A DNA stretch of 64,000 nt, from contig WFMF01000370.1 in the NCBI GenBank assembly GCA_011033025.1, positions 62,001 through 126,000 on the forward strand, given 5' to 3'. Below are positions 1 through 64,000 of this stretch, piece after piece (position 1 is the stretch's first letter; the number at the start of each line of letters is the position of its first letter). This DNA is from Beroe forskalii. Lineage: Eukaryota > Ctenophora > Nuda > Beroida > Beroidae. Position numbers and translations under genes: made by a program. The notes under the pieces are model-generated. The model was not told the origin of the DNA. It searched no databases and saw only the letters and a program-made list of their open reading frames with translations.

Positions 1-80
1 GAATGCTTTTCATTCCAGAATGTTGAATGGTTTAAATGGAATCTGGAGTTACGAATACTACTCGTTAGCTTTTGACTGAC

Positions 81-3000
81 CTCAATCTGAATTTCCTCAA
101 CTTCAGAGCGTCATTGCCGTAAAGGAGCATGAGATTAGTGAACTTCACGTAACCCTCGCTAGTGTGGTCGAATAGCTTCGCTTCCAGGGCCTTCTCACTT
201 ATCATGGAGTACATCTCCTTTGTTGGCCCTATGGAGGATCGAAGAGATGATTGCGATGAGCTCAAAACTATCTCTTAGATGTCATGCATTATAATATCTC
301 ATTATATATGAACATTATATTTTATAATCAATCTAGAATTTATTAATCGGTCTAGAATTTATCAATACTGAATATCCTAATATCGATCCATATTTCTGGG
401 AATTGTCGGAATAACCAACCTGGCCCACATCCCGCTTCATTCCTGAAGGCAGCACCCACTATCGTACACCCGTCCATCAGCCCCTTCTGTGCGACTAGGT
501 CCTCCAATAGGGAGTCTCTACCCACAGTAACATGGCTCCGACGATGGTAGGTCTTAGAGAAGTACTGCCGGATGTACCTCATCTTCGTGCCTGAAAGGGT
601 GCTGTGAAGTTTCTTGAGAACTTCCTCAAGATGTTAGATCAGTTATTCAATATTGTTACTTTTATTGGTCAGGAATATCTGACGTGTCGAAGTTTAGTAA
701 TCATTGCATTAAAACTCTAAAAAATCGAATAAACTAACTCAGCGACAGAAGGCCCGGACTCTTCATGAGCTCCATGATGATCTGATCATCGAGCGAATGG
801 TATCCGGTGCAGGTGTCGATGAGCCGGTTCAGCTGGTCTCTGTACTCATCGTTCTCTGCCACATGTCGCACCAGCTCTACGATCATGGTGTAGGTCTTGT
901 CTTGCAGGTCCTTCTCCTTCTTCTTATACCTGGCAGTGAGGGGTAGTAAAACCTGGTGAAACAGCTCATGACCCATTCGTCATTCAGTGAGGGGTGGTAA
1001 GACCTGGTGAAACACCTCATGACACATTCGTCATTCAGGGAGGGGTGGTAAGACCTGGTGAAACACCTCATGACTCATTCGTCATTCAGTGAGAGGGGTG
1101 GTAAGACCTGGTGAAACACCTCATGACTAATTCGTAATTCAGTGAGGGGTGGTAAGACCTGGTGAAACACCTCATGACTCATTCGTCATTCAGTGAGGGG
1201 TGATGAGACCTGGTGAAACACCTCATGACTCATTCGTCATTCAGGGAAGGGGTGGTGAGACCTGGTGAAACACCTCATGACTCATTCGTCATTCAGTGAG
1301 AGTTGTACTCATTCGTCATTCAAAGGGGTGGTGAGACCTGGTGAAACACCTCATGACTCATTCGTCATTCAAAATAGGTGGTAAGATACTTATAACACCT
1401 CATGACTCATTCGTCATTCAGGGAGGGGGTGGTAAGACCTGGTGTAACACCTCATGACTCATTCGTCATTCAGGGAAGGGATGGTGAGACCTGGTGAAAC
1501 ACCTCATGACATATTCTTCATTCAATGAGAATTGAAATTCTGAGGCTATAATTATATTCAAAATTACTTGGACTGTGATACTCAGAAGCTCAAATCAAAC
1601 CTCTTGTTTCTGAGATGATGTATTGTGTTGAGGAGGGCGGAAGATTCGAAGAGCTTCTGACGCAGGAACAAGTCAACAGTCTGCCAATGGTCCTGATACA
1701 CAGCATACATGATCGGCGACCAGCCTACCCTGAAATGAAGTGCGATATAGCCATGGAAAACGAATTTACAATAATTTACTGCTGCCGAATGCTACTAATT
1801 ACGTGAATACATTTAGAGAGATTTTTTAATGATTTTCAATTTCTTCGTTCTACTACATCTTCAGGTCTATATATACAATTATTATATTTACGGACCCGAA
1901 AATGTCGTAGAACGACGAAATTGATTGTCAGTAAACTATTAAAGAACCTCATCGTTTCCATTTCACTTGAACCATTGATTCAAGAGAAAAAAAATTATTA
2001 ATCACTAAGTCTAATTATGCAAATCTCATTCAACGACCCCATCCTTGAAATCAAAATTAGGGTGAAGTTGAATTAGCAAGACTGACTGTGCATCATAAAT
2101 CCTGGTATTTACTTATTAAGGTGATCTAAAAGTAATATTTCCAATGAAGAATTTCAATTGTAGAGTTTTCAAAACTGGTGCATATGTAAATGAATTTGCA
2201 CGCACTCGTCAGTCGTGGAGAGGCTCCGTCTTTCCTTCCTCAGTATCATCACTGCGCAAGCATCCCGCCCAAGAGCTGCAGCAAGATGGAGAGCTGTAGT
2301 GTTGGCTATGGGGGCCTCTGGGTTGTGTTCCTTGACCCATGAGGAGTGGGAGGAAGAGTGGGAGGAGGAGGAGATGATGAGGGGGTCAGCCCCGTGTTCT
2401 AGGAGGAGTTCAACGGCAGCAGGAAGGCCTGGGAGAGTTAATGTTAAAGGGCAATGCGTGGGTTGATGAGGATCACTCAAGGCACAAAAACAGTGTATAC
2501 AGAAAGATTCACACCAGTAAGTGCGCTGGAACAGTTTTCACTATAGCTATAAAAGTGGAGATGAATTATACTGTACTACAAACTTACAAAGTGTAAATTG
2601 TAAAGATACTTCCTTTTATCCCCACTCACCATTAGCAACTGCAAGCATGAGGGGGGTATAACCGTGCTTATCACACTCGTTCACAACCGCCTCCTCCTTC
2701 TTCTTCACGACCTTGAGAGCGCACTCCAGGTACTCCCGACACTGGGGCTCCTGAGCTGCCCACTTCGCCTTGTTCTCCAGACACTTGGTCAGCAGGAGGT
2801 GGGCGTGGGAGTAGGTGGAGAGGTCCAGATCCAAGGTGAAAAGGTGTTGGAGGGAGGAGGTGGACAGGGACTCTCCAATTCCTTCTGAAATGTGTGCATT
2901 AGTGGGGGATTAGGTCGAGATCCAGAGTGAACAGGTGTTGGAGGGAGGAGATGGACAGGGACTCTCCGATTCCCTCTGAAATGTGTGTTTTAGTGGAGGA

Positions 3001-5516
3001 TAGGTCCAGATCCAGAGTGAACAGGTTTTGGAGGGAAGAGGTGGACAGGGACTCTCCGATTCCCTCTGAAATGTGTGTACTAGTGGGGGTTAGGTCCAGA
3101 TCCAGAGTGAACAAGTGTTGGAGAGAGGAGGTGGAGGGGGACTCTCCGATTCCCTCTGAAATGTGTGTATTAGAGGGGGGGATAGGTCGAGATCCAGAGT
3201 GAACAGGAGTTGGAGGGAGGAGGTGAACAGGGACTCTCTGATTGCCTCTGAAATGTGTGCATTAGTGGGGGATAGGTCGAGATCCAGAGTGAACAGGTGT
3301 TGGAGGGAGGAGGTGGGCAGAGACTCTCCGATACCTTCTAAAATGTGTGTATTAGTGGGGGGATAGGTCGAGATCCAGAGTGAAAAGGTGTTGGAGGGAG
3401 GAGGTAGACAGAGACTCTCCGATTCCCTCTGAAGCGAGAGCGCATTGTAATACTTAAATGCAGTTATGATTATCAAAAAATATAGTGTCTTCAAGGTTTC
3501 CCATATTACGTGCCGATATTTGAGTTTCATGTTATCAATATTCTAGACTTATAATCATTAGAGCCGACATCGCAATTCACAAAGGTCTGATTTTCTCACC
3601 AAAGAACTTCTTGCTTCCCTTGGCATCCTCGAGAGTTTCTTCGATGAAGTTCATGCATTGAGGGTCTCCATTGGCTTCGTACCAATCTGACACCGCTATT
3701 AGACAGTCGGAGTGCTGACCCAACTCCTTAGCACACCTGAAATCATGTTACCTGTAATATCATTAATAATTATTTGTTATATTATTATTGAGGCAGGGGA
3801 TTTTAGGGGATACAGAGTTCGGGAATGCCTCACTTAATAATTGTATCTGACATTACCACGACATGATGCTCCTATTATGAAGCTATGAACAACACACGAA
3901 ACTTTTCACCTGAGTTTCCACCACAATTCTAAGAGCACACCTGTGAACTATCTCGGAGACGATCTTGTCTTGTCGTTCATACATGTTGGTCAGCAAGACA
4001 CTAGCGATATCAGCACGGTTACTGATGATAGCATGAGAGAGTGGCCTCCCCGTCTTGTCGGACTTGAACACACTGTACCCTGGAGTAAGAGATTATTATA
4101 GTTAGCAACAAAACGAAACAAAATCTTTGTTCCAAAAATTGAGACACTAAGAAGTAGTCCTTAATTTCCCAAAGAACATCCTTCGAAAAACATATTCAAA
4201 GGCCAGGGCCCAGGGGTGAATATTCACTCAAAGATATGAAAAAAACGTACCAAACTTGAATAGCAAGTACTCCACAAGGTCGGGGGTGCTGGTACATGCA
4301 GCTTGGAACAGCAGATTAGGGTACTTCTCTGGGCACGTGTCAGCAGGGAGATCCTTGAAACTGCCCTCCCTGAAATATAAGAAATTCTTGAGAAATGAGG
4401 ACTGGCAACAGGATAATATCCTGTTGCCAGTTATCATTTCTCAAGAATTTCACCTATCTGTCAGGATATGTGAATGTGGTTGATCATAATAAAGTAAATT
4501 GAACAATTGTCACAAGATAGAATTAAGGTTCATAAAATGGTCATTGAGATGGATCTTTCAGTGGATTAGAACAACAACAAACCATAAAATGGCCGACAGA
4601 GAGTCATCTTCATTGTCGCTCTCCTGACTCTTCACTCCACCATTTCGAACCTCTCCATTCGAACACGCGACAGAATCTGCGCCATTAGTGTGGGGGACTA
4701 CGACCTCGTCTTGTTCCTCATTCGAAAGTTGGACATCAGAAGTTTTAGCAGCTCCGATTTCAGACGTTCCATTGACACTTGGGCCCGGTTGAGGGCCGCT
4801 GATTCTTCTCACCCTCGATCCATTGCTTGCGCGGGCTTTCCGCTCATATTTGTCGCAGAAGAGAGCAAAATCGTTCCTCACTTTTTTGAGATCATCTCCA
4901 ATGGAACTGGAGTCACTGGATTCTGATTCTGTTTCACTGAACCCATCATCGTCCTCCTCTGATGCTGGATCCTTCGCCGCCTCTTCATCCTCCTCGCCCT
5001 CCTCTGAGCTACTAAGCAGGCGCCGTGATACTCTGGCAATAGTGAGCTTGGTCAAAGACTTCTTAAACTTCTTGGACTTCCGAGGCTTTTCTCTGGAGGA
5101 TCGCCTTGGAGTAATCTCCTCCTTTTCTTCATCTTCTCCTTTTTCAGGGGTAAGATCTGACTCTGCTGCATCCTCACTCGATCTAAACATGTGAATAAAA
5201 ATGATTAAGGCCTTTAAAACATGTAATCTATCGGTATAAGAACTGACGTTTCAAGAATTCATTTGAAGAGGACTCTGTGTAAAATTCAAGTGATTATTAA
5301 TCAAAAAACAACCGAACAAACCGTTCTACTACTTATAACTTGACGTACGCATTCTCGTCACTGGAGGAAGGTAGCCTCTTCTTCGACTTCCTCTCCTTCT
5401 TCGTCTTCTCCTCCTCCCCCTCCGATTCATCAGTAACTTGGTCGAGGAAGCTATGGTACTCCCCATGGTGACCGGCAACCTCGTACCGGTTATCAGTGTA
5501 ATACGTCCCACCAAAC
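81..5516 (-). CDS. Acidic ankyrin-repeat protein, C-terminal exons (gene continues off left edge)
   Basis: I do not recognise the orthologue. Ten exons were read on the minus strand: 5340-5516, 4583-5182, 4251-4369, 3941-4079, 3600-3736, 2630-2884, 2206-2428, 739-929, 420-590, 81-228. Each has AG/GT borders and all ten join in one frame. The first two exons are acidic and Ser-rich (SSSDEN, SSSEEGEEDEE, basic KSKKFKKS patch). Ankyrin repeats follow: NLLFQAACTSTPDLVEYLLF, GRPLSHAIISNRADIASVLL, GYTPLMLAVANG joined to LPAAVELLLEHGADPL, and TTALHLAAALGRD. The last three exons (YKKKEKDLQDK, KMRYIRQYF, PTKEMYSMISEKALE) match no family I know. The last exon ends with an in-phase donor at 81, so the 3' end lies outside the window. 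Ankyrin repeats mediate protein-protein contacts; a nuclear or chromatin role is only a guess from the acidic and basic tracts. Tandem arrays sit at two of its 3' splice sites. Confidence 0.8.
900..1540. repeat. 51-bp tandem array at the 3' splice site of exon 739-929
   Basis: About 11 copies of a 51-bp unit containing ACCTGGTGAAACACCTCATG and CATTCGTCATTCAG; ACCTGG recurs at 951, 1002, 1053, 1106, 1157, 1208, 1260, 1336 and 1489. On the minus strand the copy nearest the exon contains the polypyrimidine tract and AG acceptor (CCCCTCACTGCCAG), so the array is an amplification of the intron end. Other copies carry CACTGAATG instead of the AG. Confidence 0.85.
2822..3445. repeat. About 90-bp tandem array containing duplicated splice acceptor plus exon 5' end
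   Basis: Seven copies of a 90-92-bp unit, with CTCTCC at 2871, 2962, 3052, 3142, 3234, 3324 and 3415. On the minus strand each unit contains a TTTCAG acceptor-like site followed by the first codons of the ankyrin-gene exon 2630-2884 (reading GIGESLSTSSLQ then LFTLDLDL). The copy at 2884 is the one whose phase fits the upstream exon (3600-3736). Confidence 0.85.
4381..4451. repeat. 35-bp-stem palindrome in an intron
   Basis: Arms 4381-4415 and 4417-4451 pair at 33 of 35 positions around a 1-nt loop. It lies about 10 bp upstream (in transcript sense) of the acceptor at 4370 of the ankyrin-gene exon 4251-4369. Confidence 0.85.
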
Positions 5517-6409
5517 CTGAGGTAAAGTCAACTATTCAAACCTCTTTGTGAAATCCAAGGGAACATAACATGGGTTCCGCCACATCTGAGAATGATTCTG
5601 CAACTTCCAACCACTCGCCATATTTTGCACGTGCATTCGTACGTGATTACTTATAATCACGTGTGCACACGATGTTGTGTGACTCGGAAATTTTAGGATC
5701 ATTCTCATGTCTCGATGAAGCGACACAGTACGTCATGAATAATAAGACTTACCTTCCAGTTACCATTGGTTGGTAAACATTTCAATTTCTATCCATCTCA
5801 TTTTTAGAGCAAGCTGACATACACACAGTTTTTGTATATATGCCTTGCACATATTTTTCAGGGTCCGATTTCTCATTTTAGTTTATTAATTTACTAAGGT
5901 AATCATTTTGATTACCAGCTAATGGTCTGACAAGTGACATTACTGTATTTTAATGTAATAAGGCTGTAATTATAATTCTAAATTCTATAAGAAAGTAAGA
6001 CTTAAGAGATAGTCTATAAGAAACTGAGCGTAGGATTTTGAAAAAAATTAGAAACTTTTCTAAACCATCATAGTAAAGAAATTAAGAAACTTGTAGCCTA
6101 GAATTCCAACATTTTCAAAATTTGTGCTTGAATTCTTGTTGCGATGAGACCTTCTTCAATTGAAAAGTTCTAACATCTGGGGGCAGAAAATCATCGCAAT
6201 GTATGATTATTGTAGATTGGGGAAAGTTATATGACCTCGGCTGAACTCAGCCTCAGCTTCGGCCGTGATGATGCAAACTCGGCCTTGGCCTCGGCTAAAA
6301 ACCTGAACTTGGTCGTTTACTGGCTGATGCCTTTGGCTTTAGTTCTGTGATGAAACTCAACACTGAAAAAAGTTTTGTTCATTAAGATTTATGTTAAGAA
6401 AAAAAGGAT
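5517..6409. other. Intronic stretch, no gene seen
   Basis: AT-rich sequence between ankyrin-gene exon 5340-5516 and the transporter stop codon. A short low-complexity patch of CTCGGC-like words lies at about 6235-6320. A small missing exon of the ankyrin gene could be here or in 7869-9988, but I could not identify one. Confidence 0.4.
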
Positions 6410-7868
6410 TTATGTTAGATCCTGGTTTCCTGTTTCTCTTCTTAACATACTCAAGCAACCCACAGCGATAAATGCAAAAATCTGGATCACCCCTAGAACC
6501 AACTTCGGGCTGTAGTTGAAGGCATACTCTGCGCCAAATATTGCAATAATGGCCCCCCACCAGGCAGCAAATGCTTCCAGTGAGGTCATGTAGGACCTGA
6601 TTACTGTGGGCATGTACTCATTCACAAGAATCATTGGAGCCAGAGAGATACCAGCGATAGAAGCGTAGATAAAGAGAAGGAAACTTAGGAGATAGGCATG
6701 ATTAACACAGAAGTAAGTTGCTGTGGATAGCAAAAACGTGAGGACTGCTGCACCCATGAACGCTTTCCTTCTCCCGATGCATTCCAAGAGGAAGAGAGTG
6801 ATTATGTTTCCTGCTGGCTCCGCAATGTTCATCATTTCGATGCGCAGAAGGGTCTCCTTGTCAAAGTCACATGATTCCTTAACGACAATGCTCTCTCCAG
6901 CACAATAGCCCTCATTTAGTAGACGAGGCATAATGTAGGCGTAGAAGTAGTAGCAGAAGTAGGAAGATATCCCCAGGAGGATGATAAAGACGCTGTTCTT
7001 TATGTTGTCAGTCTCTTGCAGGATCCTGTACGTTGTAGCCAGTCCAACCTCATGTGTTGACTTTGGAACATCAACATCTTTCAACCTAATTTCCACATCA
7101 CCTTTCCCATTCAGTTTATACAGCTGTTTGATGGTTTTCTCTGCCTCTCTTACTTTGCCACTGTAGTAGTCAAACCTAGGAGACTCTCTCATACATGCTA
7201 GCAAGATGATACACGGTGAGAAGGCTATTGGAATACTGAGTACAAGACCCCTCCACCCATAAGGTTCCATAATGAAGTAGGCGATGGCACCACTTATTGA
7301 AACTCCTACTCCCCATGCAAGAGTGAATCCAGACATCGCCAGTGCTCTGTATTTCTTGGGTGGGATTTCTCCACTCAGTACTACAGCTGGGGGTGTTCCC
7401 AAGTCCAAAGAACAGTCCCATTACCAGTCTGAGTGCTAAGAACTGCCAGTAAGCCGTAGCGAAAGCACAAAGAATCCCGGTTATGGTCACCCCTATTGCT
7501 CCTATCAGTGCCATTGGACGGCGCCCAAACTTGTCCCCCAAAGGAGAAGTCAGCAGAGAAGAAAACATCATTGCAAAGTTGGTGATAGTTTGAAGAGCTG
7601 TCAGGGAGAGTGATCCCAAGTTCCAGTCACATTTAACCACAGGACCTACGATGGCAAACATAACTATTTCAGATCCATTTAAGCAGCAAAGAAGGAAAGT
7701 CCCGAATGTGTAAAGAATCGTTCCGAAGCCACAGCCTGCCCCCTCAAGTGCTTCGTTGATATTCTGGTATCCACCATCTGCCACTGCACAGCTCTCTTCA
7801 TCATCTATGTTAAAATGGTTCCTCAGCAAACTCGTCTCATCTGCCGTTATTTGTTTCTTCTTCGACAT
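6410..7868 (-). pseudogene. SVOP/SV2-like major facilitator transporter, single exon with one frameshift
   Basis: An uninterrupted coding stretch of about 485 codons, except for a one-base shift near 7398-7402. The first frame reads to GLFFGLG, the second picks up at LGTPPAVVLSGE; one surplus base in the GGG/CCC run explains both. The N-terminal domain has the typical SV2-related start (NINEALEGAGCGFGTIL), the MFS loop motif GDKFGRRPMALIG, and LALRLVMG. The C-terminal half has ESPRFDYYSGK and ECIGRRKAF. About 12 hydrophobic segments are visible. The start is the ATG at 7868 (MSKKKQITADE). The family (SVOP, SV2, organic ion carriers) moves small organic solutes across vesicle or plasma membranes; the substrate here is unknown. 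It lies intronless inside an intron of the ankyrin gene on the same strand. The shift may be a sequencing error, in which case this is a working gene. Confidence 0.85.
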
Positions 7869-9988
7869 GCTTAAAATTCAGCCCATGTTTAATAATAACC
7901 ATGATAATAAAATTTTTCCATCCGGAAACTCACGTATTCAAAGATTCCTACGACCCACTTACAAGCAAAACGGGTTTGTTTTCAAAGATCAAGAGAACTG
8001 GGCATTCTCTCGGACGTAAACTAGTTGATGCAAGGCAGTTTCTCAACAGAGCCCTAGATTTGATGAGAATTTAATTCATTACATCTGCATTAATTCATTC
8101 TTGTCAGAGTGATGGGGAATTTATGTATTGATTATCAACCATTCAAGAGGATTAGCTTTTACATACTATTAAATCCTGAAGCTTAATAAAAAGTGTCACA
8201 TTTTGTTTTAAATCAAATCCCCTTACCGTAGAAATATTTCAAGAACCTAATATCTAAATTCAAAACCTCAAAAGGAACATAATGTTTGAAGGACATAATA
8301 GGATAATATTCTTGGTGAAGCCGTTATCTTACTTACTAAACTCAATTGAGCTTCTATGAATTATGATATGTCTGAAGCGAGATAATATATTTAAGTAGTA
8401 ACTAACTATTTCATTACTTAATCAAGGTTGAGTTTAAACAACTTTTTGAGCAGGTATTATAATATCATGTTGTTCAGCTCTTTTTGCCATAGTTTTCTAG
8501 TTTTGCTATAGCTAAATATATCTAAGAACCTATTTAACGACTTAATTAAGGTTGACTAAACAAATTTTTGAGCAGGTACCATAATATCATTGTTCTCTAG
8601 TTTTGCCATGCCCCGTTTACCATTCAGGTAGACCTTTGAACAGATAATATTATTATAGTAAGTGGTTGTTATCTTACTTCTTGACTTGACAGTAGACCGA
8701 AGAGTTGTGGAATGTATAGCAACTTTATAGCAATACTAGAAGGCCCGTGGTAACGGCAACGTAAGAAATAATGCTTCGGTCGGTTTCAAAATTCTTGCAC
8801 GTGCACATTTTCGTTCTGCGCGTTGCCACAGCGTGTGACAGACATACAGTAAAACAAGGAATTGAAACTGCCAGCTTAGAGAGTAAGTTAACTAACTTGG
8901 TATTTAAACGTTGAAAACGTTAATTAAATCCACATTCAGTCTAAGTAACTGAAGAAGAACCAATCACAGTGAGACTAGGTGTCATTATGGAGAGGGGGTT
9001 ACAAGCAGAGTTAAGCTCGTGAAATGTCTCCAGAGAGACGGCCGTTCTGTAATGGTATTCATAATCCCCAGACATCGGTGGCAAAGGCACCTTTATCTAC
9101 ACTACAAGGGACTCTACTACTACGAATAATTCTGATGGCAATAATGATATACGGGCTAATTCTGTTGCTATCGCTAATACTAGTGAGGTAGTATTCCATT
9201 TAATAACTCTGTACAGATTACCTCAAATTGTTAAACATTTATTGGAAATCATTGTTTTTAATATGATTTATAAAAGTGCAATTGCTTAGGCATGGGAACG
9301 AGAGATAGCCAAAGATTGAGATAATGGGAGAGGGAAATGAAGCGGCCCATAAAATACTGCCGAAACCGGGCGCAATTCTTGTTTTTGTTGATGTCAGATG
9401 AAATGTGCACTTAAACCTTATTGAATTTGCCGATATTCAAACATTAATTGCAATAATTGCAGAATTTAGCATAGCTTATAAGAGAGTATAACTATAACAA
9501 TCTAGTGAGTCAAGCTCAACTGTAAAGCAAGAAGAATTGAAGCTCAGAGAATAATAATCTGATTACAAAAATTTTAGGCTCACTTTTTTTATAGGATTTC
9601 AAATTTCTTTACTTACTTGACGAAAGATGAAGCTTTCCGTCTTGATTCCTCTTGCAGAAACATTGGCATTTGCATACTCGTTCCTGTGGGATCATATGAT
9701 ATCAAGAAGGAATTTTTTTCAAATGGACAATTCGTTTCATTAATTTTGCCGATTCAGATACTGCAACTCAGAAGAAGCTGCAATATTCTCAAACTTAGTC
9801 ATCAGTTATTGCTTTAAAATCTTTACAACACTACTTTATTATTTGAGATTATGTCTGATGACAAGTTATTGAAAATGCCGATTAATTCGGCACCTTGATC
9901 AAAAACTCACTTCTTTAGTAATATATTACTTAGAAGCTGTTTAAAATCCATCTATTGAATTGTTTAATAATCAACATTTCGCACGCAC
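7869..9988. other. Intronic stretch with a TE terminus, otherwise no gene seen
   Basis: AT-rich. A short repeat head (ACTAGAAGGCCCGT) begins at 8735 and is followed by GGCAACGTAAGAAATAATG, a word also found near 54785 in the repeat cluster. A short near-repeat pair around 8425-8470 and 8543-8590 shares TTTTGAGCAGGTA. I see no convincing coding segment. Confidence 0.45.
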
Positions 9989-12900
9989 CTTTGGTCCTCG
10001 GAACAATCAACTCTTGAGACGACTCCTTCTCTTCTTCTTCCACACCATGGCCAGCTTCATCATTAGAAGTAACAGTAACGGTGCCAGGTGCCACCCCATT
10101 TTTCTCTCCATTAGGGGTCGGGTTGGAGCTGGACGCCTCCCCCATGTCTTCGTCAGAGGAAAGGAAATGGTTCTTCCATTTAGACACTTGGTTACCTGTT
10201 GTGGTAAGAGTTAAAAAAATAGTGAAACAATGTTTATTAATTTCATGGCGCATTACAGTCAATTCATAGAATAAATAATTATATCCGAGGAAAACTTGCT
10301 GCCCTTCTGAGATTTTGCTCTGATATAGTCATACATTTTGATATATTTGACTGGATTGGCCTGATCAGCAGTCATGTCACAATTACTGTTCAAGTGATGT
10401 GACTTATTTTGATCACCTTGTACAGCCAGTTAGACAAAAACGCTCCATACCCATAGTTTGCATAAGGGCCAACGGATATTCCCTGTTTGTAGCTTGGACA
10501 ATGGCCGTTCCATATCCAAACTACCAACATATTGCCAATTTGGACTCACTTCCGCACCTTTAAGCGAGCATACATATATCAGCTTAAATATTAAGTTCTT
10601 TTATTAGAAAAATTTTTGAAGTGATAATATCATAATATATCTGTCCAGGCCTATCCAGTGAGATCTAAGGACTAAAGCTATCAGAAAGCTGATGTGTAAA
10701 GATATGGGCTACATATGACTATATGATAAATAAATAAATAATTTATTAAATTAATAAGTTGATAAGTAACTTTATTAAATAATAATAATGAATCTTTAAA
10801 ATCTCTAATCTGGTTAGTTATGCACTGTCGTCTGCAAAAATTGTTAGACTTCTACGTGCACTTGTTAAACCTTCCTTAGACCATTTTCAACGAAATAAGC
10901 CCGGAGCCAACTTTTTCAGATGGGCTCGGCCCATTTTGAGCCACTCCCTTTGCCGAGTAATCGAACGATGTGAAATTCGATATCTCGACCTAGGAAGTTC
11001 GTAAAGACTTCGCTTATAGCTCAAACGAAGTGCAACCATGAACTTTCTATACGACTTGTTAATAGACACATGCGCTAAAATGCTGAGAAAATGTGTTCAG
11101 GTCAAAACCCATTTTTTATGTTCTCGCGACTCAATTATCATATCTACTTCTAGGAAGGTCGTACAGACTTCGTTTATAGCTCAACGTATCGCAATCACCT
11201 TGTCAATAAACACGTCATAATCTTAAATGCTCAGAAAATGACTTATGGACCAAAACCCATTTTTGGGTTACTGCAACTTATAATTTGGGCAATTTCCATG
11301 TTTCAACCTCATGTTCGTACAAATCTCGGTCGTGTGGAAATTCCAGAGGCATTCTCAGAACTCGCAAAACCTGTGTAAAAAGTGAAGGGCTTCATGCCCT
11401 CAGACATTAGGGTCCAACGGTGAGTTGTGACAAGTTGGCGTAAAAGAAACTCGAAACTTTAAGCAAGAGTGATTTTTCAAAACTGTCTTTGAAAAAACGT
11501 TGAGAAAAATGAATTTTCTTAAGTTTCAAGTTAGGTTTGGTAAATTTCAAGTTATAACGATTGCATGCATGAATCTTTAAAGTATTTCCTTATTTCTATT
11601 TTCAGATTTTACTAGAATATAACAGATGTATCAGAGACATTCCCCCTACTATGCCAACCCATTATCGATCTTTCATATTATGATTTATTGATTTAGTTTC
11701 TCGTATCGTATTCAAGATATTTACTCTTTTACTGTATAATAAACAGAAGCTTTCCCTGAACCTATTGCAATGAAAGAAAGCAATTACTCGACATATTATA
11801 GTAAGGATTAGTCAGCAACGTGGCGTATAATGTTGATTCGAAACTGAAACGTAGGGTTATACTTATACTTGTTAATGTAGCTACCTCAAAGTGGGCAACG
11901 GCGACTGTGAGTAATGGGGTCGACTTGGTACTCTATGACCACGATCAGTACCTATGGTCATTGGTCATAGGGGACTGGTGGTCATAGGGGACTGGTGGTC
12001 ATAGGGGACTGGTGGTCATAGGGGACTGGTGGTCATAGGGGACTGGTGGTCATAGGGGACTGGTGGTCATAGGGGACTGGTGGTCATAGGGGACTGGTGG
12101 TCATAGGGGACTGGTGGTCATAGGGGACTGGTGGTCATAGGGGACTGGTGGTCATAGGGGACTGGTGGTCATATAGGGACTGGTGGTCATAGGGGACTGG
12201 TGGTCATAGGGGGGGGACTGGTGGTCATAGGGGACTGGTGGTCATAGGGGACTGGTGGTCATAGGGGACTGGTGGTCATAGGGGACTGGTACCGGAATGG
12301 TCGATTAGGGGACTATGGTCGGTAATGGTGGCCCATACTGTTAATGTTATGATATATTGATATAAGGGGGACTGTACTATTTAAGCGATTTTACTGCCTT
12401 AAATTTAAATTCTACAAATCTTAATTTCATTCACTGTAATTTGTACCAAAATTCTAGAAAATTTTGTTTAAGTAAAGATTTATACATTTATACCTTTCTT
12501 TCCTTTCACTGCAATATTAAGGCATTCTATTTTCTCTCAATACAGATTCAGAATTTTTCAGCAGGAGCATCAGTGCAGACAAAATCAAACTTGATATGAT
12601 AAACAATTATCACTCGATAGACATTATAGGCATTTGTCGTCTTCCGTACATCTTCGACATCTTCTTCGATGTTTCCATCAGGAAAAAGGTCTTCAAAATT
12701 TCAGTGGAATCATCACACATCAAACTGATAGTTCTTGTTGACATTCGGAAATTACACGCCCTAGTTTTACTTTTTGTCTATTTCATAGATCCCAAATAAA
12801 TTGAATTAATGTTCTTGTTTACATCGGTATTTTAGGTTGAAAGAACGAGCATATTGCCTGATTTTTGGAGAAATTAAAGTATCGTCCTTAATAAATACAC

Positions 12901-15900
12901 ATCTTAATTTCTCATGACAATAAAAGTATATGTTAATTTTTCATGAAAATCGCGTCATGCACCTTTAAATCAGCACCATTTATCAAAATCAGTTTCTTTT
13001 ATTTCGTCACAGAGACTAATAATCATCATTAATCAGTATCAATATGCGACTATAATAGACAGTGATCCGATCATTGAGTTAAGAAACATACCGTCATTTA
13101 ACTTGACTAATCTCGTCAAAAATAGGAACAATGGGTATAATGAGTTAATCTAGTCCAAACGTCTGGCTTATAGGGAGGTGCCGCTCCAGATCCCTCATAA
13201 AGCAGTTATTTAGACTTTTAAAGACTACATTGATTTTAATCCGACCATTGTCATCTCGAAAATAGCTAAATATAAAAATATTTAATGAAGTCCTATTGGG
13301 ATTTCGAGTTCATTTACTCTGAACGTTTGGCTGCCGCCCCAGACCCCTTCTTAGCATTTAGCATTCTGTATAGTGAAAGAGTGAATAACTGCCGCGATTT
13401 TAGTTCGGCAAGATTACGTAGAAGAATTGACAAAATCCAACAAAAGGAGCTTCAATTTAATTCAATCCAAACGTCTGGCTTCTGGGGGCTGCAGCCACCT
13501 GACGCCTGCTTAGCACTGCACTTAAGTGGCTGCCGTCATTTTTCTTAGACCAGTCTTGACGAAAATGGGCAAGAATTGAGGTGAAATCTTATTGGGGCAC
13601 CACTTTTCAATCTTATCCGAGCTTCTGGGGACAGCCACCCCTATACCCTAGCACTGTACTTAAGTTGCTGACGTGATTTTCCTTCGACCAGTCTCACCGA
13701 AAATAGGCAAGAATAGGAGTGGAATCTTATTGAGACACCAGTTTTCAATCTTAATCTTATCCAAGCGTCTAGAGCAAAATACTGATAAAAGTTGTCGATC
13801 ATAATCTAATACATAATCTGAAACAGGCATAAAAATGGTGCCTGGCTGATATATCAGTCAACATTTGTCGAAAATCGAAATACAAAAAAAACAGGCCCTA
13901 AACTCGAATTTGGCTTGATTTTCATTCACATTGATACTTATTTAGTTATTTCAGAGAGACATGTCTTACTCTTACGGAACTGGAAGCGTGATATTGGTGA
14001 CCTTGCTTCTTATTTCAAATGTCGAAGGTTACATTTTTAGTACACATTTTGATGTATGATTTCGATATCATTTTAAGAGAGGTGATAATCATTTGCAAAT
14101 TGATATGTTTAACTGTCGCACCCTCCCCGCCACGAACCCAGTACACCATCCAGGTATTGAATATGATTTGTTCTATGTTACTTCCCAAGAAAAACATTCT
14201 GAGTCATTCAGCGGCGTACATGCAAAATTGATCGGAGATTCTGGACGTGAAACTGATCCTCACAACCTCGCTGGGCGCGGGTAAGTTAAAAATTTGAAGA
14301 AGAAGAAGTATTAATTTAATTGATTGATTGGTATTAGTTTCAAATTAATACACTTCCGTGATGACACACAATATCGTCCGTAGTTATTGCAGTTATCGTG
14401 CCAATTTTGGCCACACAAATTGGGATATGGCATTCAAAGTTGTTTTTTCCATCATATTGGCCGGTTTAAAAGAGAATTGCAACCAGTTTAGCTATTAAGT
14501 TTATGCCATAAATCATAATGGGAACTCCCATAAATAATTTTGCACCTATGCTCCTAAGTAAGTAAGTATGGCAATAAATCTACCCTCAAAGTGATGGAAC
14601 ATGCCCTGGCCTTTGCTAACTACCCCTCCCCCTCACTAAAGGAAAGAAGGACGAGAAGATTCGATGACAATGTGGGATAGAGACGTTGGTGTCCCATCGT
14701 TTGTCTGGATCCAAGTCAGGGGAACCGACGGATGGCGCATGACACAGGTAATAATGATAAAATTATACCACGCCTAGTTTCCGAAACGGGATGAAATGGT
14801 GCTGGCTCTTACATAATATTTATCCTTTCTGATAGGAAATCTTTGCTGTTACATTTCAGCCCAAAAAACTCTATTGAGAGAAAATTCTGTGAGAATTTCT
14901 GACAATCTGATAATAACCTTAGAAACTGAATTCAATGTTCTTTTAGTTCCAAGTAAAGAAGGACGGTGAGGAAACGTGGTACACTACCGAAGTTGTGAAT
15001 TATGATTTGGACGATTGGGCGGAAAGGACATTTCCCTTGCAGCCAGGTTGGTAACAGATTTTATTATATGTTGGACACCGTCACAACTATAGAGAAAATT
15101 CGTTGAAAGTGGAGCAATTGATCATGAAATCCTGCAGTAATGTCCCTCATCGGTTGGGCGGTTCAAGGTGTGCCAAAACGTGTATTCAGACCGAAACACA
15201 TAACCGGCAATGTTATATGGTTGGACATAATTTAAGCGCAGATAATTTTTGGATCCCCTTTTTTCTTCCGAGGCCTTAAATTGGCTATGTTGATTGTCGG
15301 ACCTATGGACTCAAGACCGCCGTCAAAATGTTGGTACACGTCCTGGCCATCCTGGCCAACTCATATCTCAAGCCCTAATTCTCCAAAATACGAGGGGTGA
15401 TCCCACCTAACACTTTCGGGCTTTGCCCATCTAATTTGATGCCATATTGTATAAACCCTTGGACTGCGTCAGTTGTTTCATTCAATTTGAACTGATTTAT
15501 CCTTTATATACTTCAACTCTAATAACTTTCGTACTGTATTCCTTAATCACAGCGAAGAGGTACCAGTTAACCGCGTTCACGAGTCGTGACGGCAACTCTG
15601 GCACAGATGACGATCTTCTCTTTACTTTAAAAGGATCCAATGGGATAACTCGGACAAGATCCCTCGACAACGACATTCAGGATGACTTCGAGTGAGCAAT
15701 GATATAATGTAGATACACATGCTTTAGTTCCATTATATAGTTATATGAACCGAGCATATTAAACGGCAGATGGGATGGGGACCTTGCTATCAGCGCCGAC
15801 TATCGCTGATCAGCACAGATTATCGCTGATCAGCTCAGATTATCACTGATCAGCGCAGATTATCACTGATCAGCGCAGATTATCGCTGATCAGCGCATAT

Positions 15901-18900
15901 TATCGCTGATCAGCGCATTTTATCGCTGATCAGCGCAGATTATCGCTGATCAGCGCCTATCGGCGGTATATACGTGTATCTGCGCTGTTTGGTGCCGATT
16001 GCAAGGTCGCCAACTGCCACATGTACTTCAGTACGCTGATCAGAAGTCAAGTACTGACCATGTACTAACCAGTACTGACCAGTAGTCTAGTACTGACCAT
16101 GTACTGAACAGTAGTCATGTACAGAACGTGTACTGAAAAGTAGTAAAGTTCTGACCAGAAGTCATGTACTTACCATGTACTGACCAGTAGTTGTGGAATG
16201 ACCATGTACTGACCAGTAATCATGAACTGACCATGTAATAACAAGAAGTCGTGTAATGACCAAGTACTGACCATGTACTGACCAGTAGTCATGCACTGAC
16301 TATGTAATGAGCAGAAGTCATGTACTTACCATGTCCTGACCAGTAGTTGTGGAATGGCCATGTACTGACCAGTAATCATGAACTGACCATGTAATAACAA
16401 GATGTCGTGTAATGACCAAGTACTGACCATGTACTGACCAGTAGTCATGCACTGACTATGTAATGACCAGAAGTCATGTACTTACCATGTACTGACCAGT
16501 AGTTGTGGAATGGCCATGTACTGGCCAGTAATCATGAACTGACCATGTAATAACAAGATGTCGTGTAATGACCAAGTACTGACCATGTACTGACCAGTAG
16601 TCATGCACTGACTATGTAATGAGCAGAAGTCATGTACTGACCATACACTGATGAATGGCCATAAAAGCATAAACTGGCCATTGCTAGTAGTCAAGTACTG
16701 ACCAGTACTGACCTGTAGTCATTAACTGACCATGTACTCACCAGAAGCCATGAACTGACCATGTACTGACCAGAATCCATGAACTGACCATGTACTGACC
16801 AGCAGCCACGAACTGATTATGTACTGACCAGCAGCCACGAACTGATTATGTACTGACCAGCAGCCACGAACTGATTATGTACTGATCATGTTTCATGAGG
16901 TGCTGAATTCTAATGCTGCACTAAATATGGCACTTTCCCCCAATTACTCTGTGTGACACTCTGATTTTACTATAAGAAGTATAAGTAATAAGGCAAGTTT
17001 TGGCATACCCCCGTACTTGGCTTAAATAAATTGGCTTAATTTCCCATTGTTGCGATTTCTACTCCGACAAGTTAAAATGGGTCATATTAAGAGGGTAGTT
17101 TCGTAGGGTGTTATTTCCCCCTGCAATCGATGATTCGATTTCCATGATAACCCAGCCCTCGCCCAGAACCGGGGCTACCGATAAGTTTATTTTCTACGAT
17201 ACAGACATCGGCGATCTTGAATGCATTGAAGTGGAAATTAAAGGAGACGATGGATGGAAAGTCAATAAGGTGACTACGTTTGATATGGAGTTTTACTGAT
17301 ATGAATTTTTATAGTATCTCACGCTTTCGAACGCGAACAAAGCTCATTTGTAATTTTGAAATTGATATAGACGGTCTAATTTATTCGTCAAGGAAATTTA
17401 ATTTAAATACTAAAACGACTATTTTCCATTATTTTCATACAATTTCTAGATTGAAGTTCAGATACAAGATGCTCAGAGGGTGTACACAACTAAGACTCTC
17501 GAAACTTGGCTCGATGATGATGTCACCAAACTGTTCTGTGATCTCGTGGTTGAAGGTTCGTCGAAGTTACTTTCTTTGCTTTCATTTTTTCATATCCTTC
17601 AATTATATGTCGTACGAGAAAACCCGTTGGGTTTTCTCTTTAATTGGACGTATATATTCAGTAGGACGTACAATAAATTGAACGAAGGTATTGATGCATG
17701 ATGCAATTTTTTGTTGCTGGGGTATGGGTGCAACGTAACGAAATTACGAAATATTTACATAGGATTTGGATATAAATAAAAAATGTTGCAGATTTGGCGA
17801 TTGCAGATTTGGCGATTGTGAATTAATGTCGAGGACACAACAGTAAATAAGAAGAACCCAAGAACAATGACCGTTTTCTAATCCAAAGTTCAGATTCGGA
17901 GAAAAGATGGGCAACAAATTTGAATCCAAGCTCATTGAAATCAATATTGTGCAAATTTTCATCTGTTTAGAACCCGCTTCTTACTTGAGTAATTATGAAT
18001 TCCTCCTTCTGTCGAATCCTCGCAGCAAACCATCGAAACTACTACAAATATCTTCATACGAAACAATTATCACTGATTTTCACAATGGAACTAAATGTTC
18101 AAGTCTTACCTTTTCTTCTACAATAGTGATTAGAGTTGATAGCGTTATGTCTTAAACTTTTACCAAACTCGAAAATTCCATTGAGAACGTAAATTATGAC
18201 TTTAAACAGTTAAAACGTTTCCAAAGTAAACAGTTACGAAATGGCAGATTCTTCGTTAAAATTTTTTTTTTGAAAACGAAAATAATATATATCATTATAA
18301 TATTTACAATAGCACATCTGTAATATCAAAAAATACTTCTCTTGAAAAAACGAGCTCATAGAGCTCATGAAATAATCAAAGTTTCGATACGAAACAAGCA
18401 AATTCAAAATCACTTTCGTAATTTTCATTGTCTTTACAATTGTATTTGGAATTGGACCGTGATCCACGTACACATAAAAGAACAAGACGTCTTATCATGA
18501 AAGCTATTTTGCATTTCATAAAGTTTGTTACGCATGAATAGTCTTGGCTAGTTTTGTCCGAGATTCGGCTGCAGAGGACCTTAAGGAAAGTTTTTGCCTC
18601 CATGCCGGAGCCTCCCGTAACCGAGAAAACAAGGGGGCAGAACGTTCCTTGTTCCACATTCAGAATGCGGTCGTTGTAGGAACGCCGTTTATCCTGTTCC
18701 GCCCTCTCGTACAACTTCTTGGTAGGAATTTCTTTGTATGATTCTGCATTTGGGTTCATCATCTTAATGTCAAAGAACGCATTCTGGCCATCCCTATAGA
18801 AACCTCTAGCCCGAATGTCTGGTCGAGCTTGCTCACCAGTCAGTGTCCCTAGTCTGGCGAAGGTTTCACCCTCAAGTGGCTGAAGCTGGGGCTCCACCTC

Positions 18901-21900
18901 CACATCCTTATAAACATGGGACAACTGGCTGGCAAGGAAGTCTCGAATGTGGTTGTGTCTGACAATGACATACCCTCCACGTGGACAGTTTAGGGCATGG
19001 TTTATTGTCATCCTTTCCCCACAGACACACGAGCTAGGAAGTCTAGGAAGATCCTTGCCGTATCTAATCAGTAGACTGTCCCTGAAGTCACCTTTGTGGA
19101 GGTTAAATCTGTATTTCGCAAGGGGAAGGACTGTCAGCCAATTTGAAGTTCCGTCCTCCCTCGCTTGCTCTAACACTCTTCCAAATTTAACTCCACCCTC
19201 GGTGACCAGGCCTTGGTATTCTTCGTTAAAATGCACGTGCAATTTAGCGCGCTCAATCACCAATCACCATAGCGACGCGCCCAACTGGTGAATTTAACCT
19301 AGAACGCGATCTTGTTGTTAGGGCGGATTTTTCGGACTTTCAACGTTATTTACGAAAAATCTAAAGCCTAAATCCTATTTTTGGCCATGCTATATTTTAA
19401 GTTTAGTCATTTTTTACCGCCTTGCAAGAAAATCGCGGCTTTTTAGCTCCATTTGTGTCAGTTATTCATATACAAACGTAGAAGTGCCTCTTTCCTTTAT
19501 ATCAAAGATATTATTATACACTAGCGTTTGCCCGCGAAGATTCGCGGAAACAATCAACCTTTGGTTCGTTTTGTATCCAGCAGCCAACAGCTACTTGCTT
19601 CATGACGTCATCATGGAATGTGTATACACACAGCATATATTAGCATTAGTAAACGCATGATATTTATTATGCGAATAACTAATTAACGGATAGTCCAATT
19701 AAATAGTTCAAAGAAATAAACCATCCTCTTAATTGGGTGAAGATTTTCCCGAAAAACCGATCAAAAATGTCAAATGCACTTCTTAAAAACGCAATACACA
19801 CACAATGACACATACACACACAGATGCACGAACACTTTGAAATTATTAATATAGATGCAATATGCATTACATCTTTGAATATCAGTTCATAAGTGCGGCA
19901 ATGTTGACCTTAGAAGAAAATTGATTAAGCTGAAAATAATTCCCAAAATGTTTCACTTTAAAACTTTCGTACCATGATGGTAGTGTACCGTGCTATAGAA
20001 AACGGTTCAGTTTAAAAATATTATGTTAAGTGTTTTTCAGGAAGGAAAATAGCACGCTTATCTTTAAGTGACGATGAAGGTCAAACCTTTCACTTAAAAT
20101 ATACCTGAGATACAACAGGAATCATGAACGAAGATATCTTTAAGAACTTCTTGCATGAACTAATTCGTCCAATAGCCCATCCATTTTCAGGCCGAATTCA
20201 AGTAGTACAGAGTCGTATAAAAATTTCTATTTTTTATTTTTTTTGCAGGTTCTTCTTCTATTCCAATAGCCGTTCGGGCGTACGGCCAATGACAGGAATC
20301 GAAGAATCCAATTAATCAAACCAGTGACGGTTAAGGAAGTGTAATCCATACTTTATTCGCCTGAGACTTCGACGCAATCATCAGCTCCTTATGTTACCCT
20401 CCCGCACGGCTGAGTGAACCGTGTGAGTTGAGAAAACATGGTATCTTTCACCCTTAGCTCAGTGGGAATGGCAGGGAATCGAACCCGGATCTTTCGATCA
20501 CGAGCCAGACTAGAATCCATAATTACACCAATTGACCACTGAATCAACATTTAGGCTAACTTTGTACTATAATTAAACAAGATAAGGCTGATGGAAATGG
20601 GTTGTATGTAATTTCAAGCCACATATTAAGCACGCTAGTTCAAGCAGAAATTTTGTAGAAATTAGGGAAATCATTATCCGATCCAAACGATTTTAGCGAA
20701 TGATTTCTACTTTTCTATGTTTGGCGCTTAATATACGCTTAGAGCATGGCTGGGAATGCGGTAAGATAGGATAATCAAACACCCTATGGATACGTTTATA
20801 GAATTATCACACGAGCGAAGCGAGTGTGATAATTCGAATCATTGCTCGAGCCGAAGGCGAGTGCAATAACTCCAATTATCACTCGAGCCGAAGGCGAGCA
20901 CTGTGATAATTGATATGAACGTATCCTTAGGGTGTCTGATTCATCTATTATATAACGTGAGAAACGGACGGAGAGCTCCACTGGTTTTCTAATAATACAG
21001 CAAATCTAGAAGCTTTTCAATATAAAAATCCTTTAAAAGTTTAAACAAGAGGGCTTGAAATTGAATCTTGAAAATATCAAGCTTCGAAGTGGCCAGGAAT
21101 TTTAGATTTGATGATGGTGAAGAGTTGCTGTGTATATTTAAATTTGCCTAAAAAGTATGAATAAAGTCCGGAATCTTCATGAACTTTGGTCATATCTTTT
21201 GATTCCAAGGTACTATAAAAGTGATTGTCGATTAAAATGTGTAGCAACGTCAAAACAAAATAGAGAGATCATTTCCGTGTGAGTGTGTAACGGATGCAAT
21301 TGTAGGCTATATTAGCGAGGGTAAGTGGTCCTTGTGGCACGTGGATGCACGGCTCATATAATGACTATACATAAACTCATGAAACCAAAAACAAGATTTA
21401 ACATAATAAATGTATTCACGTATACACTGGTGTATCGTTATGGAGTGAGAGCGAGTGGTCTTACTGGTACGTGGATGCGCGGCTCATATAACGACTACCG
21501 GTTATACATAAACTCATGAAACCAAAACAAGATAACATAATTTATACCCCTCCCAAGCTTGTTTTAGCGACCGTGTAAGTTTGGTTATACGGTCTCCACT
21601 GAATAACAGTGCAAAAAAGCTGCAAATGAAATTTGATTTTATAAAGGAGCACTCAAAAATCTACTTTAGCGATGAATCCGGACGAGGGTCGTCAGACCCA
21701 GTGGGAAAAATACTGTTGTTTGGCCGTAAAATAGTCAGTCCCAGCTGTTTCCGGTCGGGGTATAATCCGGTTCCATGATCTCAGCTGTGACCGTATACCT
21801 ACGATAATGAACTCGGCACGCCTCGTCCATTATCCAACTTACACAGTCTCGGCTATCGCCTCGACCATGTAAGTTGCGGTATACGGTCACCACTTCGACA

Positions 21901-22767
21901 TGTAACCGCTTAATGTATACACTGGTGTATCGTAATGGAGGCCGAGGGGGAGCAATTTTTATACTAAAAAAGCTGCTTATATTATCTAAACTAGTCGGTT
22001 CCCGTCCTACGGACGGCGAATGATGGCAGCCGCATGAGCTAACGGCCACATGTCCCTTTGACAGTGATTTGACCGATCGAGTTTGGAGGGGAAATTCGAA
22101 ACTTGAATTTCTACGAAAAAAAAAGCTTCCCACGCCCCGAATGGTAACCCAATATTGCCGACAATATTCTCAAAACCTTTACTCATCATAAGCAACTCCA
22201 TAGCGAAGGAATTTTGAAAAATTCGAAAATCTATTTTTTTCGAAAAAAGGGCGTGGCCTCCCACGCCCCTTAGGGTGACCCAATAATTCGGACAAAATTC
22301 TCAAAATTTTATTCATCATACGCAACTTGATGGCGAAGGAATTTTGAAAAAATTCGAAAGTTTAATTTTTGCGAAAAAAAGGGCGTGGCCTCCCACGCTC
22401 CTCAGAGTGACCCAATAATTCGGACAAAATTCTCAAAATTTTTATTGATCATTAGGAACTCAATGGCGAAGGAATTTTGAAAAAATTCGAAAGTTTAATT
22501 TTTGCGAAAAAAGGGCGTGGCCCCCCACGCCCCTCAGGGTGACCCAATAATTCGGACAAAATTCTCAAAATTTTTATTCATCATAAGCAACTCGATGGCG
22601 AAAGAATTTTGGAAAAATTCGAAACTTTAATTTTTGCGAAAAAAAGGGCGTGGCCCACCACGCCTCAGGGTGGCCGAAAAAATCTCATATTATTTTTCTG
22701 ATGTATTATAAAGTTTTGCAACACGATGAAAAAAGAATTTCGTTTGCCTACTTGAAACGAATCGCCA

Positions 22768-22820
<53 letters not shown>

Positions 22821-25800
22821 ATATGACAAGAAAAAAAACAATTAGAAAATTGTTGACCCTGAAATAAGTTTCCAGTCCCCAAACATATACGAGTAAAACT
22901 AAGGCGCTTAAATCGCAGCCTGTCCTTGGACTTTCATATCAAAAGTTAACATTCATATGAAGGTGCTTTACCAGAGACTGTTAACAAACACGAAGCACCT
23001 TATTTGACTTGGATGATATATCGCGATGTATGTCTGACAAAATGAATAAAATTTTTGTGATAATGTAAGCTTCAATCATATGCGTGACCAAGATTTCTAA
23101 CCAAAGCACACGGACAAGCTTTCGCGATTTAATATACAATAGCCCTGTATAATTAATATTAATTGTGGAAAAATTTCAATTTTTGGCTATCCATATCAAT
23201 TTTGGCATTTTGACAATTCAAGTTGTTAAATTGCTTCAATTGGTCAATTAACTACTAAACATTTGACAACCGGTATTCAAATTAACCAAAACCATTTCAT
23301 GTGCCGTTGTAATTAAGTCGATATAATTTTACTTTAATAACCGATAATGAATTTTAATTGGCCAATTAATTCAATTAAGCGGTTGGCAACCGGTACTTAA
23401 ATGAAACGAATAAACTCAGATTCGACGTTAATTAGCATTTTTAGTTTTGCGTATAGCAGTTCATTATAATCAGAATAATTAAGTAAAGGTATAAGTTTAG
23501 TATAGATAGTCAAGCCCAAGACACGTCATCATTTTTACTTTGAGTTATACGATAGAACTGGCCAAAAGTCACAACCGGTACTTAAATGAAACGAATAAAT
23601 CGTAGTTTCGACGTTAGTTAATAATGTCGTTGGAATTAAGACGTTTTCTTTTTAACTTTTTGTGTTATACGCGATAATTACTTTAATTGGCCAATTAACT
23701 AATTAAGGGTTGCAAATCCTTAAATGAAACGAATAAGTCGTAGTTTGGCGTAAGTTAATAATGCCGCTGAATTAAGACGTTATCATTTTTACTTCTTGAG
23801 TTATATGCGATAATGACTTTAATTACCAATTAAGGAATTGTCATTTTAAAATTTCAAATAGCCTAATGCACGCACATCATTCTGAAGTTTCATAGTTCGT
23901 TGAGATTCAATTTTTTTATAGTTCTCGAGAACACTCAAACAATTTTTATCACGTCGTAGTACATCTTCTAATTTTTGATAAAATGTTTTTTTGAGATTTT
24001 TTGAGAAACGACGCGATTTTTTACAGGGATCGTTATTCATTTATTGACTATGTCTTTGCAAAGGTGACCAACAGATTTAGTTAACAGGTTGCCATTGAAA
24101 ATCGCGATTTTCGCAATTTTTTTTTATAAGTTGCAGAGCAAACGTATTTAACAAATTTGAAAACGGTTCCATACCACTTTTTAGCACTTTATGCTGGTAC
24201 ATGTGTTTTGGAGTGTCTGATCAGCAGTCCATTCTGGCCTGGACTACTGGCCTTTTTGCCCTCGGCCCTTGTAGGGATCCTTAGAAGCATCTGGCCCGGG
24301 GCCGGGGATCTAGATCGAGCCCTTAATTGGTTGTTTCATTCGAGTCTTGAGGGAGGGAATTTTTTCTGAAGCGCCCTGATATATATATATATATATTAAC
24401 AACACGCATTATATATAGTAAGATAAGATGCAATATAAATAAATGCAATTAATTCTAAGATTTTACAAACCTTTCTTACGAACGAGCCTTATCTCATCTT
24501 GATCTTCACCCACGGCAGCAGCTGATGGCTCACCGTTCTTTTCTTCGGCTGGCTGTGGGACTTCTTCATTGTCTTCTTCAGAAGACGTGAAATTCCTCGT
24601 CTTAAGCGTCCTTCTTGGAGCTTTCTTCTTTGACCTCAGGTTCCAACTGAAAACATTTTTTGTTTAGTTTAGGGGCTGGTGGAATAGTAACGTAGCGCGA
24701 AGATGAGAAGACTAAATTGGATTTATCCTTAATATTTAAGCTGATAATTGGCTATTTTTGTGAACGACCACAACACTCATATTGAATGAAATTTGCTGAA
24801 AACAACATGAAGATTTTCGTAAGCGGAATTAATCGTAACGTACGCTATCGTTTAGTGAACGATAGGCCGCGTGTTGGTTCGTTCGTTATATGCGATTAAT
24901 TCTGCTGACTGAAATCTACATGATGCCCGTTCCGTTTTGTCGTGCAGCAAATGTTAGTTAATACGAGAGTTGTGGTCGCGCCCTCCAATAAATCCCTTGT
25001 TCGATCCACTGTCACAATCGCTGACACATTTTTGTTGTTGCCAGTCAACCTTATCAACCATTCTAAATTTAGCATGCAGCTATAATTGGAGTTTGAGTGA
25101 GATTGTGAGTAAAAGTGGCACTTTGTAAGTCAGATGAGTGAGTTAACAAAATGGTAATTTATGAACAGCATGATAATACGGCTTACGTGAAGTTTACAAT
25201 ATTGGAAACACTAACAGTAACAGTTTTCATTGTCAGAGCACCTCCACTAAGTAATGTATCAACTGATTAGAGACTACAGCTGATTACTATTAAGCTATTT
25301 TGTATTTGAAGGCTGTATGTACATAAGAGAAATAGCCACAATCACTCTAGTACACTTGAGTTTATCATGCAAAGTATCATATTTTAATCTACGAACTACA
25401 GTACAGAAGTGCTGTAGTCCGATCCATCCATATCTTTTGGTTACAAAAAGCAATTGGTAACTAAAAAAATAATAATTGGTAACTCAATACTCAAGTTTCT
25501 GATTTAGAACTGATTAGACCTACCACTTTTCTTCCGTCGTTGACTCATCCGAATAGGGCGTGTCTTCACAGTCACTGAAACAAAATCCATCCTAACGCAA
25601 TGATAGTGATTTAAAACATATTAAAAAGTGATTTAAAAAAATAGCTTCTTGCAGTTTATCGATGCTCGAGAAGGGGAAAGCTAGAACTTTCAAGGCGTTT
25701 TAGTTAGGGCTTGAATGAAAGGATTAGCGGCACAGAATGAAGACGTTGCTGGTATAATTTCTATGGCATTCAGCCAGACAGACATCAACTAACATGCTGT

Positions 25801-28800
25801 CATATTTGAAGAGACAACTATTGTTGATCCTTTTCATTCAATAACTATAATATAACCCGAGTTAAACAATGCTTTATTTTAAAGTAAATCATTTTATTAC
25901 TTAATGCTAACACATATTGCTAGTGAATTAAGAAGATGTTAACAATTAAACACTTAAACAATCTTAAAATATTATGAAATGTTGCCACTTTTTATCATTG
26001 CATTCATTCAAAAAGAAACAAACGAAATAAGGTAAAATTAACGATAAGATTAAAGGTAAATGGAGCGCATCCTCGCTGAAATTGATTTGTCAGTTCCTGA
26101 TTGATACACCCCATGATTTATCAAACGAAAACAATGAACGATATGAGGGTGAAAGATAAAACCTTCCCCGCCTGATATCAATATTTATCAAAATCGTTAT
26201 CATCAGAATTGACAATGGGGATATTAGAGTACATTATATGTTCTACCCAGTAGAACACAAAATCTGATGGAATATTCTAGTTTTAGACTGACGAATTACA
26301 ACCACTTATAGTCTCTAATGTCACTGTTCGTAACACATAAGTAAACAAATCCCTAACATCGACTTAGTTCCACAAAGTATTGAGAATAGATACTGTTATA
26401 CAACATTGTTACAACGTGACTCAAGTTTTTGCATTGAGGTGTAATTTGCGCGTCTCCAACGCCCTCAGATATGAGCAAACTATTCAATTATAATAAGTAG
26501 AACTGAGATTGAAGCGTATTATTGAAATTTCTGCAAGATCACGACATCATTGACATTATTACGCGTGTATAGCACACACTTACCACCAATGAGACATGAG
26601 AAGCTGAAGTTAAATTACGTAGAACAGGTCATTAACGTGCGCATTGGAAATTCGCAGTACGCATTGGAGAGGGTCCTTATAATGGTTCATAATCTTTGAA
26701 TGGAACTAATTGATAAAAAGGATCTAATGAATCCTTTGATGAATTTAAATGAATTTAAAGAATTTGATTCGTTTTAGATGCTCCAACAATCAACAGTGCT
26801 AAGTGCTCAACAAATTTCCTAGGATCAATGTCATACACTATTGTAAACGTTCATTAATTCCATAAAGTTTGAGGACAATAATGAGCAAAATGATCACCCT
26901 TTGAATTTCCTACTGCTCAGTCTTCTTATCTTTGGTGCTCTGAAGATGAGTACTTCAAACAAAAGAAACAATCCAAGAATTTCTATGAATTTGAATCAGT
27001 AAATAAATTCAGTTATAACAAGCTGATAATACGTCAATAAATTATTATATAAACAATAACTTTCAGGGTCACCAGAATCTATTTAAGTATACCGTGATTT
27101 GGAAACCAAGTAGTATGTTCCATAAATAATTTCACTGCTATATTTCTGCAAACTGCTTAAGATAAGAAAATTTTCGTTTGAACTACGTTAATCTACGGAA
27201 CAAGATAGGCCCTATCTCATAACCAGAAAACGGCGCAACACTTAGCAGTTGAGATTCTAGAAACGTTGGCGAAGTCCAATGTCGTTGATAAACTTTAAAA
27301 AACGCAACGCTAGAAGAATACAGAGCTACTTCCGCCCTTGGGGTTTAAACCTCTTTCATGTGTGGCAGGTGTTTTGTTCACCAGACCACAAGAAAATCGC
27401 ATAATGCGCAAAATTATGACTACGGAGTTGGAAACTGTCATAAATAAGAAGTTGGAAACTGTCGTAGAGCAATTTCTGAGACAACTTAAATGAAATTTCT
27501 TAAATACGGACGATAGAGAAGTTCAAAACCATTTCAAAGAGGTGGCTCGATAGTCTGGCGTCTATATTGCATCGTAAATATAATGATGTTTTTATTCTAT
27601 TTACTAGCCCTTTAGGCTGCAATTTGTTGAAGTGTGAAATTATTTATGGAACAGAACAAGTATTCACTGAAAAAATAAATAAAACATATAAACATGTTAA
27701 TAATATGACATGTAATATCATGTATTTGACGAAAAATAAATTATTGTTCAAATTATTAGAAAAAACAAACCGGTCAGAACCTGTAACATCGATTATACGC
27801 TGTGGCAAATTTGTCCAATTGTTCATACAAAATCTATTTGTTAATACAATATTATAAATTCAAATGAAGGAGGCCGGGGGTCTGAGGTCAATTTCTGGTA
27901 ATTTATTCTGATAGAGCAGAACGCCAGATACCAGCAGGTTATTACCCCATCGAAGAGTTAATTATGTTTTTCCAATCGTGAATTCGCCTGCCAATCTGTA
28001 ATAACTGCCAAATTTTGGAAAACCCGATGCAGGCATGATTTCAAGGCCAGAAGAAGGGCTAATATAGGTACCTTCTTGTAATTTTAAATGACATAGATAC
28101 CTTCTTGGTAAAGTCTTCTTGGTAAAGTGCCACCAGCCACATAGGTACCTTTTTGACGCCATGACAGCGAAATGCAAAGCTACCACGAAGACGCGAATAA
28201 AGTATCATGTGAGGAAAGTACATAATGATGTGTGTAAGTTCACGGGTGGAGAATTTACAAGTTGTAACGCCTTCAGCCTTCACCCGTGTTTTCACCCGTG
28301 TAACTTAAAACTCTAGAACTCAAAAAGGACTGACAGTGCAGATACTAAAATTACCTTAATAGTGTGCCCTTCGCAAGTTGAAGTTTGATCAATCAACTAA
28401 TCAACTTACACAGTTACACGCTGACTGGTCGAGCCACGAAGTGATGCGGATAAAATATTACGGTGAGAATCTTTCATGTCGTGATATTCATGAGCTGTGT
28501 TTGATTGCGTTTATAGAAACATACGGCAGCCCGACTTTTCATCTCACGAGATTTCATCCCACGGCACTTTATCTCCCGAGCCATGGCCCTAACCTTACCC
28601 AACGCATTTAATCTAACCCAGATGCGTCGCGAACCGACAGAGAGATTCATCATTTTGTGGACCCACAAAATGATGAATCTAACCCGTTAGGACGCAACTT
28701 CTTCTCGGGCTGAAACAGGGCTGTAATAGCTGTCTCCATGTGTGGATCATTGAAGGTTGTTGGAGGACAGGAGGGTATTGCAATGGAGTGGCAAGTTATG

Positions 28801-31800
28801 GGAGCCCCTGTATCCGTTTTGAATCCACGAGCTTCAAACTAACTATTGATATGCTTATATTTACAGCCTGTAGCCTTCTAGACATTAGTTTGCCTCCAAT
28901 CATAGCCCTAGTGCAGAATTATGGAACCCCCACCTTACGATTACCAATATTTGAAAAATTCATAATTTCGGCTAGGAACAATATTTCTTGATTCAGTAGA
29001 AACCTCCTGGTATCTGACGAACTCCGCTAGGCGCTATCAGAAACACAAAAACAAAAACCGACCTCGGACCCCCCGGCCCCATTATTAATATCAAAGTATT
29101 AAGTTAAATAATTACATTCAATCTGAACATGAAATTCTAAGTCCTATATATACTGTGTTTCTCTGTATGTTCTTCAAACGAAAATTCCGAGTTTCATTCT
29201 CAGTCCTCAAACCAAGAATCGCTTGAGTTAGACCTGATGTAAGGTCCAAATAAGATACCTTAAACTATTGGCGGAAGGAGTCTAATCATAATATTGCAAC
29301 TATAGGGCAGTTTCGAGATGCATTGAGTGAATATTTAGACGAGGGGAAACCGAGTATATAACCTGATGGTATAACTGCTCTGGGATGCTCACAGAGTTGA
29401 ATAGACCATGAAGTCATGTACCCGTTTATGCAGTTTTAACCTTACACTTGCGTTTATTTTCACACTTTAACTCCAACAGAGCACGGAATGTAATACGATA
29501 TTCATTTATTCATACGAGTATCAACTCTTAATTAATGAGTTGCAACTCATTGAGGGTTTTCCTAGTTCTTGCGATGTAGACGTTGGCAAAACACATCGTC
29601 CACTAGGTGGGTACACCGTACAATGCGCAACTCTATATAATATGTCTGAGGCTAAGATATTGGAGGAAAGTATCGCTAAAACAAGACATGAAGAAATTAT
29701 CACATTCTGTCAGCTACATTAATGAAGGTATCTACTATCAGCAAGCATGTAATGACTGTGACTGATCTACCTTATCGGACATAATTATCACGGACATTCA
29801 AGTCACGCTGAGCAACAAAGCGTGAATATAAATGTCCGTGAAATCTTCTTGGTGATAATAATGTTTGTGATTTTCAGGTCCGCGAAAATTAAGCCCAGTT
29901 TTTCTTCTTAAAATTTCTGACGCACCAATAACAAAATTCTACTTCTTTTTCGTGCTGAGTATTTGCAAGATGGAAATTTATAATTTACAAATCTCCAAAT
30001 CGTGGAAGAAAATGGGGAAAATCGAGGCGAAATTTTATAATTTTTACGTCAAAAATTTGAATTGACAGGATCAAGCGCGAATATTATAAATGTCCGTGAA
30101 GTTTTAGGTCCGTGAAGCTTAAGTTCGTGATAATTATGTCCGATAAAGCAGCAGAAAAATAAAAGCTAAAAATCAATTAATTTTCGAACTACCATCACAC
30201 CTCGCAACACCATGCTAAGAGAGACGCACGTGAAATAAACCCTTCTTTCTACCAGCCCCTGCTCGATACGCAAAACAGGTGCAGAAAAAATGAGGTAGAT
30301 ACTTACTGCAAGTGAGGTAGATACTGTACTGAAGCTTGATTTCGATCACTTTCGGGCTCAATGCATCACAACGAACACAAAACATTAAACGCACCTCTTG
30401 GGAGAGTCGAAGTCAGTGTCACTATTCTGCATTTCTGGCACCTCCGCGTACGATATCTGCTTCCTCACCTTCTTAGCCCGGGTTTTGTATCTGTGCCCAC
30501 TCGTTCTGTGGAAGTGGTGATACCTCAGTTACTGGGTGGGTTTGGTCTGACATTGCAACATCATTTTCACTATTTTCACGCATTTTCTTTTCACAAAAAT
30601 GATTAATTCATGCTGATGCCCTGGGTACGAAATTAATAGCTTATGAACTTATTGATCGTGTAAATAATGACCGATATGAGGATTGAGAATATGATACGTT
30701 TTTTATTCGTTTCGCCAAACATTTGAAGATTCGGCATTCGCCGATATTGATTATTTGAAATTATATTTATTAATCAATTGAACAAATAACTACCTGCTAT
30801 TTGGGCTGGAAGCCACTTCTGAATCTCTACTGCAGTTCAGACGCTTGCTGCTGGGTGCTGGGGGTGACAGACTGGACCTGGTAAAGGGATCAGCTATCTG
30901 GTACAATAAGGTCATATCAAGGCCCAAGGGGCCTAAAAGTACAACAACAGTCCAACTAACAATACATATCAAAGATGGATGTTTTGAAAAAATATAGTTT
31001 TTGGAGAAAGAAAGAAATATCACTGATATACAAGTCATGTGACGACTGTAGATGTTTCATTTTATCAACTATTTATTTGTTTTATGTGATCAATCATATT
31101 GCAAAAAACATACATAAAAAACATACATAATATAACCACATATTTTTTGCGAGGGTTTGATAAACAGTGTAAATCAAATCCTTCAATCATTTCACTGACC
31201 TGAGAGGACTCTCCTCGAAATCGTCTGCACTTGAAGGAGAAGATTCGATTTGCTTCTTTTTTCCTACTCTCCTCCTCTTCCTATTGACATTCAACACGTC
31301 ATCTTCGCCTTCAGAGCTCCCACATTCCGTATTAGAGTCCTGGTAATAAGCAGTTACATGTCAAAGTGGTGACTGACGACCGTATACCACAACTTAAATG
31401 GTCAAGGCGACAGTCAAGGCTGTGTAAGTTTCAACTTACACAGCCTCGGCTGTCGCCTTGACCATTATTAAGTTGCGGTATCCAAGGATAATAGGATAAT
31501 GGACGAGGTGTGCTGAGTTCATTATCGAAGGTATACGGTCACAGCTGAGATCATGGAACTGGATTATACCCCGACCAGAAATAGCTGAGACCGACTATTC
31601 TCCGACGAAATCTTAAGAAGATTTTTGAGTTCTTATTTATAAAATTTCATTTCAAGCTTTTTTGAACTGTAATTCTGAGGAGAGCAAATAAGGACTTGGC
31701 CGCAGTTTTTACTGAGCCCAAGGCCTTGGTCATGATCTCAAAACTTGCCCTCGACGATAATTGGACATCATGTACCTGTGGTGGATTATTCTCTTCATTC

Positions 31801-31907
31801 TCTTTAGTCACTTTCTTTCCAGACCTGCCCATGATCTTCTCAAAAATTTCATTGGTTTTCTGTCGGATCTCTTGAGGAGTCACTTTAGGGAAGTCATCAT
31901 CTGACAT
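9989..31907 (-). CDS. Ser/acidic-rich N-terminal exons, probably of the same ankyrin-repeat gene
   Basis: Exons on the minus strand: 31776-31907 (start ATG, MSDDDFPKVTPQEIRQ), 31200-31339, 30794-30897, 30395-30490, 25524-25574, 24471-24646 and 9989-10195. Splice phases agree from 30897 to 9989. The chain is disordered, with repeated acidic Ser clusters (SSEGEDD, SSEEDNEE, SSDEDMGE) and basic runs (NRKRRRVGKKK, RSKKKAPRR). The same style of cluster recurs in the 5340-5516 and 4583-5182 exons, which is why I join the two sets. Two joins are not resolved. The 31200 donor gives phase 2 while the next exon needs phase 0; a donor three bases later (GTGAAA) would fix this, or a small exon is missing. 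Between 9989 and 5516 one exon also seems missing. If they are not joined, this is a separate gene. The introns host a transporter gene and a PLAT gene. Confidence 0.65.
10870..11290. repeat. Diverged tandem duplication
   Basis: Two diverged copies of about 170 bp, sharing CTAGGAAGTTCGTAAAGACTTCG / CTAGGAAGGTCGTACAGACTTCG-like words and the AGAAAATG...CAAAACCCATTTTT segment. No coding signal. Confidence 0.5.
11958..12291. repeat. 17-bp minisatellite
   Basis: About 19 near-identical copies of GGTCATAGGGGACTGGT in tandem, with one copy expanded to GGGGGGG near 12210. It has no spacers of unique sequence, so it is not a CRISPR-like array. Confidence 0.95.
13140..13790. repeat. About 150-bp diverged tandem repeats
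   Basis: Three to four degenerate units marked by TCCAAACGTCTGGCTT-like heads (near 13155, 13466, 13615, 13760) and by the shared segment GACCAGTCTTGACGAAAATG / GACCAGTCTCACCGAAAATA. It lies just upstream of the PLAT gene start; no coding signal. Confidence 0.6.
13961..17555 (+). CDS. Secreted protein with two PLAT/LH2-like domains (3' end unresolved)
   Basis: Seven exons with GT-AG borders in one frame: 13961-14027, 14142-14280, 14642-14747, 14947-15046, 15553-15691, 17167-17269, 17450-17555, about 253 residues so far. Exon 1 encodes a signal peptide (MSYSYGTGSVILVTLLLISN). Exons 2-4 form one PLAT-like unit: EYDLFYVTSQ, GVHAKLIGDSGRE, FVWIQVRGTDGWRMTQ, FQVKKDGEETWYTT, FPLQP. Exons 5-7 form a second: YQLTAFTSRDGNSGTDDDLL, FTLKGSNG, FYDTDIGDLECIEVEIKGDD, IEVQIQDAQRVYTTKT. 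The shared pattern (x-F-T-S-x-x-x-NSGT, LxGxxG, then a W-x-x-x-K/Q strand) is the PLAT beta-sandwich used to bind membranes or protein partners. No lipase or lipoxygenase catalytic domain is seen. The last donor (17556, phase 1) leads to an exon I could not place. It lies antisense inside the ankyrin-gene intron. Confidence 0.75.
15785..15965. repeat. 20-bp minisatellite in a PLAT-gene intron
   Basis: About nine copies of TATCGCTGATCAGCGCAGAT, each containing the palindrome GCTGATCAGC. Lies in the intron 15692-17166. Confidence 0.9.
16030..16890. repeat. Higher-order TACTGACCA repeat
   Basis: Built from words such as CATGTACTGACCAGTAGTCA. A higher-order unit of about 156 bp repeats three times (TAGTTGTGGAATG near 16187, 16343 and 16499), ending in three copies of a 29-bp unit with AGCAGCCACGAACTGATTATG (16800-16885). 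In the same PLAT-gene intron as the 20-bp array. Confidence 0.9.
17556..18375. other. Possible PLAT-gene 3' region, nothing firm
   Basis: AT-rich. If the donor at 17556 is not used, the frame stays open to a stop near 17701. No domain or clear terminal exon was found. A short direct repeat of GCAGATTTGGCGATT occurs near 17790-17817. Confidence 0.3.
18420..19263 (-). mobile_element. C-terminal fragment of a retrotransposon polyprotein with CCHC and nuclease-like motifs
   Basis: A reading frame of about 280 residues, open at its 5' side. Residues 79-93 form C-x-C-x7-H-x3-C (CVCGERMTINHALNC). This is followed by a PD-(D/E)xK-like pair, PDI at 148-150 and FFDIK at 163-167, then a conserved tail ending near RGSRS. 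A zinc knuckle followed by a restriction-like endonuclease is the C-terminal layout of R2/NeSL-type non-LTR retrotransposons; I assign the class by that layout and by resemblance to repeat proteins common in invertebrate genomes. The reverse transcriptase part is absent here, so the copy is truncated. A related RT remnant lies at 39841-40086. Confidence 0.65.
19521..19547 (-). mobile_element. Helitron-like 3' terminus
   Basis: On the minus strand a perfect 7-bp hairpin (CCGCGAA-TC-TTCGCGG, 19532-19547) is followed by 7 nt and CTAG, then T. This is the usual hairpin-plus-CTRR end of Helitrons. The other end is not identified. Confidence 0.5.
20440..20545 (-). repeat. tRNA-derived SINE-like segment
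   Basis: Minus strand carries an A-box-like TGGTCAATTGG and, about 50 bp on, a B box GGGTTCGATTCC inside a near-complete T-arm (CCGGG TTCGATT CCCTG). The acceptor arms do not pair, so it is a tRNA-derived repeat or decayed tRNA rather than a working tRNA gene. Confidence 0.5.
20790..20945. repeat. Cluster of short palindromes (GAGCGAAGCGAG type)
   Basis: Nested inverted repeats such as ATTATCACACGAGCG with CGAGTGTGATAAT and two later GAGCCGAAGGCGAG copies. The flanks ATGGATACGTTTAT and AACGTATCCTTAGGG are themselves inverted, so the whole 150 bp can fold back. Looks like a small foldback element. Confidence 0.55.
21310..21560. repeat. About 125-bp direct duplication
   Basis: Two copies containing GTGGATGC(A/G)CGGCTCATATAA and ACATAAACTCATGAAACCAAA, around 21340-21395 and 21470-21532. 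The linking word TATACACTGGTGTATCGT recurs near 21915. Confidence 0.7.
21725..21905 (-). repeat. Copy of a dispersed repeat also present at 31385-31605
   Basis: Reverse complement of much of 31385-31605: both hold CGGGGTATAATCC, GATCTCAGCTGTGACCGTAT and CTTACACAG-CTCGGCT words. The sequences are diverged but collinear. Confidence 0.65.
21991..22825 (-). mobile_element. Helitron-like (HINE-type) element with internal 132-bp tandem repeats
   Basis: The minus-strand end at 21991 has a hairpin (CCGTCC-GTA-GGACGG, 22002-22016), 7 nt, then CTAG followed by T, a Helitron-type 3' end. The body holds about 4.5 units of 132-133 bp marked by GGGCGTGG at 22249, 22381, 22513 and 22646, and then an (AAAT)n run at 22769-22823. 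Tandem repeats plus microsatellite behind such an end are typical of non-autonomous Helitron relatives. The far boundary is not defined. Confidence 0.55.
23260..23850. repeat. Diverged tandem repeats of about 130-185 bp
   Basis: Three to four units marked by CTTAAATGAAACGAATAA near 23396, 23580 and 23713 and by TTTAATTGGCCAATTAA near 23350 and 23690. No coding signal. Confidence 0.6.
23851..24470. other. Intronic stretch with a short (AT)n run
   Basis: A plus-strand reading frame at 24157-24369 has no recognisable domain. An (AT)n run sits at 24379-24396. Nothing else is supported before the ankyrin-gene exon at 24471. Confidence 0.3.
25575..27100. other. Intron of the acidic/ankyrin gene, no gene seen
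   Basis: AT-rich sequence with many stops in all frames and no repeat I could define. Confidence 0.4.
27110..27570 (+). repeat. Dispersed repeat, copy A
   Basis: Related in inverted orientation to 61545-61910: shared words include AAATAATTTCACTGC, GATAGGCCCTATCTC / GATAAGGCCTATCTTG, and TGGCGTCTATAT near one end. Function unknown; no transposase frame. Confidence 0.55.
27868..29081. mobile_element. Foldback/TIR element, diverged copy
   Basis: Left end GGCCGGGGGTCTGAGGTC and right end, read in reverse complement, GGCCGGGGGGTCCGAGGTC start inverted repeats of about 150 bp (also sharing CAGATACCAG and TCTGATAG). The ends match those of the foldback at 62695-63394. The roughly 900-bp middle is unrelated and contains a perfect 18-bp-stem hairpin at 28643-28680. 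No transposase is visible. Confidence 0.65.
29082..30394. other. Intronic stretch, no gene seen
   Basis: Sequence between the foldback element and the exon at 30395. A short frame at 29521-29722 is open on both strands because of a palindromic composition. A diffuse inverted repeat links GGACATAATTATCACGGACAT (29778) with GTGATAATTATGTCCGATAAAG (30128). Confidence 0.4.
31385..31605 (+). repeat. Dispersed repeat with a long imperfect palindrome
   Basis: Arms 31400-31430 and 31433-31463 pair at 29 of 31 positions, and pairing extends outward over ATACC(A/G)CAACTTAA. The downstream part matches 21725-21840 in inverted orientation. It lies within the first intron region of the acidic gene. Confidence 0.7.
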
Positions 31908-32615
31908 GCTCTGAGCTCAAATTGTTAATTTATGTAAGTATTGTGAAAGCAGCTCAAAAAGATAATTGGCAAACAATTAATATTTGCATTAACCTTAGAA
32001 TGTATACATCCAATAATTTTAGCTCATGATGTCATTCAGTTTTATTTGGGTGTTTAACATGGTCGCAATTAAATAGAAATGAAAAGTTGCTATGAGTTGG
32101 TGTACAGACACAGTGTATTAAATAGTAATTAGGTGTGGTGCTTCTTGATGTCCTGGAGCAACTTTTTAACTTTGTCTCTGATTGATTTAAAGAGAAAAAA
32201 CATTTTTGAACCACCCCATTGAGTTCTTTGCTCAATAACGTGATAGATTAAACCCCCCCCCCATTAATATTATAAAACTATAATCAAATCCAAACAAAAT
32301 AACTAAACAACAAATTTAAACAACATAACTTTGTGTGTTAAAATCATTAAAAAGAATTCAAAAATAAAGTTAACAGTGTAAAAAATCAAATTGAGTTCTT
32401 TGATCAATAGCCCAAGAATAAACAAGATACATTAAGACCATACCTATTATTAAAAAGGTAGGTACTTGCAGAAAAGAGTTGCAGTATTAATCAGCACGAG
32501 CAATATTACTTAACTAATACTGTTAAAGTTTTTAGGTATCTATCAAAGTAACAAGATTCAATTAATCAGGATGTCCTTAATTCTACTGAATATCAGTTTA
32601 GCATGAATGAGAAAT

Positions 32616-34817
32616 TCAATTAGTTCTTGATAAATCAATTAGGTGCCTCATTGTTGGTCTACCATGGGGACAGCTCCAAGGCCGATCCATATCTGCCATG
32701 TGATGCAATATTTTCTTCATTTCATCATTACACAATGCAGTTCCAATCATAACAGCAGAGCGGCAAGCCCTAGATGCAAACATTCTATGAACTTTTGATG
32801 GGCGTAGATTTTCGATGTTCACAGATGTTTCATCAGATAATAACCAAAGAAGCTCTTCAACATCTGACTCATCAAATATTAAGAACTCGTTTCTAGGGAC
32901 TGAAATGAGAGAAACCTTGTTGCCAGGTGTTTGATCATCATCACAGGCGAATTCAAATCCATTTTTGTTGAAGACATGTTGATGAGATAATAGCAAGTCT
33001 TCCTGAGCACCATTTAAGCTCAATTTCTTTGGGCAAATAAGTTTTTGTGTCTCTAGTTTTGTCACAGCCTTAAGATATTCATACCTATATTTTTCATCAG
33101 TGGCATGCTGATCAATAATGAAAAGGTTATTAACAAGTTTGACAATGATGAAGCCTAAATTAAATTGTCCAATGATTTTCATTTTCCGAAACATATATTT
33201 ATCAATATGCTGGGTGAGCTCCTGTGCAGCATCATTTGATGAAACAATTTGATGCTTGAAATGAATATCTGTGGTTTTATTTGCACATTGCCCCAGTTTT
33301 AAATGTTGTTTTGTAAGTTGATTTTTTATCAAGTTTAATGAACAAAGTAGTGGAACTTGTCTTGCTTCATTATTTGCCATAGGTCTATCAAGTTTTTTAA
33401 CATAACTTTTATTTCCATTTGTATCACAGTAAATCTTATACCTATCAGTACATTTTTCAGGTTCCATGATATCTATATTATGGATCTCTAATTTTTCCTC
33501 ACTTGCAGCACAATTCTCCAAATTATCAGAAATTCCAAAATTTTTTGTGAGACTTAGATGAGAGGACTGTTTTGAAAGGGGTTGTTTTTTAATGGAATGC
33601 AGGGTTATGCTTTTACTATCTTCAATTATTTCTTTTGGTTCTGAATTATCATTATCCATGGTTTTACTGCAGCCTGCATTGTCATAATTGGTATCACATT
33701 CTGACATTTTGGCACTTTCATTGTTGAATTCAACTTTTGAATTCTTGTCAACCTCAACAAAATTCAAAAGTTTCGGTATATTTTGTTCTTCATAAATACC
33801 AGTGTATTTTTGGAATACTGATTCAATATATGTTTGGAGAGACTCTATCAATTTATCTTCATTGTCAATGAAAAGCTTGCGCTTGTCAGGACAAACGTTA
33901 ACATCAATCTTTTCTTTAGAAATATCAATCACTATAACACAAATAGGGTATTGAAACTTTTCAAAAGACTTATAAACTTGATTGACCATTTTTGAGAGCT
34001 TGTTATGATCACAAGGTCTTCCATTAATGAAAAAATATTGCCTATCTGCAGAACCTCTTCCATGTTTTGTTAATGGTTTTGATATGTAACCATTTATCTC
34101 AAATAATGATGTTGTAAGATTAATCTCAACCAAATTCCTAAAAATCATGGAACCTAAAACATCAATGATATTTTCTTTTATAGTTGATTTCCCATGAGTT
34201 GAGAAGACCACTTGCTTATGCTTATTGACTAAATTTACACAATGTATCCTGGTATCAAGAGAAATCATAGCATATGCTTGTAAGGAATCAATAGCTTTAT
34301 GATATTCTTTCTTGATATTTTTAATAAATTCTTTGTGTCTAACAGGCAGTGAACTAAACAGATTTTCGATTGAAATTGTGGTGCCTTTGGGTCTAGCTTG
34401 AATGCTGATTTCTTTAATTTTTCCAAGTCTATCGAATGAAACAGAACTTCCAATAGATCCAGTTGATGTTAAAACAGACAGATCACCCATGGCACACAAT
34501 GAACTTAAAGCTTCCCCTCTAAATCCATAAGTGGAAACATCTGATATATCATCAAAATCCTTTATCTTTGATGTGTGATGTTTCATTGTCAAACCATTGA
34601 AATCTGCTTTCTCAATGCCTTTGCCATTATCTGCAACTTCAATGCCCTTAAGCCCATGTTCTTTGAATGTAACATTGATTGAATTAGCATCAGCATCAAT
34701 TGAGTTTTCAACCAATTCTTTAACAGCAGTTGCAAGAGTCACAATAACTTGACCAGAGCAAATGTTATGAACTGATTTCTTATCAATAGATTTTATTTGT
34801 GGGGCCGCTAGCATCAT
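32616..34817 (-). CDS. PMS2: DNA mismatch repair endonuclease PMS2 (PMS1 homologue), intronless
   Basis: An intact 733-codon frame. The N-terminal GHKL ATPase motifs are all present: KELVENSIDADA (E37, Mg/ATP binding), DNGKGI (63-68), TYGFRGEALSSLC, and GTTISIENLFSSLPVR. Residues about 365-530 are a low-complexity linker. The C-terminal domain has the MutL-alpha nuclease motif DQHATDEKYRYE (DQHA-x2-E-x4-E, near residue 569), ACRSAVMIG and CPHGRPTMRHL, which complete the metal site. These motifs separate PMS2 from MLH1 and MLH3-type shortened forms. The partner would be MLH1; the pair nicks the newly made strand during mismatch repair in the nucleus. It is shorter than vertebrate PMS2 (about 860 residues), mostly in the linker. 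The start MMLAAPQIKSIDK fits the family N-terminus. One exon in a gene that usually has many suggests intron loss or a retrocopy, but there is no decay. The coding strand is AT-rich. Confidence 0.96.
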   Translation of the reverse strand: MMLAAPQIKSIDKKSVHNICSGQVIVTLATAVKELVENSIDADANSINVTFKEHGLKGIEVADNGKGIEKADFNGLTMKHHTSKIKDFDDISDVSTYGFRGEALSSLCAMGDLSVLTSTGSIGSSVSFDRLGKIKEISIQARPKGTTISIENLFSSLPVRHKEFIKNIKKEYHKAIDSLQAYAMISLDTRIHCVNLVNKHKQVVFSTHGKSTIKENIIDVLGSMIFRNLVEINLTTSLFEINGYISKPLTKHGRGSADRQYFFINGRPCDHNKLSKMVNQVYKSFEKFQYPICVIVIDISKEKIDVNVCPDKRKLFIDNEDKLIESLQTYIESVFQKYTGIYEEQNIPKLLNFVEVDKNSKVEFNNESAKMSECDTNYDNAGCSKTMDNDNSEPKEIIEDSKSITLHSIKKQPLSKQSSHLSLTKNFGISDNLENCAASEEKLEIHNIDIMEPEKCTDRYKIYCDTNGNKSYVKKLDRPMANNEARQVPLLCSLNLIKNQLTKQHLKLGQCANKTTDIHFKHQIVSSNDAAQELTQHIDKYMFRKMKIIGQFNLGFIIVKLVNNLFIIDQHATDEKYRYEYLKAVTKLETQKLICPKKLSLNGAQEDLLLSHQHVFNKNGFEFACDDDQTPGNKVSLISVPRNEFLIFDESDVEELLWLLSDETSVNIENLRPSKVHRMFASRACRSAVMIGTALCNDEMKKILHHMADMDRPWSCPHGRPTMRHLIDLSRTN

Positions 34818-34880
34818 TCAAACTTGGCATATCTTCATTTGAGGATCAAAGTTAATTTTTCATGGAAGTGTAACACATCT

Positions 34881-35219
34881 TAGTAGTCTTAGTAGAAAGG
34901 CCAAGGTCGGTTTAATCGACCAGGCCGGCGGCAGCCATGCTGAGCATAGAGACTATCCCTAATACGCTAGGCCAAGGGTGTGAACTCCTGGGTGGTTTTT
35001 AGGCCACCCGACTGCCGGGCTATATCCTGAGCTGAGAGCAGCCAGTCTGTCCAGGACCTCACTGGACCGGCAAGCTGCCAACGCCCGTGGCATCAATCAG
35101 ACTGCAAAGCAAGACGAGACTTGCCTGCATATTAAGTCGGAGATCTGCCGAAGGTGGCTATGTACCACCTCCCTTCGTCTAGATGGGTCGCAGGGAGGCC
35201 TGACCCAGCAAGACTGTGA
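34881..35219. mobile_element. GC-rich 339-bp insertion with 9-bp target duplication
   Basis: A block clearly richer in GC than its surroundings, with many short complementary stretches. AACACATCT is found on both sides (34872-34880 and 35220-35228). The ends share an AGTCTT word in inverted orientation (near 34887 and 35208), but no long TIR. It could be a SINE-like or non-autonomous DNA element. It lies about 60 bp upstream of the PMS2 start codon. Confidence 0.55.
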
Positions 35220-35228
35220 AACACATCT

Positions 35229-35745
35229 CAACTTGAAAAATTCACTTACAATTAATTATTGATTAATCATGAGATTGACTTTTGTAATGGCAATCAAAGG
35301 TTTTATCTATAAAGGTAGAATAGAATAGAATGATTTTGACATGATATCAATTTGAATATTCAAACCAATCTTGAGAAAGGTAAATTACTTTAATGTTAAG
35401 TACCCTAATGCTATACCAGACTTTAATATAACATTAATAATGCATACATAATACATAACATCAAACTTACAACACAACACATATTAACTTATCTAACTGA
35501 GGATGTGTTGAGGCTGCTCCTGGGAGATCCTGAAGATAAATCATAGCTTTTTATAAAGTCAATATTAAAGTTATGTTTCGAAACTGTCAGTTGATATTGT
35601 GGAGTAGTTATTAGGCTTGAATCATGATTGTTACTTTCAATGATTGTTACTTTCAATGACAGCAGTTTTATTAAACATAACATTAAAACTGTATTTAAAT
35701 CATAGAGAAAACTTTCCTCAAGACATCAATCAATAGGTAATGTAT
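35229..35745. other. Intergenic, no gene seen
   Basis: AT-rich sequence between the GC-rich insertion and the TIR element. A short GAATA run occurs at about 35308-35322. Confidence 0.4.
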
Positions 35746-35755
35746 ATTATGTTGA

Positions 35756-38700
35756 CGTTGATACTAAAAGGTGGAACCACCCGAAACCACCCGAAACCAC
35801 CCAACCCACCCGAAACCACCCCCGAAACCACCCAACATAACTCCGAAACCACCCGAAACCACCTGAAACCACCCGAAACCACCCGAAACCATCCGAAACC
35901 ATCCGAAACCACCCAACCACTTGAAACCACCAACCCACCCAACCCAGCCAACGGTGGGTTGGTTTCGGGTGGTTTCGGTGGTTTCGGGTCACATTTAAGT
36001 AAAATTTTGGGTCGTTTCGGGCTGGTTTCGGGGTGGTTTCGAAATTTTAGCATAAATTGGGGAAATTAAAACACCGAAACCACCCGAAACACCCGAAACC
36101 ACCCGAAACCACCCAAAATTCATATTTTGGGTTGGTTCGGTGGGTTGGGTCGTTTCGGGTAGTTCCAAACAAAGGTAAAATTTTGGCTCGTTTCAAAATT
36201 TTTGCATACATTGGGGAATTCTAACTACCAAAATGACCCAAAACGACCCAACCCACCTGAAACTATCCAAAATCCATATTCTGGGTGGGTTCGGGTGGTT
36301 TCGGGTAGTTCAAATTTAAGTAAAATTTTGGTTCGTTTTGCGCTAGTTTCGAAATTTTTTGCGTAAATTGGGGTATTCAAACCACCTGAAACCAGCCGAT
36401 TCCACACAAAATATGAATTATGCACTTTGTGCTGTTTCGTATGGTTTCGAAACAGCCCGAAACAACCCAAAACAACCCAAAACAACCCACAACAATACGA
36501 AACCACCTCAACGATGAATTTTGGGTTATGGTGGACTGACGGTTTCTAAACTGGCAATTGTGATCATATCAATCATTCTCCTCCGATATGTACATTTTGA
36601 TACTCTGTCGATTTTACGTTAACTTAGTGTGTAGGTACCATTACTCCAATCTTCATTATATGATGTATAGCTCTGTTACCAAATAAAATGAGGAAATTTG
36701 GTAACTTTCCGAAATTTAATGATCACATGCAATGATGAATCATGAACTGATCATGTGCCACGTGCAATGTGCATGGATTACGTTTACGAGCACAATTGCA
36801 TGGAAGTAGTGGCATAAAGCTCTGCAAATTCTCAAATATTACGTAGTCATAGACCAGAAATTGTGAGACATCTGAATTCCGAAATTTATATCAACGGCTG
36901 TGCTGAAATTCAGCTTGCTGTAGGTACGATATAAGTTATTGGATCATGCTGAAAATCAAAGAGAGGCTTGCAAAAGAGATGAAATATCACACACAAACTC
37001 GTCCATTCGTTAGGTATAGTTTTTATTTTGTTACAATTACATGCGCTGTTTCTTAATTAGTTAATTGCCAAAACCTCGATACCATGTCCGTATTACCCGA
37101 CATAGGTACAATTCAAGGGCTGCCTGTAATAACTTATCATTGCACAATACACAAGTAACATTTGATACACGTCTGTAAGTGTACATTGTGGGGATTTCTA
37201 TAGTCCCACCGCCCACGTGATTATACATCAAGTAACATTAACAACAAAATATAATGTTGGAATGTAGTATTTGAACATTTTCATAAAGGTGAATAAGATG
37301 AATAAGATGAACGTACGGTCGAATTACATGCAAAAGGTGAATATAAGTGCACGGGCCGTCTGAGCAATGAAAGTACTGTAATGCAACGAAATGAAGGATT
37401 TACGCAACCAATGACACATTCGCGATATTTCCCTAACTGCCGCTGAACTTGCCCGGGCATGTTATGTATGTCAGCGCGAAAAAATAGGCGCAAGAATTGT
37501 TACTGTTACTGACAGTGTCAGGGGGCATATTGTTCGTGTGGGACTTACTATTTGTGCGCGATGTTACTCTCGGCAAAATCTTCCATCATTTCAAAACAAA
37601 TGTCAGATGTTTCGTTGTGAATTATATTTTGAATGTTTTAATGAATCAGAATTTGCACACTCGGGCTCAAGTAAAGTGATGCAATCATCATAAGTGATAG
37701 TGTTGTTTTAAGAACATTTTGGGTCAAAAAGTGTTACCACGCATGGTTTTCAAAAGTTCAAAGCACCTTTGCTCCTTTACTCTTTACAGTAAAACTTCTC
37801 AAACGTTGAATGGTCGTTTGGTTTGCCGTAGACTACAGCCCCCAGTGTGGACGATTTTTCTTTACAAGAACTACCTATTTCTCTGTAGATTAAAACCATA
37901 TATGCTATTACCCGGCCACTGAGGATCTTTCGTGAGCAATTTCACCCTTTCAACTTATTTTACAATCTGATGCTTCTGACCTATGATTTATGAAGATACA
38001 TATCAATAACGAGCTAGGCCGTGGCTCGTTCTTCGTAGCTCAAGCTGCCACAGGTCATCAATAAGTCAATACACGTCTTGTTCCTGATTAACGATTTTAA
38101 GTTGAGCTCAGTGTTCAACCCATGTTAATAGTGATAATATAATAATGCTGTTATTTCTCCGAACCTCGCTCTTGCATTGAATAGTCGTTGTATTTCGCCA
38201 GAAGAACTTTCTGTTGGTTTTAAAATTCTTTGAAGATTTATACTCAAACTTTCAACATTTCCTTTCTAGAAGGGTAAATCTCTCAAATAAGCTCCTGAGA
38301 ATGATAGGTATTGGATAATGGATATATCACAGTCAATTCATTGGCCCAGACTATTATTCAGTGTCACATGAATATAAAATCTACCGCAAAATTCGCTCTC
38401 CAGGTATTATACATATTATTGATACACGTATGGATTGGGTCACGCTGAATTTCAGCAGAGCCGTGGACACTGGACATATCCATGAGGAATCTCAATTCTT
38501 ACTTGCACACACGAAGTGAAATAGCCCATGTCAGTGTCAACTCACAACTGTGCAACATGCTGGAGGATGGAAGTCACGCTACTGATACTGTACTACAGTT
38601 ATACCATCCGAATTGGAAACTTTTGCCATGGGCTTTCCTTGAATTCACAGTGTATCGGGTTGATTCATGTGGGTTGGGTGGTTTCGGGTGGGTTGGGTGG

Positions 38701-39574
38701 TTTCGGTGAGTTGGGTGGTTTCAGGTGGCTTCGGGTGGTTTCGGGTGGTTTCGGTTGGTTTCGGGGCTATATTGGGTGGTTTCGGGTGGGTTGGGTGGTT
38801 TCGGGTGGTTTCGGGTGGTTCCACCCTTTAGTATCAACGAAAATGTTGTAACAGAGGTGCTACACTTTTAGACGATAATCAGATTTTCCAACCTTATCCC
38901 GACCAATTGAAAAATTTATTGACAGGGAATAGTATCAACAGTCGAAACTGGGTGGTTTCGGGTGGGTTGGGTGGTTCTGGGAAGGTTGGGTGGTTCCGGG
39001 AAGGTTGAGTGGTTTCAGGTGGGTTCGGTGGATTCGGTGGTTTTGGGTGGTTTCGGGTGTTTTGGGTGGTTTCGGGTGGGTTGGGTGGTTTCGGGTGGGT
39101 TGGGTGGTTTCGGGTGGGTTAGGTGGTTTCGGTGGGTTGGGTGGTTTTGGGTGGGTTGGGTGGTTTCGGGTGGGTTGGGTGGTTTCGGGTGGGTTGGGTG
39201 GTTTCTGGTGGGTTGGGTGGTTTCGGGTGGGTTGGGTGGTTTCAGGTGGTTTCGGGTCGTTCCACATTTTAGTTAAATATCAGCTGGTTTCGGGCTGAAG
39301 GGGCTGGTTTCGTATTTTTGACAAATGTTATAGTAAAAACAATGTTTTGGGTGGTTTCGGGTGGGTTGGGTGGTTTTGGGTGGTTTCGGGTGGGTTGGGT
39401 GGTTTCGGGTGGGTTGGGTGGTTTCGGGTGGTTTCAGGTGGTTTCGGGTGGTTTCGGGTGGTTTCGGGGCTATATTGGGTGGTTTCGGGGGTGGTTTCGG
39501 GTGGGTTGGGTGGTTTCGGGTGGTTTTGGGTGGTTTCGGGTGGTTTCGGGTGGTTCCACCTTTTAGTATCAACG
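35756..39574. mobile_element. 3.8-kb TIR element with minisatellite termini and 10-bp TSD
   Basis: Both ends begin CGTTGATACTAAAAGGTG and run into the same GGAACCACCC/GAAACCACCC minisatellite in inverted orientation. The direct repeat ATTATGTTGA flanks the element exactly (35746-35755 and 39575-39584). The left arm extends to about 36520, the right arms are at 38660-38845, 38945-39275 and 39340-39574. A spacer word GTAAAATTTTGG...TCGTTTC recurs inside the arms. The middle (36520-38660) has no transposase, so it is non-autonomous. A 9-11-bp duplication is the usual mark of Mutator-like transposons; class assignment is by that alone. A second right-end sequence at 38819-38841 (GGTTCCACCCTTTAGTATC) indicates nesting or internal rearrangement. 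Confidence 0.75.
36520..38660. other. Interior of the TIR element, no gene recognised
   Basis: Several short frames on both strands, none longer than about 75 residues and none with a recognisable domain. No minisatellite sequence is present in this part. Confidence 0.4.
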
Positions 39575-39840
39575 ATTATGTTGATTTCTGAGGAAAGAAG
39601 AGACTTAACTGTTAAACTGTGAATCATCAGTGGGTACATTGCTGGACTTCAGGGGGTGTTAAATCTGCCATACATGCCATGAGGTGGATGCATGAGGAAT
39701 GAGGATACAAGCTGCCAGGCAATACTTCTTGGTTATGCAGAGAATTCATTCAATCCCCTGAATTGTGAAGTAACTATACACAATATGATATATACTTGCC
39801 CAGGCTTCTTCAAATACACTGTAAATAAAATGCATATAGA

Positions 39841-40086
39841 ATGCCTTCAAATATATTTATAGCAAAAACTGAAGATTCCATTCTGTCTCAAGAAGGCACC
39901 ACTCAAGGTGAAACAAGTGTCATGGGAATATATGCAGAAAGCCTCATGCCACTCATTGAAATTCTTAGGGTACATGTTTGTGGTGAATTAAAGCAAGTAT
40001 TCTATGCTGATGTTTTGTTTTTTATTGATGAAGCATCAGCAGGAAAACTCGAAAAAAGCATCTTGAACAGATTAGACTGCGAATGA
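39841..40086 (+). pseudogene. Reverse transcriptase fragment of a retrotransposon
   Basis: The 81-residue frame contains SQEGTTQGETSVMGIYAESL, which matches the (G/Q)EGTTQGDPLAMxxYA motif of an invertebrate RT family, and VFYADVLFFIDEASAGKL, where the expected YADDAS-type catalytic box has decayed. Its family usually ends in the CCHC plus nuclease domain seen at 18420-19263. Only the core of the palm is left, so this is a relic. Confidence 0.6.
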
Positions 40087-42200
40087 GATATTATATGGGC
40101 GATGGGCATTTCACCGGATTAAGTCGCAAATTTACCATCTATGTTTACTAATAATCCCAGCTAATAAAATGTGACGTTTCAATCTTTAAATGGAATCAAA
40201 TATCATTGATAGATCGTCATAATATTATGATTTAGCTGAACAACAGAACGAGTTACAGCTCAACCTCTTTTAAGTTGGAACCGAAATATTTAACCTACCG
40301 AGCAGTGATATGATTTTACAATACTAGTCTCACCCCAGAGAAATGTAAGAAACAGAACTGTTTCGCACTGATGCTCTCACGTATTTAAACAAACTTCACT
40401 CATCATTGGATGAACTAAATTGAAAACCTAGTAGTTAATTAAATTTAAATGAAATATATTTTCTGCGTTGAAAAGTAGATTTATAAAATTGGGCAAAATT
40501 AGTTATTTTTTTCTACTCATCTGAAAAGGGGGAGGCGACCGCCTGTGTCGCCTCCCCCCAGGCTACTCCCCTGGTCAAAAACAAAGTATAAGGCCATGTT
40601 CTATCATTTCATATTTCTATATTTGTATATTTCTTGCTAGTTAGATGGGAGATAGTTCTATCGTTTTATATTTCTATATTTCTTGCTAGTTAGGTGGGAG
40701 ATATATCTGAATATCATCCTTTACAGTTTCTAGATCTCTCCTAACCTCAGCTTTATCTAATTTAGGTTATGACTTAAATAGTGATATATCTTTTGTGCTG
40801 AAGTGTTGTGAATTCACCACCTTTCAGTGGTGAGTTATTTCAATTAAACAAAACTTCAAATAAACAAAATTTCAACATTTTAAAACAGTACATACCAGAA
40901 TTTTCACAATTCCAATGCAAGAAGGTTCATATTCTATATCAACAATTCAAAAAAATATATCAACAATTAAAGAATAAATCCTTTAAAACACATCGATCTG
41001 ATTTGAATCCATTATTGCATTTTTAGTGTTTCGCTATGGGGTCCCCCTCAGTCAATGCTATAAGCAATCAAGTTCAACACTATTTGTTATATTTGTGTTT
41101 TCTATTATATACTTGTATTCTGGGATTTATGTCAAGACTTCCCTTGATATTATTTTTGACATGTTGATATGATTCTGATTACAGTATATTTACTTCAAAG
41201 ACTTGAATATCATATCAACGATGTTTTCATTACTATAATCCTGAGCTAAGAGAGATTTTTCATCTGCCAGCAAAAATGTGAGCCCTGAGTATCATGAACA
41301 TCACAGATACAGCTGATCTTGAATATAAGAATGGCAGAGTAAATTTTAGCAACAGAGCACCTTACAAATGCCATCTTCAACCAGGAAAATTCCTTTTTTT
41401 AATGGTAAAAATAAGCTTTAATCCTTCATGATATCAAGTGAATGAGATGAGTGAAACTCAATGATAATGAATGGAATGAAAATAAGCAACAGGAAATAAT
41501 CAACGCAATTAAAGCAAGGAGCACTTTTTAAGCAAATGAAGACTGCAATTGAGAATGAGCTCACTCCAACTGTCAAACCCCAACTGGATTTTCTTTCAGA
41601 ATTCAGAAAAAGGAGCTTCTTCATGGTCAATTTTCAATTGTTGATAGACCCTTCCGAGCGACGCAAGCCGCTGCGCGGCTTGCATCAGTGGGTCAGACAT
41701 CATCTGACAACATGGTCAACATCGTTATCTCTAAATGCTAAAGGAATGTAAAATAAAATAAAATAAAATAAAAAATTTTGATATTACATCAACACTAATT
41801 TCATAAACATGTCAATGATTCATTGGCCAATCTGCTGGATCTTCCAGCCCATATTATTTTATAGACATTAACATTGAAAAATAAATTAAATGTGGGTTTA
41901 ATTTCTCCTGAGTATAGTAACCAATGACTCTTGAATGATAACGTTTGATTAGGAATTACAGGAAGCTCATGATTTCAGGTGTAAACAAAAGGGAAAAGAT
42001 AAATTAATTTTCCACAACGATTTTGAAATTTTATCCAAAAATTCTCCCCTTTTTTTGGCAAAATTTTCAAAAAACTCGATTTGCAATTCAATTTCAAAAG
42101 CAACATTTTACATAAATACAAAATTTTTCTCAGCCTCAATTGTTTCGTCCCCAAAATTTAATACTTGTATCAATCAATTCCGAAGCCTGCATAGATGGAT
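40087..42200. other. Intergenic, small repeats only
   Basis: Contains a 12-bp perfect GC hairpin (40528-40539 with 40547-40558), a short duplication of TATATTTCTTGCTAGTTAG near 40625 and 40680, and an (AAAAT)n tail at about 41748-41776. No supported gene. Confidence 0.5.
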
Positions 42201-42204
42201 TTCA

Positions 42205-42352
42205 CCCATCCCTAGCGCGCAACACTCGGAAATTTGGAGGGTCGTGTTGCAGACTAGGGATGGGCAAAATACACGATGCTGTTTGGCGGGCTCGCGCTAT
42301 ACTAACAGCGTGTGTACTTTACCTTTCGTGTTAGTATAGCGCGAGCCGCCAT
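42205..42352. repeat. Nested inverted repeats
   Basis: CCCATCCCTAG (42207) pairs with CTAGGGATGGG (42256), and GGCGGGCTCGCGCTATACTA (42286) with TTAGTATAGCGCGAGCCGCC (42332). Looks like two short foldback segments end to end. Confidence 0.65.
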
Positions 42353-42820
42353 AGACAATTTGAGCGAGAGTAAACTTAAAACACGACCTTCTCAAAACAT
42401 GTGTAAAATGAAATCATCAATTCACACTGGTCTCAACGGGTAACAATCAATCAACTTTGCCGACGGCACGAATTTGAAATGCTTCTAATTCTATTGGTAT
42501 TATTTAAAAAAGCAAAACAAAATAACATAATGATTAACAAGACAAGTGCTACATCAACATGTAATTGCTTAATTGAAAGATCTAGATACGTTATTCCAAT
42601 CAATGTAACTTTTTAAATTAATTTATCGAAACAAACCATTGAGATTAACCAAACTCCAAAGGATACAACTAAAATTAACTAAAAATGCCGTGCCAGAAAT
42701 TGAAATTTTGGGATTGAGCCGAAATTTGTCTCGAAATCATCTCATAAACGGCACAGCACCACCATCTTAATGTCGGTTTTGTAATTGCTCTGATCGATGC
42801 CACGGCCCTTTTGACTTGAG

Positions 42821-42920
42821 NNNNNNNNNNNNNNNNNNNNNNNNNNNNNNNNNNNNNNNNNNNNNNNNNNNNNNNNNNNNNNNNNNNNNNNNNNNNNNNN
42901 NNNNNNNNNNNNNNNNNNNN
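42821..42920. other. Assembly gap (100 N)
   Basis: Exactly 100 Ns, the conventional length for a gap of unknown size. Sequence to its right has many inflated homopolymers. Confidence 0.99.
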
Positions 42921-44640
42921 AAATTTTAAAATCCCCAAAACCCCCCCCCCCAATCATTTGAAAACCCCCCCCCTAGGTGAAGAAATGTGAACGACCCCTA
43001 TTTTCTCCGTTTTCCCCATATCAATGGGACACCTGCGGCCCCCGCCATCAAAATTTTGGGAAGTTATCTTAATTTGTGAACTTAGATTTTAGATAGAAAA
43101 TCATAGCATTTTATTAACACATTAACAGATCTAACTTTTTTCAATTAAATTTTAAAAATATTTTTTCCCCACTGTTCTATTGGTTTTTTGCGATGATTTT
43201 TGAGGTTGATGGAAGCGGGGCAAACCAGCCCCTAATCACAACGCGGGGAAACCCAAACCCCCCCCTTTCCCTAGCCCGAATTGTGCTAGGTTGACTCGTC
43301 TGAATGAAATACTGGAATTATGCCTTCAAGTTGCTTGGTTTTCCTCAGAAGGGGGAATTTGACTTACTGTTGAATCCCCTAAAACCCAACTGTCCCCTAA
43401 ATGACTGAAATTAGAAGAATTGTGGTTTTTGGATGGTTAAATTTAAATCATACAACTGAACGTTTTGGGATTTTGCGACTTTCCCTCTTCTCTGATACAA
43501 ATGGTTTTGGACTTGAATGTCTCAGCTCAAAACCAGGACTTTTTCGGGTCCTTCTGATTCAAACATTCTGGAATTAGAGAAGTATCCTTTCCCTATAATA
43601 GCCCCCTGGATTTTTTTTTTGAGCGTAAAAACCCCAAAAAGCCATTTTATTTTATTATCCCCTGTTTAACCCGGCCTTTTCTTATCTTTTTCCCCCAAAC
43701 CACTATCAGATCGTAAATTAATTGATTAACCCCCGAATATAAAACCCCGGTGTTTTTTGAATATATCATTCGAAAGGGTTTGTCCTCATTGATTGTAAAA
43801 AGTATTGTTTAAAGTTCAGATCTTTTTACTTTTTTCCAATTTAAAAATTATTTTACGATAATTTAAAAATTTTAAAAGAAACACATTTTTAATTTTTGAT
43901 TAAGTTAACAAAAAGTCCCTTTCTTCTCACCATACTAGATTATCGATTCAAGACTGTTGTCCCAACGTTGATTCAAAACTTTGAAAAGAATGAAAAAAAA
44001 TTGATTAGAATTTATTTGTACTTATCCTTATCTAGAAATTGCAAACTGTTGTTACCTTCAAAACTTTAAAAAGCATCCTGCAACTCATAATCATTGAAAC
44101 AATTCAGTGAATTGATTCTGCTGAGCTTTCAGTTTTATATTCCGTTTTATGAACCGAATCTTCTGATTAAATTCTAAGTTTCGTTTTATAATTTCATTGA
44201 GATTGAGATATCTTATCATATTTATTTACCTTTAATTTATGGAAGTATGGAGTTTTGCCAAATATTTAACTTAGAGTACGATATTTGCTGCAATAATATT
44301 GTCGATGAACTGCTATGTACTATATGATATTCGTTATTCAAAGAAAATTGCTTTGACTTTCGACGATTTCAGTATCCAATATCTGCTGTTGGAAACTGCA
44401 TCGCCTTTATTAATTTGGTGACACAACATGCAATTCATTTCATTAACCAGTCAATCTACCCAGTAACTTCGATTTCCGAATTATTTTACCATCGTCTATC
44501 ATGTTAATGCAGAGACATTTTCTTTCCAAAATACAGAAACTCATTATGTCACAGTAAATGCTCAAATCGGGTTTTGTACAGCATTACCATTGACGCGCAT
44601 TCCATAACAGTAGATGAATCCCCTTCAAAATTGCTGGGGA
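42921..44640. other. Low-quality post-gap sequence, no gene
   Basis: Runs such as C10, repeated AAAACCCC-like words and abnormal homopolymer lengths suggest unpolished single-read consensus. Quality looks better from about 43900 onward. No coding signal. Confidence 0.5.
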
Positions 44641-47600
44641 ATATTTGTAAATAAAATAGACAAAATTGAAATGCATTTCTGGCCCATTTCTGGTGTTCTG
44701 ATGGGTTTGAATGATCAAGTACGGCAGTAGGAGGTCATTAGACACTGTCAGAGCCGTTTCAGAGTCGGTGTGATGACTAGTGATGACATTGACATCATGA
44801 TGTCTCGAAAATTATTTTTTTTAAAACTTCAAAATTTGTTCGAAATTGCTTGAAAACCGTTTAGTTAGTCACAATATGTTACAAAAACATGAGTTTGAGT
44901 GAAAATTTTCGATCTCGTCGGTAAAAATCGCGATATTGACATAATGCAATACGGCAAAACTGGCTTAAAAATCGGTCATCACAGACGAAAATCAACATTT
45001 TTTTTTTGTTCAACTGTCTGATTGATATCTTCGAAGTTACCATTCAACTGAAGTGCCTGCAAAATTTGGTGCTTCTACTACCCGAAAGTCGAGATATGAC
45101 ACTTACCACATTTTCATGACCTCAGAGTAATCTCAAAATTGCCAACATTAACAAATGTGACAAAATTGAAATCTGTGTTTCTGGCCCATTTCTGGTGTTC
45201 TGATGGGTTTTAAGTGATCAAATACGGTAGTAGGAGGTCATTAGACACTGTCAGGCAGAATTTCAGAGTCGGTGATGACTCAGTGATGCATCATGACATC
45301 ATGATGTCTCGAAAATTTTTTAAAAACTTCAAAATTTGTTGAAATTGTTGAAATCCGTTTAGTCACAATATGTTACAAAAACATGATTTTTGTGAGTACT
45401 CGACGCTGTCAGGGGAAAATCGCGATATTGACGCCTTAAAAATACAGCGAAAAACGAAAATCGGTCATCTGGGCGAAAAAACAAAAATTTTGTTCAACTG
45501 GCGATTGAATCTTCAAAATTTTCCCCTTTTAAAACCCATTTTTTGGGGTTGGCCCAAAAATCGAATTGACATTGTCAATTTTTCATGACCAAAAGTTCCC
45601 CCAAAATTTCCAACATTTGTAACAAATTTACAAAAAACCCCGTTGGTGGGGTTAAAAACAAAAAACAAAAGTAAGGTCGCCTTCCCCCCAGACCTTTAAC
45701 TTTGGATACATGAAAATCAGGGTGTCTCGAAAAAAAATTTTTTGAAGTTTTTTTGGAAACCATTTTTTGGAAAAATTGGGCCTAGGTAACGGCAAAACCC
45801 TTTTTTTACCGAAAACGGGCACACGAAAATCCCTTTTTTTTCAGTTTCAAAATTTATTTTTTAGTTAAATAACCATGACGTGTTTAAAAATTTTTTGCTT
45901 TAGTTCCAAAAATCGAAAAATTATTTCATTTTTGGGACCCAAATTCCCCCAAAAATTTCCAACATTTTAACAAAAACAAAAAAATTGAAACCGTGTTTTT
46001 GGCCTTTTTGGTGTTCTGATGGGGTTTTAAAAGAAAAAACAGGAATTATTGCAGATTTTGGTATGACCAGGATAAACATGACATCTGATGTCCTCAAAAA
46101 ATTTTTTTTTAAAAAATTCCAAATTGAAATTGCCTTTCGTTTAGTTAACTTATTAAAAAAATGATTTTTTGGGAAATTTTTGATCTGTCGGGAAAAAACC
46201 AAAATTGACCTTCAAAAAAAAGAAAAACGAAAATCGGTCACAGCATCAATTTTTTTTAACCGGCGATTATTCTTCAGCCAACAACGAATTTACGAAAATT
46301 TGCTTATTTAAAAATCCCCTTACCCCTTTTACCTTTTAAAACCTCAAAAAACCTTTCCCCATTTGTAAAAAGTGACAAAAAAATCCGTGGTTTTTTGGGC
46401 CCCTTTTTGGGGTTTTGATGGGTTTAGATGATCAAAAACGGGAGTAGGGGGTCAGGGGCTGTCAGAGTTTTCCCGAGGGTTTTATGACCATGATGACAAA
46501 GACATCTTTATTCTAAAAAAATTTTTTTTCAAAATTTGGGTTAAATTGCTTTTAAACCCGTTTAGTTTTCAATAAGTTTCCAAAAACATGGGTTTTTGGG
46601 TTTTAATTCTCGGGAAAATATTTTTTTATTTTTAACAAAGGGGTTTTTTAACAATTTTGAACAAATTTTAAATTTTTTAAAAAACAAAACATCATGATTA
46701 TTTTAAACATTTCTTTAGTTATCCCGCGAAAAACTGGTGTCTAAACCCCACTACCTACTTAATCTAAACCCCTCAGAAAAAATGGGCAAAAACACGGATT
46801 TAATTTTTTCACATTTTTTCTGGGAATTTTAACAAGGCGGGGCAAGGGAAAATCTCGGCTTTTTGGATAAACAAAAGCAGGAAATCGGGTGGCTTTGAAG
46901 ATATCAATCCCGGGTTTAACAAAAATGTTGATTTTGTCTGTGAGACCAAAATTTTTTTTTTTCGCTTTTTTAGCTATGTCAAATGGCGTTTTTTACGAAT
47001 CAAAATTTTCTCCAAAAAACATGTTTTTTAAACATATTGTGTTTTAAATAAACGGGGGTTCCCAACATTTTCGGGAAAAAAGTTTTTGAAAAAACGAGAC
47101 ATCATGATTTTAAAACATGTTTAAAACTGGGGTTCCGACTTCCTTTGACAGGTTAAAGACTCCCACTACTTTTTTCATCTAAACCCCTCAGGGCACCCAG
47201 TTCCAAAACCGGGCCTTTTTTTACCAAATTTTGGGAAGGGGCTTGGGGCAAGGGAAAATTTAAATTTATATCTCGACTTTTGGGGGCTAAACCAAAATTT
47301 GGGACTCGGGTTTAATGGAACAGAAAAATATCAATCGCCAGTTTCAAAAATTTTACCGTTTTGGGCCGATTTTCTTTTTTTGCTGTATTTTTTTGGCTAT
47401 GTCAAAACGCATTTTTTTGACAGTGAAAATTTTTACTCAAAAAAATGGGTTTTTTAAATATTGTGACTAACTAAACGGGTTTCAAGCACTCGAACAAATT
47501 TGAAGTTTTTGAAAATAAAAATTTTCTGAACATCATGATGTCATCATGTTATCACGAGTCATCACTGACCTGAAACGGCTCGACAGTGTCTAATGACATC

Positions 47601-48105
47601 CTACTACCGTATTTGATCATCTAAACCCATCAGAACACCAGAATGGGCCAGAAACATGGATTTCAATTTTGTCACATTTGTAACAGCCGGTTATGCAATT
47701 TTGGGGATACTCTGAGGTCATGAAAATGGTGACAAGTGTGTCATATCTCGACTTTTGAGTAGCTAGAAGCACCAAATTTTGCAGGCGTCAGTTGAATGGG
47801 TAACTAGAAGATATCAATCGCCAGTTGAACAAAAATGTTGATTTTCTTGTCTGTGATGACCGATTTTTGGTTTTTTGCCGTATTTTCAGACTATGTCAAT
47901 ATGGCGATTTTTCCTGACGAGACCGAAAATTTCACTCAAAATCATGTTTTTAACATATTGTGACTAACTAAACGGTTTTCAAGCAATTTCGAACAAATTT
48001 TAAAGTTTTGAAAAAGAATTTTTTCCGAGACATCATGATGTCATGTCATCACTGAGTCATCACCGACTCTGAAACGGCTCTGACAGTGTCTAATAACGTT
48101 ATACT
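44640..48105. repeat. About 480-bp satellite in head-to-head inverted arrangement
   Basis: Forward copies begin near 44665 and 45165, with degenerate ones near 45980 and 46370, each with CATTTCTGGTGTTCTGATGG, GGAGGTCATTAGACACTGTC and CATCATGATGTCTCGAAAA. From about 46700 to 48105 the same unit appears as the reverse complement (for example GACATCATGATGTCAT and GACAGTGTCTAATGAC near 47530-47600). Copies are clean at both outer ends and corrupt toward the centre. Confidence 0.75.
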
Positions 48106-48715
48106 ATCATATGATCTCATTCAAACTAGTTAAAGTACCAAGAAACTCGTTATTTTGCCTTGTCACGTTTTTGTCACGTTTTTGTAACATGTTGGCAATT
48201 TGTTGGCAATTTTGGGGATTCATGAACTCTTCCATAAAATTCGCAACTACAGTAGGGTGTCAGAGTTTTTGGCGCATTTGTGCGCGCGCGTTTCACAGAC
48301 GTTTCGCAGTGACAACTTTTATCAGTCATTACAAGTGATCATGTGACTCTATATTGGTATATTGATTAAATCTATGAGTCGAATAGAGAGGTACCATTTG
48401 TTTTAATTTCACGAATGCTGTGAGATTCGAGAGACAAACGTCTGCCCCAATATTGTATAGTATAGTTATCAGCATCCCCCTTACTGATCCCTGCGTGTAT
48501 GCATGCTGACTTTTTCGTATCTACTTCCTACGCCCTACTAGCACTAAATATAATAATCTAGAAAATTATCGAAAAATGAATATGTCAATCTACAAAACAC
48601 ATGACAGTACAAATTTGCAGTGATTCGATCAGCTCATGTCTCTGAGTTTTTAGATAATATACAATTGCTTCTCCATTGCCCTTGCGCTATCTAAAATGTT
48701 CATATTATATTAAAA
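48106..48715. other. Intergenic, no gene seen
   Basis: Begins inside the edge of the inverted satellite. No feature is supported up to the Helitron-like end at 48716. Confidence 0.35.
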
Positions 48716-48870
48716 CTAGAAAGGCCCGTTGGGCCTGCCAGATGATACAGGACCAAATAATAAGCTCTCAAAAAGTTTATGAAGGAGCAAACTTGACCAT
48801 TATTCTTTAGTTACTTTTAGTGATGCTGGACCGTGCAAGTTTTGATCATTATAATTTGCTCTTGTATGAT
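48716..48870 (-). mobile_element. Helitron-like 3' terminus, same family as 53762
   Basis: CTAG at 48716-48719 next to the hairpin AGGCCC-GTT-GGGCCT (48722-48736). Downstream words (TTTATGAAGGAGCA and ACCGTGCAAGTTTTG) match 53925-54005, so this is a family, not chance. Confidence 0.5.
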
Positions 48871-48876
48871 GAACTT

Positions 48877-51800
48877 AAATCAAATCAAATCAAATCAAAT
48901 GTATAATGAAAATAATCATCTAAAATATCCTTTCCCTGTTAATTCTACGAAAAATCAACTATTCACAATTCTAAAAGTTTGAATTATCCCGTATAAATCC
49001 CAGTAGAACACAAATTTATGAACTTTTTTCTAGCAACAAATGGATTTTCCATTAAAAATTTATTATGCCGGACTTTATTATCCAAATAGCTAGGTCCCTC
49101 TATCTTTGACAAAACTTCACTCGACACTTCCCAAAAATTCCAACTTCCTATACTATCTTTATTCTTCAGTTTAAACTCCTCCAAGTTAACCTTGAAATCA
49201 TTGACCGAATTCGATAGCTTTACTTCATTAGGAAGCTTGTTCCAAAAGTTAATTACCCTATTAGTTAAAAATGTTTAGATAAATTTTGTACTTTAACACT
49301 TCCCTTACTAACCCTCATATCAGAAACAAGTTTTAATCCCGACCTACTCACATTATACATACTTCCTATACATGACTCACCATTTAAAGCCTTAAACGTT
49401 TCGATTAAATCTCCACGATTTCTACGTTCCGCTAATGTAGTTAAGTTGAGTATATCAAGTCGCTCAGAATAAGGGAGGCGAGGGTTCCTATCTCATCAAT
49501 TAACCTGGTAAATCTTCTTTGTACACTTTCCAGCGCTAAAATCAAATTCCAACTCCCATGCTCAGCAACTGGATTCCACAACTGAACGCAATATTCAATA
49601 TGTGGCCTTATCAATGATTTATAAATAGCAATCATTGTTTTCCTATCACGTAAAATAACATTTCTAGCTATCCAACAAATCATTTTATTAGCTTTACTGA
49701 TCGATGAGTTTATCTGATCCGACCATAACATAGACGATGACATTATTACGCCCAAATCCTTTTCTTGATCGTTATCACACATGCTCAATTCAACACCATC
49801 GACAGTATAGCTATGTTTAGGGTTATCATTTATATTAACGTGTAATACTTTACATTTTTTAGGATTAAACTTAAGTAACCATAAATTCTCCCATTTTTCT
49901 AATCGCTCGATGTCCTCTTGAATTGTATCGTAATCATTAACATTTCCTATAAGCTTTAAATCATCAGCAAAAATTTTGATGGAGCTCTTTATATTATCCG
50001 GTAAGTCATTGATAAAAAAGGATGAACAATAACGGACCAAGAACCGAACCTTGCGGCACTCCTGACAAAACCGTCTTTATTTCAGATTGCTCACCCTCAA
50101 CATTTACATACATTGTCCTCTCAGATAAAAAGTCCCTTATTATGTTCAATGTTTTACCGTTGATACCAAGAGCCTCCATCTTACTAAGTAGTCTAAAATG
50201 GGGCACCGTATCAAATGCCTTACTAAAGTCAAAATATAGAACATCTACTGGATCACCCCCTTGCAAAATATTCAAAATATTATCAAATGATTCTAATAAG
50301 TTGGATAAACATGATTTACTTTTTACGAAACCGTGTTGATGAACTGAAATTTTACTCTCAATAAATTCTACTATGTGTTGCCTCACAAGTTGCTCGTAAA
50401 CTTTGCAAATAATACAAGTTAATGAAACGGGTCGATAGTTCAAAGGGTCAGATTTACTGCCCTTTTTAAATAACGCCGTTACACTGGCAGTTTTCCAGAT
50501 TTTGGGCAACGTGCCCGAATCTGTGCATTTTACGAACAACTTAGTGACAGCATTTACAAAACTATCATCATCTGATAACGACTTTAACAATTTAGGATGA
50601 ATTCTATCCGGACCATAACTTTTGAAAATATTCAATTTAGCTAGTTCATTCTTAACAGCAACAGATGTTATAACTAAATCATTTATAGATGTAAATACCT
50701 TATCATCAGGCCTAAATTCTGGCAATGGTCCTTGTGGTTCTTGAACAAATACTGAACTAAAGGCATTTGCCAGAATTTCTGCTGATTCTTTAGGATTTTT
50801 TTGAACGTGAACCATCTCCATTATCTAGATTTCTTATGCAAGTCTTTGCTTCTCTATTGTTTCTTAGATAAGAGTAGAATGACTTACAATTCAATTTTAA
50901 ATTAGCAGTTATCTTCCTCTCATACTTAACTTTTAATTTAATATTCTCTTGGTCGTATAGTTCCTCGCGAGAAATTGCATAGTTTCTATTGTTGGATCCG
51001 AGTCAAAGTCTGACCAAGCTTTATCTTTTTTGATTCTCAAACGCTTTAATGTGGATGTTCCCCATGGCAACTTCACAGGTCTTCCATTGCTGTGAACCGC
51101 AACTGTCGGTACTACAGCATTGAAAGACTGTAACTTTTCATGAAGCTCATTCCACATTTTTTCTACGCATAAATCGTTGGAACTATACTCCCAATTAATA
51201 TTATCATGACTGAAATTTGTCAAATCAGATGGTAACACTTTACCCCATACTTGCTTATGTACTATCTTATTAGTGATTTTCTCCAATGAAACTGCAAGTT
51301 CTATTTTAACGCAAACATGATCACTCTTCCCAAGCTTTGGGAGGATATAGACGGAGTGTAAAATTGCGTCATTTGTAGTGAGAACTTGATCGAGAAGACT
51401 TTCTTGTAGAACTCCATTAACAAGACGTCTCCTTGTTATTTCATTGGTAAAATACCACGAAAGGCCCTTCACACTAAATGTATCTAAATATTTACTTTGA
51501 TTCAATAATATTTTATTCTTAGAATCTTTATTGCTATTTACAGACCCCGTCGCCCATGAAACATCAGGCAAATTGAAGTCTCCTAACAAAAGTACTTCAC
51601 TAAAATTAGAGTCATCGCAAATATTTTCAATGCTAGATAAAATTACTTCATTTTGTCTGTTATTAAGCGACATGGATCTATAAATACATGCAATACAAAT
51701 TCTACCACTTTGTAGCTGGACGTCTATAGCCAGTGAGTCAGGTGCATCTTTAAAGGCTTTTACTAACTCAACATTTAAATTATCTTTGTAATAAATTATT

Positions 51801-52022
51801 GCACCTCCACCTTCACTATAAATGTCCACCACATTCCGAGTCAATATTGAAATTTCGATCATTCCTCACAAAAACAATAACCCTTCGATTTCCAATTTCG
51901 GCATCGAGAATATCCTTATTGAAATGAGTCTCGTTAATACATATTATATCAATTTCATTTTCCATCAAAAAATGTTTTAACTTATCAATTTTATTCAATA
52001 GCCCGCATGCATTAGTGTACAA
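48877..52022 (-). mobile_element. CR1/L2-like non-LTR retrotransposon (ORF2), dead copy
   Basis: From 52022 downwards: an AP-endonuclease domain (NACGLLNKIDKLKHF, INETHFNKD, LLLGDFNLPDVSW, SDHVCVKIE), then the reverse transcriptase (YGPDRIHPKLLK, KKGSKSDPLNYRPVSLT, FDFSKAFDTVPH, GVPQGSVLGPLLF, IKIFADDLKLI with the FADD catalytic box, LGVIMSSSMLWSDQI, YKSLIRPHIEYCVQLWNP), then the C-terminal tail ending at 48984 (FARK-type NPFVARKKFINL). The reading is broken by frameshifts near 51840, 50930, 50825 and 50030, so it is not active. The 3' end is a tract of about five AAATC/GATTT units at 48877-48900, a microsatellite tail of the kind CR1/L2 elements carry. Confidence 0.92.
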
Positions 52023-53060
52023 AATATTTAGTCCGTCCCTGTTTTCCCCGACTCTTCCTCAGCCTCTCCCTTCTCTGTTGGCATTAGAAAATTTCTTTCT
52101 ATCAACCTCTCACATAGATCAGGATTAACAGTAACCCCCTTCTGTTTTTTCCATCGTTAGTCAGGCTCCCCCCTTCCATCTTCATCTCTATTATTAAAAA
52201 ATCTCTCTCTTCAGTCTGGTTTAGGCGTCAAGGGTCTACAGTACACCTCTTTTATCCCGTTCCATGCCCAACTCTTTACCTGCTCTGTCAGTGGTCCTCT
52301 CACGTCGTTTCGCCCGTTCCATGCTCCGGAACTCATTTTAAAACAGCTTCTTCTGTGTCCTCCTCCGTCGTTTGTGACAGCTTCAGCGACCGCTTTGTAG
52401 TGTTCTTCATCGACACTTTCTCAATTACCACGCTGTGTGATCTCTGTATTTTTTACCAGTTCTCATCACAGTCCATCTTTTGTTGTGCTTCAGCTTTCAC
52501 TGCACCGCTTTGACTAGATCGCAGGCTTCATCGCCAGTTTCCTCAATTTTTTCTCATGAGTTGACCTCTCTCTTCCCCTGCATCTCTCCCCATTTTTTTC
52601 ACAGCATTCTCAACAACATTCCAATTGGGGACAGTCCAGTTCACCATGTCTTCAGTGTTGGTGAGCAGCTTTCATCTGGGACAATGATCACATCAATCCT
52701 TGATTGCGGGCAGGGCTTGTCCGTAGCCCTTCTTAGTTCCTCCTTCACAATCTTTCCCATCTCTCTTTGTCCGTTCCGAACCGGCTGACCTCTCTTCTTC
52801 CCTACTCTTCTTCTTCAAAGGTAACGACTGCCACTCCCATTTTCATTCGTAAAACAAATTGGGCGACCAGTAACCCACCAACGACTTCATCAACATGTCT
52901 TCCAGCACTTCGTAGCTCTTCTTCATCACCATCGGTGGGCAGTGTAATAAAGAACGTCGAAGCTGATGTATTGAGTCAAAACTCACGCTAGATGTATCAC
53001 TCATTTGATCCTCGTCATCTTTCCCCTCATTCACCTCATCTTTCGTCGTCGTGCATGCCT
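52023..53060 (-). pseudogene. Possible degraded 5' region/ORF1 of the adjacent LINE
   Basis: The region is directly 5' of ORF2 and is richer in C/T than its surroundings. Minus-strand fragments such as NEGKDDEDQMSDTSSVSF look like pieces of an acidic, charged ORF1, but frames are broken and I recognise no motif. The placement is the main argument. Confidence 0.3.
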
Positions 53061-53594
53061 TGACATCCCAAATAGAAACTAACCGAGGTCCCCTCCTTCT
53101 TATCTCTTAGGCCGTCTTCCTGAGACATCATTGATATTTCACAACAATGTCAGCAGTCGGAGCGGTTACTAAAATTCAAACTCAGGTTCCTCAGTTGGTT
53201 AATATGTGTTGTGTTGTAAGTTTAAATCTGAAAATTAAAACCGAGTATCGTACTCATACTGAACGTTGAATCAAAGCATTGATTTACGCCAAGAGCAGTA
53301 TTCCAAAAGCGCAATGTGCTATGCCCAAATTCGATTCAATTTGATTTTGATTTTGTTCGGTCTTAAATGGCTGTGAATTCGCATTTTCCGTTAACCATCA
53401 ACTCAGAATTGATTTAAATCGACCAACGTCTGTCATTGATTTATGAAGAGATGATAACGGAAATAGCTTCCACGATGCAAAAGCCATACCCGTTCTCTAT
53501 TTCCAGATCTTGAATTTCAAATGAAAACAGTAAACACTTCGTTCGTTCAAACGCTAAAACGCAGCAATCAACAACGTATCAGAAAGTACTCGCA

Positions 53595-53750
53595 TAGAAC
53601 TGATCATAATCTGCACGTGCAGAATATCTGTATCCATAGCAACGGCGCAACTAAGCCCAGCTTAGCCTTCTTTTCTCTTGATATCATCTTGGCAAGCTCA
53701 ACTTTAATTGTATACGGCGGCACAAACATTATTCACGTGTGAATTCATTT
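53595..53750 (+). repeat. About 150-bp dispersed repeat, copy 1
   Basis: Contains GAACTGATCATAATCTGCAC, TAGCAACGGCGCAACTAAGC, AGCCTTCTTTTCTCTTGATA and TTCACGTG. Same unit at 54395-54545 (direct) and 54885-55040 (inverted). Confidence 0.8.
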
Positions 53751-53761
53751 TATATTAAAGA

Positions 53762-55230
53762 CTAGCAGGCCCGTTGGGCCTGCAAATTACGCCCACTCAT
53801 GCTGCTACGCAGCACCTCGTTCGCAAGTTTTAAACACTGCCATTCGAATTGATTGGATACTTTTTACCGCATCAAAAAATTCCAATTTGGTCAAAGTTAT
53901 GCGCAAAATCAAATATTCAAAAAAATTTATGAAGGAGCAGAGTGGAAAATAGATCGAATTCGTCGGTTATGGTCTTAGACGTGCTAAACCATGCGAGTTT
54001 TGTTCCAGCGTTCCGTTTTGATTGCAAGATGATGTTAATTTTGGCAACTGATTCTCATACTGACACTGACATTGGATAATTTGTTTTTGTTCGCAGGCCA
54101 GGAACTGTCTTCGAAATCTGCTACACCTACATTCAACTCGATTGAATTGTGCACACCTTGTAACCTTAACGGTTAATTTCACAACTGCAGTTACTACTGT
54201 TTTCACCGACTAAACTTTGATTATCGACTAACCTCTGCCACACTGAAAGCAATGCAACTGCAATATCCTCCGTTATTCAAGTTATACCCATTCCCCATCT
54301 TGAGATCTTAAATTTGAAGTTAAGGAAAAGTCAAAAAATCTCAAAAAGCTGCAGCACAGCATTAAACAGTCGTAGCGTAATAGAAAGCACTCGCATAGAA
54401 CTGATCATAATCTGCACGTGCAAAAATTGGTTTCCGTAGCAACGGCGCGACTTAGCCCAGCTTAGCCTTCGTTTCTCTTGATATTTTCTTGGCGAGCTCA
54501 AATTTAAACTGTGCGCCCGCACAGACAGACATAATTCACGTGCCATCTCCAAATTATATATAAGATGTCGTATATAAACATGTTCATTGCGATTTGGTAG
54601 GGCTAACAATGAATTTCCCATGAACATTCTGGACCAAGATGATGTTGATAATTGCTTTAAAAACATTAAACGGTACGATAAAATTTAAAATCAGGAGCTT
54701 TCGAAAATGATGTGATTATCGTCGTCAGCTCAATGAGCTTAGGAACATTCTAGGGCATATTAGTGTAGTAATACGCAACGGCGAGAAATAATGTTGAGCC
54801 CTGAAGGGGCAAGCCATTATAAACCAACCGTTTTACGTATTAAAATTGCAGCCACTATAAGAAACGAACATCTTAATAATAAAGTAAATTCACACGTGAA
54901 TAATGTTTGTGCGGGCGCACACCATTAAATTAGAGCTTGCCAAGGAAATATCAAGAGAAAGAAAGGCTAAGCCGGGATAAGCCGGGCTTAGTCGCGCCGT
55001 TGCTATGGATACAGATATTCTGCACGTGCAGATTAATCGCGCGCGCGCGTTCTTTACGGTTTAATGCTGTTTTGATTTCGGAGCTTTATAACTTTTGGTG
55101 TGATTAAAATTTTTTGATGCGGTAAAAATAATTTAGTTGATTTGAGTTGCGGGGTTTGAAATTTTCGAACGAGGTGCTGCGTAGCAGCGCCGAGTGAGCT
55201 CTGTGTATGCAGGCCTAACGGGCCTGCTAG
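53762..55230. mobile_element. Composite segment with inverted Helitron-like ends
   Basis: CTAGCAGGCCCGTTGGGCCT at 53762 and its inverted counterpart ending in CTAG at 55227-55230, each with an 8-bp-stem hairpin (53765-53783 and 55209-55227). About 120 bp inside each end also pair (GCTGCTACGCAGCACCTCGT; TTTTTACCGCATCAAAAAAT). Between them lie repeat copies at 54395-54545 and 54885-55040. Either one foldback element or two insertions in opposite orientation. Confidence 0.6.
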
Positions 55231-55471
55231 TATTTTAATAAAATTTGTTTCGAGAACCACTCTTTTTTAGCAGTTTCGCAACAAAACTTTGATCCAATGA
55301 TGCGTGTCCCAGCTAGCAGTTGCAGTAATATAGTATTGTATTCATTTTTATCTACAAACCACAGTATTAACTCATAATCAAAGTAACAAAAGTATCAAAC
55401 TGAAAATCTTAGTTCTTACACCCTACCCATTGTAGTACCTATACAAGAAAGTGAGGCACAAATAAATCGCC

Positions 55472-58400
55472 ATGATGGAGGCATCAACCCCTCGAGCACA
55501 AACTCCCATCCAAAGCCTAAGCAAGATCCATATTGCCATCATCCTTGTCTTTGCCTGCTCTGGGAACTTCGTGGCCCAAATGACACGCTACTTTCCGACA
55601 GGATTTTATTTCAACTTTATTGAGAACGAAGAACTTGATGAAAATGTCGGTGAGTGAAATTTAATAATTAAATGTCCTAATAATTTATTTATACGGAAGG
55701 ATTTTTAGGGCATGATATTACTAAAAAGGTCCTGAAAAAAATTCTTCAGTATTTCTGGGAATGAACCTAACTGGGCCAGTCAAATTCTGGCAAACTACCT
55801 CTCAATTTATAAAAAATGAAACCTAAAGCTGATGATACCAAAACAGGTGCTGTAGCGATTTCCAGCATGCTTGTAACATCTGCAATAGCTCCCTTCCTTC
55901 CAAAAATCATTCCTCACAAGATATCAATATCGCTACAGGTCAGTTAATCTGCTGCTTCAGTGCCACCACTTGCCTTCTTTCAACGCCTTTTTTTGAACTG
56001 CGTCTTTGAGTCTTTTTTGCTTGTTAACTTGTGTTTGGGTATGCCTGTACTAATATTAGAATATTATAACGAGTTCAGATACGTCCATTTGTCTGGCAAT
56101 ATTTCTGCATTGTCACACTCTGTATGTAAGTGATTATCCTCTTCTTCAGGCGAGATGCCTCCTAATGTTCCTGCTGAACACCCTCTACCTCGGTCTAATG
56201 AGTCTCGTTGACACAGCACTTGAATGGGATGCTGAGGGTTGGGGGGCTCTAACTTTGATATTACTGTGCAGATTACTTCAGGGGTTCACAGCGGCAGCTA
56301 TATTTATAATGGTACAGGTGGGTATCAAATTCAACTATTAACGTATGAAAGCATTGTGAGTGAAACATAAACTTCTTTCACTTTTAACACAACCATGATC
56401 ATGAGTTACAATCACATCTTGTCGTGCGTGACAATGCACAGATCTACTTTCTTTGTGAAATCCAAGTAAAGCACACTTATGTGTGCTGAGATAAACATGA
56501 AGCATGGTGGTTGGTATACCACACGTCAAAGAATTGAGATACCACTTTCAGTATAATAAAATTGAAGGTTTTAAAATCAAAAACAAGAAACACGTTCTAT
56601 ATTTCTATGCAGGGAGAGATAGTGGACCTATACTTGGCAAAGTACAAAGTCCTTATCGTGGTCATAAGCAGCACAATGCACATGGCTTCCATGGTAAGCT
56701 CAGTGGTTGCAGCTGAGCTGTTCCTAGCTGGTGGATGGCTGGCTACAGGACTTGGAATAGCTGCATTCAACTTCCTACCCTTGATAACTCTCCCACTACT
56801 GCTAAAAGTACAGAATAGGATGCAGCAAGTTGTGGTGCCAGAGGGTCAGGAACTAGCATCTTGTGCAGAAAGACATATAGACATGGCCCAAACACCAGAC
56901 CAACATCAAACTGATGGTGAGATGACCACATCACAAAACCAAACCGCTCCAACTGCAACAGAAGAAGAAGATCCAGTGCCAAGCATGACTGGTAAACAAA
57001 TTTTTGCTTTCTACATGCCTGATGTCACAACCTTCCTTAACAACGTGAGTTATAGGTCGTGTAACAGAGTGGAGTGCCGAAGGCACGACACGATGTTACA
57101 CGACCAATAACGCTCTTATTTTTCGCTATGGAGATAAGAGGGATCGATTGCCGTCAAAAAAGTTGACCTAAATGCATGCATTCATGCATTTTCATTCACG
57201 TGACTTTGTGCACCAATAGCAGCCCGCTACGGGCCTCCCCTGACCCTGTCTCGTGGCATTTGAGCTTCTACTAGTGACTTCAATGCAGCTACATTACTGG
57301 CTGATATGTCTGCCACGTCAGTTCCTCGTGCTACGCATAATTCACTCTAGAACACGTGACCCGGTCAGGTTGAATGGAGGAGAAAATACGAGATTTATGG
57401 AACGGCAAGCTCAGGAGGATCAGCTGCGGTACTTGTAATTGATAGGAAGTAAATGCAGTCACTTCAGAAATTTCTACGGATTGTGCGCTTGCTCTTCGCA
57501 TTTGCTGAACTTGACTACCAATGTTTTAATCATTTTCTGCTCCGGAGTTCACAGATAGTACCAATCATGTGCGCTCAAGTACATAAACCGTATGATGGAA
57601 AAAAACATGCTAATTACTAAAAAGGTAGTACCCGCGTCACGGCACAATCCATTTGTCTAATGTTTATTGTAGCATTTCTGTAATCTACACCATTTGCAAC
57701 GCCTATGATCGTATTCATGAATGAATGAAGTTCCAATTATTACGGCATAGGATTAGGAATTGGATTCTTTTTAAAAGCAATCATTACGTGATTACTTATT
57801 CTTAATTTCAATACGTTTTTCATAACCTGCCGACGAAAAATTCTAACTACCTATGACGCAACTATGCTCTTCCCCTCTCGTGTGACATCCAGAATATTCA
57901 TATTGGCCCGTATCCAAGTTTTTACTCCATAGGTAATAGATACCATCATGTTTCACGTACATGGGTGCAGTAACTTTTGCCTTGATATGAGCTCATTATT
58001 AGGTATCAAAGTAGCAAGTCAATGACATACAACCGCCAATTTTTCGTGCGTGGATATTTGTAGATTTGCTTTAGTAAGTTTGAAATCGGATCATTCTGAT
58101 GGGGCAGGTCAAGTCAAAGTCACGTGACACGGTCAGGTGACCCAGTCACTTGGTAACTGCCTGCCACAAGGTCCGTCACGTGGTCACCACGTGGCCGCTA
58201 GGTGGCTACCACGTGACAGGCACGGCCAACAGAGCGAAAAATAATGTGAGATATAGCATGATACTATATTCTCTTCCTGCAAGAATGGTGAGCTTCAACG
58301 GACGGAGTCTCTCAGATGCTGTCCTATTCACCAACTTACTCAGCCTGTTCAGTTTCCTCGCAGCACTTATTTTGGGGGTGATTTCTGATAAGAAAGTGAA

Positions 58401-58800
58401 TGTACTGTTGGTAATGATTGTGGGGAATGTAATTTACTACGTCGGATTGGTCTTTACTTTTGGCTCAACAACTGAAAACTTCAATCTATTCCCAGCACAG
58501 TTTGAGCTGGGATCAATTCTCGCAGGAATTGGAGATGCAGCCATAATCAACTTGTGTATCATGAGTAAGTTTGTGCTGATGGAACAAAGCGGGCTACAAT
58601 CGAAGGCAGATCTCGGAACATGGTCGACTACAGTATACAATGCCTCATTCAGCTTTTCTGCTGCACTTGGTATTGCGTTATCAGGGCTAACTCTTACCAG
58701 AAAGAGTGAGACACCAGTTTTTGTTGCACTCGGGTCTTTATCGCTTATTACAACAGCAGCCCTTGTGTTCACCAAGGTCGCATCAATAAGGAGGGTGTAG
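55472..58800 (+). CDS. Major facilitator superfamily transporter, tandem copy 1
   Basis: Five exons with consistent phases: 55472-55649, 55847-55938, 56150-56317, 56613-57055, 58257-58800, giving 474 residues. The N-terminal half has AIILVFACSGNFVAQMTRYF, MLVTSAIAPFLP, CLLMFLLNTLYLGLMSLVD, RLLQGFTAAAIFIMVQGEIV, GWLATGLGIAAF. A charged central loop follows (PEGQELASCAERHIDMAQ), then the second half: FLNNVSYSMILYSLPARM, LFSFLAALILGVISDKK, VNVLLVMIVGNVIYYVGLVF, GIGDAAIINLCIMSKF. This is the 12-helix, two-bundle MFS layout, with a weak DRxGRK-type loop (SDKKVN). The nearest subfamily is unclear; an SLC18-type solute:proton exchanger is possible. The last exon join requires a donor at 57056 (GTCGTG) and acceptor AG at 58255-58256; other choices break frame. 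The 1.2-kb last intron may be an insertion. Confidence 0.8.
57056..57104. repeat. Hairpin at the 5' edge of MFS intron 4
   Basis: GTCGTGTAACA (57056-57066) and TGTTACACGAC (57094-57104) are perfectly inverted, with an inner GTGCC/GGCAC pair. It begins at the first intron base. Confidence 0.85.
57197..58215. promoter_or_regulatory. Cluster of CACGTG E-box-like sites in MFS intron 4
   Basis: Six CACGTG words at 57197, 57353, 58121, 58177, 58188 and 58210, several as GTCACGTG. CACGTG is the site of bHLH-zip factors such as USF and MITF/TFE. Whether it is regulatory or a property of the inserted sequence cannot be told from the sequence. Confidence 0.35.
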
Positions 58801-58966
58801 GTAGTAAGTGATACATTGATTTGTTTAATCTTTTATTATCTAAAGATCTTTTATTATCTAAAGATTACTTTTTGGCATTTCATTGTGCCTAATCTCATTA
58901 TATGGGTTTCAACAGGAAACCTCTTGCAACAGGACATATATAAAATGTTCCAGTGTTATGCTTTAA

Positions 58967-59573
58967 AGGCCCCCGAACGCAAAATTTTGACTTTGGCTAA
59001 TTCCAGAGATCTTAGGGCGTGAAGTACAATGTACTTCGTCCCACCCTCTAACTCTAATTAGTTTAGCTGCAATGAGCGATTGAAAATAGGTCGGGCAGCA
59101 GAGAATCCATGTTTACATACCATAATTTGAATAAACGGCAATCTTTGATGCCTCATAAGTAGACTTCTGAACAATCAATTTTGACCAACGTTTTTTTGGT
59201 CTTTAGGTCGGAATGGTGTCTAAAAGATTAAGTGGTTGCCGAGTATGTCAAATCATTTTTACCGATCAATAATTGCATTTTGATTTACTGCTTGAATATC
59301 CGCTGTTGCCCTGCATATATTTTGTTAGAATAACATGTAACATGCACTGTAATGTGATACGTATCGTCATCACGTTCGGGGAAATATCCGCCGTACTACT
59401 GGGAAAATTCTGCTGCCCTTTGAGGTATTTCGTAACTAAATTAGCTATTAGCGGCTTGGAGCATCATATAGAAACCGGATTTTCGCCCTTATTGTTCATA
59501 CTTTACCTATAAGAACACATTCCGCCATAAAAAAATGGAAAATTAAAATTTGAAATTTCATGGTCGGGGGCCT
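58967..59573. mobile_element. 607-bp TIR element with TTAA target duplication
   Basis: AGGCCCCCGA at the left end is inverted at the right end (TCGGGGGCCT), with TTAA on both sides (58963-58966, 59574-59577). No transposase. TTAA targets are typical of piggyBac and Kolobok elements. It lies about 165 bp 3' of the MFS copy 1 stop. Confidence 0.65.
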
Positions 59574-60143
59574 TTAATAAAAAGGTATTTCACTTACTTT
59601 TTCAAGCAAAATGAAATGTTATTTTCTGGTGTGACTTTCTACCTCATGGCTCAATCGATATTCGAGATTGCGCCAGCCCTTACAATAGAGATAAAGATTT
59701 TCCAAGTTTCAGTCGGGTGTTACAGAGAATCTCAACAGATATCCTTAGAAGAGAAAAGATCCACCTTGTTTTTGCATTGTTGACTGAAGTGCGAGCAGTC
59801 ACGTGAACCACAGGGGTATAGGGAGCAGGGAGGATAACGGAGGTACTTCTTACACCTCGCTTTAACTACATTAACTACATACTTGTTGAGTTCTCTACGA
59901 ACTTCAGTTTTCATGTATTAAAAAGGGGCATTTTTGGTCATAAGCGTAGGGCTTAAAAGGGGTTTTTCGACCCTAACTCGAAAATGAAAGGATATATTAT
60001 ATAAGTATAAGAGATAACTATAATTGTATAATGATGTTGATTTTGCTATCACTAGGTATTCAATGCAGATAATTACATAATTAATAATTAATGATTAATG
60101 ATTTTAGATCAAATAAGTATCTTGCTTCTAACGTCAAAAATCA

Positions 60144-60227
<84 letters not shown>

Positions 60228-60440
60228 AAATGTGATTTGTACTTATGGAGATTAAAATAAACTCTTTGTTTTCATAAACTCTTTGTTTTCATATGACTTT
60301 GAAACCATGCTATACCCCCATAATTTGCTCATTTTGCATACCGTAGTGTACTGGTTGAGTTCTCTACGACCTTCAGTTTTCATTTATTAAAAAGGGCGTT
60401 TTAAAAAGGGGCGTTTTTTGCCTTAAACACCTTTAAGTGC
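59574..60440. repeat. Dispersed AAAAGGGG repeat and (GT)n microsatellite
   Basis: (GT)n with about 40 units at 60146-60225. Segments around 59880-59990, 60355-60430 and 60870-61070 share GTTGAGTTCTCTACGA, TTAAAAAGGG and GGGTTTTTTCGACC words, so they are copies of one repeat. No gene. Confidence 0.7.
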
Positions 60441-60862
60441 ATGAATAACACTGCCCCTGAATATCTAAGGAATTGTATTGAAGTCAAACAGCAGCCTCCT
60501 AAAATACTGAGAACTGAGCTTGACTACTTCCTACTAGAGGTGCCACCTGTTGCTAACTATCAAAGGACTTATCGAGGATTTAAATATGCTGCCCCCATGT
60601 ATGGAATGTGTTACCCTATGATATTCGAACTGAAAATAATGTTTCAAGGTTCAAAACCAAGCTAAAAACCTATTTATTTAAGAAGGCTTTTGATTAAAAT
60701 ATGTACTAAGTGAAATTATGGACATTTTGAAAGACTTTATTCCTATGAGTCGCTTTTGATGGCTTGGGTTAAATTATGAGTAGAGATATTTGTAGTTTTG
60801 AATCCATTATGGGCTTTAAGGCGATTAATTAAATGTTTGGTTATTATTATTATTATTATTAT
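60441..60862 (+). mobile_element. 5'-truncated LINE 3' end with (TTA)n tail
   Basis: The frame reads NNTAPEYLRNCIE, then FLLEVPPVANYQRTYRG and AAPMYG, then after a frameshift RFKTKLKTYLFKKAFD and a stop. This is the C-terminal signature of CR1/L2-like ORF2 proteins (APxYL, YGxRAFSxAAP, LKTxLF). It ends with a TTA microsatellite at 60841-60862. Confidence 0.7.
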
Positions 60863-61544
60863 ATTCTGTGGGGCTAAAAGGGTTTTTTCGACCATATAAC
60901 TCTAAAAAGAAAGGGGTTACGACGTTAAAACTATGCTCCACCTCCATAATGTGGTCATCTTGCATAGTTTGGTGCACAATCTGGCTTTGTATCTCAATCC
61001 GAAGCTGAGATATTGCCAATCAAAGTTTTCGCTCCATTCAGAAAGGAAAGGGGTCTAAAAAGGGGTTTCCCAACTCAGAAGATGGAGTGTTTTTTCTGTG
61101 GATTTATGGTCTATGAACTACCGAAAAACGTTCTCAAACCAACTCTACTATTAACTTAAGTTAATAGTTACAGTTGGTTTGTTACAGTTCAGGGGACATA
61201 TGACCCTTACTAAAAATAAAAATAGTTATGTTATAGCTTTAACTTCATAATATTCACTTAACGTTTGAGGGCATTGTCACCAAGTAAGGTGAATGGAGAG
61301 TGTTTTGTTTGTCCAGGTTTAACTGAGTAGAAAGAGCTTCGTTAAGCAAAGAGGCATTATATTTGCCCCATCACAAAGTAATATTTTTGTAAAAAAAAGT
61401 GATAATAAACTTCCCTTGTTATAATAACTTAATTAATAATTCCCATTAATATTCGGAAATTTACAATTGAGCTTTAAGCATGGTGCACAATGGACACAAT
61501 ATACTTGAAGTAAGAGCATCAATTGATAAAATAAAACACATCAA

Positions 61545-61910
61545 GATGTTATATAGACGCCAGTCGCCAGACTGTTGAACCATCCCTTTGCAAGGGTTTT
61601 GAACTTCTCGACACTCATAAAAGTAAATTTTCTCAGGAAATGCTCTATGCCAGTATCCGACTCCTTATTTTGCATCCAGAAATTTTCTGGTGAATTCAAA
61701 CCTTTTTTCAATCCAATCCGGTGTACTTAGCCAATCCGGCAGACTTAGCCAACTTTAAAAAAATCCAAACTTTAAGCTGTGACTGCGTTTACTTGTACTG
61801 AGATAAGGCCTATCTTGTTCAAAATTTTCCGTAGATTCACGTAGTTCACATGAAAATTGTTTTATCTCAAAGAGTTTGCCCGAAATAAGGCAGTGAAATT
61901 ATTCATGGTA
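61545..61910 (-). repeat. Dispersed repeat, copy B (see 27110-27570)
   Basis: Inverted relative to 27110-27570. Shares the ATATAGACGCCAG end and the GATAAGGCCTATCTTG block. Confidence 0.55.
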
Positions 61911-62222
61911 TTCAGTATAGTATAAGACTTTTACGTCACTCCCAACACATCTTTACAATTTTGTATCCCATATTATGTGTGCACACACATGAATCAAAAG
62001 ATCTGTCGAAAGATTGTGCTAATTTCAACAAAAATTCAATGAAAATCCAATTACAACAATTGTGCATGCACTGTAATTTGCGTCTTCTTTCAACGGATCT
62101 TTCTATCAATCCATACACACACATACAAGTAACCCCATCAATTCAAATCTGTGTAAATTTCACCATCAACCAACCCATCGTAGTAACAAGATAGTGCAAG
62201 GCATCCGATATAAATCGTAACG

Positions 62223-64000
62223 ATGGCAGCATCAAGCCCTCGAGCACAAACTCCCATCCAAAGCCTCAGCAATATCCATATTGCCATCATCCTTGTCTTT
62301 GCCTGCTCTGGGAACTTTGTGACCCAAATGACACGCTACTTTCCGGCAGGATTTTATTTCAACTTTATTGAGGACGAGGAACTTGATAAAAATTTAAAAG
62401 TAACCTGATGATATAAAAACAGGAGCTGTAGCGATTTCCAGTATGCTTGTCACATCTGCCATAGCTCCCTTCCTTCCAAAAATCATTCCAAACAAGATGT
62501 CAACATCACTACAGGTCAGTAAAACTGCTTGTGCAGTGCCTCCGTTTGCCTCGAAAGCCTTTTCGTTGAAATGGCTCTTTGAGCCTGCGCTTGTAGATCA
62601 GTGCTTGCATATGCCTGTGTCATATCAAACTTCTTTATCTCTGTTCTTAAAAAGTATTCCTCTGATTTACTGTCATTGTGAGAATATGTCTTAAGGGGGC
62701 CGGGGGGGGGGTCTGAGGTCAATTTTCGTTTTTTTGTTGTTTCTGATAGAGGAGAACGCCAGCTATCAGTAGGTTTTTACCCCATGAAAAATATTGTTCC
62801 TAGCCAAAGTGCCTTGAATTTTTCAAATCGCCAGTTCGCCTGTAATTACGGCGCCGCAAAGTTACGACGCGATTTGCCGAAAATTAACTTTAACCTGCTC
62901 CTCATAAATTCCTATGAAACCCTTGAAACGGTGTAGTTATGTTCTAGGGCATAAAACTAAACTTTGCATCGAGCCGATTTTTGATTTAGGCCTCAGAAGT
63001 GAAAATATGATTTTCAAAGTTGGCTCACAAAAAAAAATCATCAAAATTGGTGATTTTGAGATTTCAAAAATCGATATTTTCACTTCTGAGGCCTAAATCA
63101 AAAATCGGCTCAATGCAAAGTTTAGTTTTATGCCCTAGAACATAACTACCAAGTTTCAAGGGTTTATCTCAAAATTTGTAGGAGAGTATAATTTTAAAGC
63201 CACTTTTCGGCAAATCATGTCGTAAGTTCAGCGCCGCACTGTAATTACAGGCGAACTCGCGATTTGAAAAATTCATAACTTTGGCTAGGAACAATATTTT
63301 TTGATGCGGTAAAAACCTACTTGTAGCTGGCGTTCAGCTCTATCAGAAACAACAAAAAACCGAAAATCGACCTCAGACCCCCCCCCCGGCCCCCTTAAAA
63401 GCTTAAAGTTCAGTGCAAACATGCAAGTTCATTCGTCTGCTTGATTTTCCATACTCAGCAGTCAGGCATCAGCCTCTGTCTATCATTCAGTCTGTCTGTC
63501 ATTCGGCCCGTCCCTCAGCCTGTCATGTCAGTGTGCCAGTCTGTTTGTCTCTCTGCCTTCCAAGTGTCTAAGTGTCTGTGAGTCTTCCTGCATTGTCTGA
63601 CATGTAAATGACTATCCTCTTCTTCAGGTGAGGTGCCTCCTAATGTTCCTGCTGAACACCCTCTTCCTTGGTCTAATGAGTCTCGTTGACACAGCACTTG
63701 AATGGGATGCTGAAGGTTGGCTGGCTCTAGCTCTGATATTAGTGAGCAGATTATTGCAGGGGTTCACAGCAGCATCTATCTTTATAACGGTGCAGGTAGG
63801 TATCAAATTCAGCAGTTTACATTTTTAACTACCTAATAAGAATAATACAGTAATGGAAAAGAGTACTTTTTCAGTATGTAGCCTTCGAAAATGGAAAGTT
63901 TTAGAAAAAACAAGGAAAAAACACGCAGGGAGAGATTGTGGACCTATACTTGGCAAAATACAAAGTCCTTATCGTGGTCATCAGCAGCACAATGCACATA
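62223..64000 (+). pseudogene. MFS transporter, tandem copy 2 (damaged, runs off the right edge)
   Basis: Closely related to copy 1, same exon plan: exon 1 from 62223 (MAASSPRAQTPIQSLSNIHI), exon 2 62423-62514 (92 bp as in copy 1), exon 3 63628-63795 (168 bp as in copy 1), exon 4 from 63929 to the window end (GEIVDLYLAKYKVLIVVISS). In exon 1 the bases that hold the donor in copy 1 (GTCGGTGAGT) are missing; after LDKN the frame runs into LKVT and a stop at 62406-62408. Intron 1 shrinks from 197 bp to at most about 30 bp, too short for normal splicing. Exons 2-4 stay open, with mostly conservative changes, so the break is recent or an alternative start is used. Intron 2 carries a foldback element. 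The rest of the gene is outside the window. Confidence 0.75.
62695..63394. mobile_element. 700-bp foldback element with TTAA target duplication
   Basis: The whole element is a near-perfect inverted repeat: GGGGGCCGGGGGGGGGG at 62695 mirrors CCCCCCCCCCGGCCCCC ending at 63394. Pairing continues inward through GATTTTTGATTTAGGCCTCA to a small centre near 63030. TTAA lies on both sides (62691-62694, 63395-63398). A related copy is at 27868-29081. Confidence 0.85.

Follow-up and report, generated by a model that had tools for sequence, protein, structure and literature searches.

The 64,000-nucleotide stretch of Beroe forskalii DNA analysed here (the window) carries a 3,819-bp element at positions 35756–39574, about 0.94 kb upstream of a gene with MutL-type domains (32616–34817, minus strand). 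This gene, which we take to be a PMS2-like mismatch repair gene, consists of a single 733-aa open frame in which no intron is visible. LINE remains in several frames, with matches to reverse transcriptase and endonuclease, are found at 49441–51865 (minus strand), and further tandem arrays occupy 934–1534, 2810–3433, 11962–12331, 15789–16885 and 22129–22672.

The element is bordered on both sides by an exact 10-bp target-site duplication, ATTATGTTGA (35746–35755 and 39575–39584). Its left terminal inverted repeat begins CGTTGATACTAAAAGGTGGAACC and is identical to the right one for 49 bp (35756–35804, plus strand; 39526–39574, minus strand); past this exact part the inverted ends are still 86–90% alike over about 180–200 bp. 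Behind them both arms contain arrays of a tandem 10-bp unit (AACCACCCGA in the left arm, GGGTGGTTTC in the right) on which a higher-order period of 19 bp is superimposed, so that, as in foldback elements, short tandem repeats make up the long inverted arms. A preliminary description of this DNA had reported these coordinates, the 10-bp duplication, identical inverted ends of 18 bp and minisatellite arms behind these ends. The coordinates and the duplication proved exact, the ends are longer than reported, and the existence of a TIR element with repeat-array ends and a 10-bp duplication is confirmed.

The left arm (35756–36536, plus strand) is a dense C-rich minisatellite up to about 36149 and is composed of mixed-orientation modules beyond. 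The centre (36537–38671, plus strand), about 2.13 kb in length and 93–98% identical to other copies, is that of the group designated below as subfamily A. It is followed by an inner right arm (38672–38839, minus strand) closing with an internal copy of the terminus (38817–38839, minus strand; one mismatch in 23), and by a right end unit of 735 bp (38840–39574, minus strand) which is present singly and consists of a spacer starting with aaaatgttgtaacagaggtg, then G-rich minisatellite, then the terminus. A degenerate end-like motif was seen by eye within the right arm (39259–39273, minus strand). In the last right arm the G-rich strand contains ten G-quadruplex patterns, where mononucleotide shuffles average 1.6; we give no weight to this excess, since it is a consequence of the repeat itself.

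The genome searched comprises 216 Mb in 1,134 contigs, which were counted individually whether allelic or not. The outermost 26 bases of the element, with up to three mismatches allowed, matched 210 places (103 forward, 107 reverse) and the reversed control pattern matched none, so that these matches are not due to chance. The first 355 bp of the element gave at least 290 matching pieces (40 of 414 candidates scored). The preliminary description considered the 2.1-kb centre to be unique and to lack a transposase; while no transposase was recognised in it, the centre is not unique, as a 2,101-base query matched at least 14 places in full and a 15th over 2,098 bases (93–100% identity, window included; 40 of 224 candidates scored).

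The same description had proposed a search for other copies with the same ends, for 9–11-bp duplications, for empty sites and for a related autonomous copy with a transposase. The first of these is answered by the 210 end matches. For the second we examined the window copy, 20 loci of about 10 kb (ranks 2–21 of the 355-bp matches) and three widely spaced end pairs picked from the 26-base matches (L030, L031 and L032). Both outer ends were present, at up to four mismatches, in 16 copies, and 15 of these, L031 and L032 among them, possess a perfect 10-bp duplication; L030 has both ends and no duplication. In sequence the 15 duplications vary from copy to copy; their A+T content is 71%. Arm length also differs among copies. 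Left out of the count were three copies in which an outer end is lost or eroded (L017, L019 and L027), five in which one outer end was recognised at the threshold (L010, L013, L014, L018 and L024), and the partial copy L040; beside the eroded end of L017, nine of the ten duplication bases agree, as judged by eye.

Since the window is rich in minisatellites, one might suppose that the arms are ordinary minisatellites which expanded on either side of a segment, and that the repeat flanking them is a coincidence. We consider this practically impossible in the face of exact 10-bp duplications in 15 of 16 copies, 210 sharp ends, and sites at which the inserted sequence is missing. One copy (L023) is inserted inside the left arm of another. 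When its flanks, joined with the duplication included once, were searched against 25 sequences, 21 of these aligned in one piece over the join (88–96% identity); the other four are L023 itself, L010, L018 and L029. In a second search all 12 copies matched; none of the six alignments printed is broken at the join, and in three of these 101 of 104 bases are identical. Because the host is itself an arm, this site shows the absence of the inserted copy and not that of the minisatellite. A second copy (L011) is inserted in what we take, from a resemblance in the endonuclease part, to be a LINE. Three uninterrupted places, all of them without arms, match the joined site over its full 360 bp (93–94%). 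In both cases the counterparts belong to further copies of the repeat that acts as host, and are not alleles; together with the other copies of the element they show that the family has moved within this genome. Elsewhere in the window, the joined flanks of the L016 insertion match 60027–60296 (92% and 80%, one piece running across the join) beside a TG microsatellite, which by its sequence is perhaps another counterpart site.

The copies have the left 1.2 kb in common, and the remainder divides them into subfamily A (the window copy, L009, L011, L012, L015, L016, L021, L023, L028, L031 and L032) and subfamily B (L020, L022, L025 and L026); L030 was placed in neither. All 11 two-ended copies of subfamily A have the inner right end, in each case with an identical stretch of 20 bases (aaaatgttgtaacagaggtg) after it, whereas at up to four mismatches it is absent from all four copies of subfamily B. 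The partial copy L040 (C294) has three right end units in tandem, of 681, 662 and 656 bp, which are 96–99% alike when gaps are disregarded and to which the single 735-bp unit of the window is about 96% similar. The fixed flank in subfamily A and the triplet in L040 show that the inner end belongs to an end unit able to multiply in tandem. The preliminary description had read the internal right end as implying repeated moves or rearrangements; the end is indeed there, but, being fixed throughout subfamily A and bordering a unit of about 0.7 kb, it records no event of this particular copy. Alternatively, the element might be a composite of nested insertions, a second copy having landed next to the first, with the inner of the two right ends as the older. 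An intact terminus does lie inside the right arm, and nesting does occur, as L023 illustrates; the constant flank of the inner end in subfamily A and the tandem multiples of the end unit in L040 nevertheless make such a composite very improbable. Nesting could have been the origin of the first end unit. Right arms with one and with three units illustrate an early step in the conversion of a transposon end to a tandem array, comparable to that described for Tetris.

No transposase was recognised in the copies read. Ten of 18 listed centre ORFs (63–121 aa; nine from the window, nine from L026) were compared with Pfam, without a significant match. The autonomous copy proposed in the preliminary description was sought in the three widest-spaced two-ended copies (L030, L031 and L032), whose ORFs were inspected by eye, and was not found. 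When the 16 two-ended copies were scanned against four references (two per subfamily) for foreign stretches of more than 300 bp, nine had none, four of these being the references themselves. The other seven carry inserts of 381–3,984 bp, which are mutually unrelated except for one pair (L016b and L030a, 79–81%) and therefore do not point to any longer coding form shared by the copies.

Only one insert contains an ORF of more than 150 aa, that of L016 (5614–6555, minus strand; 314 aa), for which no significant match was obtained in Pfam, NCBIfam or PDB. Its product belongs to a high-copy protein family with at least 142 genome matches (126 of 1,057 candidates scored), several places being 94–96% identical. 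By eye, none of the near-identical relatives outside L016 lies near a listed end. Two that are more distant (33% and 44%) do lie less than 10 kb from an end or from a piece of the centre, which chance would permit in a family as common as this. We accordingly rejected this ORF as the element's own gene; judging from its relatives, it is probably part of an unclassified mobile element inside L016. A 1,128-aa ORF near one end in L018 (C157), again without a significant match in Pfam or NCBIfam, was taken to be a neighbouring gene because no second end was found in about 15 kb and its next best relative in the genome is 41% identical. At this place (L018 3714–7786, minus strand) it overlaps an ORF of 256 aa; the pair shows no significant Pfam match, has a Cys-rich C-terminus, and possesses further, less similar relatives in other parts of the genome.

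The genome contains Mutator-like elements (MULEs). The PF10551 domain was found at 56 places at E ≤0.01, 46 of which exceed the curated cut-off. Of six MULE regions read, four (L034–L037) have recognisable ends, together with matches to MULE and FLYWCH domains (in L037 in two overlapping frames); no convincing TIR was found in the other two (L038 and L039). As judged by eye, the TIRs of L034–L037 consist of a small number of imperfect repeats, each roughly 13–26 bp long, their target duplications are 8–9 bp long, and a few of the outermost bases are not inverted. In these last two respects they differ from the foldback family with its 10-bp duplications and symmetric ends; taken as a whole, their structure rather resembles that of Tm1 (PMC3169594). 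The terminus of the family was found in none of the six regions. We also compared 121 of the 210 ends with 98 MULE places, obtained from the 56 PF10551 places and 99 matches to one MULE after pieces of the same locus were dropped; two more places, whose contigs bear none of the listed ends, were not entered. None of the 98 places lies within 15 kb of these 121 ends, the nearest being 15.2 kb away.

We regard this family, with its defined ends, 10-bp duplications, uninterrupted counterparts of two insertion sites, two subfamilies and lack of a recognised transposase in the copies read, as foldback-type DNA transposons that are non-autonomous and probably depend on a transposase made elsewhere, most likely that of a MULE. 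Since an autonomous copy was not found, the connection with MULEs is drawn from the length of the duplication and from the architecture: the likeliest mover is a MULE transposase working in trans, because short repeats make up the TIRs of all four MULEs whose ends could be recognised. Such a transposase would recognise the terminus of 23 bp, possibly along with the repeats that follow it, excise the element and insert it at a staggered cut of 10 bp. As arrays of end-related sequence, the arms would lengthen and shorten through unequal exchange or slippage; the right arm can also multiply as a unit of about 0.7 kb that itself ends in an intact terminus.

It is possible, though we think it unlikely, that the same kind of element is moved by the transposase of another superfamily, either P-type, as in Galileo, or an undescribed one. 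The absence of MULEs near any of the 121 listed ends would fit this, as would the symmetric ends and 10-bp duplications, which are unlike those of the four MULEs with recognisable ends. The duplication in Galileo and the P superfamily is 7 bp long, as against 10 bp here, and one P-type domain gave no match in the genome and none in the controls either, and is hence uninformative. Against a mover from another superfamily, the 10-bp duplication falls inside the range of 8–11 bp given for MULEs (PMC6446971).

More speculative, and to our minds rather doubtful, is the idea that the arm repeats are transposase-binding arrays which spread as end units, and that the mover is an undescribed lineage with strict 10-bp duplications. 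In that event a single element could possess several alternative right ends, since every unit of about 0.7 kb bears a complete terminus; the element might then alter its length whenever it moves and give rise to new satellite arrays.

A foldback structure whose arms are built of sub-repeats characterises FB of Drosophila, TU of sea urchin and FARE of Arabidopsis, and the likeness of the present family to these is one of architecture; it is set apart from them by its host and presumably by sequence and duplication length. The preliminary description had suggested that termini made of tandem repeats may bind transposase cooperatively, as do those of some Mutator-like and foldback elements; to liken the element to these is reasonable. 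It had also stated that no described family with this terminus was known to it. This may hold for the sequence: in the available portions of the literature on foldback, Rehavkus, minisatellite-TIR, ctenophore Mutator and Mnemiopsis TIR elements no description of the terminus was found, Repbase lying outside the scope of the comparison. It does not hold for the kind of element, as tandem-repeat or minisatellite ends with duplications of 8–11 bp have been described for Tm1 (PMC3169594), Tetris (PMC4079207), and Phantom and Rehavkus (PMC6446971). This is thus a real, non-autonomous foldback-type family, apparently new in sequence and of a kind long known. The available parts of two further papers (PMC13359780 and PMC2871265) held nothing decisive for the comparison, and that of a paper dealing with ctenophore loop-anchor motifs (PMC12221973) held no support for a link of these motifs to the element.

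According to the sections available of the paper describing it, the Drosophila virilis foldback Tetris/DAIBAM (PMC4079207) similarly has long TIRs with internal tandem repeats which expand in tandem, a middle of non-coding appearance, and a transposase whose source was not found. Its duplications are 8–9 bp long, or 9–10 bp in rearranged copies; it is set apart by its description, with a repeat of about 220 bp compared with one of 10 bp and a higher unit of about 0.7 kb here. Tm1, a Mutator/Foldback element of root-knot nematodes (PMC3169594), resembles the family in having composite TIRs with a variable number of tandem repeats, of 13–15 bp, and in having groups without a transposase alongside elements with a Phantom-like one. 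Its duplications are mostly of 9 bp (8–10 bp in 45 of 53) and its outermost 7-bp motifs are asymmetric, whereas here the duplications are of 10 bp and the ends symmetric. The 10 bp found in 15 of our 16 two-ended copies lies within the 8–10 bp of Tm1 and Tetris. Rehavkus, in the accessible part of its account (PMC6446971), is MULE-related and has a minisatellite adjoining the TIR; it differs in its 9-bp duplication, compared with 10 bp in all 15 perfect duplications here, in having its minisatellite before the 3' TIR rather than in both arms, and in the PHD finger of its transposase, no transposase having been recognised in the copies of our family that were read. Phantom MULEs, as presented there (PMC6446971), share duplications of 8–10 bp and, in aphid members, a minisatellite, and have FLYWCH among their zinc fingers, as do MULEs of this genome; no transposase by which the family could be assigned to Phantom was recognised in the copies read.

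The present case contributes a foldback family with clear limits, for which both a nested insertion and uninterrupted counterpart sites are known, in an animal genome where four of the six MULEs read have short-repeat TIRs. Because both occur in one genome, the question of why MULE and foldback ends become repeat arrays, whether as binding sites or as a by-product of repair, can be tested there.

A very divergent mitochondrial COX1 lies at L033 (C1134). By eye, AGA/AGG codons seem to stand at two or three of its conserved-Arg positions, which suggests a non-bilaterian code.
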